Below are positions 1-64,000 of a stretch of 64,000 nucleotides of DNA, piece after piece (positions within the stretch are counted from its first letter, which is position 1; the number at the start of each line of letters is the position of its first letter). The position numbers were made by a program, and so were the translations under genes. The notes below the pieces were generated by a model that ran no database searches, was not told the origin of the DNA, and saw only the letters and a program-made list of their open reading frames with translations. Source of the stretch: Comamonadaceae bacterium (GTDB lineage: Bacteria; Pseudomonadota; Gammaproteobacteria; Burkholderiales; Burkholderiaceae_C); the NCBI GenBank assembly GCA_021299875.1, contig JAJTEW010000002.1, positions 361,449 to 425,448 on the forward strand, read 5' to 3'.

Positions 1-54
1 TGACGCGGCTTGAGACTTGATGCATCCCACACGCTGAAAACCCAGGACACGGCC

Positions 55-1611
55 ATGACACGCACCATCCCGATTCACCCCAGCCCATCAACGGCTGTGA
101 ACCCTGCGAGCCTGCAAGGTGATGGCATGGGTTGCCACGCCGGCACCGATGCCATGGTGGCTGCAGCCAAAGAGGCGGGCAAGTCAGAGGTGCTGGACCA
201 ATATGCCCGCGATTACCCGCGTCAGCCTGATGCCGGCCCACACGACCAGCCGCAAAGCATGTGTCCAGCTTTTGGTTCGCTGCGCGTTGGTTTGCGCATG
301 AAGCGCACCGCCACAATTCTTTCGGGCTCGGCCTGCTGCGTGTATGGGCTCACGTTCACATCGCATTTTTATGGCGCGCGTCGCAGCGTAGGGTATGTGC
401 CCTTCAACTCCGAATCGCTGGTCACAGGCAAGCTGTTTGAAGACATCCGCGAAGCGGTGCACGCCGAGGCCGATCCGAAGCAGGTGGACACGGTCATCAT
501 CATCAACCTCTGTGTGCCCACGGCCAGTGGCGTGCCGCTGCAGTTGTTGCCCAAAGAGATCAATGGTGTGCGCATCATCGGCATTGACGTGCCCGGTTTT
601 GGTGTGCCCACCCATGCCGAAGCCAAAGATGTCTTGGCGGGTGCGATGTTGAAATACGCCCGTGAGGAAATCATGAGCGGCCCAGTGGCCGCGCCCCGTG
701 CTGGGCGTGGTGACTTGCCCACGGTGGCCTTGCTGGGTGAGATGTTTCCGGCCGATCCGGTCATCATTGGCCAGATGCTCGCTCCCATGGGCCTGGCCGC
801 GGGTCCGGTGGTGCCCACCCGCGAGTGGCGCGAGCTGTACGCCGCACTCGACTGCTCGGTGGCCGCTGCCATCCACCCTTTTTACACCGCCAGCGTGCGC
901 GAATTCAAAGCCGCAGGTCGCCCTGTGGTGGGTTCGGCCCCAGTGGGCTTGGAGGGTACGCAAGAATGGTTGCAAAACATCGGGCAAGCCGCTGGCATCG
1001 CGCAGTCGCAGATCGACGTGGCGCGCAACCAAGTGCTGGCACAAATGCGCGGCCTCTTGATGCAAAAACCGATCCATGGCCGCATCACCCTGAGCGGCTA
1101 TGAAGGCTCAGAGTTGTTGGTCGGCCGTTTGCTCATCGAATGCGGTGCTGACCTGCGATATGTGGGCTCGGCTTGCCCCGCCACCGAGTGGAATGCGCAA
1201 GACATCGCCTGGCTGCAAGCCAAAGGTGTGCAGGTGCAAATGCGCGCCTCGCTGGAGCAAGACCTGAACGCCATGTACGAATACCGACCGGACCTGGCCA
1301 TTGGCACCACCCCGGTGGTGCAGATCGCCAAGCAAAACAGTGTGCCTTCGCTGTACTTCACCAACTTGATCTCTGCGCGTCCTTTGATGGGTGTAGCCGG
1401 TGCGGGTTCGCTGGTTCAAGTGGTGCAGGCGGCCATGGGCAATCAGGCCCGCTTTAACGCCATGAAGGATTTCTTTGGCGATGTGGGCGCAGGACATGCC
1501 GCAGGCGTGTGGGAGTCGGTACCCAAAGACCGCCCCGAGTTCAAGGCCGAGACCCGTCGCCAAATTGAAAAGCTCTTGAAAAAGCGCAAAGCCGAGGAGA
1601 TGGGCTCATGA
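55..1611 (+). CDS. bchY: Chlorophyllide a reductase subunit BchY
   Basis: BchY is one of the two catalytic subunits of chlorophyllide a reductase (COR), the nitrogenase-like enzyme that reduces ring B on the way to bacteriochlorophyll a. BchX, presumably just left of the window, supplies electrons. The 518-aa product has the expected length and BchY features: a Cys-rich N-terminal part ([25 protein letters not shown]) supplying Fe-S ligands and a C-terminal nitrogenase-like fold ([19 protein letters not shown]). The ORF opens at a TTG at 10, but the ATG at 55 ([10 protein letters not shown]) is preferred because the upstream codons look non-conserved. The stop overlaps the bchZ start by four bases (ATGA), implying translational coupling. 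Confidence 0.95.
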
Positions 1612-3134
1612 ACCAAGTGTCTCCTCCACCCAGCACTGTGGCCAAGCCCAAGTCGCCACTCATCCTTGACCACGACCGCGCAGGCGGTTACTGGGGTGCG
1701 GTGTATGTGTTCACCGCCATCAAGGGTTTGCAAGTGGTGATCGACGGCCCGGTGGGTTGCGAAAACCTGCCTGTGACTTCTGTGCTGCATTACACCGATG
1801 CTTTGCCCCCGCATGAATTGCCGATTGTGGTGACGGGTCTGGCCGAAGAGCAACTCGGTCGTGAAGGCACCGAAGGCGCCATGAAGCGCGCCCACGCCAC
1901 TCTGGACCCCGAGCTGCCCGCCGTGGTGGTGACCGGTTCGATCGCCGAGATGATCGGTGGCGGCGTGACGCCTGAGGGCACCAACATCGCGCGCTTTTTG
2001 CCGCGCACCATCGACGAAGACCAGTGGCAATGTGCCAACCGCGCCATGTACTGGCTGTGGAGCGAGTACGGTCTGCGCAAAGTGCCGGCTCGCAAGCCCT
2101 TTGAAGAACGCCCTGAAGGCGAAAAGCCCAGAGTTAACATCATTGGCCCCTGCTACGGCACTTTCAACAGTGCCAGTGACTTGGCTGAAATCCGCCGCTT
2201 GGTGCAAGGCATTGGCGCCGAGGTCAACATGGTCTTTCCACTGGGCAGCCACCTGGCCGATGTATCGCGCTTGGTCGAGGCTGACGTGAACATTTGCATG
2301 TACCGCGAATTCGGTCGCATGCTCTGCGAGGCGCTGGAGCGCCCCTATTTGCAAGCACCCATCGGGCTGCACAGCACCACGCATTTTTTACGCAAGCTGG
2401 GCGAGTTGCTGCACCTCGACCCCGAGCCCTTCATTGAGCGCGAAAAGCACACCACCTTAAAGCCCATGTGGGACCTGTGGCGCTCTGTCACACAAGACTT
2501 CTTTGCCACCGCCAGCTTTGCTGTGGTGGCGGGCGAGACCTATTCGCGGGGCCTGAAAAACTTCCTCGAAACCGAAATGGGCTTGCCCTGCCGTTTCAGC
2601 ATTTCACGCACCGCGGGTAACAAGACCGACAACGCCGCAGTGCGCGAGTTGGTCAAAACCCAAACGCCCCTGATCATGTTTGGCAGCTACAACGAACGCA
2701 TGTACCTGAGTGAAATCTCGGGCGGCAGTCCGATGCGCGCTGCTTTCATTCCCGCATCGTTTCCCGGTGCCATCATCCGCCGCCATACCGGCACGCCCTT
2801 CATGGGTTACAGCGGGGCGAGCTACCTGATTCAAGAGGTGTGCAACGCCTTGTTCGATGCCTTGTTCCATATCCTGCCTTTGGGCACCGACATGGACAAA
2901 GTCGAGGCGACGCAAGCGCGCGGCGTGGTGGCCCCCAATGCCAGTTGGCAAGACCAGGCCCAGCAGCGCCTGCGTGATGTGGTGCAAAGCCAGCCGGTGC
3001 TGGTGCAGATTTCTGCGGCCAAGCGTTTGCGCGATCAAGCCGAGCAACTCTCGCAGGCACAAGGCCAAAACGAGGTGACTGAAGCCCATGTGAACGCGGC
3101 CAGCCGCGAGCTGGGTTTGGGGGTGGCGGCATGA
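1608..3134 (+). CDS. bchZ: Chlorophyllide a reductase subunit BchZ
   Basis: BchZ pairs with BchY to form the catalytic component of chlorophyllide a reductase in the cytoplasm. The 508-aa protein starts with a short variable tail, then shows the nitrogenase-like pattern [15 protein letters not shown] and [21 protein letters not shown], where the Cys would help ligate the shared Fe-S cluster, followed by [14 protein letters not shown]. The C-terminal 50 residues are the helical tail usual for BchZ. Start and bchY stop overlap as ATGA. The gene leads into the puf genes 140 bp downstream, the classical bchYZ-puf superoperon order, so read-through into puf is expected. Confidence 0.95.
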
Positions 3135-3274
3135 GCCACACCCGGTTCAACACAACAGCAGGGGCCGACATGTGCGGTGCCTTGACCAGGATGTCGTGGC
3201 CTTTGGCTGCGGATGCCCATCTGCGCGGGCTGTGCGCAACCCGGGTCGTAAGGCCTCTTTGAAAGGAGCAAAAC

Positions 3275-3418
3275 ATGTCCACCAAGACATCAATATCCGG
3301 ACTCACCGATGAGGAAGCCCAGGAGTTCCACCACTACTGGATGCAGGGCACCGTGGGCTTTACAGCGGTTGCTGTGCTGGCCCACATCCTGGTCTGGGCG
3401 TGGCGTCCCTGGTTCTGA
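3275..3418 (+). CDS. pufB: LH1 antenna beta polypeptide PufB
   Basis: This 47-aa gene is below the ORF-track cutoff. It encodes the beta chain of the core light-harvesting complex LH1. The N-terminal part carries [18 protein letters not shown], followed by one membrane helix with the bacteriochlorophyll-ligating His in AVLAHILVW and the typical terminus WAWRPWF. A strong ribosome binding site (AAAGGAGC) sits six bases before the ATG. In most purple bacteria pufA follows pufB directly; here an extra small gene separates them. Confidence 0.97.
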
Positions 3419-3462
3419 TTCAGAGCCTGATTTTTCAACCATAGATTGACGGAGTCACGGTC

Positions 3463-3687
3463 ATGCCCAACACCACCCACCTCAACGAGACCCATTCGCG
3501 TGCGGATGAGTCTCCTGCTTACTGGTCCATTTTCCTCATCGGATTCGGATGCCTGTTTGTGGTCGTCGTTCTGGCCAAACTGGTCGGCGTTCACTGGCGA
3601 GATCTGTTGCCTGGTGCAGAAGATGCCAAGAGCATGAGTCAGGGGGTCAAAGCTGCTGTGTACACCTTCATGTCCCACATCATTTAG
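3463..3687 (+). CDS. Unrecognised 74-aa single-span membrane protein between pufB and pufA
   Basis: I do not recognise this protein. It is not PufQ, PufX or an ordinary alpha/beta chain by eye. Residues 1-18 are polar ([17 protein letters not shown]), about 20-42 form one hydrophobic helix ([23 protein letters not shown]), then comes [15 protein letters not shown] and an amphipathic end ([14 protein letters not shown]). A His-Trp-Arg at the helix end is vaguely reminiscent of the LH1 beta terminus. It has a GGAG site seven bases before its ATG and its stop lies inside the pufA ribosome binding site, so it must be co-translated with the LH1 genes. The likely role is a subunit or assembly partner of the RC-LH1 complex; this is inference from position and topology. 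Confidence 0.8.
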
Positions 3688-3697
3688 GAGATTCACC

Positions 3698-3907
3698 ATG
3701 TGGAGAATTTGGCGACTTTACGACCCTTTGCGTGCCATGGTGCTGCAGGGTATTTTCTTGTTTGGCCTGGCCGCGATGATTCACCTCATCTTGCTCAGCA
3801 CCAACAAATTCAACTGGCTCGACGGCGCGAAAAAACCCGTAGCAGCATCGGCGCAAAACTCGCCGCTGCCCGCTGCTGTGGCTTCGCTCCCAGCGCCCAA
3901 GTCCTGA
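3698..3907 (+). CDS. pufA: LH1 antenna alpha polypeptide PufA
   Basis: The 69-aa alpha chain of LH1 starts with the canonical [13 protein letters not shown] and has one membrane helix with the bacteriochlorophyll ligand His29 in [11 protein letters not shown], followed by FNWLDG. The C-terminal Ala/Pro-rich tail ([15 protein letters not shown]) is of the processed or disordered type seen in related alpha chains. A strong AGGAG lies six bases upstream and overlaps the stop of the preceding 74-codon gene. The stop codon is part of a hairpin that begins the pufA-pufL intercistronic region. Confidence 0.97.
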
Positions 3908-3917
3908 TCCAGGACTT
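3899..3917 (+). other. Intercistronic hairpin overlapping the pufA stop
   Basis: AAGTCCTG and CAGGACTT form a perfect 8-bp stem around a three-base loop that includes part of the pufA stop codon. There is no T-run, so it looks like an mRNA stabiliser or processing element rather than a terminator. Such structures after pufBA are known in other purple bacteria to raise antenna mRNA over reaction-centre mRNA. Confidence 0.6.
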
Positions 3918-3923
3918 GCCGTC

Positions 3924-3961
3924 CAGGTGCTGTCATTGAACCCCGCTCAATGCAGCACCTG
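3924..3961 (+). other. Long intercistronic stem-loop between pufA and pufL
   Basis: CAGGTGCTG pairs with CAGCACCTG and, inside it, CATTGA pairs with TCAATG, giving about 15 bp with one bulged base and a seven-base loop. No U-tract follows. It fits the 3'-protecting hairpin known between pufA and pufL, allowing unequal LH1 and reaction-centre expression from one transcript. Confidence 0.7.
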
Positions 3962-3991
3962 TTCATCCACTGAAGGCAGGAGGACCCAACC

Positions 3992-4828
3992 ATGGCCATG
4001 CTGAATTTTGAGAAAAAGTACCGTGTTCGCGGTGGTACCCTGCTGGGTGGTGATTTGTTCGACTTTTGGGTCGGCCCCTTTTACGTCGGTTTTTTCGGCG
4101 TCACAACCCTTTTCTTTTCGTTCCTGGGCACGGCGCTCATTTTGTGGGGTGCCTCACAAGGCCCGACCTGGAACCTTTGGCAGATCAGCATTGCACCGCC
4201 TGATTTGTCGTACGGCCTGCGCTTTGCACCCCTGATGGAAGGCGGCCTGTGGCAGCTCATCACGGTGTGTGCCCTCGGCGCCTTTGGCTCGTGGATGATG
4301 CGCGAGGTCGAGATCTGCCGCAAGCTGGGCATGGGCTTTCATGTGCCTGTGGCTTTTGGGGTCGCGATATCTGCTTACTTCACCCTGGTGGTGATTCGCC
4401 CAGTGCTCATGGGTGCTTGGGGCCACGGTTTTCCGTATGGCATTTACAGCCATCTGGATTGGGTCTCCAACGTCGGCTACCAGTACCTGCATTTTCACTA
4501 CAACCCGGCGCACATGATCGCCGTGAGTTTCTTTTTCGCCAGCGTGTTTGCTTTGTCCTTGCACGGTGGTTTGATTTTGTCTTCTACCAACCCAGCACCC
4601 GGCACTTTTGTCAAAACGCCTGCGCATGAAGACACGTTCTTTCGCGACATCATCGGTTACTCGATCGGCACCTTGGGCATTCACCGTTTGGGTCTGTTCT
4701 TGGCACTGGCTGCTGTGTTGTTCAGCGCCCTTTGCATCGTGCTCAGTGGTCCCTTCTGGAGCCGTGGCTGGCCCGAGTGGTGGAGTTGGTGGTTGAACAT
4801 GCCGATCTGGTCCCAGTGGCCCGTCTGA
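3992..4828 (+). CDS. pufL: Photosynthetic reaction centre L subunit
   Basis: The 278-aa integral membrane protein binds, with PufM, the special pair, bacteriopheophytins and quinones. Five membrane helices are visible. Characteristic segments are [21 protein letters not shown] at the N-terminus, [15 protein letters not shown], the helix with [14 protein letters not shown], and [10 protein letters not shown] ribosome binding site GCAGGAGG precedes the ATG at 3992; an in-frame ATG six bases later is an alternative. pufM follows after 51 bases. Confidence 0.97.
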
Positions 4829-4879
4829 GATGGACTGAACGCACACAGACCGAATCCAAAGAATTGAGGAGTTAAGCAA

Positions 4880-5857
4880 ATGGCCAACTATCAAAACCTG
4901 TTCACCACGGTGCAAGCCGTGGGTCCGGTGCACCAAGGGGTGCCGCTCGGACAAGGCAACAGTCCGCGCACGGGACAGCCCTTGATCAACTACTGGGTGG
5001 GCAAGCTGGGCAATGCGCAGCTGGGTCCCATTTACTTGGGCGGTTTGGGCTTGATCTCGCTGATCCTGGGCCTGATCGCCTTCACCCTGATTGGCATGAA
5101 CATGCTGGCTTCGGTCAATTACGACCCGATTCAGTTTGTGCGCCAGCTGTTCTGGTTGTCCCTCGAGCCGCCTGCTCCCAGTTACGGCTTGAGCATGCCG
5201 CCCCTGAACCAAGGTGGCTGGTTCCTGATTGTGGGCCTTTTTCTCACAGCATCGGTGCTGTTCTGGTGGGCCCGTACTTACCGCCGCGCGGTGGAGTTGG
5301 GCATGGGCACGCACATCGCTTGGGCCTTTGCTGCAGCCATTTGGTTGTTTCTGGTGCTGGGCTTGTTCCGCCCCATCTTGATGGGCTCTTGGGGTGAGGC
5401 TGTGCCTTACGGTATCTTCTCCCACCTCGATTGGACAGCGGCTTTCTCGCTGCGCTATGGCAACTTGTTCTACAACCCGTTCCATGCCTTGTCCATCGTG
5501 TTCTTGTATGGTTCGGCCCTGCTGTTCGCCATGCACGGTGCAACCATCTTGGCGGTGACCCGTTTCGGTGGTGAGCGCGAGATTGAGCAAATCACCGACC
5601 GCGGTACGGCCTCTGAGCGCGCCGCTTTGTTCTGGCGCTGGACCATGGGCTTTAACGCCACGATGGAATCGATCCACCGTTGGGCTTGGTGGTTTGCAGT
5701 CCTGTGTCCCATCACAGGCGGTATCGGCATCTTGCTGACCGGCACGGTGGTGGACAACTGGTACCTGTGGGCCATCAAGCACGGTGTGGCACCACCGTAC
5801 CCCGAAATTTTCCCAGGGATGGTTGACCCTGCGCTGAGCACTGGAGCCAAGCCATGA
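4880..5857 (+). CDS. pufM: Photosynthetic reaction centre M subunit
   Basis: The 325-aa reaction-centre M subunit is homologous to PufL and also has five membrane helices. Recognisable segments are the N-terminal [25 protein letters not shown], and [20 protein letters not shown] followed by MHGATILAV, which hold the chlorophyll and iron ligands. The C-terminal extension ([18 protein letters not shown]) matches M subunits that dock a tetraheme cytochrome. An AGGAG site lies upstream, and the stop overlaps the pufC start (ATGA). Confidence 0.97.
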
Positions 5858-6915
5858 ACATGACTATTTCCTTCTCTTCTGGCTGGACCGGCCGCATGGT
5901 CAAAGCTTTGGGACTGACACTGGCGGGTTTGGTGCTGACAGGCTGTGAGCGCCCGATTCCCGAAAGCGTACAAAGCGGCTACCGGGGCACCGGTATGGTG
6001 CAGGTCTACAACCCTCGCCTGCTCGAAGTCAAAACCGAGCTCAATCAACCGCCAGCGGTCATCCCGTCACCTGGGTCCGAAGGCCCCAAGGCTTCGCAGG
6101 CTTACAAAAACGTCAAGGTGCTGGGCAACTTGAGCGTGGGCGAGTTCAACCGACTGATGGTCTCGATGACCAACTGGGTGGCTCCAAAAGAGGGTTGCGC
6201 CTACTGCCACGCCTTGCCTAACTTTGAAGACGACAGCAAGTACACCAAGGTGGTGGCCCGTCGCATGGTCGAGATGACGCAGCACATCAACTCGGATTGG
6301 CAGCCGCACGTCGCGCAAACAGGGGTGACTTGCTACACCTGCCACCGCGGCGAACCTGTGCCCAATGCCATCTGGTTCAAAGCCAACCACCAGCCTTACG
6401 GATCCAACTTCATGGGTGACAAGGCGGGCCAAAACGAGCCCTCTCCAGTGGTCAATTTGTCTTCTTTGCCCAACGACCCGTTCACACCGTTTTTGCTGGG
6501 CAATGAAAACATCCGTCTGAATGGTCCGACAGCGCTGCCATCGGGCAATCGACAGTCGATCAAGCAGGGCGAGTGGACCTATGGCTTGATGACCCACATG
6601 TCGACCGCGTTGGGTGTCAATTGCACGTATTGCCACAACACGCAATCGTTCCAAAACTGGGAAATCAGCCCCCCACAACGGTCGACGGCTTGGCATGGGA
6701 TCCGCATGGCGCGCGATTTGAACCTGGCTTACATGGAACCTTTGACCGAGGTGTTCCCGGCGCACCGCAAGGGACCGTTGGGTGACGTGGCCAAGCTCAA
6801 CTGTGCCACTTGCCACCAAGGCGCTTACAAACCGCTCAATGGTGCACCCATGGCCAAAGACTTCCCTGAGCTACTCAAGCCCGCTTTGGCCGCTGCCAAA
6901 GTTGCGGCCAAGTAG
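5854..6915 (+). CDS. pufC: Reaction-centre tetraheme cytochrome c subunit
   Basis: PufC is the periplasmic cytochrome subunit that re-reduces the photo-oxidised special pair. The 353-aa product has an N-terminal membrane segment ending in a lipobox (LVLTGC), so it is probably a lipoprotein. Four heme-binding motifs are visible: CAYCH, CYTCH, CTYCH and CATCH, with Met ligands expected in the preceding helices. Its heme attachment requires the Ccm system encoded at 56.5-63.8 kb, and the HiPIP at 56.0 kb is a plausible electron donor. Start and pufM stop overlap as ATGA. Confidence 0.96.
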
Positions 6916-6944
6916 TCTCACCAGCGCCAAACCGGACACTTGTC

Positions 6945-7757
6945 ATGGAAGCCAGCCCGACCCTTCATGACCCGCTGTCCGGCGTGGTGGTGGTGCTGCT
7001 GGCGGACTTTTTGCGACAACACCAAGGTTGGGGTTGGTTGCGCTTGGTCGCAGGCGCGACGCCTTACAAAGATGTACCCGGCTTGACCATGGTCAAGGTC
7101 ATGGGCAGCGGGCATGGCGGGGGCTTTAGCCTCAGGCCCAGCGCCACGCACCAAGGCCTGATCTGCAATTTCAGTCATCTCGATTTGGCGCTTCAGTTTT
7201 TGGACAGTTCTGCAGTACAGGCTTACCGCAGCCGCGCTCGCGAGTGTTGGACGGGCGTGCTGTCGGTGCAGTCGGCCAGAGGCCATTGGGACAAGCAAGC
7301 CTGGCAGACCAGCAGCCCCGAAGCTTTGGGCTCGCATACCGACAGACAAGAGGATGGGCGTGCACCTTTGGCGGTGCTGACACGGGCCAGCATTGTGCCC
7401 ACCAAGGCCATGGCTTTTTGGCGTTATGCACCTGCGGCACAGGCCGATCTGTCACAAGCCCCTGGCTGCCTTTTGGCCATGGGATTGGGCGAAGCGCCCT
7501 TGGTACGTCAATGCACCTTCAGTTTGTGGCAAGACACCGCCAGCATGCTTCAGTACGCCCGGCAAGGTGCGCACCAAGTGGCCAGTGCCGCTGCCTACAA
7601 ACATCAGTTTTTCTCGGAATCGCTTTTTGTTCGCATGCAGGTTTTGCAAATGGCCGGCGTTTGGATGGGCCGCAGTTATGAACCTCAGGTGATCAAAGTA
7701 CCCTTCGCCGCACCATCTGCTGCGCTGGAGCCTGATCTGGAGCCCAGCCATGTCTGA
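6945..7757 (+). CDS. crtA: Spheroidene monooxygenase CrtA
   Basis: CrtA adds the keto group to spheroidene (and hydroxyspheroidene), giving spheroidenone under oxic conditions. The 270-aa product contains the family pattern FLRQHQGWGWLRLV, GLTMVKVMGSGHGGGFSL, LTRASIVPTKAMAFWRYAP and the C-terminal QFFSESLFVRMQVLQ. Residues 105-130 are a variable insert. It begins 29 bp after pufC and its last codons overlap the start of crtD by 8 bp, so it is probably co-transcribed with puf and crtDC. Confidence 0.85.
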   Translation: MEASPTLHDPLSGVVVVLLADFLRQHQGWGWLRLVAGATPYKDVPGLTMVKVMGSGHGGGFSLRPSATHQGLICNFSHLDLALQFLDSSAVQAYRSRARECWTGVLSVQSARGHWDKQAWQTSSPEALGSHTDRQEDGRAPLAVLTRASIVPTKAMAFWRYAPAAQADLSQAPGCLLAMGLGEAPLVRQCTFSLWQDTASMLQYARQGAHQVASAAAYKHQFFSESLFVRMQVLQMAGVWMGRSYEPQVIKVPFAAPSAALEPDLEPSHV

Positions 7758-9282
7758 GCACCGTGTTGTCATCGTCGGTGCCGGCATGGGCGGCTTGTGC
7801 AGTGCTATTTCCTTGGCGTATCAAGGTTTGCATGTGACCGTGGTTGAAGCTTCTGATGCCCCCGGTGGCAAAGTGCACAGCCGCGAAGTCAATGGCGCAC
7901 ACATCGACAGCGGCCCCACCGTGTTCACCATGCGCTGGGTCTTGGATGACTTGTTGCGCAGCGTAGGCACCAGTGTCGAGTCTGAGATGCGCATTTCGCC
8001 TTTGCAGGTCTTGGCACGGCATTTTTGGCCCGATGGCAGCCAGCTCGATTTGTCGGCCAACGCTCAAGAAAGCGAAGCGGCCATTGCAGCTTGGTCAAGT
8101 GGCAATGAAGCACGCCGTTTTCGCGAATTTTGTAAAACCACGCGTCAGCTTTATGCCGCGCTCGAAGGCCCGATGATCCGTGCCCAGCGTCCCAACATGG
8201 GGCGGTTCATGGGTGACTTGGGTTTCAAGGGTCTTGGCGTTTTGGCGCAACTTGGGCCCATGCGGAGCCTGTGGCAGCAGTTGGGTCAACAATTTTCAGA
8301 TCCGCGTTTGCGTCAATTGTTCGCACGGTATGCCACCTACTGCGGCTCATCACCGTGGCAGTCTCCCGCCACATTGATGTTGATTGCGCAAGTCGAAATG
8401 GACGGGGTATGGTCGGTGGATGGGGGCATGGTCGGTATGGCTCAAGCGCTGGCCCGTGTAGCCAAACAACATGGTGCAATGTTTCGTTACCAAAGCACTT
8501 GCCAGCGCATTGAGCAGCGCCAAGGCAAGGTGAGTGGTGTGCACTTGCAATCGGGTGAATTTTTGCCTGCAGACCGAGTGATTTTCAACGGCGATGCAGG
8601 CGCTTTGCGCCAAGGTTTGTTGGGCGATGGTGTGCGCCGCGCAGTGCCTTCTGAGGCCCCGCCGCGCTCTTTGTCGGCAGTGACTTGGTCCATGCACACC
8701 CCCAGCGAGGGCGTCACCCTTGACCGTCACAACGTGTTTTTTCAAAGCACCTACGCCAGCGAGTTCGAAGACATTTTTGAGCGCCAGCTTTTGCCGCAAA
8801 GCCCCACGGTGTATGTGTGCGCGCAAGACCGACCCGCTCAGTTGGCGCCCGGCCTGGCCGAGCGCATTTTTTGTTTGGTCAACGCCCCCGCCTGTGGTGA
8901 TGGCAACGGCATCACCGAGGAGGCTTTAGAGCAATGCCAAACCCACACTTTTCAGCATCTTCAAAAGCTGGGTCTGTCACTGCAGCCCACGCCGGCCAAC
9001 AGCATCCGCACGACACCGCAAGATTTCCATCGACGCTTTCCGGCGAGCGGGGGGGCGCTGTACGGGCAGGCGACGCACGGCTGGACCAGCATCTTCAGCA
9101 GACCTGGCTCCACCACACCCCTGCAGGGCCTGTATCTGGCGGGGGGCAGCGTGCATCCGGGGCCGGGCGTGCCGATGGCCGCCTTGTCCGGGCAACGGGC
9201 GGCCGAGGCCGTGATGGCGAGCCTCGCTTCGACCAAAACGTTCCAGACGGGGGCTACCTTTGGTGGTATGTCGACGCCATGA
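7750..9282 (+). CDS. crtD: Hydroxyneurosporene/methoxyneurosporene desaturase CrtD
   Basis: CrtD is an FAD-dependent C-3,4 desaturase that acts after CrtC in the spheroidene pathway. The 510-aa protein begins with an ADP-binding Rossmann motif (VVIVGAGMGGLCSAISLA) and the CrtI-family segment VEASDAPGGKVHS followed by GPTVFTMRW. The C-terminal FAD signature is GLYLAGGSVHPGPGVPMAALSG. A second CrtI-family gene at 26.3-27.9 kb is the phytoene desaturase; the 7.7 kb copy is called crtD because it lies with crtA and crtC. The 3' end is overlapped out of frame by the long form of crtC. Confidence 0.9.
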   Translation: MSEHRVVIVGAGMGGLCSAISLAYQGLHVTVVEASDAPGGKVHSREVNGAHIDSGPTVFTMRWVLDDLLRSVGTSVESEMRISPLQVLARHFWPDGSQLDLSANAQESEAAIAAWSSGNEARRFREFCKTTRQLYAALEGPMIRAQRPNMGRFMGDLGFKGLGVLAQLGPMRSLWQQLGQQFSDPRLRQLFARYATYCGSSPWQSPATLMLIAQVEMDGVWSVDGGMVGMAQALARVAKQHGAMFRYQSTCQRIEQRQGKVSGVHLQSGEFLPADRVIFNGDAGALRQGLLGDGVRRAVPSEAPPRSLSAVTWSMHTPSEGVTLDRHNVFFQSTYASEFEDIFERQLLPQSPTVYVCAQDRPAQLAPGLAERIFCLVNAPACGDGNGITEEALEQCQTHTFQHLQKLGLSLQPTPANSIRTTPQDFHRRFPASGGALYGQATHGWTSIFSRPGSTTPLQGLYLAGGSVHPGPGVPMAALSGQRAAEAVMASLASTKTFQTGATFGGMSTP

Positions 9283-10142
9283 GTGACGACGGCCAACACG
9301 GCATCACCCTCATTGCTTTTGTGGGCAGTGTGTTTTCGCCTTACTACGCTTGGTCGCGTGCCCGAGGCCGAACCAATGCAGACAACCATTGCGCTCTGAA
9401 TGTGGCCATCTACAGCAAAGGTCAAGGCCGCTGGGCCATGACCGAGCGCGGCCAGCGCCACTGTTCGCGCACTGAGCGCCAGTTCAAGATTGGCCCCAGT
9501 CAAATGAGCTGGGATGGTGATTGCCTGAACATCGATATCGACGAAGTGTGTGTGCCTATCCCGCGCCGCATTCGGGGCCGCATCAAACTCTGGCCACAGC
9601 AGTTGTTTGGATATTCCACACTGCTGGATGTGGGAGGTCGCCACCGATGGGGGCCTTTGGCGCCATCTTCGCGCATCGAGGTCAACCTCAATGCCCCTGA
9701 CTTGAAGTGGCAAGGCCACGCTTACTTGGATTCCAACGAGGGCGATGAGCCTGTGGACCAAGGTTTTCATACGTGGGACTGGTCAAGGGCTCGCACGCGC
9801 GACGGCAGCACGGTGGTGTTTTATGACATGCAAGCGCCGGGCACCGAAGACCGTGTGTTGTCGCTGCGCTTCAGCCCCAAAGGCGAGGTGGAGCCTATGG
9901 CCACGCCACCAGCACAGCAGCTGCCCAAAACGGGTTGGCGCATCGATCGCCGCATGCGCAGTGCGCAAGCCGTGCGTGTGCATGAACAACTTGAAGACAC
10001 GCCTTTTTACCAGCGTGCTTTGCTGCAATTTGACCACGCGGGTGAGCCTCTGCTCGCCTTTCATGAAACCCTGTCGGTGCCGCGTTTGGTGTCACCGGTG
10101 GTTCAAGCCATGCTGCCTTTTCGCATGCCAAGGCGGGCTTGA
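8934..10142 (+). CDS. crtC: Carotenoid 1,2-hydratase CrtC (long form, start uncertain)
   Basis: CrtC hydrates the psi end of neurosporene or lycopene. The conserved domain includes DGGYLWWYVDA, IAFVGSVFSPYYAW, NHCALNVAIY and DEVCVPIPRRIRG. Two starts are possible. ATG 9279 overlaps the crtD stop (ATGA) and gives 287 aa, but would cut off GGYLWWYVDA, which resembles conserved CrtC sequence, and has no clear ribosome site. The only other ATG/GTG/TTG in frame is ATG 8934, which has a GAGGAGG ten bases upstream and gives 402 aa, overlapping crtD by 349 bp. From memory the Rubrivivax CrtC is also long (about 44 kDa). Gene identity is secure; the start is about 60:40 for the long form. Confidence 0.85.
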   Translation: MPNPHFSASSKAGSVTAAHAGQQHPHDTARFPSTLSGERGGAVRAGDARLDQHLQQTWLHHTPAGPVSGGGQRASGAGRADGRLVRATGGRGRDGEPRFDQNVPDGGYLWWYVDAMSDDGQHGITLIAFVGSVFSPYYAWSRARGRTNADNHCALNVAIYSKGQGRWAMTERGQRHCSRTERQFKIGPSQMSWDGDCLNIDIDEVCVPIPRRIRGRIKLWPQQLFGYSTLLDVGGRHRWGPLAPSSRIEVNLNAPDLKWQGHAYLDSNEGDEPVDQGFHTWDWSRARTRDGSTVVFYDMQAPGTEDRVLSLRFSPKGEVEPMATPPAQQLPKTGWRIDRRMRSAQAVRVHEQLEDTPFYQRALLQFDHAGEPLLAFHETLSVPRLVSPVVQAMLPFRMPRRA

Positions 10143-10246
10143 TATGAACAACCTTGAACCTTATTTCAAGGCAACCCCATTCCTGGCCGTGGTGGCCAAG
10201 AATAGCCCTCGTGCGGGCCGTGCACGTCTTCTGCAAGGAGAAAACT

Positions 10247-10399
10247 ATGTCTAACTCAGACAAAGTCTGGCCAACGGGACTGACCCAGGCCGAATCGGAA
10301 GAGATTCACCGCAATCTCATCCAGGGTACGCAGATTTTCGGCATGATTGCCGCATTTGCTCACCTGTTGGCTTATATCTATTCACCCTGGCTCAAGTAA
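10247..10399 (+). CDS. pucB: LH2 antenna beta polypeptide PucB
   Basis: This 50-aa peripheral antenna beta chain has the pattern TGLTQAESEEIHRNLIQGTQ, one membrane helix with the bacteriochlorophyll His in AFAHLLAYIYSPWL, and a short C-terminus. The ORF track lists a longer 81-aa version, but the ATG at 10247 is preceded by CAAGGAGAAAACT and starts exactly where LH2 beta chains start. It lies 104 bp after crtC, with no PpsR-type box seen in that gap. Confidence 0.97.
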   Translation: MSNSDKVWPTGLTQAESEEIHRNLIQGTQIFGMIAAFAHLLAYIYSPWLK

Positions 10400-10411
10400 A
10401 GGGGACACCTC

Positions 10412-10603
10412 ATGATCTATTCGAAAATGTGGTTGGTGGTGAAACCTTCGGTTGGTATTCCAGTGTTCATTGCTGCTGTGGCGATCGCGTCCTTCAGCGT
10501 GCACTTGGCACTGACCTTGAACACCACCTGGGTGAAGGGCTTCCTCAATGGTGGCGCCAAAGTCGTTGCAACCGCTCCGGCGGATGCGGCGGTCAAGAAG
10601 TAA
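10412..10603 (+). CDS. pucA: LH2 antenna alpha polypeptide PucA with Phe44-Leu45
   Basis: This 63-aa LH2 alpha chain aligns without gaps to my recollection of the acidophila-type alpha: KMWLVVKPSVGIPVF, the ligand His31 in SFSVHLAL, TTW at 38-40, then VKGFLNGG. Positions 44-45, which are Tyr-Trp in B800-850 complexes and hydrogen-bond the B850 acetyl groups, are Phe-Leu here, the substitution known from B800-820 complexes. The C-terminal tail (AKVVATAPADAAVKK) is Ala/Lys rich. It starts 12 bp after pucB. Confidence 0.97.
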   Translation: MIYSKMWLVVKPSVGIPVFIAAVAIASFSVHLALTLNTTWVKGFLNGGAKVVATAPADAAVKK

Positions 10604-10624
10604 CGGGCTTGTCCCGCCGAAAGG

Positions 10625-10644
10625 CCAGGCGCGCAAGCGCCTGG
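10625..10644 (+). other. Hairpin between pucA and pucC
   Basis: CCAGGCGC and GCGCCTGG form a perfect 8-bp G+C-rich stem around a GCAA tetraloop, 21 bases after the pucA stop. The following TCCTTCCTCT is only weakly T-rich. It probably protects the pucBA segment from 3' decay or partly terminates transcription before pucC. Confidence 0.65.
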
Positions 10645-10654
10645 TCCTTCCTCT

Positions 10655-12037
10655 ATGAACAAAACCAACGCATCGTGGACGCAATCGCTGGCCAATTTGG
10701 GGCCACGTTTTTTGCCTTTTGCCGACGCCGCCAGTGAAGATTTGCCACTGTCGCGTTTGCTGCGCCTGTCTTTGTTTCAAATTTCTGTGGGCATGGCGAT
10801 GGTCATGCTCGTGGGCACTCTCAACCGCGTGATGATTGTGGAGCTCAAAGTCTCCGCCACGCTGGTGTCCTTCATGGTGGCGCTGCCCCTGCTCATTGCG
10901 CCGCTGCGTGCCCTCATTGGTTTTCGCTCTGACAACCACCGCTCGCAACTGGGCTGGCGTCGGGTGCCCTACATTTGGATGGGCAGCTTGCTGCAGTTTG
11001 GTGGTTTTTCCATCATGCCTTTTGCGCTGCTGGTCTTGGCCGGTGCTGGACAGTCCAGTCAGGCGCCGGCATGGGTGGGTCAAGTGGGAGCGGCAGGAGC
11101 CTTCCTGTTGGTGGGCCTGGGCATGCACACGGTACAAACCGCAGGTCTGGCTTTGGCCACCGACTTGGCGCCCCCAGAGCGTCAACCCCAAGTGGTGGGC
11201 CTGATGTATGTGATGCAGTTGGTCGGCATGATCGGCAGCGCTTTGGTCTTGGGCTATTTGCTGCACGACTACAGCCCCGGCCAACTCATTCGGGTGGTGC
11301 AAGCCGTGGCCGTGACCACACTGGTTTTGAATGTGGTCGCGCTTTGGAAGCAAGAACCGCGCAGCCGCATGCGCAAACCTGGCACGCCCATCGAATACAC
11401 CTTTCAACAATCGTGGCAACTGTTTTGCAAAGACCAGCACACCGTTAGGCGGTTGTTGGCGGTGGGCTTGGGGACCATGGCATTCACGATGGAAGACGTG
11501 CTGCTCGAACCCTATGGTGGCGAGATTTTGCACATGAGCGTGTCCAGCACCACGTTGCTTTCGGCCACACTGGCCCTGGGCGGTTTGCTCGGTTTTGCTT
11601 GGGCCTCTCGCGTGCTGGGGCGGGGGGCTGACGCGTACCGAATGTCCGGATGGGGCGCCTGGATCGGCTTGCCGGCCTTTGTGGCGGTGATGGCTTCGGC
11701 TCCGCTGGCATCGCCAACGGTGTTTGTGTTGGGCATCTTTTTGATCGGCCTGGGCGGCGGTTTGTTTGCCCACGGCACCTTGACGGCCAGCATGCAGTTG
11801 GCCCCACCCAGTCAGGTCGGCTTGGCCATGGGCGCTTGGGGCGCGGTGCAAGCCACGGCTGCGGGTCTGGGCATGGCGTTGGGTGGAATTTTGCGGGACT
11901 CCGTCGCCATGGTCTCCACCCCAGTCATGGGCTACTCGGCGGTTTATTTGATCGAAATCTTGCTGCTCGCTCTGACCTTGTGGGCGATGGGACCTTTGAT
12001 CAACGCTGCGGTGCGGCCCAACACCAACTCTGCATAA
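10655..12037 (+). CDS. pucC: PucC-family LH assembly transporter-like protein
   Basis: This 460-aa major-facilitator-type membrane protein of the BCH2/PucC/LhaA family has about 12 hydrophobic segments. Family hallmarks are PFADAASEDLPLSRLLRLSLFQ at the N-terminus, GTLNRVMIVEL, IGFRSDNHRS and DVLLEPYGGEIL. Members deliver bacteriochlorophyll or assist assembly of antenna complexes. Position directly after pucBA points to LH2. The ATG has no good ribosome site, so low or coupled translation is possible. It is one of three paralogues in the window (also 31.7 and 45.7 kb). Confidence 0.92.
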   Translation: MNKTNASWTQSLANLGPRFLPFADAASEDLPLSRLLRLSLFQISVGMAMVMLVGTLNRVMIVELKVSATLVSFMVALPLLIAPLRALIGFRSDNHRSQLGWRRVPYIWMGSLLQFGGFSIMPFALLVLAGAGQSSQAPAWVGQVGAAGAFLLVGLGMHTVQTAGLALATDLAPPERQPQVVGLMYVMQLVGMIGSALVLGYLLHDYSPGQLIRVVQAVAVTTLVLNVVALWKQEPRSRMRKPGTPIEYTFQQSWQLFCKDQHTVRRLLAVGLGTMAFTMEDVLLEPYGGEILHMSVSSTTLLSATLALGGLLGFAWASRVLGRGADAYRMSGWGAWIGLPAFVAVMASAPLASPTVFVLGIFLIGLGGGLFAHGTLTASMQLAPPSQVGLAMGAWGAVQATAAGLGMALGGILRDSVAMVSTPVMGYSAVYLIEILLLALTLWAMGPLINAAVRPNTNSA

Positions 12038-12086
12038 TCACCCACTTCACAACCCTTCACCTCGACCCACCACCCTAGGACTCACC

Positions 12087-12173
12087 ATGGAAATCAAACA
12101 CATTCTCATCATCATGTTCGCGGTTTTCTGCCTGTTCATGTTGGCCAATTGGTTCAACCGCCCACGCAAGTGA
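12087..12173 (+). CDS. 28-aa membrane microprotein downstream of pucC
   Basis: This ORF of 28 codons has an AGGA six bases before the ATG, 49 bp after pucC and 28 bp before a strong terminator, so it would be the last gene of the puc transcript. The peptide is a single hydrophobic helix (HILIIMFAVFCLFMLANWF) with a basic tail (NRPRK). I know no family for it. Small extra helices have been reported in some LH2 complexes (gamma chains), and this could be an analogue. That role is inference; the ORF itself is supported by its ribosome site and context. Confidence 0.6.
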   Translation: MEIKHILIIMFAVFCLFMLANWFNRPRK

Positions 12174-12201
12174 ACCTCTGACAGGACGGGTCACGCCCAT
12201 G

Positions 12202-12230
12202 AAAAAAAGCCACCGCGAGGTGGCTTTTTT
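12202..12230 (+). terminator. Rho-independent terminator, probably bidirectional
   Basis: AAAAAAAGCCACC, loop GCGA, GGTGGCTTTTTT: a perfect GC stem flanked by A- and T-runs. It ends the puf-crt-puc transcript and, read on the other strand, the converging RRM gene. Confidence 0.92.
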
Positions 12231-12247
12231 GTCGGCAACTGAATTGA

Positions 12248-12541
12248 TCAGTTGCGGGTGTCGCGGTAACCGCTGCCGTAACCCGTGGTGGGTTCTTTGG
12301 GCTTGGAGATGTTCACCACGATGGAGCGACCGCTGACCGACATGCCGTTCAGGCCCGTGATGGCGGCTTGGGCTTCTTCGGCGCTGGACATTTCCACAAA
12401 GGCAAAACCCTTGGAGCGGCCGGTGTCGCGGTCCATCATGACTTTGGCCGACAGAACGCCGCCAAATTCAGAAAAGTTTTGACGCAGGCTGGCGTCGTCG
12501 ATGGTGTAGGGCAAGTTGCCCACGTAAATTTTGCTGCTCAT
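12248..12541 (-). CDS. RRM-type RNA-binding protein
   Basis: This 97-aa single RNA-recognition-motif protein has RNP2 as KIYVGNLPY (residues 4-12) and RNP1 as KGFAFVEM (about 44-51), followed by a short Gly/Tyr tail (TTGYGSGYRDTRN). It resembles the small cold-inducible RNA-binding proteins common in betaproteobacteria and cyanobacteria, which bind mRNA and act as chaperones or stabilisers. An AAGG lies about eight bases before the ATG. It converges on the puc terminator and is not part of the photosynthesis operons. Confidence 0.93.
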   Translation of the reverse strand: MSSKIYVGNLPYTIDDASLRQNFSEFGGVLSAKVMMDRDTGRSKGFAFVEMSSAEEAQAAITGLNGMSVSGRSIVVNISKPKEPTTGYGSGYRDTRN

Positions 12542-13135
12542 GCTTGAGCCTTTCAGAGAGGTGGCGTGGCAGCTTCAAAACGAAGCCGTCATGCAGGAAA
12601 AAGCGGATTCTTGGCAGATGCCCAGAAGCCGCAGGGAAACGCGCCAGGGGCCTTGAGGCCTTAGCGCATTTGATCGGTACTGGGGCTGTTTTGCGGCCAG
12701 TCGCGCGTGGTGTCGAGGACGCCGCGCGCAGCATGTTGGGTGAAAGCACAAGCCGAGCGGCGCAGGGCGGCCGTCAGGTCCAGGCCTTGCAGAGCAGGGC
12801 GGGCCTGGCGCAAAGCTGTGGCAGCTGTTGTTCGGCCAAGGCCGGTGCAAAAAGGGTGTGTCGAGGGCGAAGCGACCGGGGAGCCCGTGCGGGTGGTAAT
12901 CGGAGAAATCAAAATCAATCGGGTCGCCAACCATCCAGGGGCTTGCGCAGAGCTGTGAGAAAAATGCCGAGGCCTGCAGCTCAACAGGAGACGGTGTTCG
13001 AAGTCAATCGATGCCAATGCAGACGCCTTGTGAGCTTTCTGCGAGTTGTTCATGCGGGTGTTGCAGAACAAGTCAAAACTATATTCTCAATTGAAATAAA
13101 AGTCAAATTTTTTATTTCCATAAGTTTTAAATAAG
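12542..13135. other. 594-bp region without a recognisable gene
   Basis: ORFs on both strands here (up to 196 codons on plus and 136 on minus) are Arg/Ala/Cys-rich translations with no motif I know and no strong ribosome sites. The last 60 bases are A+T rich. The stretch next to the RRM gene presumably holds its promoter and leader. A decayed gene is possible but I cannot name one. Confidence 0.5.
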
Positions 13136-13783
13136 TCAAGGCCCATTCACAACGTGGCGCACCAACAAGAGGGACAGCACCCACAGGGTCAGGCCAATCA
13201 GCGCGTCCAGCACTTGCCAGGCGCGCGGCCGTGCAAACCAGGGGGCCAGCCAGCGCGCCCCAAAACCCAAGGCGCTGAACCACAACAAGCTGGCCGCACT
13301 GGCCCCGGCCGCAAACCAGCCTTGCAAAGGTGCAGGCTGCTGCGCGCCGATGCTGCCCACCAGCAGCACCGTGTCCAAATACACATGCGGGTTGAGCAAG
13401 GTGAAAGCTGCCGCTTGCGCCAGCACCGTCCCACAGCTCAGACTTTGGCCAGACTCCGCCACAGCCAGCGAGCTGGCCTGGCGCGCCCGATGCAGCGCTT
13501 GCCAACCATACACGGCCAAAAATGCCGCCCCACCCAAAGCCAGCGCTTTGGCCAGCGCAGGCCGCTCACCCACGGCTTGCGCCATGCCCAGCACGCCCGC
13601 CGTGATCAGCAGCGCATCGGCCAACGCGCAAAAAGCCACCACGCTGCCCACATGCTCGCGGCGCAGACCCTGGCGCAACACAAAAGCGTTTTGCGCCCCA
13701 ATGGCCACAATCAGGCCCAGGCTCAAAAACAGCCCTTGGACAAAGACGGTACCCACGCCGGAAATGGTGTCGTTCAAGTTCAT
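13136..13783 (-). CDS. argO: LysE/ArgO-family amino-acid exporter
   Basis: This 215-aa LysE/RhtB-superfamily inner-membrane protein has about six helices. The family pattern is visible in GLFLSLGLIVAIGAQNAFVLRQGLRREHV near the N-terminus and TLLNPHVYLDTVLLVGSIGAQ in the middle, both close to LysE and ArgO, which export Lys or Arg. The usual divergent LysR-type activator (LysG/ArgP) is not next to it. No link to the photosynthesis genes is apparent. The symbol is by family resemblance; the substrate is not proven. Confidence 0.85.
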   Translation of the reverse strand: MNLNDTISGVGTVFVQGLFLSLGLIVAIGAQNAFVLRQGLRREHVGSVVAFCALADALLITAGVLGMAQAVGERPALAKALALGGAAFLAVYGWQALHRARQASSLAVAESGQSLSCGTVLAQAAAFTLLNPHVYLDTVLLVGSIGAQQPAPLQGWFAAGASAASLLWFSALGFGARWLAPWFARPRAWQVLDALIGLTLWVLSLLLVRHVVNGP

Positions 13784-13926
13784 GGGGTGAGAGCTTGTCA
13801 GCCTTGCGATATGAAGACAAACTGTCTTTCATTCATCAGCTTTAGAAAAACCAATAGATGCGCACCATCTCGTCCATGTCAATGTCGCGGGGCCGGTTCA
13901 TCGGATGACAGCGCCTGTGCTGTTGT

Positions 13927-14685
13927 TCATCCAGCATCTCTTGTCGGAATGGCATTGAAGGCTTCGGGCATGCCTTGCCATTGCGCAAAAAATCCGTCTT
14001 GGGCGTGGGGCGCTGGCGGTGAGGTTTGTTTGAGCATGACTTCCAAGCCCGCCAGGGCGCTGTCAATCAAGGGCAGAGGGATGTGCGGCTGCAAAAGTCG
14101 GGCGTAGCCTGCCAAGCCTGCGCCGCCCAGGATGATGGCGGCCACACCGGACTGAGCTGCTTGCTGGCAAGCCTGAGTCAAGCAGCGAATCGCCATGTCA
14201 GGATCGGCCTGGAGTGCCGCCCCGGTGGGCGCCACGGTCTCGATGTGCCGCAGTTGTGCCCCAAAGCCCAGGCTCACCGCCAAACGGTGCAGCATGGGTT
14301 TCCAGCGCTCCCCGCCGGTCACGATGGCAAACGGACCGTGCGATGCGGCCTGATTGAAGGAGGCCTCGGCCAGGCCAGTCACCGGGCAGCCACTGACTTC
14401 GCGCAGCGCGAACAAACCCGGGTCGCCAAAGCAGCCAATCAGCACGCCATTGAGCGAACCGGAAGCGGCGCTTTGCTGGTTTGCCCAGGCATCCACGCAA
14501 GCATGTGCAGCCACTGCATGGCTGGCCTCGCAGGCGATGTACTGCGCACCAAAGCGGGCGGTTCGCACCGCCAATTGAACGCCTTGCGGCAATAAGGGGC
14601 GCAAAACATCTTGCAGGCGCTGAGTGGTCAAGGCATTGGTGTTCGGGTTGATCAGCAAATAGCGGCGTTGTGCGGTGGTGTCCAT
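13927..14685 (-). CDS. Asp/Glu/hydantoin racemase-family protein lacking one catalytic Cys
   Basis: This 252-aa member of the Asp/Glu/hydantoin racemase superfamily is closest by pattern to hydantoin racemase HyuE and allantoin racemase HpxA. The N-terminus LLINPNTNALTTQRL, the first cysteine motif GVLIGCFGDPGLFALRE and the C-terminal PLIDSALAGLEVML are clear. The second active-site motif, normally LGCAG, reads LGGAG here, so the second catalytic Cys is replaced by Gly. It diverges from the ABC importer operon and belongs by context to ureide or hydantoin use. Racemisation, a single-base reaction, or loss of activity cannot be decided from sequence. Confidence 0.85.
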   Translation of the reverse strand: MDTTAQRRYLLINPNTNALTTQRLQDVLRPLLPQGVQLAVRTARFGAQYIACEASHAVAAHACVDAWANQQSAASGSLNGVLIGCFGDPGLFALREVSGCPVTGLAEASFNQAASHGPFAIVTGGERWKPMLHRLAVSLGFGAQLRHIETVAPTGAALQADPDMAIRCLTQACQQAAQSGVAAIILGGAGLAGYARLLQPHIPLPLIDSALAGLEVMLKQTSPPAPHAQDGFFAQWQGMPEAFNAIPTRDAG

Positions 14686-15142
14686 GATGCTTATTCCTTT
14701 TCAGAGCCCATGCGCAGGGTTGATGGCCTTTTGGAGTGGCGTCAGCCAAGGCCCTGGGTCCAACCATTCGCCATGTCTGAAGTCCGTATGCAAGAGGTAT
14801 GAGGCCGATGATTGATGGGTCATGGTGCTGGCGTTTGGATGATGAAGGCTGGATTCATTGCATACAAAAAAACACCAAATTGGGGTTTTTCACCATAGGT
14901 GCTAACCAGAATGGTGCCAGAAAACACCATTGTTGTGCCTTGTTGATAAGAAAAAAATGGTCATTTGAAGTGCTGGCGTCATTTGCCCGCTGGATGGGAT
15001 GGTGGGACACATCGGGCACGGCGATTGCATACAAAAAGTGCTTGCCAGACTTTTAAAGCTTATGTTAATTTAAGGAACCGATCTGTTGGTTCCTTAGGTC
15101 TGGTGCACATTTTTTCAACGCACTTTTTTCTGGAGTCTTGTG
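14686..15142. promoter_or_regulatory. Divergent control region with three TTGCATAC sites
   Basis: This 457-bp region separates the racemase-family gene (minus) from the ABC operon (plus). The octamer TTGCATAC occurs at 14858-14865 and 15025-15032, each followed by AAAAA, and inverted (GTATGCAA) at 14786-14793. Such sites are candidate operators for the GntR/FCD regulator encoded at 22.6 kb, whose relatives bind short A+T-rich palindromes. The stretch 14870-14960 is also rich in AACACCA/TTTTT repeats. No gene is seen in it. Confidence 0.5.
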
Positions 15143-16810
15143 ATGAAGCGGTCTATCCTTTCCACTCGTTTGCCCACATCTTGGGCGTTCACCATGGCTG
15201 TCGGGATGGGGCTCAGCGCCATCTCCATGGCGGTTCAGGCGCAAGAAAAAGTCTTGCGCATCGCCATGACGGCGGCGGACATTCCCCGCACCTTGGGGCA
15301 GCCTGACCAAGGCTTTGAAGGCAACCGGTTCACCGGCATCCCGATGTACGACGCCTTGACCCATTGGGACTTGTCCAAATCGGATGGCCCCAGTGTGCTG
15401 ATTCCTGGCTTGGCCACTTCGTGGGCTGTTGGTGCCAGTGATAAAACAAAATGGACCTTCAAACTGCGTCCTGGTGTGAGGTTCCATGACGGTTCGGCTG
15501 TCAACGCCGATGCCATTGTTTGGAACGTGCGCAAGGTGTTGGACAAAGACGCGGTTCATTTTGATGCCAGCCAGGTGGGCGTGACCGCTTCGCGCATGCC
15601 CACACTGCGCAGCGCTCGAAAAATCGATGATCTGACGGTGGAGTTGACCACCAGCGAACCCGATGCTTTCTTGCCCATCAACTTGACCAATTTGTTCATT
15701 GCTTCGCCCAGCCATTGGCAAAAGAAATTTGATGCCGCTGCAGGTGCCACGCCTGCTGACAAATCCAGGGCGGCGTGGACCGCATTTGCGGCAGATGCCT
15801 CGGGCTCCGGACCCTTCAAGATGGCCCGATTCGTGCCGCGTGAGCGCTTAGAGATGGTGGCCAACAAAACCTATTGGGACGCCAAGCGCGTGCCCAAGGT
15901 CGACCGGGTGGTGCTGGTCCCCATTCCTGAGGCCAATGCCCGCACCGCTGCTTTGCTCGGTGGTCAGGTCGACTGGATTGAGGCGCCCGCCCCCGATGCC
16001 ATGCCGCAAATTCGCCAGCGCGGCTTCAAGATTGAAAGCAATGCCCAGCCCCATGTCTGGCCTTGGCAGTTGTCATTTGCCGAAGGCTCACCTTGGTTGG
16101 ACAGGCGGGTACGCCATGCGGCCAACCTGTGTGTCGACCGTGAGGGTCTGAGAACCCTCCTGGGCGGCATGATGGCTGCGCCTAAAGGCACCGTGCCACC
16201 GGGCCACCCTTGGTGGGGCAATCCCAAATTTGACATCAAGTACGACGTGAATGCGGCCAAGGCCTTGATGACTCAAGCGGGCCACAGCGCCGCCAAACCC
16301 CTCAAAGTCAAGGTGCAAATTTCGGCATCGGGTTCAGGCCAGATGCAGCCTTTGCCCATGAACGAGTTTGTTCAGCAGTCGCTCAAACAGTGCTTCTTTG
16401 ATGTGCAGTTTGATGTGATCGAATGGAACACCTTGTTCACCAACTGGCGTCGTGGTGCCAAAGACCCGACGGCCAACGGTGCCGACGCCATCAACGTGAG
16501 TTATGCCGCCATGGACCCCTTCTTTGGACTGGTGCGCTTCACCAGCACTGGCACCTTCCCGCCGGTGTCCAACAACTGGGGTTACTTTGGCAATCCGGAA
16601 TTTGACAAATTGATCACCGATGCACGGACTCAGTTTGAGGATAAGAGGCGTGATGAGGCATTGGCCAGGTTGCACGCCCGCATTGTCGAAGAAGCGCCTT
16701 TTGTCTGGATTGCCCATGACGTGGGGCCCCGTGCCATGAGTTCCAAAGTCAAAGGCTTCGTGCAACCCCGCAGCTGGTTTGTCGATTTGGCGCCAGTGTC
16801 GGTGGACTGA
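15143..16810 (+). CDS. Family-5 (peptide/nickel-type) ABC substrate-binding protein
   Basis: The 555-aa periplasmic solute-binding protein has a signal peptide of about 33 residues ending SMAVQA before QEKVLRIAM. Family-5 features include GLATSWAV, WTFKLRPGVRFHDGSAVNADA and the C-terminal RRDEALARLHARIVEEAPFVWIAHD. The ATG at 15143 has a GGAG seven bases upstream; the track's earlier GTG is less likely. It is the first gene of an importer operon. Given the downstream amidase, ureidoglycolate lyase and carbamoyl hydrolase, the ligand is probably a ureide, hydantoin or similar amide (inference). Confidence 0.92.
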   Translation: MKRSILSTRLPTSWAFTMAVGMGLSAISMAVQAQEKVLRIAMTAADIPRTLGQPDQGFEGNRFTGIPMYDALTHWDLSKSDGPSVLIPGLATSWAVGASDKTKWTFKLRPGVRFHDGSAVNADAIVWNVRKVLDKDAVHFDASQVGVTASRMPTLRSARKIDDLTVELTTSEPDAFLPINLTNLFIASPSHWQKKFDAAAGATPADKSRAAWTAFAADASGSGPFKMARFVPRERLEMVANKTYWDAKRVPKVDRVVLVPIPEANARTAALLGGQVDWIEAPAPDAMPQIRQRGFKIESNAQPHVWPWQLSFAEGSPWLDRRVRHAANLCVDREGLRTLLGGMMAAPKGTVPPGHPWWGNPKFDIKYDVNAAKALMTQAGHSAAKPLKVKVQISASGSGQMQPLPMNEFVQQSLKQCFFDVQFDVIEWNTLFTNWRRGAKDPTANGADAINVSYAAMDPFFGLVRFTSTGTFPPVSNNWGYFGNPEFDKLITDARTQFEDKRRDEALARLHARIVEEAPFVWIAHDVGPRAMSSKVKGFVQPRSWFVDLAPVSVD

Positions 16811-16818
16811 TCGTCCAG

Positions 16819-16875
16819 GTGTGGGCCTGCTGGCCCACACCCCAGGGTGCGCAACCAAGCCATGCTTGGCTGCGC
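16819..16875 (+). other. Two intercistronic hairpins after the binding-protein gene
   Basis: A perfect 9-bp stem GTGTGGGCC/GGCCCACAC with loop TGCT (16819-16840) is followed by a second stem of GCGCA-A-CCAAGC/GCTTGG-C-TGCGC with loop CAT (16849-16875) and then ATCGTTTTG. Placed between the binding-protein and permease genes, this looks like an mRNA stabiliser or attenuator that keeps the binding protein in excess. Confidence 0.65.
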
Positions 16876-16906
16876 ATCGTTTTGATTGCAGTTTTGGAGT
16901 GCTGGC

Positions 16907-17860
16907 ATGCTCGGCTTTTTGTTGCGGCGTCTGATTTATTCCTTGCCCATCATGCTGGGGGTGGCGCTGGTTTGTTTTGCCTTGGTGCACCTGGCACCGG
17001 GTGACCCTCTGGTGTCGATTTTGCCGCCGGACGCATCGGCCGACTTGCAAGCGCAGTTGATCGAGTTGTACGGCTTTAACCGCTCGTATCCTGAGCAATT
17101 TGTGACTTGGGTCTGGCGTGCTTTGCAGGGTGACCTGGGCACCTCCATTGCCAGCAACCGCCCGGTGGCGACCGAGGTCATGACCGCCGTGGGCAACACC
17201 TTGCGACTGGCCATGCTGGCCACCCTGATCGGGTTTGTGCTGGGCTGTTTCTTTGGTTTTGTGGCCGGGTATTTCCAGAACTCATGGTTGGACAAGTTTG
17301 CTTCTTTGCTGTCTGTGCTGGGCGTCAGTGTCCCGCACTACTGGCTGGGCATGGTCTTGGTGATTGTGTTTTCTTCGATCCTGATGTGGCTGCCGCCCGG
17401 TGGCGCTGGGCCGGGTGGCTCCAGCCAATGGGTTTGGGACTGGGAACATGTCAAGCACATGCTCTTGCCTGCGATCACCATGAGCGTGATCCCGATGGGC
17501 ATCATTGCGCGCACGGTGCGGGCCTTGGTGGCCGACATCTTGGCGCAAGAGTTCATTGTCGGTTTGCGCGCCAAGGGCTTGACCAATTTGGGTATTTTTT
17601 GGCATGTGGTCAAAAATGCAGCCCCCACGGCCCTGGCGGTGATGGGCTTGCAGTTGGGTTACCTGCTCGGGGGCTCGATCCTGATTGAGACGGTTTTTTC
17701 TTGGCCTGGCACGGGCTTCTTGCTGAACTCGGCCATCTTCCAGCGCGACTTGCCTTTGCTGCAAGGCACGATCTTGGTGCTGGCCATGTTTTTTGTGGTG
17801 CTCAACCTCATTGTGGATGTGATCCAGACCTTGCTGGACCCTCGCATTGCACGCACTTGA
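16907..17860 (+). CDS. ABC importer permease (DppB-like)
   Basis: The 317-aa inner-membrane permease of the oligopeptide/nickel ABC class opens with GFLLRRLIYSLPIMLGVALV and HLAPGDPL, typical of DppB/OppB. The later EFIVGLRAKGLTNLGIFWHVVKNA segment is the coupling (EAA) loop that contacts the ATPases. About six membrane helices are present. GGAG lies seven bases before the ATG at 16907, chosen over the track start at 16886. Operon partners are on both sides. Confidence 0.92.
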   Translation: MLGFLLRRLIYSLPIMLGVALVCFALVHLAPGDPLVSILPPDASADLQAQLIELYGFNRSYPEQFVTWVWRALQGDLGTSIASNRPVATEVMTAVGNTLRLAMLATLIGFVLGCFFGFVAGYFQNSWLDKFASLLSVLGVSVPHYWLGMVLVIVFSSILMWLPPGGAGPGGSSQWVWDWEHVKHMLLPAITMSVIPMGIIARTVRALVADILAQEFIVGLRAKGLTNLGIFWHVVKNAAPTALAVMGLQLGYLLGGSILIETVFSWPGTGFLLNSAIFQRDLPLLQGTILVLAMFFVVLNLIVDVIQTLLDPRIART

Positions 17861-17881
17861 TCACGACCCCAAGGAATTGAC

Positions 17882-18775
17882 ATGACTTTATTGAATGCGG
17901 CTGCGAGCCCCGTGCTACCGCTGGTCTATGAGCGCTCGGCCGGTTATTGGGAAACCGTGTGGCGTCGTTTTTTACGTGACAAAGTGGCCGTGGGTGCCGC
18001 TTTGGTGGTGCTGTTGTTGATGGTGCTGGCTGTTTTAGGGCCTTGGCTGGCACCCATGGACCCGTACCAGTCCGCCATGCTCAAACGCCTCAAGCCGATT
18101 GGCTTTGAAGGCCACCCCTTGGGCACCGACGAGTTGGGCCGCGACATGCTCAGCCGCTTGATGGTGGGGGCCAGGTTGTCTTTGTTCATGGGCATCACCC
18201 CCGTCATTTGTGCCTTTGTCATCGGCTCGCTGATCGGTATCACCGCCGGTTACATGGGTGGCTGGGTCAACAGCGTGATGATGCGCACCATCGATGTTTT
18301 TTACGCTTTTCCTTCGGTGTTGTTGGCCATCGCTTTGTCGGGCGCTCTGGGGGCGGGTATCACCAACTCTCTCATTTCCTTGACGATTGTGTTCATCCCG
18401 CCTTTGGCCCGTGTGGCCGAAAGCGTGACCACTCAAATTCGGGGGCGTGATTTTGTCGAGGCAGCCAGGGCTTCTGGCGCATCGGCTTTCACCATCGTGC
18501 GCGTGCATGTGCTGGGCAATGTGCTGGGGCCGATTTTTGTGTACGCCACGAGTTTGATTGCGGTGTCCATGATCTTGGCCTCGGGTTTGAGCTTTTTGGG
18601 TCTGGGGGTCAAACCACCTGAGCCGGAATGGGGCCTGATGCTCAACACCTTGCGCACCGCCATTTACACGCAACCTTGGATTGCCGCTTTGCCTGGGACG
18701 ATGATTTTCATGACATCGATTGCTTTCAACCTTCTGGCCGACGGCTTGCGCTCGGCCATGGAAATCAAACAGTGA
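17882..18775 (+). CDS. ABC importer permease (DppC-like)
   Basis: This 297-aa second permease of the importer has the DppC-type N-terminal tail (YWETVWRRFLRDKVAV), GTDELGRDMLSRLMVGARLSL near residue 80, and the EAA loop RGRDFVEAARASGASAF. AAGGAATT precedes the ATG. It lies 21 bp after the DppB-like gene and 7 bp before the first ATPase gene, so it is translated from the same mRNA. Confidence 0.92.
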   Translation: MTLLNAAASPVLPLVYERSAGYWETVWRRFLRDKVAVGAALVVLLLMVLAVLGPWLAPMDPYQSAMLKRLKPIGFEGHPLGTDELGRDMLSRLMVGARLSLFMGITPVICAFVIGSLIGITAGYMGGWVNSVMMRTIDVFYAFPSVLLAIALSGALGAGITNSLISLTIVFIPPLARVAESVTTQIRGRDFVEAARASGASAFTIVRVHVLGNVLGPIFVYATSLIAVSMILASGLSFLGLGVKPPEPEWGLMLNTLRTAIYTQPWIAALPGTMIFMTSIAFNLLADGLRSAMEIKQ

Positions 18776-18782
18776 GGTCCGA

Positions 18783-19844
18783 ATGACAATGGCCAATGAT
18801 GAGGCTGGTGGATCGAGTCAGCCGATGCTCTCGGTGCGTGGCTTGGTCAAGCACTTCCCACTCAAGAAAGACTTGTTAGGGCGCAGTGCTGGCGTGGTGC
18901 GCGCCGTCGATGGGGTGAGCTTTGAGGTGTTCAAGGGCGAGACCTTGGGCGTGGTGGGCGAGTCCGGTTGCGGCAAGTCGACCACGGCGCGTTTGCTCAT
19001 GCAGCTGATCACGCCCGACCAAGGCGAGCTGGTGTTCGATGGCCAGACGGTGGGCAGCAAGTCGCTGCCTTTGAAGGACTATCGGCGTCAGGCCCAAATG
19101 GTGTTTCAAGACAGCTACGCGTCCTTGAATCCACGCCTGACCATGGAGGACTCGATTGCATTTGCCCCCATGGTGCATGGATTGCCCGAACGCGAGGCCA
19201 TTGACCGGGCACGTGACTTGCTCGAACGGGTAGGGCTGGCGCCGCAGCGCTTTGCCGAGCGCTACCCCCATGAGTTGTCAGGCGGGCAAAGGCAGCGTGT
19301 CAACATCGCCCGAGCCTTGGCTTTGCAGTCGCGTTTGATCATCCTGGACGAGGCGGTCTCTGCCCTGGACAAGTCGGTGGAAGCGCAGGTGCTCAACCTC
19401 TTGCTCGACTTGAAAGAGGCGTTTGGCCTGACTTACATCTTCATCAGCCACGACCTGAATGTGGTGCGCTACATGAGCGACCGGGTCATGGTGATGTACC
19501 TGGGACAAGTGGTGGAAGTGGGCGACAGTGAAACCCTGTTCAAGCATGCCGCTCACCCCTACACGCAAGCCTTGCTCTCGTCCATCCCGACTCTGGACCC
19601 GGATCGGCGCACCGAAACCCCGCCATTGGCAGGTGACCCGCCCAATCCCATCAACCCGCCCAGTGGCTGTCGTTTTCACACCCGCTGTGTGCACGCCCAA
19701 GCCATTTGCAGCGAAAAGATGCCGGTGTTGGCCCAAGCCCAGCATGGCCAACAGGTGGCCTGCTGGATGCATGTGGCCGGCGCTGCCCACACCGGGGCAC
19801 CCGCAGTGCAAAGCTCGGTCAAACCTTTGGAGGTTGCGGCATGA
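18783..19844 (+). CDS. ABC importer ATPase (OppF/DppF-like)
   Basis: This 353-aa cytoplasmic ATPase has Walker A GESGCGKSTT, Q-loop QMVFQDSYASLNPR, signature ELSGGQRQRVNIARAL, and Walker B LIILDEAVSALD. The C-terminal oligopeptide-type extension contains PINPPSGCRFHTRCVHA, with conserved cysteines. The track ORF starts upstream at 18720 inside the permease gene; ATG 18783, after a GAGG, is preferred. The stop overlaps the next start as ATGA. Confidence 0.92.
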   Translation: MTMANDEAGGSSQPMLSVRGLVKHFPLKKDLLGRSAGVVRAVDGVSFEVFKGETLGVVGESGCGKSTTARLLMQLITPDQGELVFDGQTVGSKSLPLKDYRRQAQMVFQDSYASLNPRLTMEDSIAFAPMVHGLPEREAIDRARDLLERVGLAPQRFAERYPHELSGGQRQRVNIARALALQSRLIILDEAVSALDKSVEAQVLNLLLDLKEAFGLTYIFISHDLNVVRYMSDRVMVMYLGQVVEVGDSETLFKHAAHPYTQALLSSIPTLDPDRRTETPPLAGDPPNPINPPSGCRFHTRCVHAQAICSEKMPVLAQAQHGQQVACWMHVAGAAHTGAPAVQSSVKPLEVAA

Positions 19845-20839
19845 AACCCGATACGCCAACACCCCCATATGTGGACATCCGCCAGTTGCACGTCACCTTC
19901 ACCGGCGGCAAAAAACCCGTTCAGGCGGTCTCGGGCGTGGACTTGCGCGTGCAACGCGGCGAGGTGGTCGCGCTGATTGGCGAGTCAGGTTCTGGCAAGA
20001 GCGTCACCTTGCGCACCGTGCTGCGTTTGCATGCCGAAAAGAAAACCCAAATTTCAGGGCAAATCCGGGTGGGCGATCAGGATGTGCTCTCGTTGTCTCA
20101 GGACCAACTCAGCCGCTTCCGTGGGCGCGTGGCGTCTATGATTTTTCAGGAACCCTTGCTGGCGCTGGACCCGGTTTACAGCGTGGGCCAGCAAATCATC
20201 GAAACCATTCGGCGTCACGAAAATGTGAGCGAGGACACGGCCAGGCAGCGGGCCTTGGCCTTGTTTGAGCGGGTACGAATTCCGAGCCCTGAGCGTCGTT
20301 TGCAGGCGTATCCGCATGAGATGTCGGGTGGCATGCGCCAGCGCGCCATGATTGCCCTGGCCCTGGCTTGCCAGCCCCAGTTGCTGCTGGCCGATGAACC
20401 CACCACCGCATTGGACGCGACCGTCCAAATCCAGATCCTGCTGCTCTTGCGTGAGTTGCAAAAAGAAATGGGCTTGTCGGTGATTTTTGTTACCCACGAT
20501 ATCGGTGCTGCCGTGGAGGTGGCCGATCGGATTGCCGTGATGTATGCCGGCCGCATTGTGGAGGAGGGGCCTGCCCGCACCTTGATGCGCGAGCCTCGGC
20601 ACCCCTATACCCGTGCTTTGCTGCAAAGCCGTGCCGACGGCGCTTTGGCCAAAGGCCAGCGCCTGGAAACGATTGCTGGCTCACCGCCTGATTTGACGAA
20701 CCTGCCAGAGGGCTGCGCCTTTGCCAGCCGTTGCAAGATGGCGGTGCCAGAATGCTCGGCCACACGCCCGGACGTGACCTGGCTGGCCGATGGCCACAGT
20801 GTTCGTTGCTTGCTGGCCCAACCTCAGCAAGTGGCCTGA
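19841..20839 (+). CDS. ABC importer ATPase (OppD/DppD-like)
   Basis: This 332-aa second ATPase of the importer has Walker A GESGSGKSVT, signature EMSGGMRQRAMIALAL, Walker B LLLADEPTTALD and H-loop VIFVTHD. The C-terminal segment LPEGCAFASRCKMAVPEC is the Cys-containing tail of oligopeptide-type ATPases. Translation is coupled to the preceding ATPase gene (ATGA, 19841-19844). Together the five genes form a complete importer. Confidence 0.92.
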   Translation: MKPDTPTPPYVDIRQLHVTFTGGKKPVQAVSGVDLRVQRGEVVALIGESGSGKSVTLRTVLRLHAEKKTQISGQIRVGDQDVLSLSQDQLSRFRGRVASMIFQEPLLALDPVYSVGQQIIETIRRHENVSEDTARQRALALFERVRIPSPERRLQAYPHEMSGGMRQRAMIALALACQPQLLLADEPTTALDATVQIQILLLLRELQKEMGLSVIFVTHDIGAAVEVADRIAVMYAGRIVEEGPARTLMREPRHPYTRALLQSRADGALAKGQRLETIAGSPPDLTNLPEGCAFASRCKMAVPECSATRPDVTWLADGHSVRCLLAQPQQVA

Positions 20840-20863
20840 TCATTTTTTCAAAGTGAGTTGAAA

Positions 20864-22066
20864 ATGAGCCGACACACCGACGTTCTGTGGGACTCCGCCC
20901 ACGCCTTCATGCCTTACCCCTCCAGCCTTGTGGCCCACGCTGCCACGGGTCCTTTGTCGGGTCTGAGCTTTGCGGCCAAAGACATCTACCACGTCAAGGG
21001 CTACCCCACCAGTGGCGGTCAACCCATGCTCATGGCCTTGTGGGGCGTTCAAGACCGAACGGCCCCGGTGGTACAAAGTTTGCTCGACGCAGGTGCCCGC
21101 TTTGTTGGCAAAACCGTCACCGACGAATTGGCGTTTTCCATGAACGGTCAAAATGCCCATTTCGGCGCGCCGATCAACGGCGCGGTGGCCGAGCGCATCA
21201 GCGGTGGATCCTCTTCGGGTTCGGCGTCTGCCGTGTCCAACCGCTTGTGCGATTTTGCGTTGGGCTCAGACACCGGCGGCTCGGTGCGCGCCCCCGCCAA
21301 CCATTGCGGTCTGGTCGGCATGCGGCCCAGCCATGGCCGGATCAGTTTGCAAGACACCATGGCCTTGTCGCCCAGCTTGGACACTTGTGGCTGGTTTGCC
21401 CGCGATGTGCCCACCTTTGCCCGTGTGGCGGATGTCTTGTTGGGCCAGGATGCGCAGCCCTTGCCCGATCAGATTCGCGTGTTGGCCCCGACTGACATGT
21501 GGGCACTGGCCACGCCAGGGGCCCTCAAAGCCCTCAAGCCAGTGCGGCAAAACGTGGAGCAATGCTTGGGCAAGGCCAAACCGGTTCGCATCATGCAGAG
21601 TGACATGGACACCATGTACTGGCATTTCCGCGCCATTCAGGGACGTGAGGCCTGGGATGTGCATGGTGGTTTTCTTCAGCGTTTCCAGCCGGTGTTGGGC
21701 GCTGCGGTGGCCCAGCGCTTTGACTGGTCTTCCAAAGTCACGGACGAGCAAGTGGCCAAGGCGCGGGCTTTCCGCGAAGGCTGGCGCACGCACATGCAAC
21801 ACATCTTGGGCACTGACGGCGTGCTCTTGATGCCCACCATGCCCGATGTGGCTCCTTGGATCCGTCAGACCGATGCCGAGCTGGAGGACTACCGCAACCG
21901 GGCCACCAGCTTGTTGTGCGTGTCGGGCATGGCGGGCTTGCCGCAAGTGAGCTTGCCGTTGGCCAGCCATCAGGGCGCACCCTTGGGCATTTCTTTGGTG
22001 GGACCAGAAGGCTCAGACCGCAGTCTGGTCAAACTGGCAGAACACATCCACCAAACCTGGTCCTGA
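20864..22066 (+). CDS. Amidase-signature family hydrolase
   Basis: This 400-aa cytoplasmic amidase has the Ser-cisSer-Lys triad visible as Lys in FAAKDIYHV, the Ser-rich GGSSSGSASAV and the nucleophile region SDTGGSVRAPANHCG. The protein is shorter than GatA and lacks an allophanate-hydrolase-type C-terminal domain. Substrate is unknown; context suggests an amide released during ureide or hydantoin breakdown. ATG 20864 is preferred over the TTG at 20858. It follows the second ATPase gene after 24 bp and is probably the last gene of the importer operon. Confidence 0.88.
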   Translation: MSRHTDVLWDSAHAFMPYPSSLVAHAATGPLSGLSFAAKDIYHVKGYPTSGGQPMLMALWGVQDRTAPVVQSLLDAGARFVGKTVTDELAFSMNGQNAHFGAPINGAVAERISGGSSSGSASAVSNRLCDFALGSDTGGSVRAPANHCGLVGMRPSHGRISLQDTMALSPSLDTCGWFARDVPTFARVADVLLGQDAQPLPDQIRVLAPTDMWALATPGALKALKPVRQNVEQCLGKAKPVRIMQSDMDTMYWHFRAIQGREAWDVHGGFLQRFQPVLGAAVAQRFDWSSKVTDEQVAKARAFREGWRTHMQHILGTDGVLLMPTMPDVAPWIRQTDAELEDYRNRATSLLCVSGMAGLPQVSLPLASHQGAPLGISLVGPEGSDRSLVKLAEHIHQTWS

Positions 22067-22096
22067 AACCCGCAGGGTCATCCCATGGGAGCGGCA

Positions 22097-22606
22097 TCAA
22101 AGGGGACTCAGGCGCACGCTCAAAGGCAGTGAATGAATCTCGCAATCTTCGGTCGGGCCTTGGCGCTCCAGCACCAAAAAGGCGCCATTGTCCAAGGCCA
22201 TCAGAGGGTGATGCCAGGTGCCTTTGTGCAGCGTGAAGCCCTGCTGACCCGTGACCTCAAAGCACTTGAGCGTGCGCAGGTCGGGCTGGTCTTGGCCCAA
22301 TGCCACCAGCAAACGACAGCGCGCACCTGTCAATGGCACAAAGGTCTGGCTGCCGCGTCGGTGCCGCTCCAGCATGTGGCAAGGGCCCTCGGGGTTTTGC
22401 GCCAGCGCATGGAATACCGCCAACACCGCCTGTCCATCATCGCCTGCCAAGTCCAGCGCATCGGGCAAATTCAGGCGCCCGCTGGTGCCTTGGTTGATGG
22501 TTTGCTGGGCCGGTTCAAACAAATTCAACACCTCGCCATAGGGCGAAAAAGCATGAGGATTCAGGGGCTGGCAAGTCAGGATGCCAAGGGTTTGTTCAGT
22601 GTTCAT
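22097..22606 (-). CDS. allA: Ureidoglycolate lyase
   Basis: AllA cleaves ureidoglycolate to glyoxylate and urea, the last step of allantoin degradation. The 169-aa protein shows the family pattern FSPYGEVLNL, the INQGTSGR motif, CHMLERHRRGSQTFVPLTG and GTWHHPLMAL, the latter two forming the cupin-type active site. It is on the opposite strand from the importer and diverges from the GntR gene across 28 bp, so both probably share a control region. Confidence 0.9.
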   Translation of the reverse strand: MNTEQTLGILTCQPLNPHAFSPYGEVLNLFEPAQQTINQGTSGRLNLPDALDLAGDDGQAVLAVFHALAQNPEGPCHMLERHRRGSQTFVPLTGARCRLLVALGQDQPDLRTLKCFEVTGQQGFTLHKGTWHHPLMALDNGAFLVLERQGPTEDCEIHSLPLSVRLSPL

Positions 22607-22634
22607 GAAATGACTCGGTTACCAGGGAGTCATC

Positions 22635-23441
22635 ATGACAGATGACCGTCGAATGGGCGTTCCCCTGCCTCGAAAAACCAAGCCTGACAAGCCCATCCAG
22701 ACCCTGACAGGGTTGACGGCCATCCCTGAGGGTTCAAGTGTTCCGCCGGCGCGTGCAGGGGTGCCCAGCACAGGTGCTGATCGGGTGTATGAGGCGATTT
22801 ATCAGGCCGTTTTGGAGCGCCGACTGTCCCCGGGTGAACGCTTGCGCGAGCAAGAGTTGGCTGAACAGTTCAACGTGTCTCGCACCTTGGTGCGCCAAGC
22901 ACTCCAACGTCTGGCGCAAGAGCAGGTCATCGAATTGCTGCACAACCGAGGTGCACGCGTGCCCATCCCCAGTCTGGAAGATGCGGGCAGTGTTTTTGAT
23001 GCCCGCAGGGTGGTGGAGTGCGAAGTGGCCAGGCAACTGGCCGGGCGACTGAGCGCCGAGCAATTGCAGACCTTGCAGCATTTGGCCGCCAGTGAAACCG
23101 AGGCCGATCGCCAGGGGGAGCATGCGTTGGCCATTCGTCTTTCGGGTGAATTTCACCAAGCCATGGCGCACATGCACGGCAACCCGGTTTTGACCCGGTG
23201 GCTCAATGGTTTGCTGCCCACCACGTCTTTGCTCATGTCCCGCTTCAAACGCCAAGGGGGGCAAGTCTGTGTGGCCCATCGCCATGTCGACTTGATAGCG
23301 GCCCTGCAAAAAAATCCTGCGGCGGCTGGCGCTGAAATGCGCAAACACCTCAACGAACTGGAGCAGTCCCTGACGACGCCAACGACCCCTCGCCGACAAT
23401 TGCGCGATGTCTTTCAAGCCTACCGTGACAGCCCTGAATGA
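22635..23441 (+). CDS. GntR-family regulator with FCD domain
   Basis: This 268-aa transcription factor has a winged helix-turn-helix at residues about 50-115 (AIYQAVLERRLSPGERLREQ, ELAEQFNVSRTLVRQAL) followed by an FCD ligand domain with putative metal ligands in GEFHQAMAHMHGN and VAHRHVDLI. Such regulators sense small carboxylates or ureide intermediates. It diverges from allA and its stop overlaps the start of the M20 hydrolase (ATGA). Candidate target sites are the TTGCATAC repeats at 14.8-15.0 kb. Confidence 0.9.
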   Translation: MTDDRRMGVPLPRKTKPDKPIQTLTGLTAIPEGSSVPPARAGVPSTGADRVYEAIYQAVLERRLSPGERLREQELAEQFNVSRTLVRQALQRLAQEQVIELLHNRGARVPIPSLEDAGSVFDARRVVECEVARQLAGRLSAEQLQTLQHLAASETEADRQGEHALAIRLSGEFHQAMAHMHGNPVLTRWLNGLLPTTSLLMSRFKRQGGQVCVAHRHVDLIAALQKNPAAAGAEMRKHLNELEQSLTTPTTPRRQLRDVFQAYRDSPE

Positions 23442-24727
23442 ACACCTCTGGAGATCACCCCATGAAGCTCAGTCCCGACACCTTGCCCACCTTGCGCATC
23501 GACGCCAACCGTTTGTGGCAATCGCTCATGACGCTGGCCCAAATCGGTGGCACCGAAAAAGGGGGCGTCTGTCGCTTGGCCTTGACCGATCTTGACCGCC
23601 AGGGCCGGGACCTGGTCACCTCATGGGCACGCGAAGCAGGCATGACGGTCACGGTCGATCAAATCGGCAACGTCTTCATGCGCAGGGCAGGGCGACAGCC
23701 CGACTTGCCGCCCATCATGACCGGCAGTCACATCGACACCCAGCCCACAGGGGGCAAGTTCGACGGCAACTACGGCGTGCTGGCCGGGCTGGAGGTGGTG
23801 CGCTGCCTGAATGACCACGGCATCGAAACCGAGGCCCCCATCGAGGTGGCCTTTTGGACCAATGAAGAAGGCTCGCGCTTTGTGCCGGTGATGATGGGCT
23901 CGGGCGTTTTTGCGGGGGCTTTTTCGCTGGAGCACGCCTACAAAGCCCAAGACCAAGAGGGTAAAACCGTGCTGGAGGAGTTGCAGCGTATTGGCTATGT
24001 CGGCACCGAGGTGCCGGGCCAGCACCCCATCGGCGCGTACTTTGAGGCCCACATCGAGCAAGGCCCGGTGCTGGAAGACGCTGGTGTGACCATTGGGGTG
24101 GTCAGCGGATCCTTGGGCATCCGTTGGTTTGACTGCACCGTCACAGGCATGGAGGCCCACGCCGGCCCCACCCCCATGTCCCTGCGCCGGGATGCCTTGC
24201 AAGTGGCCACACACTTGATGCAAGCCGTGGTGAGCACGGCCCACCAGCACGCTCCGCACGCCCGGGGCACGGTGGGCATGGTGCATGTGCACCCGAACAG
24301 CCGCAATGTCATTCCCGGACGGGTCAAGTTCAGCATTGACTTGCGCAACAACACTGACGCGGGTGTGGATGCGATGGCCGATGAAATCAGATCGGTCGCC
24401 CAAAGCTTGCAAGCCAGCACGGGCTTGTCGGTTGAATTGACCTTGGTGTCCAGTTTTTCTGCAACAGCCTTTCATGAGGAATGCATTTCGGCCATCTCGG
24501 ATGCCACCGTCAATCTGGGTTACAGCCACATGCCTGTGGTTTCAGGGGCTGGTCATGATGCGATTTATGCGGCGCGATGGGCACCCAGCGGCATGATTTT
24601 TATCCCTTGCAAGGATGGCATCAGTCACAACGAAATTGAATACGCCAAGCCTGAGCACATCGAAGCGGGCTGCAACGTGTTGCTGCATGCGATGTTGGCC
24701 AAGGCCAAAGTGGTTGGATCAACCTGA
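23438..24727 (+). CDS. Zn-dependent N-carbamoyl amino acid / allantoate amidohydrolase (M20)
   Basis: This 429-aa member of the HyuC/AllC branch of M20 peptidases removes a carbamoyl or ureido group from N-carbamoyl amino acids or allantoate. The metal-site motifs are GSHIDTQPTGGKFDGNYG, TNEEGSRF, HIEQGPVLE and the C-terminal GISHNEIEYA. The dimerisation domain follows RGTVGMVHVHPNSRNVIPG. With allA next door, allantoate is the favoured substrate, but a hydantoin-derived carbamoyl amino acid fits the racemase-family gene. The start overlaps the regulator stop; ATG 23462 is an alternative. Confidence 0.9.
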   Translation: MNTSGDHPMKLSPDTLPTLRIDANRLWQSLMTLAQIGGTEKGGVCRLALTDLDRQGRDLVTSWAREAGMTVTVDQIGNVFMRRAGRQPDLPPIMTGSHIDTQPTGGKFDGNYGVLAGLEVVRCLNDHGIETEAPIEVAFWTNEEGSRFVPVMMGSGVFAGAFSLEHAYKAQDQEGKTVLEELQRIGYVGTEVPGQHPIGAYFEAHIEQGPVLEDAGVTIGVVSGSLGIRWFDCTVTGMEAHAGPTPMSLRRDALQVATHLMQAVVSTAHQHAPHARGTVGMVHVHPNSRNVIPGRVKFSIDLRNNTDAGVDAMADEIRSVAQSLQASTGLSVELTLVSSFSATAFHEECISAISDATVNLGYSHMPVVSGAGHDAIYAARWAPSGMIFIPCKDGISHNEIEYAKPEHIEAGCNVLLHAMLAKAKVVGST

Positions 24728-24729
24728 AC

Positions 24730-25173
24730 TTAGCCCTCAGGCAATTTGATCGGCTGACCCGCTTCCAGCAAATCCATCATCTGCTTCATGACCTGTGGAC
24801 CGGAGGCCGAGTAGGGGTCAAAGTCTGGGTGCTGCAACCTGACCATGGGGTCGTCAACAGACAGATGGATCAGCGCCATGGACCATTGACCAAAGCGCCT
24901 TTCGTTGATTTCTTCGTAATGCAGAATTTCCACGTCTTTGTGGCGCGCATCGGTAGCGATTCTGTGGAACAGCGCGTTGACGCGACTGCGTTGGCCCTCG
25001 ATGACCTGGAAGAAAAAACCTTGACCCTGACACAACACACCGGTGATGCCCTGGGCCTGGTTGTGCGCTTGGGCTTGCGACAGGATGCTGGTGGTCATGG
25101 TGGTGGTCTGTGGGCCGAATGCGCGGCTCACGTAGAGCAAGCGCACGTTGATGTTGTGGCTGGGGACCCTCAT
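24730..25173 (-). CDS. BLUF-domain blue-light sensor
   Basis: This 147-aa protein has an N-terminal BLUF (FAD) domain. Key residues visible are the flavin-side Tyr in RLLYVSRAF, the Asn in QAHNQAQGITGVL, the Gln in FFFQVIEGQ, and the Trp-Met of RFGQWSMAL. About 40 residues follow, with no output domain I recognise. ATG 25173 is chosen because GGAG lies six bases upstream; ATG 25185 is possible and the track's TTG at 25335 runs through crtB. It starts 40 bp after crtB as the last gene of the long minus-strand photosynthesis operon. A role in light control of pigment genes, as for the BLUF part of AppA, is inferred. Confidence 0.92.
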   Translation of the reverse strand: MRVPSHNINVRLLYVSRAFGPQTTTMTTSILSQAQAHNQAQGITGVLCQGQGFFFQVIEGQRSRVNALFHRIATDARHKDVEILHYEEINERRFGQWSMALIHLSVDDPMVRLQHPDFDPYSASGPQVMKQMMDLLEAGQPIKLPEG

Positions 25174-25213
25174 CAGGCGCTCCATGTCGAGGGGCGTGTC
25201 ATGGCGTTTGCAT

Positions 25214-26347
25214 TCATGTGTTGCGGCCAAGGCGCTCTGCTTCGCGGCGCTCCAGCAGGTCGAGCATCCAGGCCACGCGCTGGGGCATGGCACGGTTTGG
25301 AAAATAAGCCTTGTTGCCTTTCTGTTGAACAGCATCGCGGCAGCCTTGCACCAAGCCCACGATGGCCTCCAGTGGCTCTGGGGTGTGCGCGCTCACGCGA
25401 ATCCAGTGCACCTGGGTCCATGCACTGGCCAACAGCATGAGCTTGCGTGTGGTGCTGACCACCGTGCGCTTGTTGACCGAATCCAAGCCATCGCGGCGCA
25501 GTTGGTGACCAATTTCGGCGTAGATCATGCTGGCAGCACAAATGGCAGCGCGACAATCTGGCGGCAAGGCCGCGATGCCGGAGTGGGATTGCTTGTACAG
25601 GCGGTCGGCCTCTTCCAAAAGGCGTGCCACTACGCCAGCGATGGCAGGTGTGAAAACGGGCTCTGCCATCCACGCTTCAGGATTGACGCCAGCTTCTACA
25701 AGCCAGCGGCGCGGCAGGTAAAGGCGGCCAATGCTGGCGTCGTGCCCGACGTCGCGAGCGATGTTGGTGAGTTGCATGGCCACTCCCAACTCGCAGGCGC
25801 GGGCCAGCGTGTCCATGCTCTGCGGGCCCATGATCCAGCTCATCATCGCACCCACACTGCCGGCCACCCTTGCGCCATAGGCGTGCAGGTCTTCAATGCT
25901 GTCGTAGGTCCGACCCGCTGCATCCCAGGCAAAACCTTCGATCAGGGCGTCGAGCAAATGGCGTGGCAATTTGTACTGTTGCACCAGCAAGCTCAGTGCA
26001 TGGTCCTCGACATGGTCGTGAGGCGTGCTGTTGTAGATCGCGTCCAAGCGCTCTTTCAACATGACCAAGGGCGTATCGCCTGGTGCGGCTTCGTCCACCA
26101 AATCGTCGGCCACACGGCAAAACGCATAGAGCGCGATGGCAGCGGTGCGCACGCGCGGCGGCAGCAAACGGCTGGCTGCAAAAAATGTTTTGGAACCACC
26201 TTGCATCATGGCCACGCAAGCCTGCAGGTCGTGCGAATCGAAATCGAGCTCATGCAGCACCACGGGCGCCATGGACTGATTGGCGGCGGGGGTGGCCACG
26301 GCGCTCAAGTGGGTTGGGGTGCTGGTTATGGCTTCAGGCCTTGACAT
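25214..26347 (-). CDS. crtB: Phytoene synthase
   Basis: CrtB condenses two geranylgeranyl diphosphates to phytoene. The 377-aa protein contains the two Asp-rich Mg sites: YAFCRVADDLVDEA and LTNIARDVGHDA, plus RLYLPRRWL. A C-terminal 35-residue tail is variable. The ATG at 26347 overlaps the crtI 3' end by 14 bp; the track start at 26506 is a read-through of the crtI region. Confidence 0.95.
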   Translation of the reverse strand: MSRPEAITSTPTHLSAVATPAANQSMAPVVLHELDFDSHDLQACVAMMQGGSKTFFAASRLLPPRVRTAAIALYAFCRVADDLVDEAAPGDTPLVMLKERLDAIYNSTPHDHVEDHALSLLVQQYKLPRHLLDALIEGFAWDAAGRTYDSIEDLHAYGARVAGSVGAMMSWIMGPQSMDTLARACELGVAMQLTNIARDVGHDASIGRLYLPRRWLVEAGVNPEAWMAEPVFTPAIAGVVARLLEEADRLYKQSHSGIAALPPDCRAAICAASMIYAEIGHQLRRDGLDSVNKRTVVSTTRKLMLLASAWTQVHWIRVSAHTPEPLEAIVGLVQGCRDAVQQKGNKAYFPNRAMPQRVAWMLDLLERREAERLGRNT

Positions 26348-27917
26348 GGGGCACCACCGTTTCCAAAGCTTTGGCCGACATGAGAACGCCCGGTACACCT
26401 GCGCCTGGGTGCGTGCTGGCACCCACCACAAACAAGCCCGGCACATCTTCACTGCGGTTGTGCGGGCGGAACCAGGCGCTTTGTAGCAGCAAAGGCTCCA
26501 GGCCAAAGCCCGCGCCTTTGTAGGACCACAAGTTGTCGTGGAAATCTTGTGGTGTGCTGACCTTGCTGGTCACCATGCAGTCGCGCAGACCTGGCAGCAC
26601 ACTGGCCTCCAAGCTCTCGGCAATCGCTGCGCGGTAGGTCTCGGCAAAGGCGGGCCAATCGGTTCCGCTGTCCAAGTGGGGTACGGGCGAGAGCACATAA
26701 AACGTGTCGCAACCCTCTGGGGCCAGTGACGGGTCGGTGGCCGTGGGGCGGTGCAAATACAGGCTGAAGTCGTCGGCCAGTTTGTGTTTTTGAAAGATGT
26801 CTTGCAGCAGGCCTTTGTAGCGTGGACCCAGCACCATCATGTGGTGCGGCACGTCTTTGTATTGCTTGGAGGTGCCGAAGTACCAGACGAACAGGCCCAT
26901 GGAGTATTTGCCGTTGGCAATCTTGCGGTCGGTCCACACGCGGCGGTGCTGCGGGGCCACCAGGTTTTTGTAGGTCCAGGCGGTGTCGCCGTTGCTCACC
27001 ACAATGTCTGCGGGCACGAACTCACCGCTTTGCAGTTCGACACCGCAGGCGCGGCCGTTTTCAATGCGGATTTGCGTCACAGGTGCGTTGCAACGCAGCG
27101 GCACGCCGCGCTCTTGCAGCAGGCTCACCAGGCCTTTGACGATGGCACCCGTGCCGCCCATGGCCGAGTGCACACCCCAGGTGCGTTCCAGCGAGTTGAT
27201 GAGCGCGTAGGCACAGGTCACGGAAAACGGGTTGCCGCCAATCAGCAGCGGGTGAAAGCTCATCACGATGCGCAGCTTGTCGTTGCGGATGTGTTTGGCC
27301 ACCAAGCTGTAGAGGCTGCGCCAAGCGCCCATGCGCAAGAAGTCGGGAATGGCTGCCACAAGATCGCTGACTTTGTCAAAAGCCATATCGCCCATGCCCT
27401 CAAAACCGAGTGTTTTGCAGCGCTCGGCTTCTTCTAAAAATCTTTCGTAGCCGGGCAGGTCTGATGGTTCAAACCGAGCCACTTCAGCGCGCATGTGCTC
27501 GGCGTCGCCGTTGTAGTCAAACCAGGTGCCATCTGCAAAACGCACGCGGTAAAAGGGGTCCATGGCCACCAGCTTCACGTCGTCTGCAAAATTCTTGCCA
27601 CACAGCGCCCAAAGCTCTTCGAGCAAAAAAGGCGCGGTGATGATGGTGGGGCCGGCATCGAAGGTGAAGCCATCCTGGTGATGCACGTAGGCGCGGCCAC
27701 CGGGGGCATCGAGTTTTTCAAAGACCTTGACCTCGTACCCTTTGACGCTCAGGCGGATCGCCGCCGCCAGCCCGCCAAAGCCGCTGCCAATGACGACCGC
27801 CAGCGGGCGCTGACGCAGCGCCGCTGGGGTGCTCAGATCTGGACCTTTAGGCGCAGTTGGAATGCCGAAACCTTCGCTGCGGTAAGCATGGGTGAGCGTG
27901 GGCGTCTGGGTGTTCAT
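26334..27917 (-). CDS. crtI: Phytoene desaturase
   Basis: CrtI is an FAD-dependent membrane-associated enzyme converting phytoene to neurosporene or lycopene. The 527-aa protein has the dinucleotide motif AVVIGSGFGGLAAAIRL preceded by a 45-residue extension, FEKLDAPGGRAYV, and the C-terminal signature GLFVVGASTHPGAGVPGVLMSAK. Start at 27917 (MNTQTPTLTHAY) is 8 bp after the puhE stop. The number of desaturation steps cannot be read from sequence, but crtA/C/D suggest the spheroidene branch (neurosporene). Confidence 0.95.
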   Translation of the reverse strand: MNTQTPTLTHAYRSEGFGIPTAPKGPDLSTPAALRQRPLAVVIGSGFGGLAAAIRLSVKGYEVKVFEKLDAPGGRAYVHHQDGFTFDAGPTIITAPFLLEELWALCGKNFADDVKLVAMDPFYRVRFADGTWFDYNGDAEHMRAEVARFEPSDLPGYERFLEEAERCKTLGFEGMGDMAFDKVSDLVAAIPDFLRMGAWRSLYSLVAKHIRNDKLRIVMSFHPLLIGGNPFSVTCAYALINSLERTWGVHSAMGGTGAIVKGLVSLLQERGVPLRCNAPVTQIRIENGRACGVELQSGEFVPADIVVSNGDTAWTYKNLVAPQHRRVWTDRKIANGKYSMGLFVWYFGTSKQYKDVPHHMMVLGPRYKGLLQDIFQKHKLADDFSLYLHRPTATDPSLAPEGCDTFYVLSPVPHLDSGTDWPAFAETYRAAIAESLEASVLPGLRDCMVTSKVSTPQDFHDNLWSYKGAGFGLEPLLLQSAWFRPHNRSEDVPGLFVVGASTHPGAGVPGVLMSAKALETVVPHVKA

Positions 27918-27925
27918 GGGGGCCT

Positions 27926-28711
27926 TCAAGGGGGTGTGGTCAAAGCCGGTTTGCTGGTTTGGCCCATGGCCCAACCCCACAGCCGCTCCAGTGGCCAAGG
28001 GAAAATCATGATGACGTGTTCAACAATGGCCAACCCGAGCAGCGTGGCCAGCATGACCCAACCGGTGGTGATGGCCACAGCACCTTGTTGTGCGAGCCAG
28101 ACCAGCCAAAACCAAGTGCCCATGGCCACGCTCATGGACAGCACAAACCACAGCGACATGCCGCTGGTGGTGCGGAAATAACTGGCCAAGTAGGCCAAGT
28201 GCTCAGGCAGGTATTGCGCGCCGTTTTGCGGCACGCCAAAAAACAAATTCAGTTTGGCCGACAGGCGCATGCACCACAGCAGTGCAAAGGTGCATATGGC
28301 CACATGGCTGACCTGGCCCTCTTGCATCCACCACAGCACAGCAAAATTCGCCAGCAAGGCCAGCTCGTGGTACAGCATGACTTGCACCGACTGCACAAAA
28401 CGCGGCCAACCCGTGACGCCTGAATCCAGTGGGGTTTTGCGCGGCCCGGTGATCCAGCCCGTGAGGAAGGTCAACTCGTGCCAGCCCCACATGACAATCA
28501 CGCTGCCAAAAGCGAGGTAGGCGTTGAACACGCTGACCTCTTGCATGCTGTGGGCCACGCCCCAAAAACTCAAAGCCAAAAGCACCGTCCAACCGCCCAA
28601 GCTGAAACGGAAGCTGCGCGCAGGCAGCCGGTCGAGCCACAAAATCACACCCGTGCCGAGCCACCAGCACAGGGCCGTGAAAACGCAAGCCCAAACGACT
28701 TCAGTCACCAT
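27926..28711 (-). CDS. puhE: Photosynthetic complex assembly protein PuhE
   Basis: PuhE is an integral membrane protein with about seven helices found only in phototrophic proteobacteria and implicated in reaction-centre/antenna assembly. The 261-aa sequence shows the family segments [38 protein letters not shown], and [20 protein letters not shown]. It overlaps the acsF stop by 7 bp and is followed after 8 bp by crtI. Function is known mainly from Rhodobacter mutants; the biochemical activity is not established. Confidence 0.92.
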
Positions 28712-29787
28712 GCCGGTTCCATGCGCACCTGGGGCGACAAGTCTTGTTCAATCACCGGCATGAAGTACAGGCGGGCAAAAGTGGCCGCTGCCTTGACGGC
28801 GCAAACGCCTTGTTGCAGCTTGCCCACCACACCGCCTCGCGCCTTGGCTTTTTCCATGGCTTGCGAAATGGCAAACAGGCGCTCCAAGCCTCGGCGGAAG
28901 TCGGGGTGGTCGGTATCCAGCGCCAGAGGGAACACTTGCTTGGTGATTTCGGTGGTGATGCGGAACACCTGGTAGTCGTACTCGCTCGAGTCGAGCCCCA
29001 TGGCTTCGTGCAGCATGGGGCGGGTGTGGTCACGCACGTACATGGTGGCGTAAACGGCCAGCAAGAAAAAGCGAATCCACAGCTTGTTGCCGCCGCTGAG
29101 CAGCTTGGGGTTGGCCCGCATGATCAGGGCAAACGATTCACCATGACGGAATTCGTCGTTGCACCACAACTCGAACCAGCGGAAGATGGGATGAAAACGT
29201 TTTTCGGGGTGCTTTTCAAGCTGGCGGAAGATGGTGATGTAGCGCGCGTAGCCAATCTTTTCTGACAGGTAGGTTGCGTAGTAAATGTATTTGGGCTTGA
29301 AAAAAGTGTATTTCTTGGTGCGCTTCAAGTTGCCCAGGTCGATCCCCAGGTTGAAGTCGCGCAGCGACAGGTTGATGAAGCCTGCATGGCGCGATTCGTC
29401 TCGTGCCAGATAGGTCATCAGCTGCTTGATGTCGGGATTGCTGACGTTTTTTCGAATTTCGTTGTAGAGCACGCAACCGGAAAATTCTGACGTGAGTGAG
29501 CTCACCAAAAAGTCCATGAATTCCTGGCGCATCTCGGGCGACAGGCTGGCCATGCCCGAGGCCACTTCGCCGGCAAAGGCTTCGTCGCGCTGGAAGTGAT
29601 CATGGTTGTTGTCGCCTTCGTACTCGGCCATCATCCTGTCCCACTCGGCGCGCACCGGCTCGATGTTGATGCGGTCCATGGCCGCAAAGTCGGTGGTGTA
29701 AAAGCGCGGGCTGATCATGTCGTCGTGCACGGCCTTTTTGTTGGCATCTTCAGCGGTTTCGATGGTGTGGACGGCATTGGCGGTCAT
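28705..29787 (-). CDS. acsF: Oxygen-dependent Mg-protoporphyrin IX monomethyl ester cyclase
   Basis: AcsF forms the isocyclic ring E using O2. The 360-aa di-iron protein has the expected motifs [11 protein letters not shown] and [11 protein letters not shown], plus [16 protein letters not shown] upstream. The anaerobic alternative BchE is not in the window. GGAG lies six bases before the ATG at 29787, preferred over the longer track ORF. It sits between puhC and puhE, the usual proteobacterial place. Confidence 0.96.
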
Positions 29788-29816
29788 GGGCTTCTCCGGT
29801 GCGGGATGTTTCAATT

Positions 29817-30278
29817 TCAGGGGGCTTTGTGGCCAGCCAGTCGCAGGCTGGCAAACACGGCGGCGTTGCTGGGGCCAAACGATTCGAGGTCAATGCGCTG
29901 GCCGGTGCTGGGATCTTGCAGCGTCATGCGGCCATCGGTGCGGCCGATCAATAAAAAGGGGGCTTCTTTGCCCAGGTTTTCACGCTGGCGTTCGCGCGCC
30001 AAGGCCCGAAGGGTGCTGCGTAAAAAGCCTTGTTCACCCGAGAACTGGGCCACCTGCTGGCCCGTGTGGACGTCGAGCACGGCGATGTCACCGCTGCGCA
30101 GGTCAAGAAACTGCAGGTCGCGTTGCCACTGCACGGCGGCGTCGGGCGTGCGCGGGTCCAGGCCTGACCAGCGTGCCAAGCCCACCGCCACCAGCATGGA
30201 CAGCAGCATCACGCCGATCCAGGCCATGGGTCGGTTCAGGCTGTGAACCTGCCAACCATGCTTGGGTAAGGTGTTCAT
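29817..30278 (-). CDS. puhC: Photosynthetic complex assembly protein PuhC
   Basis: PuhC is a 153-aa bitopic protein with one N-terminal membrane helix (residues 19-35, [17 protein letters not shown]) and a periplasmic domain containing [20 protein letters not shown] and [14 protein letters not shown], which match the family. It supports RC-LH1 organisation in Rhodobacter. The start overlaps the puhB stop by 4 bp. Confidence 0.9.
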
Positions 30279-30931
30279 GCCAACATGCCCTGGTTGGGTG
30301 TATGAGCGGGTTCGACTACTGGTGCATCACCTAAGTGCAGGCTTTGGCCTGCACGTTCGGCACGCCACAGGGCCAAGAGTTGCTCGCCCACTTGAACACT
30401 ATGGGGGACACAGCGCAGTGTGGGTTGCGGTTGCGTGACATACCAAGCGCGCTGGTGCGGCCAAAGGTGGGCCCAGCCGATGCGGTCTTCGGGGTGCAAG
30501 GCCAAGGCGATGTCGCCCGTGCCCGCACCCTGGGACTTGAGTGAAGCGCCCGCGATGCGTTTGAAGGGCAGATTGAAGGTCAGCGTGAGCACGATGCCAA
30601 TGCGCATGACCACGCGCTTGTTGGTCAGGGTGTAGAGCGTGCTGCGGGCGGAAAACCACGCAGTGCCCAAAAGCAAGCCCAAAGCCAAGGCATACAGACT
30701 GCCAGCCACCACCAAGGGTTTCCAATCCATCTGGCCCTCTGGAGCCGTCAGGTTGATGGCTTGCACCGCCAACATCAGCGCAAAGTACAGCGCGACTTTG
30801 CGGACATGAAAGGCGTGAATCGCCAAGCGCTTCCAGTCGGGTGCGCCCTGCCAGACCACGCGCTCGCCATGGGGCAAGGCGCTGGGCAGGCCGGGGGCCG
30901 CTTCCCACTCGTGTTCGTGGGTGGCTTTCAT
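30275..30931 (-). CDS. puhB: Reaction-centre assembly protein PuhB
   Basis: This 218-aa membrane protein has a PH-like (bPH) domain. It begins EHEWEAAPGLPSALPHGERVVWQG, followed by two or three membrane helices and YTLTNKRVVMRIGIVLTLTFNLPF, characteristic of PuhB. It assists insertion of the reaction centre in Rhodobacter. It overlaps puhA and puhC by 4 bp on each side, so the three are translationally coupled. Confidence 0.93.
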   Translation of the reverse strand: MKATHEHEWEAAPGLPSALPHGERVVWQGAPDWKRLAIHAFHVRKVALYFALMLAVQAINLTAPEGQMDWKPLVVAGSLYALALGLLLGTAWFSARSTLYTLTNKRVVMRIGIVLTLTFNLPFKRIAGASLKSQGAGTGDIALALHPEDRIGWAHLWPHQRAWYVTQPQPTLRCVPHSVQVGEQLLALWRAERAGQSLHLGDAPVVEPAHTPNQGMLA

Positions 30932-31689
30932 ATGATGGGTTCCTGACGCTCAGGCGTCGCGTACAAGGTGCCTGCACCGTAGTAAGCCGTGATCTTTTCT
31001 TCTTCGAGCAAGGTGATCTGGTCATTCGATTTGGTTTGCGGCACGTTGGCAAACTGGTGCGCCAAAATCGCTTGCACATGCGAACCATCTTTTTTGATGC
31101 GTGCAAAGTTCATGGGCAACAAGACGCGCTTGTCGGAGTTGACCAGCTGCACCTCGGCGTAGCGAAACACCATTTCCATGCGGTCCACCCACAGGTCGAC
31201 CACGGTACCTGCCACGACCTTGTCAGCGCCCCAAACGGGCAAGCCGCGTGGGTCCACGTCTCGCTTGGCCACCGAGTGGTCTGTGGCGATGCGCATGGGC
31301 ACGATTTTGGGGTGTCCGTGTTCCATATCGGGCACGTCGGCGCGCATGGCCCAGGCACCCGGGCCTACGCCCGCTAGCAGCGGGTCACCTACAGGCTCAA
31401 GGGGGGCACCGTTCCAGCCGTGCATGGGCTTGGCGCTGTACTCGCCATCTGGCCGGTTCAGGTCGGGTGACAGGTAGGTGTGGCCATCTTCGGTTTTGTA
31501 GGTCACCGGTTCTGGGACAGGCGGCCAGCCTTCGATCTTGGGGCCGTTTTCACGGCCTGAATCCATCGGGTAGCCCTCGCGGTGGCTTTCGCGCACGAGG
31601 TAGTAAATCAGACCGGCGAAAAATGCCCAGAACATGTACAAGACGATTTGGGCCACATCGATGTACTGTGTGATAGCGCCTGTTTCCAT
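30928..31689 (-). CDS. puhA: Photosynthetic reaction centre H subunit
   Basis: The H subunit caps the cytoplasmic face of the reaction centre and tunes proton delivery to QB. The 253-aa protein has one N-terminal helix (IVLYMFWAFFAGLIYYLV) and a cytoplasmic beta domain with DPRGLPVWGADKVVAG and VQLVNSDKRVLLPMNFARI. AAGGAG lies upstream of the ATG. The stop overlaps puhB. Confidence 0.97.
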   Translation of the reverse strand: METGAITQYIDVAQIVLYMFWAFFAGLIYYLVRESHREGYPMDSGRENGPKIEGWPPVPEPVTYKTEDGHTYLSPDLNRPDGEYSAKPMHGWNGAPLEPVGDPLLAGVGPGAWAMRADVPDMEHGHPKIVPMRIATDHSVAKRDVDPRGLPVWGADKVVAGTVVDLWVDRMEMVFRYAEVQLVNSDKRVLLPMNFARIKKDGSHVQAILAHQFANVPQTKSNDQITLLEEEKITAYYGAGTLYATPERQEPII

Positions 31690-31717
31690 GGCTGTTCTCC
31701 TTCAAAAAATCAATGCA

Positions 31718-33175
31718 TCAACCCGGCAGTTGCGCCAGGCCAAAGGGTTGGGGGGTGCCGGTTGTTGGGACCTCTGCCCGCGCGGCCAAACGGCTCGCAC
31801 GCAACATCGGGCCCAAGGCCACCAGCACGACAAACAACAAGTACATTTCCAGGTGGTAGACGAAGCTGTAAGCGGTGATGGGGGTGACCAGCACCTCGCC
31901 CAAAGCCCCCGACATGGCCAGCACCGACACGCCGTCGCGCAAAGCCCCACCCAGCGCCATGGCCGCACCCGCGCTGGTGGCTTGCACAGCGCCCCAAGTG
32001 CCGATGACCAGACCGCCCAGCTTGCCCAACGAACTGCCGTCTTGGGCCATGCCCATGGCGGTGACCAGCATGCCGACCGAAAACAAACCGCCGCTGAAAC
32101 CGATCAGGCCCACGCCGATGCGGAACATCCAGGCGGCTTCGAGTGGGCCTGAAAAAATCACCATCGCAAATGCGGGCAAGCCCAGCAGCACACCCAGACT
32201 GGCCAAGCGGCAGGCGTGCATGCCACCCGACAGCCAGCGGGCTGACAACAGGAAAGCCAGCAAAGCGCCACCGGCACTCAAAGCCGTGAGGGCGCTGGTG
32301 GCGCCCACGTCGAGCTTCAGGATCTCGGCGGCATAGGGCTCGAGCACGATGTCTTGCATGTTGAAGGCGAAGGTGCCCAAGGCCAGGGTCCACAAAAAGC
32401 GCCGCATCTGCGGTTGGGCCATGAGGTCACGCCAGCTGCTGGCAAAGCCCCCGGCTTCGCGGCGACCGCGCTTGGCACCCCGAGCCTCTTGTTTCCACAG
32501 CGAGGCCAGATTCATCACCGCCACCATCACGGCACAGCCTTGCACCAGCTGAATGAGTTTTTGCGGGCTGAAGTCGGCGAGCAACCACCCAAACACCGCG
32601 CTGCTGGCGATCATGCCCACCAGCAGCATGCTGTAGAGCAAGGCCACCACGCGGGGGCGCTTGTCGTCGTTGGCCAAATCATGCGCCAGCGCCATGCCAG
32701 CGGTTTGTGTGACCTGAATGCCGGTGCCCACCAACACAAAAGCCAGGCAGGCGCCCAGTTGGCCCAGCCACAGGTTGGCGGCCTCGGGCTCTGACAACAG
32801 CAGCAAGGCAAAGGGCATGATGGACAGGCCGCCAAACAGCAGCAAGGTGCCGGTCCACAAATAGGGAATGCGGCGCAGGCCCAGCGCCGAGGGGTGCGTG
32901 TCGCTGCGGTAACCGATCAGGGTGCGCAACGGTGCGAACACCATGGGGATGGCGACTGCCAAAGCCACCCACCAAGCGGGCACTTGCAGCTCCACGATCA
33001 TGACCCGGTTGAGCGTACCCACCAGCAGCGCCGTCACCATGCCGATCACCACCTGGAACAGCGACAGGCGCAAGAGGCGCGCCATCGGCAGCTCAGGCGA
33101 GGCCGCATCGGCAAACGGCATGAAGCGTGTGCCGTAGGCCGTGAACCAGCGGGGCATGGGGACACGCAGTTTCAT
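31718..33175 (-). CDS. lhaA: LhaA, PucC-family LH1 assembly protein
   Basis: This 485-aa MFS-type membrane protein, paralogous to PucC, shares FMPFADAASPELPMARLLRLSLFQ, GTLNRVMIVEL, GYRSDTHPSALGLRR and DIVLEPYAAEIL. Position between bchM and puhA is the conserved site of lhaA, needed for LH1 assembly in Rhodobacter. ATG 33175 overlaps the bchM stop as ATGA; the longer track start at 33193 would lie inside bchM. Confidence 0.93.
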   Translation of the reverse strand: MKLRVPMPRWFTAYGTRFMPFADAASPELPMARLLRLSLFQVVIGMVTALLVGTLNRVMIVELQVPAWWVALAVAIPMVFAPLRTLIGYRSDTHPSALGLRRIPYLWTGTLLLFGGLSIMPFALLLLSEPEAANLWLGQLGACLAFVLVGTGIQVTQTAGMALAHDLANDDKRPRVVALLYSMLLVGMIASSAVFGWLLADFSPQKLIQLVQGCAVMVAVMNLASLWKQEARGAKRGRREAGGFASSWRDLMAQPQMRRFLWTLALGTFAFNMQDIVLEPYAAEILKLDVGATSALTALSAGGALLAFLLSARWLSGGMHACRLASLGVLLGLPAFAMVIFSGPLEAAWMFRIGVGLIGFSGGLFSVGMLVTAMGMAQDGSSLGKLGGLVIGTWGAVQATSAGAAMALGGALRDGVSVLAMSGALGEVLVTPITAYSFVYHLEMYLLFVVLVALGPMLRASRLAARAEVPTTGTPQPFGLAQLPG

Positions 33176-33882
33176 GAGCGGGTCCACTCCCAAGCTTGAG
33201 AGGTGTAGAAACCGCTGGCCACGCGCTGCATGCGTGCGCCTTGCCAGCCCTGCAAATCCAGGTGGTTTTGCATGCGTTGCAGCAAGTCGGCATGTGCCAC
33301 GGGCGAGAGAGAAGGCGAGCGGTCGCTGCGCGGAAACAGTCGGCCCGCGCTGTGCATCAGGGCCAAGAGCGGTGTGCGCGGCGCAAACGTGAAGGCCATG
33401 GAGCCGCGTGTGCGCTGGGCCAAACCGGCCAAAGCTTCGGCGATTTGGTCGCTGTCGTAGTGGATGAGCGAGTCCATGCAGACCACATGGTCAAAGTGGC
33501 CCAAGTCGGGGCTGAGCATGTCGCCGGACATGAATTCCACCGAGCCGGGCAGGGTGGGGTGTTCAGCAGCCATGCGTTCGGCAGCCAACTTGACCAAGGT
33601 GGGCGAGAGGTCGATGGCCACAACGTGGGCACCGCGCAGGGCCGCTTGCAAGGCCAGCGCGCCGGTGCCACAACCGGCATCCAACACGCGCAGACCCCGC
33701 AGGTCTTGCGGCAGCCACGACAGCAGGGTCTCACGCATGGTGTCGCGCCCGGCGCGCACGGTGGCGCGGATGCGGCCCACCGGCTCGTTCGAGGTCAGGC
33801 GTGCCCAGGCATCGGCCGCTGTGCGGTCGAAGTAGTGCTCGATCTGGCTGCGGCGTTGTTCGTAAGCGGTGGTGCTGTTCAT
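33172..33882 (-). CDS. bchM: Mg-protoporphyrin O-methyltransferase
   Basis: BchM methylates the ring C propionate of Mg-protoporphyrin IX with S-adenosylmethionine. The 236-aa class I methyltransferase has the SAM motif VLDAGCGTGALALQAA near residue 67 and the family segments YFDRTAADAWARL and GDMLSPDLGHFDHVVCMDSLIHY. It lies 21 bp downstream of bchL and overlaps lhaA by 4 bp. Confidence 0.95.
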   Translation of the reverse strand: MNSTTAYEQRRSQIEHYFDRTAADAWARLTSNEPVGRIRATVRAGRDTMRETLLSWLPQDLRGLRVLDAGCGTGALALQAALRGAHVVAIDLSPTLVKLAAERMAAEHPTLPGSVEFMSGDMLSPDLGHFDHVVCMDSLIHYDSDQIAEALAGLAQRTRGSMAFTFAPRTPLLALMHSAGRLFPRSDRSPSLSPVAHADLLQRMQNHLDLQGWQGARMQRVASGFYTSQAWEWTRS

Positions 33883-33903
33883 GGTGTGCTTTCTGGTGGG
33901 TGA

Positions 33904-38616
<4,713 letters not shown>

Positions 38617-38642
<26 letters not shown>

Positions 38643-40260
38643 CGTAGAGCGTCTCCACGGTGATGGTTGCCACGCCCAGGTCTTGGGCAAATCGTTCGGT
38701 GTTGCGGCGCGCTTTGCCCCGCACAAAAAACGGGATCTTGCCCAACTCCTTTTCGGCTTCGGGGCTCCAGGTGGCCTGGTTCGAAGCGGCTTGGGCGGGG
38801 GCGGCGACCTTGTGAACGATGTCGGTGGTCAGCGTGTCGGTGCGAGCGGCTACAGCCACAGGCATGGGCGTCGTGGTGGCAACGGGTGAAGTCACGGGTG
38901 CAGTGACCACCGGAGCCAGGTTTTCAGCCGCTGGACGGGTGCTGCCCAAATGCGAGGGCGCCGCCCCGGCGTGGAACTCGAAGTCTTCGCGGAACATGCC
39001 AATCAGGTGTTCTTCCAGGCCCATCATCAGCGGGTGCACCCAGGTGTCGAACAGCACGTTGGCGCCTTCAAAACCCATTTGCGGCGCGTAGCGGGCCGGG
39101 AAGTCTTGCACATGAACCGGAGCAGAAATCACCGCGCAGGGGATGCCTTGGCGCTTGGCGATGTGGCGCTCCATTTGTGTGCCCAAGATCAGCTCGGGCT
39201 GCAGCGCGTTGATTTGGGTTTCGACTTCCAGATAGTCGTCGGTGATCAGGGCCTCGACGCCGTAGCGTTTGCCACAATCGCGCACTTCGCGGGCAAATTC
39301 TCGGCTGTAGCTGCCCAGGCCCACCACCTCAAAACCCATCTCTTGGCTGGCAATGCGGGCAGCAGCCACCACGTGGGTGGCGTCACCAAACAGGTAAACG
39401 CGTTTGCCCGTGAGGTAGGTCGAGTCGACCGATTGGGCATACCAGTGGGCGTGGGCATGCTCGGGGTCGTTGGCGGGTGAGGGCAGGCCGGTCAGGGCGC
39501 AGACTTCGGCGATGAAGTCGCGCGTGGCGTGGCTACCGATTGGCACGGTCTTGGTGTAGGGCTGGTCGAACTGGCGCTGCAGCCACTGCGCAGCGGCCAG
39601 ACCAATTTCGGGGTAAAGCACCACGTTGAAGTCGGCTTCGGCCAGCTTGTGGATGTCGGCCACGCTGGCGCTCAAAGGCGCGACCACGGCCACGTCCACA
39701 CCGAGTTGGTTCAGCAGCTGGGTGATTTCCTTGACGTCGTCTCGGTGGCGAAAGCCCAAGGCGCTGGGGCCGAGGATGTTGCAAGTGGGGCGTGCCTTGG
39801 CGGCCTTGTCAGCGGCGGGCTTGTGCACCAGGTGACGGCACAGTTGGTAAAAGGTTTCGCTCGCGCCCCAGTTTTCCTTGCGCTGGTACGAAGGCAACTC
39901 CAAAGCCACCACGGGGATGGTCAGTTGCAGGGCTTGGGCCAAGCCGCCCGGGTCGTCCTGGATCAACTCGGCGGTACAGGACGAGCCCACCAACATGGCC
40001 GCAGGATTGAAGCGCGCCATGGCTTGACGGGCCGCGTCTTTGAAGAGTTCGGCCGTGTCGCCGCCCAAATCACGTGCCTGAAAGGTGGTGTAGGTGACGG
40101 GGGGGCGGCGCGGCAAGCGCTCGATCATGGTGAACAGCAGGTCGGCGTAGGTGTCGCCTTGCGGTGCGTGCAGCACGTAATGCACGTCCGTCATGGCGGT
40201 GGCCACGCGCATCGCGCCCACATGGGGCGGTCCTTCGTAAGTCCAGAGCGTCAGTTGCAT
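38617..40260 (-). CDS. bchB: Light-independent protochlorophyllide reductase subunit B
   Basis: BchB forms the catalytic component of dark protochlorophyllide reductase with BchN. The 547-aa protein starts [20 protein letters not shown] and has [31 protein letters not shown] and [20 protein letters not shown]. Before the conserved C-terminal domain ([17 protein letters not shown]) there is a linker of about 80 residues rich in Pro, Ala, Thr and Val, which is probably disordered. It lies 16 bp after bchN. Confidence 0.96.
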
Positions 40261-40276
40261 GGGGTGTTCCTGCGCT

Positions 40277-42072
<1,796 letters not shown>

Positions 42073-42105
42073 GGAGGACCTGTTTGGGTGTTGGGGCTTG
42101 GAGTG

Positions 42106-42134
42106 AATGTAAGTCTGGACATACAGTGTGTCAA
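42106..42134 (-). promoter_or_regulatory. Sigma-70-type promoter of the bchF operon
   Basis: On the minus strand, TTGACA (plus 42129-42134) is followed after exactly 17 bases by TACATT (plus 42106-42111), 34 bp before the bchF ATG. Both elements overlap the two PpsR-type boxes, so repressor binding would block RNA polymerase. Confidence 0.6.
42108..42125. promoter_or_regulatory. PpsR/CrtJ box 1 (bchF-ppaA intergenic)
   Basis: TGTAAGTCTGGACATACA fits the TGT-N12-ACA consensus exactly. It covers the -10 element of the bchF promoter and is three bases from box 2, the tandem spacing used for cooperative PpsR/CrtJ binding. Confidence 0.75.
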
Positions 42135-42146
42135 CATAAATTGACA
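42129..42146. promoter_or_regulatory. PpsR/CrtJ box 2 (bchF-ppaA intergenic)
   Basis: TGTCAACATAAATTGACA is a TGT-N12-ACA box and an inverted repeat (TGTCAA/TTGACA). It contains the -35 hexamer of the bchF promoter and, on the plus strand, a TTGACA that could serve ppaA. Confidence 0.8.
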
Positions 42147-42316
42147 ATATTTTAAGTAATCAGGGTTTACACTAGATGCGGTGCGGTGAATTCAACCCAC
42201 ACTCAAGCCTGTGTTGAATGGGGTCATTTGGATGGCTTCATTTGCTTCCTTGCGACGATCACTCCGACGCCCCGGAGACTGCCGCTGGTGTATCCCTTTG
42301 ATGATCGGTGCATGTC

Positions 42317-43120
42317 ATGGCCAAATTCAATCTCGAAAACGCCCAAGCCCGTCCGGTGGTCCAGGGTGTGACCCCCTTGCCCGTAGCCTTGCGGCAAGGC
42401 ACGCCCGTCGGACCGCGTTTGGTGGGTGGTACCTCATTTGCGGGCAAGTCGGCCATTGACTTGGGGCAAATTCAAATTTTGGCCCAAGCCTGTTTGCAGG
42501 GTTTGGATGCGGCAAGGCAGGTGGTGTTTGGTTGGCAGCGCCAGGGCCAGTCGTTGGAAGACATCTATCTGCAAGGCATCACGCCCTGTGCCCGCCTCTT
42601 GGGGGACTGGTGGTGTTCGGACCGCTTGGATTTCGCCATGACCACCATTGCGTCCTCTCATCTCCAGCAGCTGCTGCATGATTTCAGTGCAGAGTTCCTT
42701 CAAGAAGCGCCTCAGCAGCGCAACGGCCTGAGTTTGCTTTTGTTGACCGAGCCAGCTGCTCAGCACAGCATGGGCTTGTTCATGCTCAGTGAGTTCTTCA
42801 AACGCGCCGGCTGGGTGGTCACCGTGGCCGTGCCCCAAGACGTGGTGGATTTCAAAAAAATGTTTGTGTCCGATTGGTTCGATGCGGTGGGCATATCGGT
42901 CAGCACCGACCGGCATTTGGGCACCCTGCAGACCTTGCTCCCACAGCTGCGGGAGGCCTCCGACAACCTGAACCTGCAAGTTTTTGTGGGTGGCCCCATG
43001 GCGTTCCATTCACCTGAATTGCTCAAAGGGCTGCACGCCCAACTGATCGCTGAAGATGCACCCGAGACGGTGGCTTGCATCACAAAGGGGATGCTTTTGA
43101 CGTCTGCAGGGGGTGCATAA
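42317..43120 (+). CDS. ppaA: PpaA/AerR-type regulator (SCHIC, cobalamin-binding-like fold)
   Basis: This 267-aa regulator belongs to the PpaA/AerR group, which modulates PpsR/CrtJ. It resembles the C-terminal part of AppA. An N-terminal helical region (LGQIQILAQACLQGLD, QSLEDIYLQGITPCARLLGDWW) precedes a B12-binding-like Rossmann domain (GLSLLLLTEP, QHSMGLFMLSEFFKRAGW, WFDAVGISVSTDRH, LQVFVGGPMA). ATG 42317 is preferred over the GTG at 42308. It lies just before ppsR, the standard arrangement. No BLUF domain is attached; a separate BLUF gene occurs at 25 kb. Confidence 0.88.
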   Translation: MAKFNLENAQARPVVQGVTPLPVALRQGTPVGPRLVGGTSFAGKSAIDLGQIQILAQACLQGLDAARQVVFGWQRQGQSLEDIYLQGITPCARLLGDWWCSDRLDFAMTTIASSHLQQLLHDFSAEFLQEAPQQRNGLSLLLLTEPAAQHSMGLFMLSEFFKRAGWVVTVAVPQDVVDFKKMFVSDWFDAVGISVSTDRHLGTLQTLLPQLREASDNLNLQVFVGGPMAFHSPELLKGLHAQLIAEDAPETVACITKGMLLTSAGGA

Positions 43121-43251
43121 ATTGGCCAATCGATTCTTTTTCTTACAATTAAAACCCATCTCCTCGGGATTGCGTGGGCTGCATCAGCCTATACTCGGTG
43201 GACAAATAAAAGTGTCAACTTCCTGATGCTCCAACCCGTTTGGTTTACAAC

Positions 43252-44638
43252 ATGAAGCTTCCCTCTTTGGACCCGTCCACCTTTTCCCAATTGCTGGGTG
43301 TGGTGTCTGACGTCACCTTGGTCATGGACCCGCAAGGGGTGATCGAAGACGTTTCAACTGGGCGTGATACCTTGGCTTCTTTGGGTTGCCAGACTTGGAT
43401 CGGTCGTCGCTGGATCGAAACGGTCACCAGCGAGAGTCGTGTGAAAGTCCAAGAAATGCTGCTGTCGCAAGGCGTCCCAGATGTGATGCGCTGGCGTCAT
43501 GTCAACCACATGTCTCCCGTCGGCAATGAGGTGGCCCTGCAGTATGTGGTGCTGCCCTTGGCTGGCGGTAAGTTGTTGGCCATGGGGCGTGACTTGGAGA
43601 GCCTGGCCGAATTGCAGCGCCGACTGGTTGAGACCCAGCAATCGATGGAGCGCGACTATTTGCGTCTGCGCCACATCGAGGCACGTTACCGCGTGTTGTT
43701 CGACACCTCTACTGAAGCGGTTTTGATGGTGGACGCCAGCAGCCAGCGCGTGCTGGAGGCCAATGTGGGTGCGCAGGCTTTGCTCAAGGATGCGGGCAAA
43801 CGGTTGGTCGGTCGTGACGTGCGTGAATGTTTTGAGGGTGAGAGTCAGGGTGAAGTTCAGTCTTTGCTGCGCATGGCGCTGGCGACTGGCCGGATTGAGA
43901 TGTGCGCGGCCCGCGTGGCGGGATTGCCATCCCTGGACCGTGTCGGCCACCGTGTTCCGCCAGGAGGGTGGGGCGCAGTTTTTGGTGCGTTTGGTCACAC
44001 GTGAGAACACGGCCCTGGCCCACCAAGATCCAGGTTCTTCGGCTGTCTTGAGCGAGGCCATGGAGCGTTTTCCAGATGGCTGGTTGCTGACCGACACCAC
44101 GGGCGTGATCAAAAGTGTGAACGAAGAAGGCATGGCTTTGCTGGGCCTGACCGCGTCCTCTCAGGTGGTGGGTCAAAACCTGGAGCGCTGGTTGCTGAGG
44201 GGTGCGGTGGACTGGGGGGTGCTTAACACCAGTTTGCGTCAGCAGCTGCCCGTGCGCAATTTCGCCACCGAAGTGCGCACCCTGTCGGGCATGACCCTGC
44301 CGGTCGAGGTCTCTGCGGTGTGCCTGGCCCGCCCCGAGCCGATGTTTGCCTTTTTTGTACGCGACATGGACCGTCGCCTGCAAGGTGGCGCCTCGGTGAC
44401 GCAAAGCCAGGCCAACCCCTTTGCCGACTTGACCCAGCTGGTGGGGCGCCGCCCGATCAAGGACATCGTGGGCGAGACGGTGGACACCATCGAGCGCATG
44501 TGCATCGAAGCGGCTTTGGAGTTGACCCACAACAACCGAGCTTCGGCCGCGGAAATGCTGGGTTTGTCGCGCCAAAGTCTCTACGTCAAGTTGCGTCGCT
44601 TTGGCATGGTGGCCGAAGCCGAAACCGACAATCCCTGA
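43252..44638 (+). pseudogene. ppsR: PpsR/CrtJ repressor gene with a +1 frameshift
   Basis: Two overlapping ORFs together encode PpsR, the PAS/HTH repressor of photosynthesis genes. Frame 1 (43252-44004) carries the N-terminal PAS domain, the Q-linker with LQRRLVETQQSMERDYLRL, and PAS1. Frame 2 continues with FRQEGGAQFLVRLVT, the second PAS (FPDGWLLTDTTGVIKSVNEEG) and the Fis-type HTH (NNRASAAEMLGLSRQSLYVK). Removing one C from the CCC at 43931-43933 joins them (GLPS-WTVSATVF) into a normal 461-aa PpsR. As written, the product stops at 250 aa without a DNA-binding domain. It may be a sequencing error, as both halves look intact. Confidence 0.9.
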
Positions 44639-44642
44639 AGAC

Positions 44643-44660
44643 TGTCAATTAAAATTGACG
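44643..44660. promoter_or_regulatory. PpsR/CrtJ-like box 1 upstream of bchG
   Basis: TGTCAATTAAAATTGACG is a near-perfect inverted repeat (GTCAATT-AA-AATTGAC) that matches TGT-N12-ACA except for the last base. It starts four bases after the ppsR stop. Confidence 0.6.
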
Positions 44661-44665
44661 ATAAG

Positions 44666-44683
44666 TGTCAATCCTAGTTGACA
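44666..44683. promoter_or_regulatory. PpsR/CrtJ box 2 upstream of bchG
   Basis: TGTCAATCCTAGTTGACA fits TGT-N12-ACA exactly, five bases after box 1 and 28 bp before the bchG ATG. Its TTGACA may be a -35 element, with CACAAT at 44700-44705 as a weak -10 (16-bp spacer). Confidence 0.75.
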
Positions 44684-44711
44684 TTTTAAAAACTCTCTTC
44701 ACAATCGGGGC

Positions 44712-45695
44712 ATGGACACCCCGCCACTGGCCCACACGCCCCCTTCCCAGGCTTCTCTTGCAGGCGCAGTGCATGCCGCACGGGTGGTGCCGCTGAGTCG
44801 GCCCTCTTGGCGCACGGTGGCCGAATTCCTTAAACCCATCACTTGGTTCCCACCCATGTGGGCCTTTGCCTGCGGCGTGGTGGCCTCGGGCCAAGACATT
44901 GGCGCCAACTGGGTTTTGTTGCTTTTGGGTCTGGTGCTGACGGGCCCATTGGTGTGCGCCAGCAGCCAGGCGGTCAATGACTGGTTTGACCGGCATGTGG
45001 ACGCCATCAACGAACCCAACCGCCCCATCCCTTCAGGGCGCATGCCCGGTCGCTGGGGGCTGGGCATTGCCATCACCTGGACAGTGCTGTCGCTGATCTG
45101 GGCCACGCTCATGGGGCCTTGGGGTTTTGCGGCCTGCGCCTTGGCCATTGCGCTGTCTTGGGCATACAGCGCGCCGCCGGTGCGCCTGAAAAACAACGGT
45201 TGGTGGGGCAATTGCGCTTGCGCATTGAGTTACGAAGGTTTGGCTTGGCTGACCGGCACGGCCGTCATGCTGGGTGGGGCTTGGCCTGGTCCGCATTCGG
45301 TGGCGCTGGCGCTGCTTTACAGCGTGGGTGCGCACGGCATCATGACGCTGAACGATTTCAAGGCCATCGAAGGCGATCGCCGCATGGGTGTGGCTTCACT
45401 GCCGGTGCAGCTGGGTGCACAGGGTGCGGCGCGCATGGCCTGCGTGTTCATGCTGGTGTCGCAGGTGGTGGTGGCCTTGCTGTTGGCCCACTGGCAGTTG
45501 CCATGGCACTCGTCCGCTGTCTTGGCCCTTGCGGTGTTGCAAGGGCCCTTGATGCTCAAATTTTTACGCCAACCTGTTGAGCGTGCATTGCATGTGTCGG
45601 CCTTTGGCGTGCCGCTGTTCGTCAGCGGCATGATGGTCAGCGCTTGGGGTTTGCGTCAGCTCGGTCTGTTGCAACAGACGGCGGGGGTCGCATGA
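44712..45695 (+). CDS. bchG: Bacteriochlorophyll synthase
   Basis: BchG esterifies bacteriochlorophyllide a with geranylgeranyl (or phytyl) diphosphate. The 327-aa UbiA-type prenyltransferase has about eight or nine helices and the Asp-rich motifs NDWFDRHVDAINEPNRPIPS and LNDFKAIEGDRRMG. The first 30 residues are variable. Its promoter region contains two PpsR-type boxes, and its stop overlaps the next gene as ATGA. Confidence 0.96.
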   Translation: MDTPPLAHTPPSQASLAGAVHAARVVPLSRPSWRTVAEFLKPITWFPPMWAFACGVVASGQDIGANWVLLLLGLVLTGPLVCASSQAVNDWFDRHVDAINEPNRPIPSGRMPGRWGLGIAITWTVLSLIWATLMGPWGFAACALAIALSWAYSAPPVRLKNNGWWGNCACALSYEGLAWLTGTAVMLGGAWPGPHSVALALLYSVGAHGIMTLNDFKAIEGDRRMGVASLPVQLGAQGAARMACVFMLVSQVVVALLLAHWQLPWHSSAVLALAVLQGPLMLKFLRQPVERALHVSAFGVPLFVSGMMVSAWGLRQLGLLQQTAGVA

Positions 45696-47065
45696 GCACA
45701 GCCTTGAACCCCTCGATGTTTGGGTGGTTCCAAATCATCCGATTGGGTCTGATTCAGGCCTGTCTGGGCGCAGTGGTCGTGGTGACCACGTCTACGCTCA
45801 ACCGCATCATGGTGGTCGAGTTGGCGCTGCCTGCCTTGCTCCCGGGCTTTTTGGTGGCTTGGCATTACGCAGTGCAAATGGTGCGCCCGCGCATGGGTTT
45901 TGGCGCCGACAAGGGACGGCGCAGCACGCCCTGGATGATGGGCGGCATGCTGGTGCTGGGCGTGGGCGGCGTGATGGCCGCTTGGGCCACCGTCTGGATG
46001 GCCTCGCAGCCTCTTTATGGCGCGCTGCTGGCTTGGTTCTCCTTCAGTTTGATTGGCCTCGGTGTCAGTGCCTGTGGCACGTCACTGCTGACCCTGATGG
46101 CCAAACGCGTGCCCGACGAGCGCCGGGCGCCTGCGGCCACCACCGTGTGGTTGATGATGATCGTGGGTTTCGCGGTCACTGCCGGTGTGGTGGGCAAACT
46201 CATCGACCCTTACAGCCCGCAGGTGCTGTTGCAGGTTTCGGCAGGACTGAGCCTGGTCACAGCAGGCATCACGGCGCTGTGTTTGTGGGGCCTGGAAACA
46301 CCCATGGACCCCGCCACCGAAAAGATGCAGTCCGACAGCTTGGCCAAAGCGCGCTTGCAAAAACAAAATTTCAAAGAGGCCTTCCAAGAGGTCTGGGCCG
46401 AGCCTGCGGCGCGCACTTTCACCGTGTTCGTGTTCATGTCCATGCTGGCCTACAGCGCGCAAGACTTGATCCTGGAGCCCTTCGCGGGCGCGGTGCACGG
46501 CTTCTCGCCGGGGCAGACCACGCAGCTGTCGGGCTGGCACCACATGGGTGTGTTGATCGGCATGCTGGCGGTGGCTGGGGCCGGTTCACGCTGGGTGGCG
46601 GGGCGTCTGGGATCGGTGCAAGCCTGGATGGTGGGCGGCTGTTTGTTTTCGGCCTTGGCCACGGTGGGTTTGGTCAGCTCGGCGCTGTCGGTCGATTGGC
46701 CTCTCAAGGCCAACGTGGTGTTTCTGGGTGTGGCCAACGGCGCTTTCTCGATCGCGGCGATTGCCACCATGATGCGCCTGGCCGGTGAAGGTGGCGCGGG
46801 CCGCGAAGGCACACGCATGGGTTTGTGGGGCGCGGCGCAAGCGGCGGCCTTTGGCTTGGGTGGTTTGCTGGGCACGGCTGCCAGCGACTTGGCCCATGCC
46901 TTGTTGGGTGAACAGCGCACGGCTTATGCGGCTGTGTTTGGCATGCAAGCGTTGATGTTTGCGGTATCGGCGGCGGTGGCTGTGCGCCTGCGTGCCGGGC
47001 CTGCGCAACGTCAGCTCTTGCGTTTTGATGGTCCCGTATTACTCAAAGGTGGGTCAAGCTCATGA
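45692..47065 (+). CDS. BCH2/PucC-family MFS protein between bchG and bchP
   Basis: This 457-aa third member of the PucC/LhaA family is more divergent: it lacks the FADAASE start but has RLGLIQACLGAVVVVTTSTLNRIMVVELALP, MGFGADKGRRSTPW and SAQDLILEPFAGAVHGF. The position between bchG and bchP is conserved in purple bacteria (orf428/bch2-type genes). Related proteins are thought to deliver or channel pigments; the precise role is unknown. It is coupled to both neighbours through ATGA overlaps. Confidence 0.9.
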   Translation: MSTALNPSMFGWFQIIRLGLIQACLGAVVVVTTSTLNRIMVVELALPALLPGFLVAWHYAVQMVRPRMGFGADKGRRSTPWMMGGMLVLGVGGVMAAWATVWMASQPLYGALLAWFSFSLIGLGVSACGTSLLTLMAKRVPDERRAPAATTVWLMMIVGFAVTAGVVGKLIDPYSPQVLLQVSAGLSLVTAGITALCLWGLETPMDPATEKMQSDSLAKARLQKQNFKEAFQEVWAEPAARTFTVFVFMSMLAYSAQDLILEPFAGAVHGFSPGQTTQLSGWHHMGVLIGMLAVAGAGSRWVAGRLGSVQAWMVGGCLFSALATVGLVSSALSVDWPLKANVVFLGVANGAFSIAAIATMMRLAGEGGAGREGTRMGLWGAAQAAAFGLGGLLGTAASDLAHALLGEQRTAYAAVFGMQALMFAVSAAVAVRLRAGPAQRQLLRFDGPVLLKGGSSS

Positions 47066-48270
47066 ACCAAACCGATTACGACTTTGTGGTGGTGGGCGGA
47101 GGGCCTTCGGGCGCCACCGCAGCACACGACCTGGTGCGCCAAGGCTGGCGTGTTTTGTTGCTGGACCGTCAAGGCCGCACCAAGCCCTGCGGCGGGGCGA
47201 TACCGCCGCGCCTGATCAAGGACTTTGACATCCCTGACCACCTGCTGGTGGCCAAGGTGCGTTGCGCCCGCATGATCTCACCCGCCGACAACAAGGTCGA
47301 CATCCCGATTGACAACGGCTATGTGGGCATGGTGGACCGCGACGAGTTCGATGAGTATTTGCGCGAACGCGCAGCCCAATCGGGGGCCGTGCGCTGCCAA
47401 GCGATTTTTGACAAGCTGCAGCACGACGACCATGGCCAGCTGTGGGTGCACTACACCCCGGTCACAGCCAAAGAGCACGCTGCAGCCGAGCATGCACAGC
47501 CCGTCAAGGTGTCCACCCGCATGGTGGTGGGGGCCGATGGTGCACGCTCAGAAGTCGCGCGCCAAGCCATTCCCAACGCCCACAAAACCAAATACGTGTT
47601 CGCATACCACGAGATCATTGAGTCGCCTGTGGGCCAGCCCGGTTATGACGCGGCACGCTGCGACGTGTATTACCAAGGCGAAGTGTCACCCGATTTTTAT
47701 GGCTGGGTGTTTCCGCACGGCAAGACCATGAGCGTGGGCATGGGCAGCGCCGACAAGGGCTACTCCTTGCGCAGTGCCACGGCGCGCTTGCGCGAGATTG
47801 CTGGCCTGACACATGCCCCTACTTTGCGCCGGGAAGGCGCACCCATCCCACTCAAACCGCTGCCCCAATGGGACAACGGCCGAGACGTGGTGGTGATTGG
47901 TGATGCGGCAGGCGTGGTGGCCCCGTCCTCTGGCGAAGGCATTTATTACGCGATGGATTGCGCGCGGCGTGTGTCTCAGGCCGCGCACCAGGCCCTCAAA
48001 ACCGGTAACAGCGCTTGCCTGAAGCAAGGCCGTAAGAGTTTCATGAAGCAACATGGCCGTGTGTTCTGGATCTTGGGCGTGATGCAGTACTTCTGGTACC
48101 AAAACGACAAACGCCGCGAAAAGTTTGTCAAGATTTGCGAAGATCGCGATGTGCAACGGCTGACCTTTGAGTCCTACATGAACAAAGAGTTGGCACGCAA
48201 GGACCCGATGGCCCACGTGCGCATCTTCTTGAAGGACATGGCCCATTTGCTGGGTTTGGCACGCACATGA
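47062..48270 (+). CDS. bchP: Geranylgeranyl (bacterio)chlorophyll reductase
   Basis: BchP reduces the geranylgeranyl tail to phytyl. The 402-aa flavoprotein has the N-terminal dinucleotide motif VVVGGGPSGATAAHDLV, the family motif TKPCGGAIPPRLIKDFDI, the FAD site VVIGDAAGVVAPSSGEGIYYAMD, and WILGVMQYFWYQNDKRREKF near the end. It overlaps the preceding gene by four bases and is followed by tspO after 7 bp. Confidence 0.96.
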   Translation: MNQTDYDFVVVGGGPSGATAAHDLVRQGWRVLLLDRQGRTKPCGGAIPPRLIKDFDIPDHLLVAKVRCARMISPADNKVDIPIDNGYVGMVDRDEFDEYLRERAAQSGAVRCQAIFDKLQHDDHGQLWVHYTPVTAKEHAAAEHAQPVKVSTRMVVGADGARSEVARQAIPNAHKTKYVFAYHEIIESPVGQPGYDAARCDVYYQGEVSPDFYGWVFPHGKTMSVGMGSADKGYSLRSATARLREIAGLTHAPTLRREGAPIPLKPLPQWDNGRDVVVIGDAAGVVAPSSGEGIYYAMDCARRVSQAAHQALKTGNSACLKQGRKSFMKQHGRVFWILGVMQYFWYQNDKRREKFVKICEDRDVQRLTFESYMNKELARKDPMAHVRIFLKDMAHLLGLART

Positions 48271-48277
48271 GGCTTGA

Positions 48278-48817
48278 GTGAGCCAGCACCCCGAACACGG
48301 TTTGCTGATGCACACCCTGAGGCGCAAGCCCCAAGCGCCTGTGCGTGCTCTGCTCTTGGCCTTTGTGCTCAGCTACGCCACAGCGGGCATCGGCGCGGCC
48401 CTGAGCGAGTTGGGGCCTTGGTACTTTGCGCTCAAACACCCGCCCTGGAAGCCGCCTGACGCCGCTTTTGGTGCCATCTGGAGCACGATTTTTACCTTGT
48501 GCGCCATCAGCGCTTGGCTGGCTTGGCAAGCGGCCGACACGCTGGCCTTGCGCCGCCGTGTGTTGTATTTGTTTGGGGTGAACGCGGTGCTCAACGTCTT
48601 GTGGAGTGCGCTCTACTTCAAGTTGCAGCGGCCTGATTGGGCGCTCTTTGAGGTGGTGTTTTTGTGGCTCTCGATCTTGGCCTTGGTCATGGGCTTGTGG
48701 CGGCTATCGCGTTGGGCGAGTTTGTTGCTCGTCACATATTGGATTTGGGTCAGTATTGCGGCCGTGCTCAATGTGCAGACCGTGATGCTCAATGGCCCTT
48801 TTGGCCCCAAGCCCTGA
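48278..48817 (+). CDS. tspO: TspO/MBR-family membrane protein
   Basis: This 179-aa five-helix protein of the TspO/peripheral benzodiazepine receptor family has WYFALKHPPWKPPDAAFGAIWS near residue 47 and VNAVLNVLWSALYFKLQRPDWALFEV. In Rhodobacter TspO binds tetrapyrrole intermediates and dampens pigment gene expression via the AppA/PpsR pathway. The GTG at 48278 with GAGG five bases upstream is chosen; ATG 48308 is an alternative. It lies 7 bp after bchP and is probably in the same transcript. Confidence 0.9.
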   Translation: MSQHPEHGLLMHTLRRKPQAPVRALLLAFVLSYATAGIGAALSELGPWYFALKHPPWKPPDAAFGAIWSTIFTLCAISAWLAWQAADTLALRRRVLYLFGVNAVLNVLWSALYFKLQRPDWALFEVVFLWLSILALVMGLWRLSRWASLLLVTYWIWVSIAAVLNVQTVMLNGPFGPKP

Positions 48818-48850
48818 TATGAACTCTTTGACGCGCGTGGCCCGCGCCCC

Positions 48851-49765
48851 ATGAAAAGGCTTGCCAGCGTGTTGGCCCTGACTGCCTTGACCGCCTTGTC
48901 TTTGTGGCTTTGGACGCCCGACGTGCCGCGCTCGGCTTTGGAGGCGCGCTATTTGGCGGCCCCTGCTGACATGCGCAGCGTGGGCCCGTGGCAACTCCAT
49001 GTGCGTCAAAGCGGCCCGACCGACGCCCCGGCGGTGGTGTTGTTGCATGGTTTTGGTTCGAGCCTTCACACTTGGGATGCATGGGCAAAAGCGCTGTCTG
49101 CCACCCACCGAGTGGTGCGCATCGATTTGCCGGGCAGTGGTTTGAGCCCACCCGATCCCGCTCACGATTACCGAGACGCGCGCAGCCTCGAGATGCTGAT
49201 CGCCTTGATGGACAGTTTGGGCTTGCAGCGCGCCAGCTGGGTGGGCCATTCGATGGGTGGACGCATCGCTTGGACTTTGGCTGCCCGGTATCCGGAACGT
49301 GTGGACAAGCTGGTGTTGGTGGCGCCCGATGGCTTTGCCAGTTTTGGTTTTGAGTACGGCAAGCCGATGGATGTGCCTGCCACATGGGGCCTCATGCGCC
49401 ATGTCTTGCCCAAGCCTTTGCTGCGCATGAATTTGCAATCGGCCTATGCCCGGCCAGACAGCCTGAGTGAGGCGGTGACCACCCGTTACCACGATTTGAC
49501 CTTGGCCCCTGGGGCGCGCCAAGCCATGCTGGACCGTTTGAAACAAACGGTGTTGCAAGAGCCCGTCCCACTTTTGCGCCAAATCAAGGCCCCGACGCTG
49601 CTGGTGTGGGGTGAGGCCGATGCCATGATTCCCGTGAGCAACGCTCAGGATTATTTGCAAGCCATACAGGGCAGTCGGTTGGTGTCTTGGCCCCAAGTGG
49701 GGCATTTGCCACAAGAAGAAGCGGCGGAGGTGTCACAACAAACGGTGGTCGAATTTTTGCGATGA
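48851..49765 (+). CDS. Alpha/beta hydrolase with N-terminal membrane anchor
   Basis: The 304-aa alpha/beta-hydrolase fold protein has an N-terminal hydrophobic segment (ASVLALTALTALSLWLW) that is a signal peptide or anchor. The oxyanion region HGFGSSLHTWD, the nucleophile elbow GHSMGGRIAW (Ser), LVWGEADAMIPV (acid) and QVGHLPQEEA (His) complete the triad. Substrate is unknown. It resembles general esterases and only distantly BchO, which is at 51.3 kb. It ends convergently with the antiporter gene 6 bp away. Confidence 0.85.
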   Translation: MKRLASVLALTALTALSLWLWTPDVPRSALEARYLAAPADMRSVGPWQLHVRQSGPTDAPAVVLLHGFGSSLHTWDAWAKALSATHRVVRIDLPGSGLSPPDPAHDYRDARSLEMLIALMDSLGLQRASWVGHSMGGRIAWTLAARYPERVDKLVLVAPDGFASFGFEYGKPMDVPATWGLMRHVLPKPLLRMNLQSAYARPDSLSEAVTTRYHDLTLAPGARQAMLDRLKQTVLQEPVPLLRQIKAPTLLVWGEADAMIPVSNAQDYLQAIQGSRLVSWPQVGHLPQEEAAEVSQQTVVEFLR

Positions 49766-49771
49766 GCCGCT

Positions 49772-51250
49772 TCAGGTGATGCGGATGCCCACTTGCAAGA
49801 TGTGATTGCCTTCGGTGGCGCGCACACTGACCTCGGCTTTGCCCAAGTGCGCCGTGTCACCTTCAACCGGCGGGCGGTGCAAGCTTTCGGCCAGCCATTG
49901 GCCAATGGTTTTGTCTGAATCGCAAGGCAGTTCCAGCCCATAAAACATGCACAGGTCGCCCATCGAGGTGCTGGCGGCCAGCACAAAGTCACCGAAGACC
50001 AAGCGGGCGTGTTCGGTGTCGTCCAGGTCGGGCAAGACCACGTTCAGGCGCCGTGCGCTCCATGCGATGGTGGAGCCTTGCAGCACCAATGAGGTGAGGA
50101 CCACGATGAAGGCCACGTTGAAGTAGATGCTGGCCCCTTCGACACCGGCCATGACCGGGAACACCGCCAACACAATCGGCACCGCACCGCGCAGACCCAC
50201 CCAAGACACAAAGGCGATTTCGCGTCCGGAAAAGTGCAGCGGTTTTAAGCACAACCAAACCGACAGCGGGCGGGCCACGAACATCAGCACCAGCGACACC
50301 CCGATGGCGGGCCACAGCGACTTCATCATCTCGGTGGGCGTGACCAGCAAGCCCAGCAACAAGAACATGCCCGCTTGGGACAGCCAAGCGTAGCCGTCCA
50401 TGGCCGACAAGGACGCACGCACTTGCCTGCGTGCCCGGTTGCCAATGACGACGCCCATCAGGTACACCGCCAAAAATCCGGAGCCGCCCAACCAAGTGGT
50501 GAGCGCGAACACCGTGAGTCCACCTGACACAATCAGCAGGGCACGGATGCCGCCGCCGCCGTCCTCGCCTCGGCCCAAGCGTTTGACCAATTCCGCCATG
50601 GCCCAGCCGCAGCCCAAGCCCAGGATGCCGCCCCAGCCCAAGTGTTCGAGCAAAGACAGCAAAATTTCGGAGGCGCTCAGCGGTAAACTTTCTGCATTGG
50701 CCATGGACAGCGCGATGGCAATGAAAGTCAGCGTCAGGTAGACGGCCATGGGGTCGTTCAAGCCCGACTCGATCTCCAAGGTGGCGGAGACCCGTTCATT
50801 GAGGTGCACCCCAGAGGACTTGAGCAAGGAAAAAACGGCTGCCGCATCGGTGGAGCCGACAATGGCCCCGACCAAAAGGGCCAATGGCCAAGACAAATCG
50901 AGCAGCCAATAAGCCGCAGCGCCCGTGATGCCGGTGCACAGCACCACACCCAGTGTGGCCAACAGGAGCGAGGGCCGCAGCCCCGTGCGAAAGGTGCGCA
51001 TCTGGGTGCGCAAACCGCCGTCAAGCAAGATCACGGCCAAGGCCACGTTGCCCACCCAAAAGCTCAAACGGAAATCATCAAACACCAGTCCACCTGGCCC
51101 GTCGACACCCGCCAAGATGCCGACCACCAAAAAAATCAGCAGGAACGAAAAACCGATGCGCGCAGAAAACACCCCCGCCAAGACACTGACGAACACCAGT
51201 GCAGCGCCGGCCAACAAGGGCAGTGAGAGGAAATCAAGCGACAAAACCAT
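49772..51250 (-). CDS. CPA1-family K+(Na+)/H+ antiporter (NhaP2/CvrA-like)
   Basis: The 492-aa cation/proton antiporter has about 12 helices plus a cytoplasmic tail. Conserved parts are FLVVGILAGVDGPGGL, LVGAIVGSTDAAAVFSLL, IESGLNDPMAVYLTL (ND motif of the exchange site) and VSWVGLRGAVPIVLAVFP. The C-terminal 80 residues resemble a TrkA-C/CorC-like regulatory tail. It starts 46 bp after the bchO stop, on the same strand, so it could be the last gene of bchIDO. ATG 51250 is chosen over a TTG at 51268. Confidence 0.9.
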   Translation of the reverse strand: MVLSLDFLSLPLLAGAALVFVSVLAGVFSARIGFSFLLIFLVVGILAGVDGPGGLVFDDFRLSFWVGNVALAVILLDGGLRTQMRTFRTGLRPSLLLATLGVVLCTGITGAAAYWLLDLSWPLALLVGAIVGSTDAAAVFSLLKSSGVHLNERVSATLEIESGLNDPMAVYLTLTFIAIALSMANAESLPLSASEILLSLLEHLGWGGILGLGCGWAMAELVKRLGRGEDGGGGIRALLIVSGGLTVFALTTWLGGSGFLAVYLMGVVIGNRARRQVRASLSAMDGYAWLSQAGMFLLLGLLVTPTEMMKSLWPAIGVSLVLMFVARPLSVWLCLKPLHFSGREIAFVSWVGLRGAVPIVLAVFPVMAGVEGASIYFNVAFIVVLTSLVLQGSTIAWSARRLNVVLPDLDDTEHARLVFGDFVLAASTSMGDLCMFYGLELPCDSDKTIGQWLAESLHRPPVEGDTAHLGKAEVSVRATEGNHILQVGIRIT

Positions 51251-51295
51251 GTCTTGAAAGTACCACAAGACGGGCGTCCGTCCGAGGCCATGGTT

Positions 51296-52192
51296 TTATG
51301 CCGTACCGCAGCAACGCAAGATGTCATGGGCCGTGCCCAGCGGGTCTTGTTCGTGTGCCAAGTGCCCAAGACCAGACTGAAGGTGCTGCCGCGCTTGCGG
51401 TAAGCGCTGGCAGGCTTCGTCGGCCAAAGCCGGTGGCACGGTTTGGTCTTGTGCGCCGATGAGCATGAACACGGGGTTGCGAATCTCGTGCAGGCGTGCG
51501 GCCAAGGGCTTGAGCCGCCAAGCCGCCATCATCGACAACACGCCGTGCACATGGCCCGAGTTGCTGAGCACGCGGGTGTAAAGATCGATCCCTTGCGGGT
51601 CGAGCGTGGAGCCGGTGCGTGCGATCCACTCGGCCACTGCCCCCGGTTTGGCGGCCATTTTGGCAGTGGCCCAGGCCGACAGCGGGTTGAGCGCTGCCAG
51701 TTTGGCTGCTGGGCCGAACAGCCAAGACGCCACGCCCGGCAGCGGCAGCCAAGCGGGGTTCAGACCGATCAGGGTGCTGCGCGCTGCGCTGTCAAAGTGC
51801 AGCGCCATGTGCGCGGCAATCGCCGCGCCCGCCGAGTGGCCCACGATGACCTGTGGCGTGAGCTTGAGTTGCAGCATCAGTGCACGCAGGCCCTCGGCCA
51901 TGCCGGGCAGCGACAGCGCGTCCTCGGGGCCCCGGCTGGTGAAGGCGTGGCCGGGCAGGTCGGGCGCGACCACCATGAAATGCGCGGCCAGTGTGGGCAT
52001 CATGCCGCGCCAACTGAAGTTGCCTGAGCCGGTACCGTGCAAAAGCAGCATGCACGGGCCTTGGCCCATGGTTTGAACATGCCATTGAATGCCGCCTGCT
52101 TGCACCTGTCGGCTGTGTTGTGCGTGCGGCCAAATCTGGGGCTGGGCTTGGTGCTCAGTCCAAGACATGCTGGGGTAGAAGCTGTCAAACAT
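51296..52192 (-). CDS. bchO: Mg-chelatase-associated alpha/beta hydrolase BchO
   Basis: BchO is an alpha/beta-hydrolase-fold protein found with bchI and bchD; its reaction is not established. The 298-aa sequence has LLLHGTGSGNFSWRGMMP, the nucleophile elbow VGHSAGAAIAAHMAL, LNPAWLPLPG and the His near GLGHLAHEQDP, all typical of BchO. It begins 6 bp after bchD and is therefore co-transcribed with the chelatase genes. Confidence 0.93.
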   Translation of the reverse strand: MFDSFYPSMSWTEHQAQPQIWPHAQHSRQVQAGGIQWHVQTMGQGPCMLLLHGTGSGNFSWRGMMPTLAAHFMVVAPDLPGHAFTSRGPEDALSLPGMAEGLRALMLQLKLTPQVIVGHSAGAAIAAHMALHFDSAARSTLIGLNPAWLPLPGVASWLFGPAAKLAALNPLSAWATAKMAAKPGAVAEWIARTGSTLDPQGIDLYTRVLSNSGHVHGVLSMMAAWRLKPLAARLHEIRNPVFMLIGAQDQTVPPALADEACQRLPQARQHLQSGLGHLAHEQDPLGTAHDILRCCGTA

Positions 52193-52198
52193 GACCGT

Positions 52199-54076
52199 TC
52201 AGGCCTGCGGGCTGCGCACGCGCTCGATGGCGTGGGCCATGCGCTGCGATTGCACCTGCGGCATGGGCAAGTAGCTCGCGCCCATGGTGGCGGCCAGTTG
52301 CTGCGCCTGTGCATCGGGGTGCATCGAGGTGTCGATCCACAAGGCGCGGTGGCCGCTGGCGCGCCACTGCTGGCCCCAGCTTTGCGCATCGGTTTGCGCT
52401 TGAGCGCGGCCGCCCAAGCCTTGCAGCGTCACATTGGCTCGGCCGTCACTCAGCACCACCAAGATGGGCGTGACGCCTTGGCGCTGCAGTTGCGTGGCTT
52501 GTTCGTGCGCCATCTTGAGGGCCAGGGCCAAGGGCGTGCCGCCGCCACCGGGCAGGCCGGTCATGGCGCGTTTGGCGCGCACCAGTGAGCGCGTCATGGG
52601 CAGCAGCAGCTGGGCCTGCGCACCTCGAAAGGCCACGATGCAGACGCTGTCGCGCCGGGCATAGGATTGCTGCAACAACAACTCGACCGCGCCCTTGGCC
52701 TCGGCCAAGCGCTGCAAAGCGGCCGAGCCCGAAGCGTCGAGCGCCAGGATCAGGCAGCTGGAGGCGCGCTGCTGGTAGCGCTGGATGTGGAAGTCTTCGA
52801 CGCGGATGGCGACGCGGCCGGTGCTGTGCGCTTGCCGCAAACGCTGCTTGGGTGCGGCGGCGCGCAAAGTGGCCAGCACATGCAGGCGCGCCTGACCGCC
52901 GGGGCGGCCCGGGCGTGGGGGCAGGGGGCGGCCGCGCTGCGAGCCCGCGCGGGTTTGGCCGCTGCGGCCCGAGGTGTTATGGCTGGCCGCGCCTTGGCGC
53001 GTCATCAGCGCGTCCAGCATGTGCGGCGGTAAGCTGGCCAAAGCGGCGGCAACCATCATGTCTTGCAGGTCTTCTGCACTCGGTTCGGCGTTCTGTTCAG
53101 GTGGTGGGTCGGGGTCTTGGGTGTTGTCTGCTTCAGCGTCGTTCTCAGGCGCTTGGTCGGTATTGTCTGGGGGCTCGGGTGGCGGTGTGGCGTCTTCCTG
53201 TGGCGCTGGCTCGGCTGCGGCTTGATCGGCAGATGGTTCAGCTGGCCACTGCGTGGCGCGTGGCGCGAGCACGCAGCGCGCGGCAAAGCCCAGGTCGTCG
53301 GCGTCCAGCGTGCTGCGACCGTTCAGCGCCGCATGGCCGCAGGCCACGCGCAGCGCCAGGCTGGGCACGCGCAAAGAGCCAATGCCCAGGCCCAAAGCGG
53401 CCGCGCAAAGCGCTTGCATGTGCGCATCGGTGGCTTGCACTTGGGACAGGTGCAAGCGGGCGCGCGCCAAAGCGCCGGGGCTCAGACGAATCTGCAGGCC
53501 ATCAGACCCGCCGCTCTCGTCTTGCAACGCCGCGTGTATGTCGCTGGGCGAGAGTTCGTTCAGGTCCAGCCAGACGCCCAAGCGCTCGGCCAAGGCTGCG
53601 CCCACGCCGGGTTCGTCGGGCAAGGATTCGTCGAGCGCGACCACGCCAAAGCGGGTGGGTGTGGGTGCTGCGCTGTGGCGGGTGGGTGGCACCTGGCCCT
53701 GTTCGAGGGCTTGCACCAAAGGCGCGAGCAGGGCGGGCGACAGGCGTTCGGCCATGGGCAGGCACACCAGGCTTTGATCGGCTTGTTGCAGCAGGCCCGC
53801 TTGCAGGTGCAATTGGCCGGTTTGCAGGGTATGGGCCAGGTCGATGCCGCCGAGCAACCGCTCGCTGTCCACCGAACCGGGCACTTTCACCAAGCCGATG
53901 CCCAGCCCCGCCAGCGCTTGCAACCAGCGCTCGCGCACCGGGCCGTGTGGCGCGCGCAGGCAAACGCCGCCAAAACCGTGGGGGTCGAGTTGCAGCAGTT
54001 GCAGCGTGGTGAGCGCGTCGTTCCAGCGCTCCAGCGGGTCCGAAGGGGTGGACGGTGTTGGGGCTTCGCGGGCCAT
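52199..54076 (-). CDS. bchD: Magnesium chelatase subunit D
   Basis: BchD forms the AAA+ double ring with BchI. The 625-aa protein has a degenerate AAA+ N-terminal half without an intact Walker A, an acidic Pro-rich linker at about 290-340 (EDATPPPEPPDNTDQAPEND), and a C-terminal von Willebrand A domain with the MIDAS motif LALDASGSAA. VAFRGAQAQLLLPMTRS and LSDGRANVTLQG complete that domain. ATG 54076 is preferred over the first track codon. It starts 13 bp after bchI. Confidence 0.95.
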   Translation of the reverse strand: MAREAPTPSTPSDPLERWNDALTTLQLLQLDPHGFGGVCLRAPHGPVRERWLQALAGLGIGLVKVPGSVDSERLLGGIDLAHTLQTGQLHLQAGLLQQADQSLVCLPMAERLSPALLAPLVQALEQGQVPPTRHSAAPTPTRFGVVALDESLPDEPGVGAALAERLGVWLDLNELSPSDIHAALQDESGGSDGLQIRLSPGALARARLHLSQVQATDAHMQALCAAALGLGIGSLRVPSLALRVACGHAALNGRSTLDADDLGFAARCVLAPRATQWPAEPSADQAAAEPAPQEDATPPPEPPDNTDQAPENDAEADNTQDPDPPPEQNAEPSAEDLQDMMVAAALASLPPHMLDALMTRQGAASHNTSGRSGQTRAGSQRGRPLPPRPGRPGGQARLHVLATLRAAAPKQRLRQAHSTGRVAIRVEDFHIQRYQQRASSCLILALDASGSAALQRLAEAKGAVELLLQQSYARRDSVCIVAFRGAQAQLLLPMTRSLVRAKRAMTGLPGGGGTPLALALKMAHEQATQLQRQGVTPILVVLSDGRANVTLQGLGGRAQAQTDAQSWGQQWRASGHRALWIDTSMHPDAQAQQLAATMGASYLPMPQVQSQRMAHAIERVRSPQA

Positions 54077-54089
54077 GCGTGCAGCCAAT

Positions 54090-55115
54090 TCAGGCGGCCA
54101 GCACTTCTTGCAAGCTGCGCTGCACGCGCGCGCCCGAGTCGGTGTCGTCCAGCGGGTTGCGGCGCAGGCGGTGGCGAAGGGCCAGTGGGGCCATGCTTTG
54201 CAGGTGCTCGGCCTTCACTGCTTTGTGGCCTTGTAGCGCGGCATACGCGCGGGTGGCGCGCAGCAGCGTGAGTTCGGCGCGCAGGCCGTCGGTGCCCAGT
54301 TGCTGGCACAGGCGGGTGCACAGCATCAGCATGTCGTCGCTCACTTCGACTTGGTCCAGCAGCTCACGCGCTTTGAGGATGCGTTTTTGCAGCTTCTGGT
54401 TGTCCTTGTGCCACAGCGCTTTGAAGGCGGCAGGGTCTTTGTCGAAGGCGTCGCGGCGTTTGATGATGCTCACGCGCAGCGCCAGGTCTTGCGGCGTGCG
54501 CACCTGCACCGACAGGCCAAAACGGTCCAGCAATTGGGGGCGCAGCTCGCCCTCTTCGGGGTTGCCGCTGCCCACCAGCACAAAGCGGGCGGGGTGGCGC
54601 ACGCTCAGGCCTTCGCGTTCGACCAGGTTTTCGCCCGAGGCGGCCACGTCAATGAGCAGGTCCACCAGGTGGTCGTCGAGCAGGTTGACCTCGTCGATGT
54701 ACAAAAAGCCTCGGTGCGCCTGGGCCAGCAGGCCGGGGGCGAAGGATTTGATGCCTTGCGACAGGGCTTTTTCCAGATCCAGCGCGCCGACCACGCGGTC
54801 TTCGGTCGCGCCCAAAGGCAGATCGACCACGGCCACACTCTGGCGTTCGGTCACGACTTTGGCTTTGGGATCGCGTGCTTGGCAGACCGGGCAGGCGCCT
54901 GCGGGTTTGGCCGGGTCGCAGCGGTAAGGACAGCCTTTGACGACCGAAATGGGCGGCAGCGGGTCCGCAAGGGCCCGCACGGCAGTCGATTTGCCGGTAC
55001 CCCGGTCCCCCAACACCAGTACGCCACCGATGGCCGGGTCGACCGCCACCACCTGGATGGCGAGGGTCATTTCATCTTGACCAACAATGGCCGCAAAAGG
55101 GAAGGTCAATGCCAT
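54090..55115 (-). CDS. bchI: Magnesium chelatase ATPase subunit I
   Basis: BchI is the AAA+ ATPase driving Mg2+ insertion. The 341-aa protein has Walker A VLGDRGTGKSTAV, Walker B GFLYIDEVNLLDDHLVD, and the sensor region LVGSGNPEEGELRPQLLDRFG. It is the first gene of bchIDO, and a sigma-70-like promoter overlapping a PpsR box lies just upstream. Confidence 0.97.
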   Translation of the reverse strand: MALTFPFAAIVGQDEMTLAIQVVAVDPAIGGVLVLGDRGTGKSTAVRALADPLPPISVVKGCPYRCDPAKPAGACPVCQARDPKAKVVTERQSVAVVDLPLGATEDRVVGALDLEKALSQGIKSFAPGLLAQAHRGFLYIDEVNLLDDHLVDLLIDVAASGENLVEREGLSVRHPARFVLVGSGNPEEGELRPQLLDRFGLSVQVRTPQDLALRVSIIKRRDAFDKDPAAFKALWHKDNQKLQKRILKARELLDQVEVSDDMLMLCTRLCQQLGTDGLRAELTLLRATRAYAALQGHKAVKAEHLQSMAPLALRHRLRRNPLDDTDSGARVQRSLQEVLAA

Positions 55116-55144
55116 GGGGCGTTCCGCAAAACTGTTCTCGGCCC

Positions 55145-55173
55145 ATCATCCAAAAGACGCGGCAAAGTGTCAA
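55145..55173 (-). promoter_or_regulatory. Sigma-70-type promoter of bchI
   Basis: On the minus strand TTGACA (plus 55168-55173) is followed after 17 bases by GATGAT (plus 55145-55150), 30 bp before the bchI ATG. The -35 hexamer is the edge of the PpsR box at 55168-55185. Confidence 0.55.
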
Positions 55174-55185
55174 GTTAAATTTACA
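55168..55185. promoter_or_regulatory. PpsR/CrtJ box upstream of bchI
   Basis: TGTCAAGTTAAATTTACA fits TGT-N12-ACA and lies within the larger palindrome AAGTGT-N12-ACACTT. The same extended flanks occur at the ccmA box. Confidence 0.75.
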
Positions 55186-55232
55186 CTTGATGTCGAATTT
55201 TTTCAGTGCCTAGGACCCGATCGCAGGAACCG

Positions 55233-55823
55233 TTAGCCAGCCCGGGTGAAGGGCATCACACCGACCAGCCAAAGGTGCAGGCCACCCATCAGGAAAGCCG
55301 CCCATACGCCGGTGCCCACCACCAACGCGAGCACAGTGGCCAGCAGCTTGCCTTCGGGCGCAGATTGCAGGCTTTGGCGGTCCCTCTTTCGGGCGGCGCG
55401 GAAGACCAGCACCGACCAAACGAGAAAGCCGCCGAATAGCAAGACATCAGCCGCATTGCCGTTGGACAGCAAATGGCCGAGCGCCCAGACTTTGACCGAC
55501 AAGGTCATAGGGTGGCGCAGTTTGGCCTGGATCTGGTTGCCCGGCACATACGTGGCCACCAGCAAAACCATGGCCAACCACATCAGCAAAATCGTGGCGT
55601 GTTGCATGCCGCGAGGCGGCGTCCACAGCACCACCGGGTCGAGGCGCGCTTGGCCATAGCCTTGCACCAACAAATAAAGACCCAGCAAGGAAATGGCAGC
55701 GTAAACCGCCTTGAATCCCAGCGCACCCCAACGGGCGATGCCGTCTTGGCGGACCTGGGGTGCCAGGCTTTGAAGTGAATGGATGCCTAAAAAAAGGACC
55801 AAACCGAGCAGGAGTTGCAGCAT
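55233..55823 (-). CDS. NnrU-family membrane protein
   Basis: This 196-aa membrane protein with about five or six helices has the NnrU-family pattern: GIHSLQSLAPQVR near the start, RLDPVVLWTPPRGMQHATILLMWLA, and AKLRHPMTLSVKVWALGHLLSNG with a conserved His-Pro and His. NnrU-type proteins were first linked to nitric-oxide metabolism but their activity is unknown, and a related protein (Z-ISO) acts in carotenoid isomerisation in plants. It is upstream of and on the same strand as bchI, 117 bp away. A link to photosynthesis is suggested only by position. Confidence 0.85.
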   Translation of the reverse strand: MLQLLLGLVLFLGIHSLQSLAPQVRQDGIARWGALGFKAVYAAISLLGLYLLVQGYGQARLDPVVLWTPPRGMQHATILLMWLAMVLLVATYVPGNQIQAKLRHPMTLSVKVWALGHLLSNGNAADVLLFGGFLVWSVLVFRAARKRDRQSLQSAPEGKLLATVLALVVGTGVWAAFLMGGLHLWLVGVMPFTRAG

Positions 55824-55877
55824 GTCAAAACCCTTTTTCTAAAGGCGTGTCAAGAAAGCTGCATTTTGACATGCCTG

Positions 55878-55895
55878 TGTCCATGGGGGTTGACA
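55878..55895. promoter_or_regulatory. PpsR/CrtJ-like box between the NnrU gene and HiPIP
   Basis: TGTCCATGGGGGTTGACA fits TGT-N12-ACA. It is 54 bp from the NnrU-family start and 122 bp before the HiPIP ATG. Two more half sites (TGTCAA at 55848, TTGACA at 55866) lie nearby. The left half is less typical than in the other boxes. Confidence 0.5.
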
Positions 55896-56017
55896 TTACA
55901 AATCCCGGGCTTTCCTGTGTGATTTGCTCGGGTATCCCGTTAAAAATGACAAGGTGACTGATCTGGCGCACAATGAACTGTCCAGTATTTTCTGGCTACC
56001 TATTTCAGGAGCAGTTC

Positions 56018-56344
56018 ATGTCCCGTTTTACCGAAATCTCTTCCACCCGCCGCGTGTTCATGATGCAAGTGGCCACGGCCGCCACAGCCACTTTGGCTGT
56101 GAGCCAAGCTTCGGCCCAAGCCATGGTCGACGAAAAAGACCCGCAAGCCGTGGGCTTGGCTTACAAAGCCGATGCGACCAAGGTCGACAAAGCCAAGAAC
56201 CCCAAGTACGCGGCGGGCAACAACTGCGCCAACTGCGCCTTGTTCCAAGCCAAGGCCGGTGCGGCTGCCGGTGGTTGCCCCTTGTTTGCAGGCAAGCAAG
56301 TGGCCGCCAAAGGCTGGTGCTCAGCCTGGGCCAAAAAGGCTTGA
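56018..56344 (+). CDS. High-potential iron-sulfur protein (HiPIP)
   Basis: This 108-aa precursor has a twin-arginine signal (STRRVFMMQVATAATATLAV, cleavage near ASAQA). The mature protein has the four-Cys pattern C-x2-C-x13-C-x13-C for one 4Fe-4S cluster (NCANCALF, GGCPLF, GWCSAW), which is the HiPIP arrangement. HiPIP is a soluble periplasmic electron carrier that reduces the tetraheme PufC in several purple bacteria. AGGAG precedes the ATG at 56018, preferred over the longer track ORF. The gene ends in its own terminator. Confidence 0.95.
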   Translation: MSRFTEISSTRRVFMMQVATAATATLAVSQASAQAMVDEKDPQAVGLAYKADATKVDKAKNPKYAAGNNCANCALFQAKAGAAAGGCPLFAGKQVAAKGWCSAWAKKA

Positions 56345-56386
56345 TGCCTCAGGTTCTTCGGCTGGATTTTTCCCGTCGGGTTCCTC

Positions 56387-56411
56387 AAAACCGCCTCTGG
56401 GCGGTTTTTTT
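56387..56411 (+). terminator. Rho-independent terminator after HiPIP
   Basis: AAAACCGCC, loop TCTG, GGCGGTTTTTTT: a compact G+C stem followed by seven T residues, 43 bases after the HiPIP stop. It separates HiPIP from the ccm operon. Confidence 0.92.
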
Positions 56412-56484
56412 ACGCCCCAAGACGGCTTGGGGCTCAGTGTTTGCCCTGATTTGCCCACGTCAGCAAGGCTTTGAACAGACAAAG

Positions 56485-56502
56485 TGTCAATCTGTCGTTA
56501 CA
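56485..56502. promoter_or_regulatory. PpsR/CrtJ box upstream of ccmA
   Basis: TGTCAATCTGTCGTTACA fits TGT-N12-ACA, and the surrounding AAGTGT...ACACTT flanks are identical to those of the bchI box. It lies 36 bp before the ccmA ATG and 74 bp after the HiPIP terminator, so it would control only the ccm operon. Confidence 0.7.
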
Positions 56503-56537
56503 CTTGCTGCTGTTTCAACCGACCAGAAGGCCTTTTC

Positions 56538-57203
56538 ATGGCATCTTGGGTGCTCTCAGCGATGGACCTGGCCTGCCAAAAGGCCCAGCGGACTTTGTTC
56601 GAGGGCGTGAGCTTGGTTGTGCCCAGGGGCAGTTGGCTGCACATCGAAGGCGGCAATGGGTGTGGCAAAACCAGTTTGCTGCGCATCTTGTGTGGCTTGT
56701 CACCTGCGGCGCATGGTCAAGTGCGTTGGGCTTCACCGGACCTGGACTGCCTCGAAGGTCTGCCACCTGCTCTGTCTGCCCGTCCTGACCGTTCGGTGCT
56801 CCATTTCATCGGCCATGCTTTGGGCCTCAAGCCCGATTTGAGCGCGACCGAAAACCTGTGCCTTGACGCCCAGGTCAGTGGCTTGACGCTCAGCCGCGAA
56901 CAGGCGGTGCAAGCCCTGGCCGCGCAGGGCCTCAAAAGTCGGGCGAATTTGCCCGTTCGAGTGCTGTCGCAAGGCCAGCGGCAAGGGGTGGCCTTGGCGC
57001 GTTTGCGCACCAGCCCCGCGCGCTTGTGGGTGCTGGACGAACCTTTGGTGGGCTTGGACACCCAAGCCACCGCCATCGCCCGAAATTTGCTTCAATCGCA
57101 TGTGGACGCTGGCGGCGCCATTGTCATGACCAGCCACCACGATGTGGGCTTGCAAGGCCCAGGTGAGCGGTTTCAACTGGGCGCCGTGGCGCGGGCGCTA
57201 TGA
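56538..57203 (+). CDS. ccmA: Heme exporter ATPase CcmA
   Basis: CcmA is the ABC ATPase of the CcmABCD complex that releases heme-loaded CcmE during cytochrome c maturation. The 221-aa protein has Walker A IEGGNGCGKTSLLRILCG, signature VLSQGQRQGVALARL, Walker B LWVLDEPLVGLD and the H-loop TSHHDVG. AGAAGG lies seven bases before ATG 56538; the track start at 56484 overlaps the PpsR box. The stop overlaps ccmB as ATGA. Confidence 0.95.
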   Translation: MASWVLSAMDLACQKAQRTLFEGVSLVVPRGSWLHIEGGNGCGKTSLLRILCGLSPAAHGQVRWASPDLDCLEGLPPALSARPDRSVLHFIGHALGLKPDLSATENLCLDAQVSGLTLSREQAVQALAAQGLKSRANLPVRVLSQGQRQGVALARLRTSPARLWVLDEPLVGLDTQATAIARNLLQSHVDAGGAIVMTSHHDVGLQGPGERFQLGAVARAL

Positions 57204-57892
57204 GCGTACAGATTCACCCCAGCCCCTGGCAAGCCATGGCCGGTGTGCTGCGCCGTGACCTGCGCCTGGCCTTGCGGCGCAAGGCCGAGTGGCTCGGCGC
57301 GGTTTTTTTCTTTGTCGTGGTGGCCGCGCTGTTTCCATTGGCGATCGGCCCCGAGCCAGGCACTTTGCGCCTCATCGGTCCAGGGGTGCTGTGGGTGGCG
57401 GCCTTGCTGGCCAGCATGCTGAGCCTGGGCCGTTTGTTCGAGGCCGATCACCAAGACGGCAGCTTGGAGCAATTGGCTTTGTCGGCTGCGCCCCTGTCTT
57501 GGCTGGTCAGTGCCAAGTTGTTGGCGCATTGGCTGATCGCTGGCTTGCCCCTGGTCTTGCTGTCGCCGATCTTGGGTTTGCAATTTGGCCTGGGTCCAGA
57601 AGCTCTGGGCATATTGGCTTTGACGCTTTTGATTGGCACGCCGGTGTTGTCTTTGCTGGGCGCGATTGGTGCAGCACTCACTTTGGGGGTGCGCGGCGGT
57701 GGGGTGTTGCAGTCGCTTTTGCTTTTGCCACTGTATGTGCCGGTGCTGGTATTTGGCACCGGTGCGGTGGATGCGCAGTTGCGCGGCCTTGGGGCACAGG
57801 CCCATGTCTCGGTGTTGCTGGCGCTGTTGCTGGCAGCGGCTGCGCTCAGCCCCTGGGCCTGTGCGGCAGCGCTGCGCCTGGCGTTGGAATGA
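57200..57892 (+). CDS. ccmB: Heme exporter permease CcmB
   Basis: The 230-aa membrane protein has six helices. The family pattern includes RRDLRLALRRKAEWLGAVFFF, GVLWVAALLASMLSLGRLF, DGSLEQLALSAAPL and LPLYVPVLVFGTGAVD. It partners CcmA and CcmC in the CcmE-release complex. Start overlaps the ccmA stop. Confidence 0.95.
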   Translation: MSVQIHPSPWQAMAGVLRRDLRLALRRKAEWLGAVFFFVVVAALFPLAIGPEPGTLRLIGPGVLWVAALLASMLSLGRLFEADHQDGSLEQLALSAAPLSWLVSAKLLAHWLIAGLPLVLLSPILGLQFGLGPEALGILALTLLIGTPVLSLLGAIGAALTLGVRGGGVLQSLLLLPLYVPVLVFGTGAVDAQLRGLGAQAHVSVLLALLLAAAALSPWACAAALRLALE

Positions 57893-57905
57893 AAAGGACC
57901 GATCC

Positions 57906-58664
57906 TTGAAACTCTTTCACTACGCTGCCCCACAACACTTTTATCCACTGGCGGGTCGCCTGTGGCCATGGCTGGCGCTGATTGCCAGTGCCTTGGCGCT
58001 GGCAGGCTTGTGGGTGGGCTTCATGGTGGCACCGTCTGACGCGCAGCAGGGGCAGGCTTACCGGATCATTTACATCCATGTGCCGGTGTCGTGGATGGCC
58101 ATGATCATTTACTTGGCCATGGCCTTTTGGAGCGTTTTGGGGCTGGTGTTCAACACGCGTTTGTCGGGCTTGATGACGCGGGCGCTGGCACCCACCGGGG
58201 CAATGCTTGCGTTTTTGTCGCTGTGGACCGGGGCCTTGTGGGGCAAGCCGATGTGGGGCACCTATTGGGTGTGGGACGCGCGCCTGACCTCGATGCTGAT
58301 CTTGCTGTTTTTGTATTTGGGCTACATCGCGCTGACCTCGGCCATTGAGGACACGCGCCGCTCAGACCGGGCAGGTGCCTTGGTGGCGGTGGTGGGCGCG
58401 GTCAACGTGCCCATCATTTATTTTTCGGTGCAGTGGTGGAACACCTTGCATCAGGGCGCATCGGTCTCGTTCACCCAGTCGCCGCGCATGGCCAGCATCA
58501 TGCTGACGGGCATGTTGCTGATGAGCTTCGCGGTTTGGATTTATGCCGTGGCCATCGCCTTGTGGCGTGTGCGCAGTTTGATTCTGGAACGTGAGAGCCA
58601 TGCGGCTTGGGTCCAGCAGCTGCCCGAGGTACAAGCACACCGGGCTTGGCGAGGTGCCGCATGA
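57906..58664 (+). CDS. ccmC: Heme lyase-loading protein CcmC (TTG start)
   Basis: CcmC attaches heme to CcmE. The 252-aa protein has six helices and the tryptophan-rich WWD-type segment GKPMWGTYWVWDARLTS flanked by conserved His residues (YIHVPVSWMAM, WWNTLHQGAS). The track ORF begins far upstream inside ccmB out of frame. The first credible start in this frame is TTG 57906 (product MKLFHYAAPQHFYPL), which has AGGA seven bases upstream; the next in-frame ATG would remove the first helix. The stop overlaps ccmD as ATGA. Confidence 0.92.
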   Translation: MKLFHYAAPQHFYPLAGRLWPWLALIASALALAGLWVGFMVAPSDAQQGQAYRIIYIHVPVSWMAMIIYLAMAFWSVLGLVFNTRLSGLMTRALAPTGAMLAFLSLWTGALWGKPMWGTYWVWDARLTSMLILLFLYLGYIALTSAIEDTRRSDRAGALVAVVGAVNVPIIYFSVQWWNTLHQGASVSFTQSPRMASIMLTGMLLMSFAVWIYAVAIALWRVRSLILERESHAAWVQQLPEVQAHRAWRGAA

Positions 58665-58906
58665 TTTGGCAAAGCGCGTCCGAGTTTTGGGCCATGGGTG
58701 GCTATGGCGTGTACGTCTGGGGCAGCATGGGCGTGAGTGCGGCCTTGATGGTGCTGGAGGTGTGGCTTGCGCGGGTGGGCCGTCGGCAAGCGCTGGACGC
58801 GGTGTGCGAGGCCATGGACGCTGCGCAAGAGGAAACCCATGAACCCGACTCGGTCGCACCGACCGCGTCCGCCTACAAGTCTTTCAACTCGGGAGCCGCG
58901 TCATGA
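58661..58906 (+). CDS. ccmD: Cytochrome c maturation protein CcmD
   Basis: CcmD is a small bitopic protein of the CcmABCD complex. The 81-aa product has the hallmark [30 protein letters not shown], one helix, then a longer than usual cytoplasmic tail of about 35 residues. ATG 58661 overlaps the ccmC stop, and its own stop overlaps ccmE as ATGA. The track lists a longer reading that begins in ccmC. Confidence 0.9.
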
Positions 58907-59349
58907 AAAACCGCCACAAGCGATTGTTCGGCATCGGACTGGGCTTGCTGCTCGTGTGCGGTGCGCTGTTTTTTGTGCTCAACGCGTTCCAGAGCAATTT
59001 GGTTTTCTTCTTCACACCCACGCAAGTCGCGGCAGGCGAAGCGCCCAAAGACGGTCACTTTCGGGTAGGCGGTTTGGTCAAAGAAGGCAGCATCCAGCGC
59101 GACGGCATGGCGGTGGCCTTTGTGGTGACCGATACGCATCAAGAGGTGCCAGTGTCTTATGTTGGCTTCTTGCCCGATCTGTTCAAAGAGGGTAAGGGCG
59201 TGGTGGCGCAGGGTCGTTTGAACGCCAGTCGACAGTTTGTCGCCAGTGAAGTGCTGGCCAAGCACGATGAAAACTACATGCCACCCGAAGCCCAGCATGC
59301 GTTGGACGAGGCGGCCAAGGCCCGCATCGGTGCGGCGGTGGCGCAATGA
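58903..59349 (+). CDS. ccmE: Periplasmic heme chaperone CcmE
   Basis: The 148-aa membrane-anchored OB-fold protein covalently carries heme on the conserved His in [13 protein letters not shown], with the neighbouring Tyr ligand. The N-terminal helix ([20 protein letters not shown]) and [14 protein letters not shown] are typical. It overlaps ccmD by 4 bp and precedes ccmF by 27 bp. Confidence 0.95.
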
Positions 59350-59376
59350 TGCGCGCTGTTTTTTCAGGAGCCTGGC

Positions 59377-61389
59377 ATGTGGCCTGAAGCCGGCCACATG
59401 GCCTTGATCATGGCGGCTTGGGTCGCCTTGGCGCAAGCGGTGTTGCCGCTGTGGGGCAGTTTGTCGGTGAGCCGCGCAGGCTGGCAAGCGTTGGCCAGGC
59501 CTTTGGCGCAGTTGCAACTGGTCTTGATTGTGTTGTCGTTTGGTGCTTTGTGGCATGCGTTTTATGTGCACGATTTCAGTGTCGTGTATGTGGCCAACAA
59601 CTCCAATACTTTGCTGCCTACGCCATACCGCCTCTCGGCAATTTGGGCAGGTCACGAAGGCTCCTTGGTGTTGTGGGTCTTGATGCTGGCATTCTGGTCG
59701 GTGGCCGTGGCCATGTTTTCCAAGCGTTTGCCGCAAGCCATGGTGGCGCAAGTGCTGGGCGTCATGGGCGCGGTGTCGGTGGGCTTTTTGGTCTTCATCT
59801 TGGCCTTGTCCAATCCGTTTGCCCGGCAGTTCCCGGCACCCGCCGAGGGGCGTGATTTGACACCTTTGCTGCAAGACCCGGGTTTGGTCATTCATCCGCC
59901 GATGCTCTACATGGGCTATGTGGGTTTGTCGGTGGCGTTTGCTTTTGCCATGGCGGCGCTGCTTTCGGGGCGGCTCGATGCGGCGTGGGCGCGTTGGGCA
60001 AGGCCTTGGACGGTGGCGGCCTGGGGCTTTTTAACGCTGGGCATTGCGCTGGGGTCTTGGTGGGCTTACTACGAATTGGGTTGGGGCGGCTGGTGGTTTT
60101 GGGACCCGGTTGAAAACGCCTCGCTCATGCCTTGGTTGGTGGCTACAGCGCTCATCCATTCGCTCATGGTCACGGACAAGCGTGGGCAGTTCAAGGCCTG
60201 GACGGTGCTCTTGGCCATTGGCGCTTTCTCACTCAGCTTGTTGGGCACCTTCCTTGTGCGCTCGGGCGTGTTGACTTCGGTGCACGCCTTTGCCACCGAC
60301 CCGGGGCGGGGGGTGTTCATCTTGCTGTTTTTGGTGGTGGTGGTGGGTGTGTCGCTGGCTTTGTTTGCCTGGCGCGCCCCCCAGTGGGCCAATGCCTCGC
60401 AGCCTGTCGTGGGTTCGCGCGAATCGTTTTTGCTGCTCAACAGCGTGCTCTTGGTGGTGGCCATGGCGGCGGTGTTGTTGGGCACTTTGTACCCATTGAT
60501 CATCGACGCGCTCAACCTGGGCAAGTTGTCGGTTGGCCCACCGTATTTCGACCGCGTGTTTGTGCCGCTGATGGTGCCGCTCTTGCTGGCCATGGTGCCG
60601 GGCACGGTGGTGCCTTGGCACGTGGCGCGCTGGGCGGCGGTGCGCTCTGTCTTGGTACCAGGGGCCTTGGCGCTTTTGTTGGCCAGTGCTTGGGCCACTT
60701 GGGGCGCCGCGCCTCAGGCTGCAGAGGCCGTGACCAACGCCGGCGGTTGGCTCACGGTGATGGGCGGCACGCTGGGCGGCTGGATCGTGCTGTCGGGCGC
60801 TTGGCAAATCGCGCAGCGCCTGCGTGTGCCTGGATCGCCTGGCCTGGCTTGGTGGGGCATGCAGGTCGCGCACATGGGCGTGGCGGTACTGGTGCTGGGC
60901 ATCACCGGCGTCAAGTCTTTTGAGGTGGAGCGTGACGTGCGTTTGGGTCTGGGTGATTCGGTCACGGTGGCCGGTGTGCGTTACCAACTGATCGGTGTGG
61001 GCAACCATTTGGGACCGAATTATTTGGCCTTGCGCGCGCAAGTGCATTTGTTTGAAGGCGAGCCGGGCAGCGAACGGCAGGTGGGCACTTTGCTGCCTGA
61101 AAAACGGCGCTACGTTTCCAGTGCCATGCCCATGACCGAAGCGGGGATCGACCGCAACCTCTGGCGTGACCGTTATGTCTCTTTGGGCGAGCCCTTGGCG
61201 GGCGAGCCACCCCAGTGGAGCTTTCGGGTCTACCACAAGCCTTTTGTGTCGTGGATTTGGCTGGGTGCGGTGTTCATGGTGTTGGGCGGGGGCTTGGCCG
61301 CTTTTGACAGGCGCTACCGGCAGGCGCCTGTGAAGTCCAGTGCGAGCGCAGCGAAAGTGGCCCCTGGCAAGCTGGGGGCACTGGGATGA
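59377..61389 (+). CDS. ccmF: Cytochrome c heme lyase subunit CcmF
   Basis: CcmF is the heme lyase core that joins heme to apocytochromes. The 670-aa protein has about 14 helices, with HEGSLVLWVLMLAFW, the DPGLVIHPPMLYMGYVGLSV segment and the WWD domain ELGWGGWWFWDPVENASLMP. The stop overlaps ccmG as ATGA. It is large and normal in length. Confidence 0.96.
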   Translation: MWPEAGHMALIMAAWVALAQAVLPLWGSLSVSRAGWQALARPLAQLQLVLIVLSFGALWHAFYVHDFSVVYVANNSNTLLPTPYRLSAIWAGHEGSLVLWVLMLAFWSVAVAMFSKRLPQAMVAQVLGVMGAVSVGFLVFILALSNPFARQFPAPAEGRDLTPLLQDPGLVIHPPMLYMGYVGLSVAFAFAMAALLSGRLDAAWARWARPWTVAAWGFLTLGIALGSWWAYYELGWGGWWFWDPVENASLMPWLVATALIHSLMVTDKRGQFKAWTVLLAIGAFSLSLLGTFLVRSGVLTSVHAFATDPGRGVFILLFLVVVVGVSLALFAWRAPQWANASQPVVGSRESFLLLNSVLLVVAMAAVLLGTLYPLIIDALNLGKLSVGPPYFDRVFVPLMVPLLLAMVPGTVVPWHVARWAAVRSVLVPGALALLLASAWATWGAAPQAAEAVTNAGGWLTVMGGTLGGWIVLSGAWQIAQRLRVPGSPGLAWWGMQVAHMGVAVLVLGITGVKSFEVERDVRLGLGDSVTVAGVRYQLIGVGNHLGPNYLALRAQVHLFEGEPGSERQVGTLLPEKRRYVSSAMPMTEAGIDRNLWRDRYVSLGEPLAGEPPQWSFRVYHKPFVSWIWLGAVFMVLGGGLAAFDRRYRQAPVKSSASAAKVAPGKLGALG

Positions 61390-62000
61390 GTGTTCCAACC
61401 AGCGTTGGCCAAACCCGGCGCATGCCGCGCTGGGTGTTTGTGCCGCTGGCGCTGTTTTTGGGCATGGCGGTGTTTTTGGCGGTGGGGCTGACGCGTAACC
61501 CACAAGAAATTCCTTCGCCGCTCATCGGTCAACCGGCGCCTGTTTTCCAGTTGCCTTTGGTGGGCGGGGCTGGGGTGTTTGGCGCTGAGCAATTCAAGGG
61601 GCAGCTGACGCTCGTCAACCTGTGGGCCACTTGGTGCGCAGGTTGCAAAGAAGAACATCCCCTTTTGATGGCTTTGGCCCGTCAACCCGGTTTGCAAATG
61701 GTGGGCATCAATTACAAAGAGCTACAGGCTTCAGAGTTGTCGGGGCAAGACCCGTTGAGCCCTGAAGCGGTACAAAAAGCCACGGCGCGCAGCCAAGCTT
61801 GGTTGCAAAAACAAGGTCAAGCTTTTGGCGTGAACCTGCTCGATTTGGATGGTCGGGTGGGCATGGACTTTGGTGTGTATGGCTTGCCTGAGACGTATTT
61901 GGTGGACCGCCAGGGTGTGGTGCGTTTTAAGCATGCCGGGGCTTTAACGCCGGAAGTTTTGCAGCAAAAATTGCTGCCTCTGATGCGGAGTTTGCAGTGA
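61386..62000 (+). CDS. ccmG: Thiol:disulfide oxidoreductase CcmG/DsbE
   Basis: The 204-aa membrane-anchored thioredoxin-fold protein reduces apocytochrome CXXCH cysteines. The anchor is residues 15-36 (VFVPLALFLGMAVFLAVGL), the active site is LWATWCAGCKEEHP (Cys-Ala-Gly-Cys), and GVYGLPETYLVDRQGVV holds the cis-Pro region. The stop overlaps the ccmH start. Confidence 0.94.
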   Translation: MSVPTSVGQTRRMPRWVFVPLALFLGMAVFLAVGLTRNPQEIPSPLIGQPAPVFQLPLVGGAGVFGAEQFKGQLTLVNLWATWCAGCKEEHPLLMALARQPGLQMVGINYKELQASELSGQDPLSPEAVQKATARSQAWLQKQGQAFGVNLLDLDGRVGMDFGVYGLPETYLVDRQGVVRFKHAGALTPEVLQQKLLPLMRSLQ

Positions 62001-62557
62001 AGCGCTTGGTGTTCTCCATTCGGCGAAATGCCATGCATGGTGTTTTGGCCAGTGCATTGTGGTGGGCTGTTTCGGTGGGGGCCCAAGCGCCGAGTGCGCC
62101 GGTGGCGTCAATGGCCCCGACTGCGCCGGTTGTTCAAGCGGCCCTGCCGGGTGTGGGCGCCACCGTTTTGGCGCAGGGTGATGCGCCCATGACCGCGCCG
62201 ATCCAAGCGCGCTGGGACCACATCGCGGCCGAGCTGCGCTGCTTGGTGTGCCAAAACGAATCCTTGGCCTCCTCGAATGCAGAGTTGGCAGTCGACTTGC
62301 GCCGTGAGGTGCGCAGCTTGATCGAGCAAGGCCAAAGCGATGCCGATATCCGCAGCTTTTTGGTCAAACGCTATGGCGACTTTGTGCTCTACAAGCCCGA
62401 AGTCAAGCCCGTGACCTGGCTGCTGTGGTTTGGCCCCTTTGCCTTGTTGCTGATGGCCTTGGCGGTGGCGCTGCGCCTGATGCGCCGCACGCCTGCTGAG
62501 CCAGCACCTTTGACCGACAGCGAGCGCGAACGCGTTCGCCGAATGCTGGAGTCCTGA
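61997..62557 (+). CDS. ccmH: Cytochrome c maturation protein CcmH
   Basis: The 186-aa protein has a signal peptide, the redox motif LRCLVCQNESLASSNAELA, the segment VRSLIEQGQSDADIRSFLVKRYGDFVLYKP, and a C-terminal helix. It handles the apocytochrome thiols with CcmG. The GTG at 61997 overlaps the ccmG stop (GTGA); ATG 62033 is an alternative. The stop shares one base with the ccmI start (TGATG). Confidence 0.93.
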   Translation: MKRLVFSIRRNAMHGVLASALWWAVSVGAQAPSAPVASMAPTAPVVQAALPGVGATVLAQGDAPMTAPIQARWDHIAAELRCLVCQNESLASSNAELAVDLRREVRSLIEQGQSDADIRSFLVKRYGDFVLYKPEVKPVTWLLWFGPFALLLMALAVALRLMRRTPAEPAPLTDSERERVRRMLES

Positions 62558-63792
62558 TGTCCTTTTTGCCGCCTTGGATGGGTTTGTTGTGTGTGCTCCT
62601 GTGCCTGGGTGGCTTGGCCGCCTGGGTGGTGCAGCGGGGCTTGAAGGAAAAAGTGCCTGCTGTGAACGGCGATGTGCAATCCCAAGTGAACCGTCAAATT
62701 CACCAGCAACATTTGGCCGATTTGGACCGTGCCTTGAGCGAGGGGCGCTTGAATGCGGCGCAACACCAATCGGCGCGCGATGAGTTGTTGCGTCACGTGC
62801 TGGACGATGACGCACAGGCCCATATCAGCCGCTCGAACGCGAGCCTGTCCGTGGCGTGGCGCTGGATCGTGGTGGGCTTGGTCTTGCTCAGCGGCCTGAG
62901 TTATGTGCAACGGGGTGCGCCGCAGGCGTGGTGGACTGTGCCTTTGAGTCAACGGGTCAAGATCAGCGCCACCACACCTGAACAATTGGCCGAGCAAACC
63001 CGACAGTGGCTGCAGACCACACAAAAACAACCCAAGGATGCCGAGGCTTGGTTGACTTTGGCGCGTTTGCATGCCGCCCAAAACGCACATGCTTTGGCCG
63101 AGCAAGCCTTGGCTCAGGTACTCAGCTTGGCGCCTGAGCCCGATCTCTGGATCGAGCGCGCGCAAATGAAAGCCTTGAGTGCGGGCGGTGTGTATGCCGG
63201 AGAGCCTTGGCAATGGATTCAAGACGTGTTGCGCACGCAGCCCCAGCACCTGAACGCTTTGGTGTTGGCGGGCAGTGCGGCCTTGTCTGAAAAAAAATAC
63301 GATGCGGCGCAAAAATTTTGGCAACAAGCCTTGAGCCAGGTGCCCGCAAACAGCGAGGCTGCTGACGGTCTGCAGCAAGCCGTTGCGAAGGCGGGTCAGT
63401 TACAGCAAGCGCAAGGGGCCGAGGTCAAAGCAGCGGGCAGTCCGGACGATCAGCGGCTCTTGATTCAGGGCGAAGTTCGTGTTTCTTCTGATGTGCAAAG
63501 CCAAATCGGTGCAGGGGCGACTTTGTTTGTCTATGCCTTGGCCGAGGATGGCTCGCGTCGCCCCGTGGCCATCTGGCGCGGCACGCCTGCTGCATGGCCT
63601 GTGCGCTTTGGCTTGAGCGACAGCATGGGCATGGGCGCACCGCCCTTGTTGTCATCGTTGGCACAGGTGCGCCTGGTGGCCCGCATCTCCAAAACGGGAT
63701 CGGCGCAAAAGCAAGAGGGCGATCTTCAGGTCGAACTGCCCGGTGTGAAGACGGGCGTGCAAGGCGTGGTGCTTCAGATCTCTGGTCGTTGA
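62557..63792 (+). CDS. ccmI: Cytochrome c maturation TPR protein CcmI
   Basis: CcmI holds apocytochrome c for the heme lyase. The 411-aa protein has two N-terminal helices bracketing a cytoplasmic loop (LADLDRALSEGRLN is the family's hallmark), then a periplasmic TPR domain (EAWLTLARLHAAQNAHALAEQALAQ and following repeats) and a C-terminal beta domain. It is the last gene of the operon. Confidence 0.93.
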   Translation: MSFLPPWMGLLCVLLCLGGLAAWVVQRGLKEKVPAVNGDVQSQVNRQIHQQHLADLDRALSEGRLNAAQHQSARDELLRHVLDDDAQAHISRSNASLSVAWRWIVVGLVLLSGLSYVQRGAPQAWWTVPLSQRVKISATTPEQLAEQTRQWLQTTQKQPKDAEAWLTLARLHAAQNAHALAEQALAQVLSLAPEPDLWIERAQMKALSAGGVYAGEPWQWIQDVLRTQPQHLNALVLAGSAALSEKKYDAAQKFWQQALSQVPANSEAADGLQQAVAKAGQLQQAQGAEVKAAGSPDDQRLLIQGEVRVSSDVQSQIGAGATLFVYALAEDGSRRPVAIWRGTPAAWPVRFGLSDSMGMGAPPLLSSLAQVRLVARISKTGSAQKQEGDLQVELPGVKTGVQGVVLQISGR

Positions 63793-63879
63793 CTACTGGC
63801 TGCAGGCCACGTGCACGGGTGCCCGCAAATCACCAGGGTGCCTACAGACCACTTACAAGGCTTGCCGGCGGCTGCCTTG

Positions 63880-64000
63880 TCAGCCTTGGCGCAATTTTCG
63901 TGAATGGCTGTGCACCGCCTCGACCAGCGCCGTCACATGCTCGGGCGGGGTGTATTGGCTGATGCCGTGGCCCAGGTTGAAGATGTGCGTGGGGCCGGTG
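63880..64000 (-). CDS. hemE: Uroporphyrinogen decarboxylase, C-terminal fragment (runs off the window)
   Basis: Only the last 40 codons lie in the window. The peptide [20 protein letters not shown] followed by [18 protein letters not shown] is the conserved C-terminus of HemE, which makes coproporphyrinogen III for heme and bacteriochlorophyll. It converges on ccmI with 87 bp between the stops. No clear terminator is seen there, though a weak AAGGC/GCCTT stem exists. Confidence 0.9.

Follow-up and report, generated by a model that had tools for sequence, protein, structure and literature searches.

The puc operon and the photosynthesis gene cluster

The window, a stretch of 64,000 nucleotides from a freshwater Comamonadaceae bacterium closely related to Limnohabitans planktonicus, carries a pucBAC operon on its forward strand. 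The pucB gene (10247–10399; PF00556) encodes an LH2 beta chain of 50 residues with the B850 ligand H39, a Trp at H+9, and Gln29 at H−10. The pucA gene (10412–10603) encodes the alpha chain of 63 residues, identified by its translation (MIYSKMWLVVKPSVGIPVFIAAVAIASFSVHLALTLNTTWVKGFLNGGAKVVATAPADAAVKK, followed by the stop codon), its match to the Pfam LHC family PF00556 (31.3 bits, cut-off 23), and a gapless phmmer alignment. It is followed by pucC (10655–12037; PF03209, 497 bits), whose product is a PUCC-family LH2 assembly protein. Both chains belong to the LHC family and carry the B850 ligands, H31 in alpha and H39 in beta; together with the adjoining pucC, this identifies PucBA as an LH2. 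Also on the forward strand, upstream of pucBAC, lie a carotenoid desaturase-like gene (7750–9282; PF01593), probably crtD judging from its position, and the LH1 genes pufB (beta chain, 3275–3418; PF00556) and pufA (alpha chain with His29 and Trp40 at H+11, 3698–3907; PF00556). Reaction-centre genes are found about 6 kb upstream of pucBA on the same strand. The puc operon is thus located inside the photosynthesis gene cluster, as is known for Limnohabitans (PMC12654162) and Rhodoferax antarcticus (PMC5374385).

Several other features of the locus were recorded. The cluster encodes three PUCC-family proteins (10655–12037, 31718–33193, and 45644–47065), which probably serve the assembly of LH2, that of LH1, and a third such step. 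The pucB product matches the NCBIfam equivalog model for LH1 beta chains, NF040862 (65.9 bits, cut-off 61), and LH2 beta chains may therefore receive an LH1 beta label in automatic annotation. PucB Gln29 (10331–10333) stands where Rba. sphaeroides has Arg (beta-Arg30, which bonds the B800 acetyl group); Gln at H−10 was found in 104 of the 113 surveyed Burkholderiales PucBA pairs and could influence B800 tuning and the carotenoid field response. The window has 12 PpsR-type TGT-N12-ACA sites where 14 would be expected, none of them at pucBA, and a scan for sigma-70-type promoters around pucBA gave no match.

The genome (3.13 Mb, 99.94% complete) holds one LH2. Searched in full with PF00556, it yielded four LHC chains, namely pufB, pufA, pucB, and pucA. 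One pufBA and one pucBA make the latter the organism's only LH2, which was the condition on which the original prediction of a short-wavelength antenna depended. Exactly four LHC chains were also found in each of 11 genomes from named Limnohabitans loci, including L. planktonicus II-D5, and in nine further Burkholderiales genomes that were picked for their differing residues.

Residues around the B850 pigments and the expected absorption

PucA aligns without gaps to the LH2 alpha chains of the solved structures 1KZU, 1IJD, 7PBW, and 7ZE3, in a register that places His31, the alpha-B850 ligand (codon 10502–10504), T38-T39-W40, Val41 (10532–10534), and Phe44 and Leu45 (10541–10546). The last two are Tyr-Trp or Tyr-Tyr in B800-850 LH2, and both hydrogen-bonding aromatics are therefore replaced, as had been claimed from the sequence. 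Ser27 (10490–10492) is present; its counterpart in Rba. sphaeroides bonds to the C13-1 keto group of B850 (PMC9618040). The alpha N-terminus is short, with 30 residues before His31, and is gapless to the nonamers 1KZU, 7PBW, and 7ZE3, so the PucBA ring is probably nonameric.

The replacement of residues 44 and 45 had been read as the signature of a B800-820 (LH3) complex. A comparison of nine LH2 structures relates two hydrogen bonds to the C3-acetyl groups to absorption near 850 nm, one to about 825 nm, and none to about 800 nm (PMC9618040). In the LH3 of Rbl. acidophilus 7050 (1IJD) the bonds from 44 and 45 are lost, but Tyr41 keeps one to the alpha-B850 acetyl group (PMC9618040, Table 1; PMC6988754). 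The window chain shares F44 and L45 with this protein, which is one of several regulated LH2 forms in its host, whereas Tyr41 is replaced by Val. The loss of the acetyl donors at 44 and 45 thus stands, and the LH3 label needs correction at residue 41. With no donor at 41, 44, or 45, the V41/F44/L45 triad belongs with the no-bond class exemplified by the PucD-LH2 of Rps. palustris (7ZE3), an LH4-like complex with Val at position 41 (PMC6988754), no acetyl bonds, and a peak at 803 nm (PMC9618040). This chain is also the best match of PucA in the PDB (WVAKFMNG, against WVKGFLNG in the window); the B-800/814 structure 9LT4 is not among the best five PDB matches listed. The PucD chain sequence reads F44-M45; at one point in the text of PMC9618040 the Met and the Phe are interchanged.

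The resemblance to PucD-LH2 (V41, F44, an apolar residue 45, N46-G47, and the lack of C3-acetyl donors) is incomplete. PucD-LH2 has Val27 and Met45 in place of Ser27 and Leu45, Arg instead of Gln at H−10 of the beta chain, and a gamma subunit, and it is one of five pucBA pairs, made in low light only. The no-bond class also shows a single merged band near 803 nm, whereas a review table gives L. planktonicus two LH peaks, 799 and 813 nm, next to an LH1 peak of 865 nm (PMC12654162). The PucA of L. planktonicus II-D5 (locus L060) is 95% identical to that of the window and has the same residues 27, 41, 42, 44, and 45; it too comes from a sole pucBA followed by pucC, and apart from I25V its few differences lie in the C-terminal tail. 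Since this is almost the same protein, we take 813 nm as the best estimate for the window's LH2, bearing in mind that it is a species-level value taken from that table and that the measured strain may differ from II-D5.

Two further LH2 complexes, one engineered and one natural, are close to that of the window. The Y44F/Y45L mutant of Rba. sphaeroides LH2 has F44, L45, Ser27, and a non-donor at position 41, as does the window chain, and absorbs at 826 nm (PMC8775250); it differs in having Leu41 instead of Val41 and Arg at H−10 of the beta chain, and in its wavelength (826 against 813 nm). Its spectrum shows that the wavelength is not fixed simply by losing the C3 bonds, and together with the 803 nm of PucD-LH2 it gives an expected range of 803–826 nm. 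Rhodoferax antarcticus, described in 2017 as having LH3 only, absorbs at 819 nm (PMC5374385). It is likewise a member of the Burkholderiales with a sole pucBAC in the photosynthesis cluster by crt genes and without donors at 44 and 45, but these residues are F44/F45 there and F44/L45 here.

We therefore consider it very likely that pucA encodes the alpha chain of the sole and ordinary, probably nonameric, LH2 ring of this organism, with a blue-shifted long-wave band. At 44 and 45, Phe and Leu take the place of the donors to the two B850 C3-acetyl groups, Val takes that of Tyr41, the substitute donor of LH3, and Ser27 is retained. Without their bonds, the acetyl groups would turn out of plane and the site energies would rise. 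This would move the B850 band to a predicted position of about 813 nm (803–826 nm), partly merged with B800. Transfer of energy to an LH1 near 865 nm would then be steeply downhill, and little would return. The short-wavelength LH2 that had been proposed is upheld as a prediction, by the loss of both acetyl donors and by the 813 nm of the species with the L. planktonicus orthologue.

Other readings were weighed against this one. The closest is a true LH3-type B800-820 antenna like that of Rbl. acidophilus 7050, with one acetyl bond left and a band at 820–825 nm. The identity of F44 and L45 with the residues in 1IJD, the 826 nm of the Rba. sphaeroides FL mutant, and the 819 nm of Rfx. antarcticus all speak for it, but the bond-keeping Tyr41 is Val here and was found in none of 90 distinct FL alphas (V in 85, F in 4, I in 1), and L. 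planktonicus has its band at 813 nm. We regard this reading as unlikely. It is considerably less probable that another donor, Lys42 at H+11, beta-Trp48 at H+9, or Asn46, restores an acetyl bond and with it a long-wave band. The positions alpha H+11 and beta H+9 are reportedly those of the donors in LH1 and in the LH2 of Phs. molischianum (in part PMC9618040), and Lys42 is conserved within the genus. However, FL chains show no enrichment of Lys42, and its changes never run with the switch (0 the same way, about 2 opposite); for this lack of association it was rejected as a compensating donor. Asn46 was rejected as well: it accompanies FL in most rows, yet it also occurs in PucD and in donor-bearing palustris alphas. 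PucD-LH2 lacks the bonds although it has both Asn46 and the beta Trp at H+9, and the review table gives no 850-nm band for L. planktonicus, whose residues are the same.

The wavelengths also invite comparison with the second ring (LHh) around the RC-LH1 of Gemmatimonas phototrophica, which absorbs at 816 nm, close to 813 nm, and a review raises this possibility for Limnohabitans (PMC12654162). LHh derives from LH1 genes (PMC12817894), whereas PucA matches the free LH2 rings with E values of 1e-12 to 1e-8 (49 bits) and the Gemmatimonas outer-ring alpha (7O0U, chain aa) with an E value of only 0.59 (13.7 bits), and the 30 residues before His31 follow the nonameric LH2 pattern. On sequence match, PucA is thus not an LH1-derived alpha, and a ring of this kind in place of separate LH2 rings seems the least probable of the alternatives, if by a small step.

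Conservation and switching of the motif

The F44-L45 pair is not a chance feature of one gene. Among 27 distinct nucleotide sequences of the genus, L45 is encoded by four synonymous codons and F44 by two, with a single TAC (Tyr) at position 44, and over pucA codons 1–51 pS is 0.30–0.41 against a pN of 0.009–0.069; the triad has been kept despite synonymous variation. Limnohabitans sp. Rim28, whose PucA is 97% identical to that of the window, has F44-L45. Tyr44-Leu45 occurs in a few Limnohabitans strains, Hippo3 (loci L026 and L079) and JirII-31 (L104), whose LH2 should have regained one bond and, with it, a redder band. Two observations concern the quality of the material. In locus L031 (genome G049, 62% complete) pucA is split over two frames, through a frameshift or an assembly error. 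Photosynthesis loci L058, L123, and L128 come from MAG contigs titled Akkermansia muciniphila, Rickettsia typhi, and Bordetella parapertussis, and these titles are almost certainly wrong.

The motif is also common outside the genus. Among 113 distinct Burkholderiales alphas, a set enriched for close relatives by the way it was gathered, 90 have FL, in the combinations with residue 41 given above. Tyr44 with Tyr or Trp at 45 was found in 12 of the 113, where residue 41 is L (9), M (2), or Y (1). In the more even family-level sample (loci L035–L057) both donors are missing from 10 of 23 alphas, and in the order-level sample (L138–L161) from 21 of 24 PucA. A short-wavelength LH2 as the only one had been called an unusual choice; on the contrary, the combination of V41/F44/L45 and a single pucBA is the usual one for Limnohabitans as well as for many other phototrophic Burkholderiales.

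A PucC tree with 62 rows requires, by parsimony, at least nine changes of the two-donor state; such counts are approximate, since the tree has 16 weak forks and gene exchange between lineages may contribute. Seven independent pairs lie on supported branches; in six of them residue 41 moves in the same direction as residues 44–45, and in none does it move in the opposite one (sign test, p 0.031). Two of the switches lie inside genera with a single pucBA, g116 (FKTFVN against LKAYYS) and g100 (IKxFFN against L-x-AYY). The FL alphas of another genus, g193, carry Ala27 at locus L157 and Ser27 at L160 and L161. We tentatively propose, at somewhat less than even odds, that in single-pucBA Burkholderiales the colour of LH2 has switched at least nine times, also within genera, by coordinated change of residues 41, 44, and 45, and that the bond from Ser27 to the C13-1 keto group holds the no-bond band near 813 rather than 803 nm.

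In blue-shifted mutants of Rba. sphaeroides, forward transfer to LH1 takes 7.0 ps instead of 4.6 ps, only a limited slowing, and the reverse step is slowed as well, an effect believed to be an advantage in low light (PMC8775250); by analogy, the window organism may draw a similar benefit.

The antenna is ordinary in kind. What is new is that the 813-nm band reported for the widespread freshwater genus Limnohabitans can be explained at the level of residues, and that nature offers test cases for a question posed in PMC9618040: does the Ser27 bond tune an LH2 that has lost both acetyl bonds? These cases are the FL pair with Ala27 and Ser27 in genus g193 and the Tyr44-Leu45 strains Hippo3 and JirII-31 of Limnohabitans. 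Antennae of short wavelength only are common in this group, beyond the one Antarctic species.

Follow-up and report, generated by a model that had tools for sequence, protein, structure and literature searches.

A 28-codon membrane microgene downstream of pucC is a candidate overlooked part of the LH2 antenna in Limnohabitans and related Burkholderiales

The peripheral light-harvesting complex LH2 is a textbook antenna, usually described as consisting of α and β subunits only. The puc locus in the window (the whole 64,000-nt stretch of Comamonadaceae DNA analysed here) raises the question of whether a very short open reading frame behind pucC encodes a further antenna component, a protein that serves the assembly factor PucC, or no protein at all. 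The features on which the question turns are as follows.

10247..10399, + strand: pucB, LH2 β subunit (Pfam LHC match)
10412..10603, + strand: pucA, LH2 α subunit (Pfam LHC match)
10655..12037, + strand: pucC, LH2-type PUCC/MFS assembly factor (Pfam PUCC, E = 4e-149), directly upstream of the microgene
12077..12080, + strand: Shine-Dalgarno sequence AGGA, with a 6-nt spacer to the microgene ATG
12087..12173, + strand: 28-codon microgene, predicted single-pass membrane product MEIKHILIIMFAVFCLFMLANWFNRPRK, ATG start and TGA stop
12203..12230, + strand: rho-independent terminator hairpin with A/T-paired flanks, arms AAAAAAGCCACC-GCGA-GGTGGCTTTTTT
12248..12541, − strand: convergent RNA-binding (RRM) protein gene, outside the puc operon and marking its downstream end

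From its ATG at 12087 to the TGA that ends at 12173, the microgene specifies 28 amino acids; it starts 49 nt after the end of pucC and ends about 30 nt before the hairpin, whose stretch has a folding energy of −26.4 kcal/mol (z = −2.8). A compact frame with a correctly spaced AGGA, followed at once by a strong terminator, had been noticed in a preliminary description of this DNA, and both elements are present. A simple terminator scanner missed the hairpin, probably because its A/T tails are base-paired as part of the stem. The structure is symmetrical, is apparently bidirectional and also points towards the convergent RRM gene. Neither a promoter nor a terminator was found in the interval between pucC and the microgene, which is the last open reading frame after pucB, pucA and pucC and before the terminator. 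We infer that the microgene is co-transcribed with pucB, pucA and pucC as the final cistron of one operon and so ends the puc transcript, as had been proposed. The pucB product scores above the cutoff of NCBIfam NF040862 (LH1 β subunit), yet its gene heads a pucBAC operon, and this label on an LH2 PucB is likely an annotation trap.

Comparison with relatives bears on whether the frame is translated. Among 90 genomes of the window's genus, taken as Limnohabitans from its named relatives, homologs were found in 38, with one more cut by a contig end (G034); a 39th match in the search (E = 0.4) falls within a frame of 412 codons and is attributed to chance. Across the 35 distinct sequences of the genus, the columns that vary number 17, 5 and 21 of 25 at first, second and third codon positions, pS is 0.40 and pN 0.085 (pN/pS 0.21), and dN/dS is about 0.16; values of dN/dS in other clades range from 0.02 to 0.45. 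In more distant pairs the frame is 93–95% identical while the leader and downstream flanks are 21–55% identical. The start is kept in all homologs, a purine-rich Shine-Dalgarno sequence precedes nearly all of them, and a hairpin lies downstream of many. These sequence comparisons show the microgene to be a genuine gene kept by purifying selection. The opposite reading, that it is a chance or untranslated frame in the pucC 3′ UTR or part of a 3′ UTR regulatory RNA, is effectively refuted by the codon-position pattern, by the dN/dS value, and by a frame and Shine-Dalgarno sequence that are kept across genera. The preliminary description had made its idea depend on a reading frame conserved behind pucC in relatives, judged by synonymous versus nonsynonymous change, and on a translation signal; the frame is conserved, the gene looks translated, and neither of the outcomes that would have refuted the idea was observed. 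In one genome of the genus (G036, locus L039) the 3′ half of the microgene recurs elsewhere (C3:523019-523078) as a partial second copy; the DNA behind this copy is similar to that downstream of the complete gene, which looks like the duplication of a fragment.

The product was described beforehand as a single hydrophobic helix with a basic tail, and AlphaFold2 gave one helix for a 31-residue homolog (residues 3–23, pLDDT 87). Limnohabitans sp. Rim28 (L075) encodes an identical peptide. The product, of roughly 3.4 kDa, is predicted to form one transmembrane helix, at about residues 3–23, and a short basic C-terminal tail, which varies among homologs and by the positive-inside rule is probably cytoplasmic. 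No family in Pfam, NCBIfam or PHROGs rose above noise, and no PDB chain was matched by microgene-family profiles, in a search whose sensitivity is limited for helices this short; a plasmid search for annotated neighbours returned one irrelevant record. Membership of the LHC α/β family (PF00556) can be set aside, as the product has no Pfam LHC match and no conserved His. No face of the helix is significantly conserved (p = 0.12–0.25), and together with the absence of a conserved His this leaves no sign of a classical bacteriochlorophyll ligand, which counts against a role in LH2 itself.

The microgene is distributed with LH2 genes. A PUCC family search distinguishes LH2-type pucC, scoring 487–507 bits for complete genes, from paralogs of the lhaA type and others, and in the genus each assembled LH2-type pucC is immediately followed by the microgene. 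The two genes share a contig in 37 genomes, including G083 with its truncated pucC; in G047 the microgene is present and pucC lies off the contig, and in the sole apparent exception, G034, the contig stops after ATGGAAATCAAACACATCCTCATCA, the first 8 codons of the microgene. In about 29 phototrophic members of the genus, whose genomes have lhaA-type PUCC genes and no detected LH2 pucC, the microgene was not found, and genomes of the genus without PUCC genes also lack it. Throughout the genus, an independent collection and the other genera of the family, it occurs only with LH2 genes. The reading that we prefer, with a probability of roughly 45%, is that the product serves the LH2 peripheral antenna of Burkholderiales as an accessory transmembrane helix. 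Such a helix would pack on the α/β ring or between rings and would stabilise the LH2 ring, in sub-stoichiometric or stoichiometric amounts; by analogy, its role may be comparable to that of LH1-γ for LH1. Strict co-occurrence with LH2 operons, a single helix and a variable basic tail would also suit a peptide of the LH2 regulon that organises membranes or has a regulatory role and acts outside LH2 and PucC, on how LH2 packs against RC-LH1, on membrane curvature, on quinone traffic or on proteolysis; the microgene has no link to RC-LH1 genes, and we regard this alternative as improbable.

The distribution was extended to 59 loci by scanning 84,980 species genomes for the pattern F[MIF][LV]ANW[LF]N; divergent members are invisible to such a scan, and the invariance of ANWxN in the resulting set is partly forced by the pattern. 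All 59 loci carry Burkholderiales or betaproteobacterial titles or belong to evidently mis-titled bins, and they include bins of Limnohabitans, Ramlibacter, Hydrogenophaga and Hylemonella; pucC lies 17–145 nt upstream of the microgene in 58, the remaining locus starting at a contig end. Two different pucBAC-microgene loci occur together in each of two metagenome bins (L113/L117 and L116/L125), where either one genome has two LH2 operons or the bins are mixed. When other genera of the family were searched by position, 15 of 21 LH2-type pucC loci proved to have directly downstream a single-helix frame of 26–43 amino acids with a Shine-Dalgarno sequence (for example MKVHHIILLIWFIVLVFWAVNQVAESNRRADMERERLPDA and MTITQILFVLWFVVVGIWILNQFNKK); such a short hydrophobic frame is expected by chance in about 0.3% of shuffled-DNA trials. 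In genus g91 the start of the microgene overlaps the stop of pucC (ATGA). The divergent frames align without gaps over the helix, with one two-residue gap at the N-terminus; an hhalign comparison of the genus profile with one of them, from g103, gave a probability of 2%, which is not significant. Common descent is likely, and rests on position, alignment and intermediate sequences.

Within the family the microgene is lacking in g60, in g12 and in three of the four g94 genomes; in g12 and these three g94 genomes pucBA is convergent with pucC, and no displaced copy turned up in a profile search of the microgene-less genomes. The loci concerned in g94 (L150, L152 and L156) and g12 (L158) represent a second LH2 arrangement with a different α/β type, and in the three from g94 another gene follows pucC. 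No microgene was found at the alphaproteobacterial and other pucC loci checked outside the family, where LH2 pucC loci run into other genes. In the pucBACDE operon of Rhodobacter capsulatus, the genes for PucD and PucE lie after pucC on the same transcript and support LH2, PucE being described as an LH2-associated chain. PucD and PucE resemble the microgene in their place after pucC, but they are larger, and the products of Rhodobacteraceae-like loci look soluble and lack the single-helix pattern. By our reading of the translations, the gene after pucC in Rhodobacteraceae-like loci is peptide-deformylase-like or encodes a soluble-looking protein. At five of them (L172, L173, L174, L178 and L183) the gene behind pucC encodes a conserved protein that starts MTxxITRxYDxAxxA and possibly occupies the pucD/E position.

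These absences bear on the main rival, which we place on the unlikely side: that the helix binds the MFS-type PucC, aids bacteriochlorophyll delivery or LH2 assembly, and leaves the finished complex. Other small proteins modulate membrane transporters, and the microgene always stands directly behind pucC, not beside pucBA, which counts against an LH2 helix; this position and the stop/start overlap in g91 would couple its expression to that of PucC and not to the abundant α/β chains, so that expression near the PucC level is expected under this rival. However, many LH2-type PucC proteins work without the microgene (at six loci in the family and all those checked outside it), the lhaA paralogs of the genus are not seen with it, and its presence follows the α/β type slightly better than PucC phylogeny. 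On the α/β tree presence requires one change, with weak support (77), against two on the PucC tree, where the microgene-less g60 is nested among bearers. Of the g94 genomes, the one whose PucB resembles that of the window (88%) carries the microgene and the three with a 59% PucB do not, although the PucC proteins of those three are closer to that of the window than is the PucC of the microgene-bearing genome. An SF-x-VH motif in the α subunit is found at 30 of 30 microgene-bearing loci compared and at 0 of 6 microgene-less loci of the family; Rhodobacteraceae-like loci have the same motif and lack the microgene, which speaks against the LH2 helix. The g94 pattern and the tree contrast together mildly favour a link of the microgene to the LH2 proteins over one to PucC.

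Small accessory chains of other antennas offer precedents for an LH2 helix. Single-helix γ chains have been described for LH1 of Blc. viridis, Rpi. globiformis and Hlr. halochloris (PMC10214105, PMC9788563, PMC12817894), with 16 copies packed between β chains in Blc. viridis and 11 copies in Rpi. globiformis (PMC10214105, PMC9788563); LH1 of Hlr. halochloris also contains a γ (PMC12817894). The LH1-γ of Blastochloris viridis (36 amino acids) and the γ-like chains of Rhodopila globiformis and Halorhodospira halochloris are, like the microgene product, very short single-helix antenna polypeptides, but they belong to LH1 whereas the microgene goes with the LH2 operon, and its sequence does not match the solved γ chains. 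Unlike the microgene, the Blastochloris γ genes occur in several copies outside the photosynthesis cluster (PMC9788563). The preliminary description had cited small γ helices from LH2 structures, an inexact precedent: an extra LH2 chain does exist in Rps. palustris, but it is no helix, and the single-helix γ chains described in the papers cited here are those of LH1. The Rps. palustris LH2-γ, reported only in Rhodopseudomonas, is an extended non-helical ribbon of about 10 kDa with six Ser-containing repeats and six bacteriochlorophylls (PMC9618040). It is like the proposed helix in being an extra LH2 polypeptide that long went unnoticed; the microgene product, with 28 amino acids, no Ser and one helix, is not of its type. 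PufX, protein W and PufY/PufZ are likewise small single-helix accessory antenna chains, but they belong to RC-LH1, are encoded by different genes and show no sequence match. An LH2-γ reading of the microgene is plausible.

The α subunit indicates which kind of LH2 the microgene accompanies. The window's PucA (10412–10603) has Phe44-Leu45 at the positions of Tyr-Trp/Tyr in B850 complexes, the B800-820 signature known from Rbl. acidophilus, and 1ijd is among the solved relatives of this PucA; its sequence predicts a B800-820-like antenna. This pair is consistent with the blue-shifted 799 and 813 nm bands of Limnohabitans planktonicus, which absorbs at 799, 813 and 865 nm (PMC12654162). Whether the antenna of that species forms separate rings or a Gemmatimonas-like concentric ring is listed as open in a 2025 review (PMC12654162). 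The microgene as a general determinant of the blue shift was rejected, as α types with F44-L45 and with Y44-Y45 both carry it.

The microgene is thus a good candidate for an LH2 antenna part that has been overlooked, with no known family or structure among those searched. More tentatively still, it may be the founder of a new family, made up of single-helix subunits that are intrinsic to a single LH2 lineage of betaproteobacteria; its product would be the first helical γ chain of an LH2 and would possibly help to shape the unusual 799/813 nm Limnohabitans antenna. If the preferred reading is true, a component of LH2 has been overlooked in an abundant group of freshwater phototrophs, its cistron being below the size accepted by common gene callers, and the microgene provides a named peptide to seek in the Limnohabitans antenna.

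Follow-up and report, generated by a model that had tools for sequence, protein, structure and literature searches.

A short BLUF gene closes the carotenoid and bacteriochlorophyll operon of a Limnohabitans photosynthesis cluster

Gene order at the locus and the BLUF protein

The window, by which we mean the whole stretch of 64,000 nucleotides analysed here, comes from a bacterium of the freshwater genus Limnohabitans, the genus to which its named close relatives belong. It carries a photosynthesis gene cluster in which a long minus-strand run, bchF-N-B-H-L-M-lhaA-puhA-B-C-acsF-puhE-crtI-crtB-BLUF, has a stand-alone sensor of blue light as its final gene. The features that matter for the argument are the following:

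24730..25173, minus strand: BLUF gene for a short, stand-alone sensor of blue light (147 aa), the terminal cistron of the bchF..crtB operon (Pfam, residues, AF2 model)
25214..26416, minus strand: crtB, phytoene synthase (Pfam SQS_PSY, 233 bits; NCBIfam CrtB; spacing to BLUF)
26334..27998, minus strand: crtI, phytoene desaturase (TIGR02734, 597 bits)
27926..42147, minus strand: puhE, acsF, puhC, puhB, puhA, lhaA, bchM, bchL, bchH, bchB, bchN and bchF (open reading frames; gene order conserved in relatives)
42108..42146, no strand assigned: a pair of adjacent PpsR-type palindromes (TGTN12ACA; 42108 and 42129) preceding bchF and the operon (pattern scan)
42308..43120, plus strand: ppaA/aerR, homolog of cobalamin-type antirepressors, 270 aa (Pfam B12-binding, 32.9 bits; match to AerR 7te2)
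43240..44638, plus strand: ppsR, with a frameshift; its N part occupies 43240-44004 and its C part (PAS and HTH) lies in another frame within 43763-44638

In the stretch from puhE to bchF, bchH is named by Pfam and the other genes from reading of the sequence and known gene order. bchF probably starts near 42072. The palindrome at 42129 matches the strict form TGTcaN8tgACA, and the pattern scan places further strict matches upstream of bchG (44666), upstream of bchI (55168) and, as a fourth, at 56485. The earlier note had described BLUF as a separate 147-aa gene ending the carotenoid and bch operon, without giving its strand, and PpaA as a separate gene next to ppsR. The open reading frame and the Pfam match bear out the first description and put the gene on the minus strand; the second is equally correct, ppaA and ppsR both lying on the plus strand at the far end of the bchF..BLUF run, 17-19 kb from BLUF.

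The BLUF gene starts with the ATG at 25173, preceded at 6 nt by the Shine-Dalgarno sequence GGAG, and the resulting N-terminus, MRVPSH, is common to its orthologs. The protein matches Pfam BLUF (PF04940) with 104.4 bits against a cut-off of 25. Y14, N38, Q56, W97 and M99 are invariant among 26 orthologs and are spaced as in AppA, where the matching photocycle residues are Y21, N45, Q63, W104 and M106. From this set of residues we infer photoactivity; the gene appears photochemically complete and the photoreceptor is apparently a working one. The BLUF complement of the genome amounts to two matches, located in open frames 220 and 194 aa long, and the second BLUF protein is also short. No AppA-type fusion of BLUF with SCHIC is found among the profile matches to BLUF in this genome, and the 147-aa protein consists of the BLUF domain alone.

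Forty base pairs separate the crtB stop from the BLUF start. Among 32 relatives, 13 have the two genes overlapping by 4 bp (ATGA), and the remainder have gaps of 5-51 bp. So tight a coupling might indicate that BLUF acts post-transcriptionally on carotenoid synthesis, for example on the translationally coupled CrtB. We consider such an action very improbable, given that members of the same BLUF subfamily encoded away from crtB adjoin no carotenoid gene and that regulators are common at operon ends; to our knowledge BLUF action on CrtB or carotenoid synthesis is without precedent.

On its other side, BLUF borders an island (12037-24727) that separates it from pucC and carries an Asp/Glu/hydantoin racemase, peptide-type ABC transporter genes, an amidase, a GntR regulator and an M20 hydrolase. 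The final gene of the island is convergent with BLUF, with 2 bp between the stops. The island is present at this junction in L103-L105, L107, L111 and L112 and absent from L108-L110 and L115 (all named contigs of relatives), which marks a variable site.

Distribution, selection and association with phototrophy

Our genus sample comprises 90 genomes, 35 of which carry a cluster-type crtB (identity of 78% or more across most of the gene); a 36th (G029), in which the contig ends inside crtB, was left outside this count. BLUF follows crtB directly and on the same strand in 31 of the 35 and is absent from the other four (G023, G077, G078 and G083). The same order is found in 32 named contigs (L103-L134). 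The linkage survey suggested in the earlier note thus finds the arrangement conserved within the lineage, while the other genera of the family yielded no crtB linkage of this BLUF gene.

In a tree of 124 BLUF rows all crtB-linked proteins of the lineage fall into one clade (support 100/96) that lies within a wider set of BLUF genes encoded elsewhere. Because this single clade sits among unlinked relatives, the gene appears to have been captured once. The tree of cluster genes places the BLUF-less strains inside the BLUF-bearing ones, with G023 separate, at weak support, from the other three, and this nesting suggests that the absences are losses; no significant BLUF remnants are found in the BLUF-less strains. 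The crtB-linked gene is under purifying selection (median pairwise dN/dS 0.13).

Two observations concern the genomes themselves. Between G000 and G065 synonymous divergence is 0.22 in BLUF and 0.6-0.8 in ppaA and ppsR, a contrast that suggests, from sequence divergence, that the cluster is a recombination mosaic. Public MAG records titled 'Akkermansia muciniphila' (L103), 'Rickettsia typhi' (L143) and 'Bordetella parapertussis' (L174) contain betaproteobacterial BLUF, and in L103 the whole cluster is betaproteobacterial too; these records look misnamed.

Is the gene associated with phototrophy beyond its position? Taking as one subfamily the crtB-linked proteins and their unlinked relatives, and pufM as the mark of a phototroph, we find the subfamily represented in 36 of the 43 high-quality genomes of the genus that carry pufM and in 2 of the 13 that lack it (Fisher p 1e-5). 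The clade that is not linked to crtB shows the association by itself (12/19 with pufM, 2/13 without; p 0.01), and at the level of the family crtB is present in 6 of 9 subfamily carriers, compared with 53 of 399 sampled genomes overall (p 3e-4), although all these counts overstate the evidence because the genomes share ancestry and are not phylogenetically independent. Given the linkage in 31 of 35 genomes, the selection on the gene and the tracking of phototrophy by its subfamily, a link between this BLUF and phototrophy is well supported. Conservation, selection and association are in this case direct observations, as are the photoreceptor residues and the membership of the operon. The gene is nevertheless dispensable, since four cluster genomes lack it and the subfamily as a whole is missing from 7 of the 43 high-quality phototrophs. 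A third, housekeeping BLUF is present in nearly all genomes.

BLUF genes at the edges of other clusters were also recorded. In G134, a genome of another genus, crtB is likewise followed, on its own strand, by a BLUF gene, but by an unrelated one (30% identity; L179:2925-3437); an SDR gene adjoins it, as is likewise the case in L175 (Polaromonas). Other examples are L135 (bchD-bchO-BLUF), G170 (~1 kb from bchI), G228 (beside tspO) and L175 (near crtC). A general enrichment of BLUF near clusters in other genera did not emerge: 3 of ~113 genes (G134, G170 and G228) lie within ~1 kb, compared with ~1.3 expected under uniform placement, and proximity outside Limnohabitans is therefore not clearly above chance. 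The neighbours of the unlinked relatives were uninformative, the commonest family besides BLUF (F1) being an expanded tripartite-transport binding protein. A 689-aa frame around the BLUF of G206 was rejected as a fusion, being a read-through open frame. G058 and G020 each carry a further, distantly related BLUF gene (35% identity) within 1-8 kb of the cluster-linked one (L124:7274-7654; G020:C30:8698-9084).

Neutral hitch-hiking, in which BLUF would have landed at the end of the operon without taking any part in photosynthesis, would agree with the loss of BLUF from four genomes that did not lose ppaA, with the island insertions at the variable pucC junction and with the chance-level proximity in other genera. 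Purifying selection, invariant photocycle residues and retention in 31 of 35 genomes make neutral carriage scarcely credible.

PpaA and the relation to AppA

The earlier note had further proposed that BLUF and PpaA together are a two-component equivalent of AppA. AppA of Rhodobacter sphaeroides joins BLUF, a SCHIC domain that binds heme and a Cys-rich tail in one protein. The Limnohabitans BLUF resembles it in photocycle residues and their spacing and in the presumed output, control of photosynthesis genes, whereas in Limnohabitans there is no fusion and PpaA is of the cobalamin type. By overall build the protein resembles the short sensors of the PixD/BlsA type: a single BLUF domain, a short C-terminal helical cap and a length of ~140-150 aa. 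In the AF2 model (pLDDT 76.5) the C-terminal helix spans residues 125-138. The best PDB matches of the model are to PixD (Tll0078; 1x0p/8i98, TM ~0.8); BlsA reaches 0.79 and AppA 0.60-0.70, and by sequence the protein is closest to PixD. PixD (Tll0078/Slr1694) and BlsA, which share its length, domain content and predicted fold, give their output through protein-protein contact; they differ in that their partners are PixE and Fur, and we know of no linkage of either to a photosynthesis cluster.

PpaA has a sole match in the PDB, AerR (7te2, E 4e-16), and keeps the equivalents of His145, W94 and F101. In the heme-binding SCHIC of AppA the His is shifted by two positions and the W94/F101 cap is replaced (PMC9144470). 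The PpaA of the window thus lacks the marks of a heme-type SCHIC, the lower-ligand His, the Trp and the Phe all being retained. As judged from its sequence it has those of AerR/PpaA, namely a stand-alone, predicted cobalamin-binding domain with the lower-ligand His, encoded upstream of ppsR. Since ligand and cap are kept, it is expected to be a cobalamin protein and may itself sense light. It belongs to one family with AerR of R. capsulatus and PpaA of R. sphaeroides, a family that matches the companion gene, not BLUF. All four BLUF-less genomes (4/4) retain ppaA.

A split AppA, in which BLUF would signal to PpaA and the two together would replace the BLUF-SCHIC fusion towards PpsR, could draw on the presence of both genes in one cluster; moreover, the two halves of Rhodobacter AppA are reported to signal when supplied separately. 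AppA itself fuses BLUF with an AerR-like domain (PMC9144470). We nevertheless regard a split AppA as unlikely: PpaA matches only AerR, retains its cobalamin features and would be expected to sense light by itself, its gene persists where BLUF is missing, PpaA is not a conserved neighbour of the unlinked members of the BLUF subfamily, and BLUF is nearer to PixD than to AppA. Thus, of the two-component equivalent, the complete sensor in the operon, its linkage (31/35) and its tracking of phototrophy stand, and action through PpaA is not supported. Taken together, the evidence on PpaA and BLUF does not favour contact between these two over contact between BLUF and PpsR. A more elaborate arrangement, in which two sensors with different chromophores, the flavin-type BLUF protein and the cobalamin-type PpaA, whose genes lie at the two ends of the operon region, would assemble on PpsR in a light-dependent manner and do the work of AppA as two proteins, with feedback through PpsR control of the operon, is quite unlikely.

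Candidate partners of the sensor and the state of ppsR

We tentatively propose, at somewhat less than even confidence, that a working short BLUF protein, captured as last cistron in the ancestor of the Limnohabitans cluster, tunes photosynthesis-gene expression to blue light, with PpsR as the likeliest partner. Because the gene for the sensor is the last gene of a photosynthesis operon, light sensing is probably wired into photosynthesis-gene control. BLUF, co-expressed with the cluster, would bind a transcriptional regulator of the cluster, PpsR being the first candidate, in one light state; binding would relieve repression in the dark, and repression would return in blue light. BLUF would also be part of a feedback loop, since its own operon begins at PpsR-type sites. 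What we infer is that cluster expression is the output, which partner is bound and in which direction light acts; by analogy, dark antirepression is most likely, modelled on LdaP-PpsR of Dinoroseobacter and BlsA-Fur of Acinetobacter. LdaP of Dinoroseobacter shibae is a proven stand-alone blue-light sensor and an antirepressor of PpsR in the dark, beside a B12-dependent PpaA (PMC10890935), and BlsA antagonises Fur (PMC5955987). LdaP shares stand-alone blue-light sensing with the Limnohabitans protein, but its domain is LOV, not BLUF, and its locus (Dshi_1135) is outside its photosynthesis cluster (Dshi_3501-3547).

A target outside the cluster, such as a MerR-type regulator or a motility or biofilm protein, is possible but on balance doubtful. 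The protein would then be a general blue-light sensor whose place in the operon secures only its expression during phototrophy. The targets of short BLUF proteins vary, including PixE and Fur, and BluF acts on the MerR protein BluR; close relatives are encoded at unrelated loci, and the BLUF relative of Limnohabitans sp. Rim11 has a MerR gene ~0.7 kb downstream. An outside target alone leaves unexplained, however, why the unlinked subfamily tracks phototrophy and why an unrelated BLUF occupies the crtB slot of G134.

That a single-domain BLUF modulates PpsR in a cluster without AppA is an idea already put forward by Spring et al. 2009 (PMC2654016). As described there, Congregibacter litoralis has a single-domain BLUF gene (KT71_19323) close to ppsR, AppA is absent, blue light lowers pigment, and the BLUF protein is proposed to modulate PpsR in a manner left unspecified. 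In the NOR5/OM60 clusters the BLUF gene is upstream (Zheng et al. 2011, PMC3176799). NOR5/OM60 and Limnohabitans have in common a single-domain BLUF in or next to the cluster and no AppA, KT71_19323 being compared by its description. The NOR5/OM60 gene belongs to Gammaproteobacteria and lies upstream of the cluster near acsF, whereas that of Limnohabitans follows crtB; for the NOR5/OM60 clade, the passages of the published description used here mention a crtJ gene and not ppaA. New here is a well-conserved BLUF in betaproteobacteria that is coupled to crtB. Within the literature searched, no paper was found to name both Limnohabitans and BLUF in its photosynthesis cluster. As to betaproteobacterial light inputs to PpsR, earlier work left the antirepressor unstudied (PMC4452267). 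Limnohabitans is abundant in fresh water and includes many aerobic phototrophs, and its conserved BLUF gene is a specific candidate through which blue light could control photosynthesis in betaproteobacteria.

A question remains, is PpsR intact in this strain? The earlier note was right that ppsR stands beside ppaA, and overlooked that it is frameshifted. The frame breaks near 43930, where the gene lacks 2 nt that five relatives have, at a site outside any homopolymer. Neither of its halves, with 183 and 221 bits, reaches the cut-off of 275, which an intact relative exceeds with 414, and an intact PAS-Q-PAS-PAS-HTH frame is absent; in 29 relatives the gene is unbroken over the stretch compared. 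No second ppsR copy is found by search of the genome. Given that the sole ppsR is frameshifted, the proposed target of BLUF may not work, and a PpsR-dependent light response may be missing, in this strain. Both halves are under strong purifying selection (dN/dS 0.02-0.08), which leads us to reject relaxed selection after the break and to regard the break as either very recent or an assembly error. The four natural BLUF-less strains and this one apparently ppsR-broken strain offer ready comparisons.

Outside its cluster, on contig C19, the genome encodes a second stand-alone B12-binding PpaA-like protein of 311 aa (L212:2730-3662), and several relatives (e.g. G068) carry a gene similar to it ~7 kb from ppaA.

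Follow-up and report, generated by a model that had tools for sequence, protein, structure and literature searches.

A conserved PpsR-type box before the ccmA-I operon suggests that Limnohabitans makes its photosynthetic cytochromes in step with its pigments

In Limnohabitans, light-harvesting freshwater bacteria, a conserved box in front of the cytochrome c maturation (ccm) operon suggests that the cells make their photosynthetic cytochromes in step with their pigments. PpsR (CrtJ) is a photosynthesis regulator with a Fis-like helix-turn-helix, known for its pigment, antenna and some respiratory gene targets; the classical one, bchC of R. capsulatus, has two boxes, and the usual half site is TTGACA. 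Judging from sequence comparison, it is very probable that the box on the ccmA promoter is a PpsR operator, most likely repressing ccmA-I in step with the pigment genes. The operon would then be a new target of a known type of regulator, with good comparative support, and from the same comparisons we infer that PpsR binds there, the direction in which it regulates and a role of this ccm system dedicated to photosynthesis.

The window (i.e., the whole stretch of 64,000 nucleotides analysed) encodes a complete System I cytochrome c maturation operon, ccmABCDEFGHI, which reaches position 63792 according to profile searches. On the forward strand, it comprises ccmA (56538..57203; TIGR01189 and NF010061 over the cut-off), ccmB (57200..57892), ccmC (57879..58664), an ORF containing ccmD (58607..58906; PF04995), ccmE (58903..59349; PF03100), ccmF (59377..61389), the thioredoxin-like ccmG (61386..62000), ccmH (61997..62557; PF03918) and the CycH-like ccmI (62557..63792; PF23892 and PF23914), with ccmB, ccmC, ccmF and ccmG also assigned by profile search. 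Upstream of it lie the gene of a high-potential iron-sulphur protein (HiPIP; 56018..56344, forward strand; PF01355) and, on the reverse strand, bchI (54090..55115; TIGR02030 over the cut-off). The window further contains both reaction-centre subunit genes and pufC (5854..6915, forward strand), whose product, the tetraheme reaction-centre cytochrome, is a substrate of cytochrome c maturation and the sole CXXCH protein encoded there. In a comparison with named genomes, which points to the genus Limnohabitans, the BchI of the window was 98% identical to that of Limnohabitans sp. DM1, and among 80 BchI-anchored loci a window-like ccm operon adjoined bchI only in the two closest, for which reason the bchI-ccm block is specific to a Limnohabitans group; the remaining loci were used as background. 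As a side observation, contig CALQKH020000019.1 looks mislabelled: it is recorded as an Akkermansia muciniphila MAG, and its photosynthesis genes are of the Limnohabitans type (98% BchI).

The box itself is the 18-mer TGTCAATCTGTCGTTACA at 56485-56502 of the forward strand, which starts 53 bp and ends 35 bp before the ATG of ccmA (56538) and is the only one in the ccm promoter, as in the relatives. With its flanks it reads ACAAAGTGTCAATCTGTCGTTACACTTGCT, and the box before bchI (TGTCAAGTTAAATTTACA, 55168..55185, forward strand, the gene being on the reverse one) reads GCAAAGTGTCAAGTTAAATTTACACTTGAT with its own. The initial annotation had described a TGT-N12-ACA match sharing the AAGTGT/ACACTT flanks with the bchI box, and its sequence, coordinates and flanks are exact. 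It had also placed the box between a HiPIP terminator and ccmA, where a terminator-like hairpin (AACCGCC-TCTG-GGCGGTT-TTTTT, 56389..56411, forward strand) can indeed be read from the sequence; a G+C-rich hairpin with a T run occupies the same place in most relatives. Conservation over 32 genomes extends the putative operator to CAAAGTGTCAA-N7-TTACACTT(TG), a long inverted repeat at 56480..56507 (forward strand). Upstream of it, a further element, CCCTGATTT (56444..56452, forward strand), is strongly conserved in the genomes with the same type of ccm operon, possibly as the site of a second regulator or as a part of the promoter.

Simple motif counts carry little of the argument. The bare TGT-N12-ACA was found 12 times in the window, against a mean of 14 in shuffled sequences, as expected by chance, so counting it was dropped as evidence and the case for the ccm box is therefore a comparative one. 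Genome-wide, GTGT-N12-ACAC (46 places, 40 for the reversed control) was barely above its control, and the more specific TGTMA-N8-TKACA was found in 10 places vs 5. According to their surroundings, seven of these 10 places precede crtE, bchC, bchF, bchG, bchI, ccmA and hemA; the other three are inside a helicase-like gene, before an unassigned gene and before an sdhC-like gene. The last of them (TGTCACGAACGCGTTACA; L048, G000:C4:489933) might be a further target. The extended form AAGTGTCAA-N7-TTACACT (23 bp), by contrast, is far above chance and occurs only twice in the window genome, at bchI and at ccmA. Its 52 matches in 90 genomes of the same genus all have the spacer sequence of either the bchI or the ccmA box; its reversed control has none in those 90 genomes, and the form itself is missing from the 398 further genomes searched in the order.

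An independent measure is provided by a PpsR matrix built from 13 R. sphaeroides ChIP-seq sites that precede photosynthesis-related operons or prrA (PMC4344238). On it, the ccm box scores 15.6 bits and ranks 6 among about 64000 start positions of the window, where six sites (the ccm box included) score at least as high and 0.35 would be expected by chance. The top seven matches are the tandem boxes between bchF and a ppaA/aerR-like gene (42108..42146, forward strand), the bchI box (second in the window), the tandem boxes before bchG (44643-44660 and 44666-44683, within 44643..44683, forward strand), a box before the HiPIP gene and the ccm box. The ccm box remains below the 22-25 bits of the pigment boxes, because its right half, TTACA, falls short of the usual TTGACA.

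Comparative evidence comes from the orthologous promoters. The ccmA upstream regions of 60 genomes of the genus were collected, in which CcmA is of two types, 71-92% (type A) and 41-52% (type B) identical to that of the window. The initial annotation had made conservation upstream of ccmA in relatives a test of its proposal, and the outcome is strongly in its favour: the box is present at -53/-54 in all 32 readable type-A promoters (31 fetched and that of the window, drawn from 90 genomes of the same genus; the type-A genome G091 was left out because its contig ends too early). The type-B promoters of the genus have no comparable box (the contig of G094 is too short to judge), and the mean matrix scores are 16.2 for type A vs 5.0 for type B. 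Over the ccmA/B tree of the 32 genomes, the 17 core bases of the box have undergone a single change, against about 95 expected from local neutral sites (6-8 changes per site in neighbouring intergenic columns, 5.2 at third codon positions). The spacer bases vary (3.4 changes per site), as expected of a palindromic operator, and some of the inner bases are also conserved.

The place of the box admits the reading that it serves the neighbouring HiPIP gene or bchI, ccm being merely adjacent, since in the window the operon directly follows the HiPIP gene and is 1.3 kb from the bchI box. This is scarcely credible: the terminator-like hairpin separates the HiPIP gene from the ccm box, and the HiPIP gene and bchI each have a PpsR-type box of their own. 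Furthermore, in G080 the type-A ccm operon lies away from the photosynthesis cluster, next to an upstream gene that reads as phaB, and its box is intact, while bchI, HiPIP and NnrU-like genes are absent from the 17.5 kb fetched around ccm; ppsR is on another contig of this three-contig assembly. As G080 keeps the box with ccm alone, the box is assigned to ccm, and its assignment to the HiPIP gene or to bchI was rejected as largely refuted.

It could also be argued that the bases are conserved just as the core promoter of ccmA, their likeness to a PpsR box being fortuitous. A distance of 35-53 bp from the start codon suits promoter elements, and TACACT (56499-56504) could serve as the -10. Nevertheless, a simple scan found no sigma-70 promoter of good quality before ccmA, a promoter would have no need of the long inverted repeat that is built from the conserved bases (CAAAGTGT...ACACTTTG in relatives), and the same bases make up the bchI box, whose orientation relative to its gene is the opposite one. 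This explanation is therefore very improbable. Less far-fetched, and still unlikely, is that the box is a true operator of another regulator with a TGT-N12-ACA-like site (e.g., of the TyrR/Fis type), acting on bchI as well. The AAAGTGT/ACACTT flanks are common to ccmA and bchI and missing from the crtE, bchC and bchF boxes, so that a second factor could prefer this subtype of box, and the conserved inner bases go in the same direction. Against it, the bchI box is among the best PpsR-matrix matches of the window, bchI belongs to a PpsR-bound operon in R. sphaeroides (PMC4344238), ppsR is encoded in every genome with the ccm box, and a search of the window genome for a further PpsR homologue found none.

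PpsR remains the preferred owner of the site for the group as a whole, and the window genome raises a question of its own. Near 43925-43946, its ppsR (43252..44638, forward strand) has lost 2 nt relative to G014, which breaks the gene into two ORFs, one for the N-terminal and one for the C-terminal part. It is the only frameshifted copy, since all 63 further genomes of the genus that encode ppsR keep the frame intact. The operator may thus be without its regulator in the strain of the window, the rest of the group having it. That ppsR is here a pseudogene and the operator, functional now or formerly in the genus, an orphan in this strain is a real possibility, if somewhat the less probable one, and it is compatible with a PpsR operator in the group. 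On the other side, both halves of ppsR differ from G014 chiefly at third codon positions, which points to a recent break or to a sequencing or assembly error, and the operators are undamaged.

Other genes outside pigment synthesis have boxes of this kind as well. About 140 bp before the HiPIP gene there is a PpsR-type box, TGTCCATGGGGGTTGACA (55878..55895, forward strand), which ranks fifth on the matrix, keeps its TGT-N12-ACA in 27 of 30 relatives and is nearly identical to the PpsR-bound R. sphaeroides site RSP_3000, TGTCCATATGGGTTGACATT (PMC4344238). Far from the cluster, hemA of the window genome has the box TGTCAAGCAAAGTTGACA at about -40 (G000:C13:319274-319291, L055). A close form of it is present in 22 of the 24 other type-A genomes examined with a single hemA. 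It is missing in the seven non-phototrophs examined and in six phototrophs with a second hemA; G007, G022 and G026 have both a second hemA and the hemA box. Universality of the hemA box in the clade was rejected, as G011 and G101 have a single hemA without it. With hemA, a putative box of this kind is seen for the second time before a heme gene. The initial annotation, right about the ccm box, had missed these further boxes that score on the matrix, that of the HiPIP gene and, at another place in the genome, that of hemA.

Most type-A genomes also have a component of the other cytochrome c maturation system: ResB/CcsB (System II) is encoded in 30 of 33 of them, that of the window included, the three exceptions being drafts. 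With nearly all box-bearing genomes encoding it, the box-type ccm would seem to be a second maturation system, one linked to photosynthesis. Among the genomes of the genus at least 90% complete, ccm is present in 44 of 45 with ppsR vs 5 of 12 without it, a comparison uncorrected for relatedness and of little weight alone; the remaining 7 of those 12 have ResB and no ccm. In this genus, according to these counts, ccm accompanies phototrophy, and several non-phototrophs manage with System II alone. ResB is missing from many of the phototrophs that have a type-B ccm, and these show by inspection a TTGACTTGAATCAA-like, FNR-type sequence before ccmA; an FNR/ANR-type site (TTGAT-N4-ATCAA-like) upstream of ccmA was not seen in the type-A promoters, also by inspection. 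Two side observations concern the surroundings of other ccm operons: a light-dependent protochlorophyllide reductase gene (TIGR01289) is close to ccm in G103 (L241), and in G065 (L239) a protochlorophyllide-reductase-like gene and hemE- and hemC-like genes are divergent from a type-B ccm operon.

The association of ccm with photosynthesis genes also takes other forms. A parallel ARRANGEMENTS is found in G007, G022, G026 and G028 (L244-L247), where bchI, with a PpsR-type box upstream, faces away from a block whose last genes are hemA-ccmA. In G007 the first gene of that block is dxs, and this dxs-hemA-ccm order represents a different route joining ccm to the photosynthesis cluster. In a family sample of 299 genomes (that of the window included), CcmA was found at the threshold used in 20 others, four of which have ccm at the photosynthesis cluster: G602, with bchI opposite a hemA-ccm block; G677, with crtE opposite ccmA; and G676 and G723, with an ORF opposite ccmA that reads as crtI (named from the protein reading only). 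Each of these four divergent intergenic regions contains strong PpsR-matrix matches, and none of the other 16 CcmA-bearing family genomes has one within 400 bp of ccmA. The boxes of the four may be the pigment gene's own, though ccm shares the promoter region. On balance, and by a narrow preference, System I would be an accessory photosynthesis module in phototrophic Burkholderiaceae, repeatedly brought to the cluster and under PpsR (with its own box in Limnohabitans; in other lineages through a divergent arrangement with crtI or crtE, or a place after dxs-hemA and opposite bchI), while System II, where kept, would be the housekeeping one, and hemA would belong to the same regulon.

That ccmA-I may belong to the PpsR regulon, as first proposed in the initial annotation, is supported by the conservation of the box, the independent matrix, the co-presence of ppsR (frameshifted in the window genome itself), the G080 locus and the presence of pufC in the window. 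In the proposed mechanism, PpsR would bind the inverted repeat CAAAGTGTCAA-N7-TTACACTTTG before ccmA and, by analogy with R. capsulatus bchC, which CrtJ represses (PMC5362033), would most likely repress ccmA-I by covering its promoter under the redox or light conditions that repress bch and crt, to release it together with the pigment genes. Occlusion is a guess, given the outcome of the promoter scan, and PpsR/CrtJ can also activate, as at the cco operon in R. capsulatus and in Rubrivivax (PMC5362033). In this way the cell would gain, in step with bacteriochlorophyll and carotenoid, additional capacity to attach heme to PufC and perhaps to further cytochromes c of photosynthesis, and the housekeeping cytochromes c could still mature via the separate System II (CcsBA) of the same genome. 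If the ccm operon, hemA and the HiPIP gene are added to its targets, PpsR would coordinate the supply of cofactors and the assembly of cytochromes besides pigments, which offers a reason for the two maturation systems of many aerobic phototrophs of the genus.

The initial annotation knew of no description of ccm as a PpsR target, and a full-text search of the open-access literature likewise found no paper that connects cytochrome c maturation with PpsR or CrtJ; no ccm target is shown in the main text of either PpsR/CrtJ ChIP-seq paper, that on R. sphaeroides (PMC4344238) or that on R. capsulatus (PMC5362033). Compared with the PpsR/CrtJ boxes of the Rhodobacter bch, crt and puc promoters (PMC4344238, PMC5362033), the ccm box is alike in its TGT-N12-ACA, its TGTCAA/TTGACA-like half sites and its place in the promoter region, and differs in that its target is a maturation operon, it is single, its right half is TTACA and its palindrome, AAAGTGT/ACACTTT, is longer. 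CrtJ also reaches beyond pigments into electron-transport genes at ccoNOQP and the ubiquinol oxidase genes of R. capsulatus (PMC5362033), but these are structural genes of oxidases, whereas the Limnohabitans case would concern the machinery of heme attachment. Heme and tetrapyrrole supply is likewise touched by PpsR at hemE and prrA in R. sphaeroides (PMC4344238), the genes with a box being here hemA and ccm instead. The ccm genes of R. sphaeroides are regulated as well, in connection with iron or anaerobic metabolism, but through other regulators and sites and without PpsR, namely RSP_3341 for ccmE and CrpK for ccmD (PMC4344238, PMC4263372). Finally, System I is present here in its complete form, ccmA-I, but as an extra beside ResB/CcsB and tied to the photosynthesis cluster.
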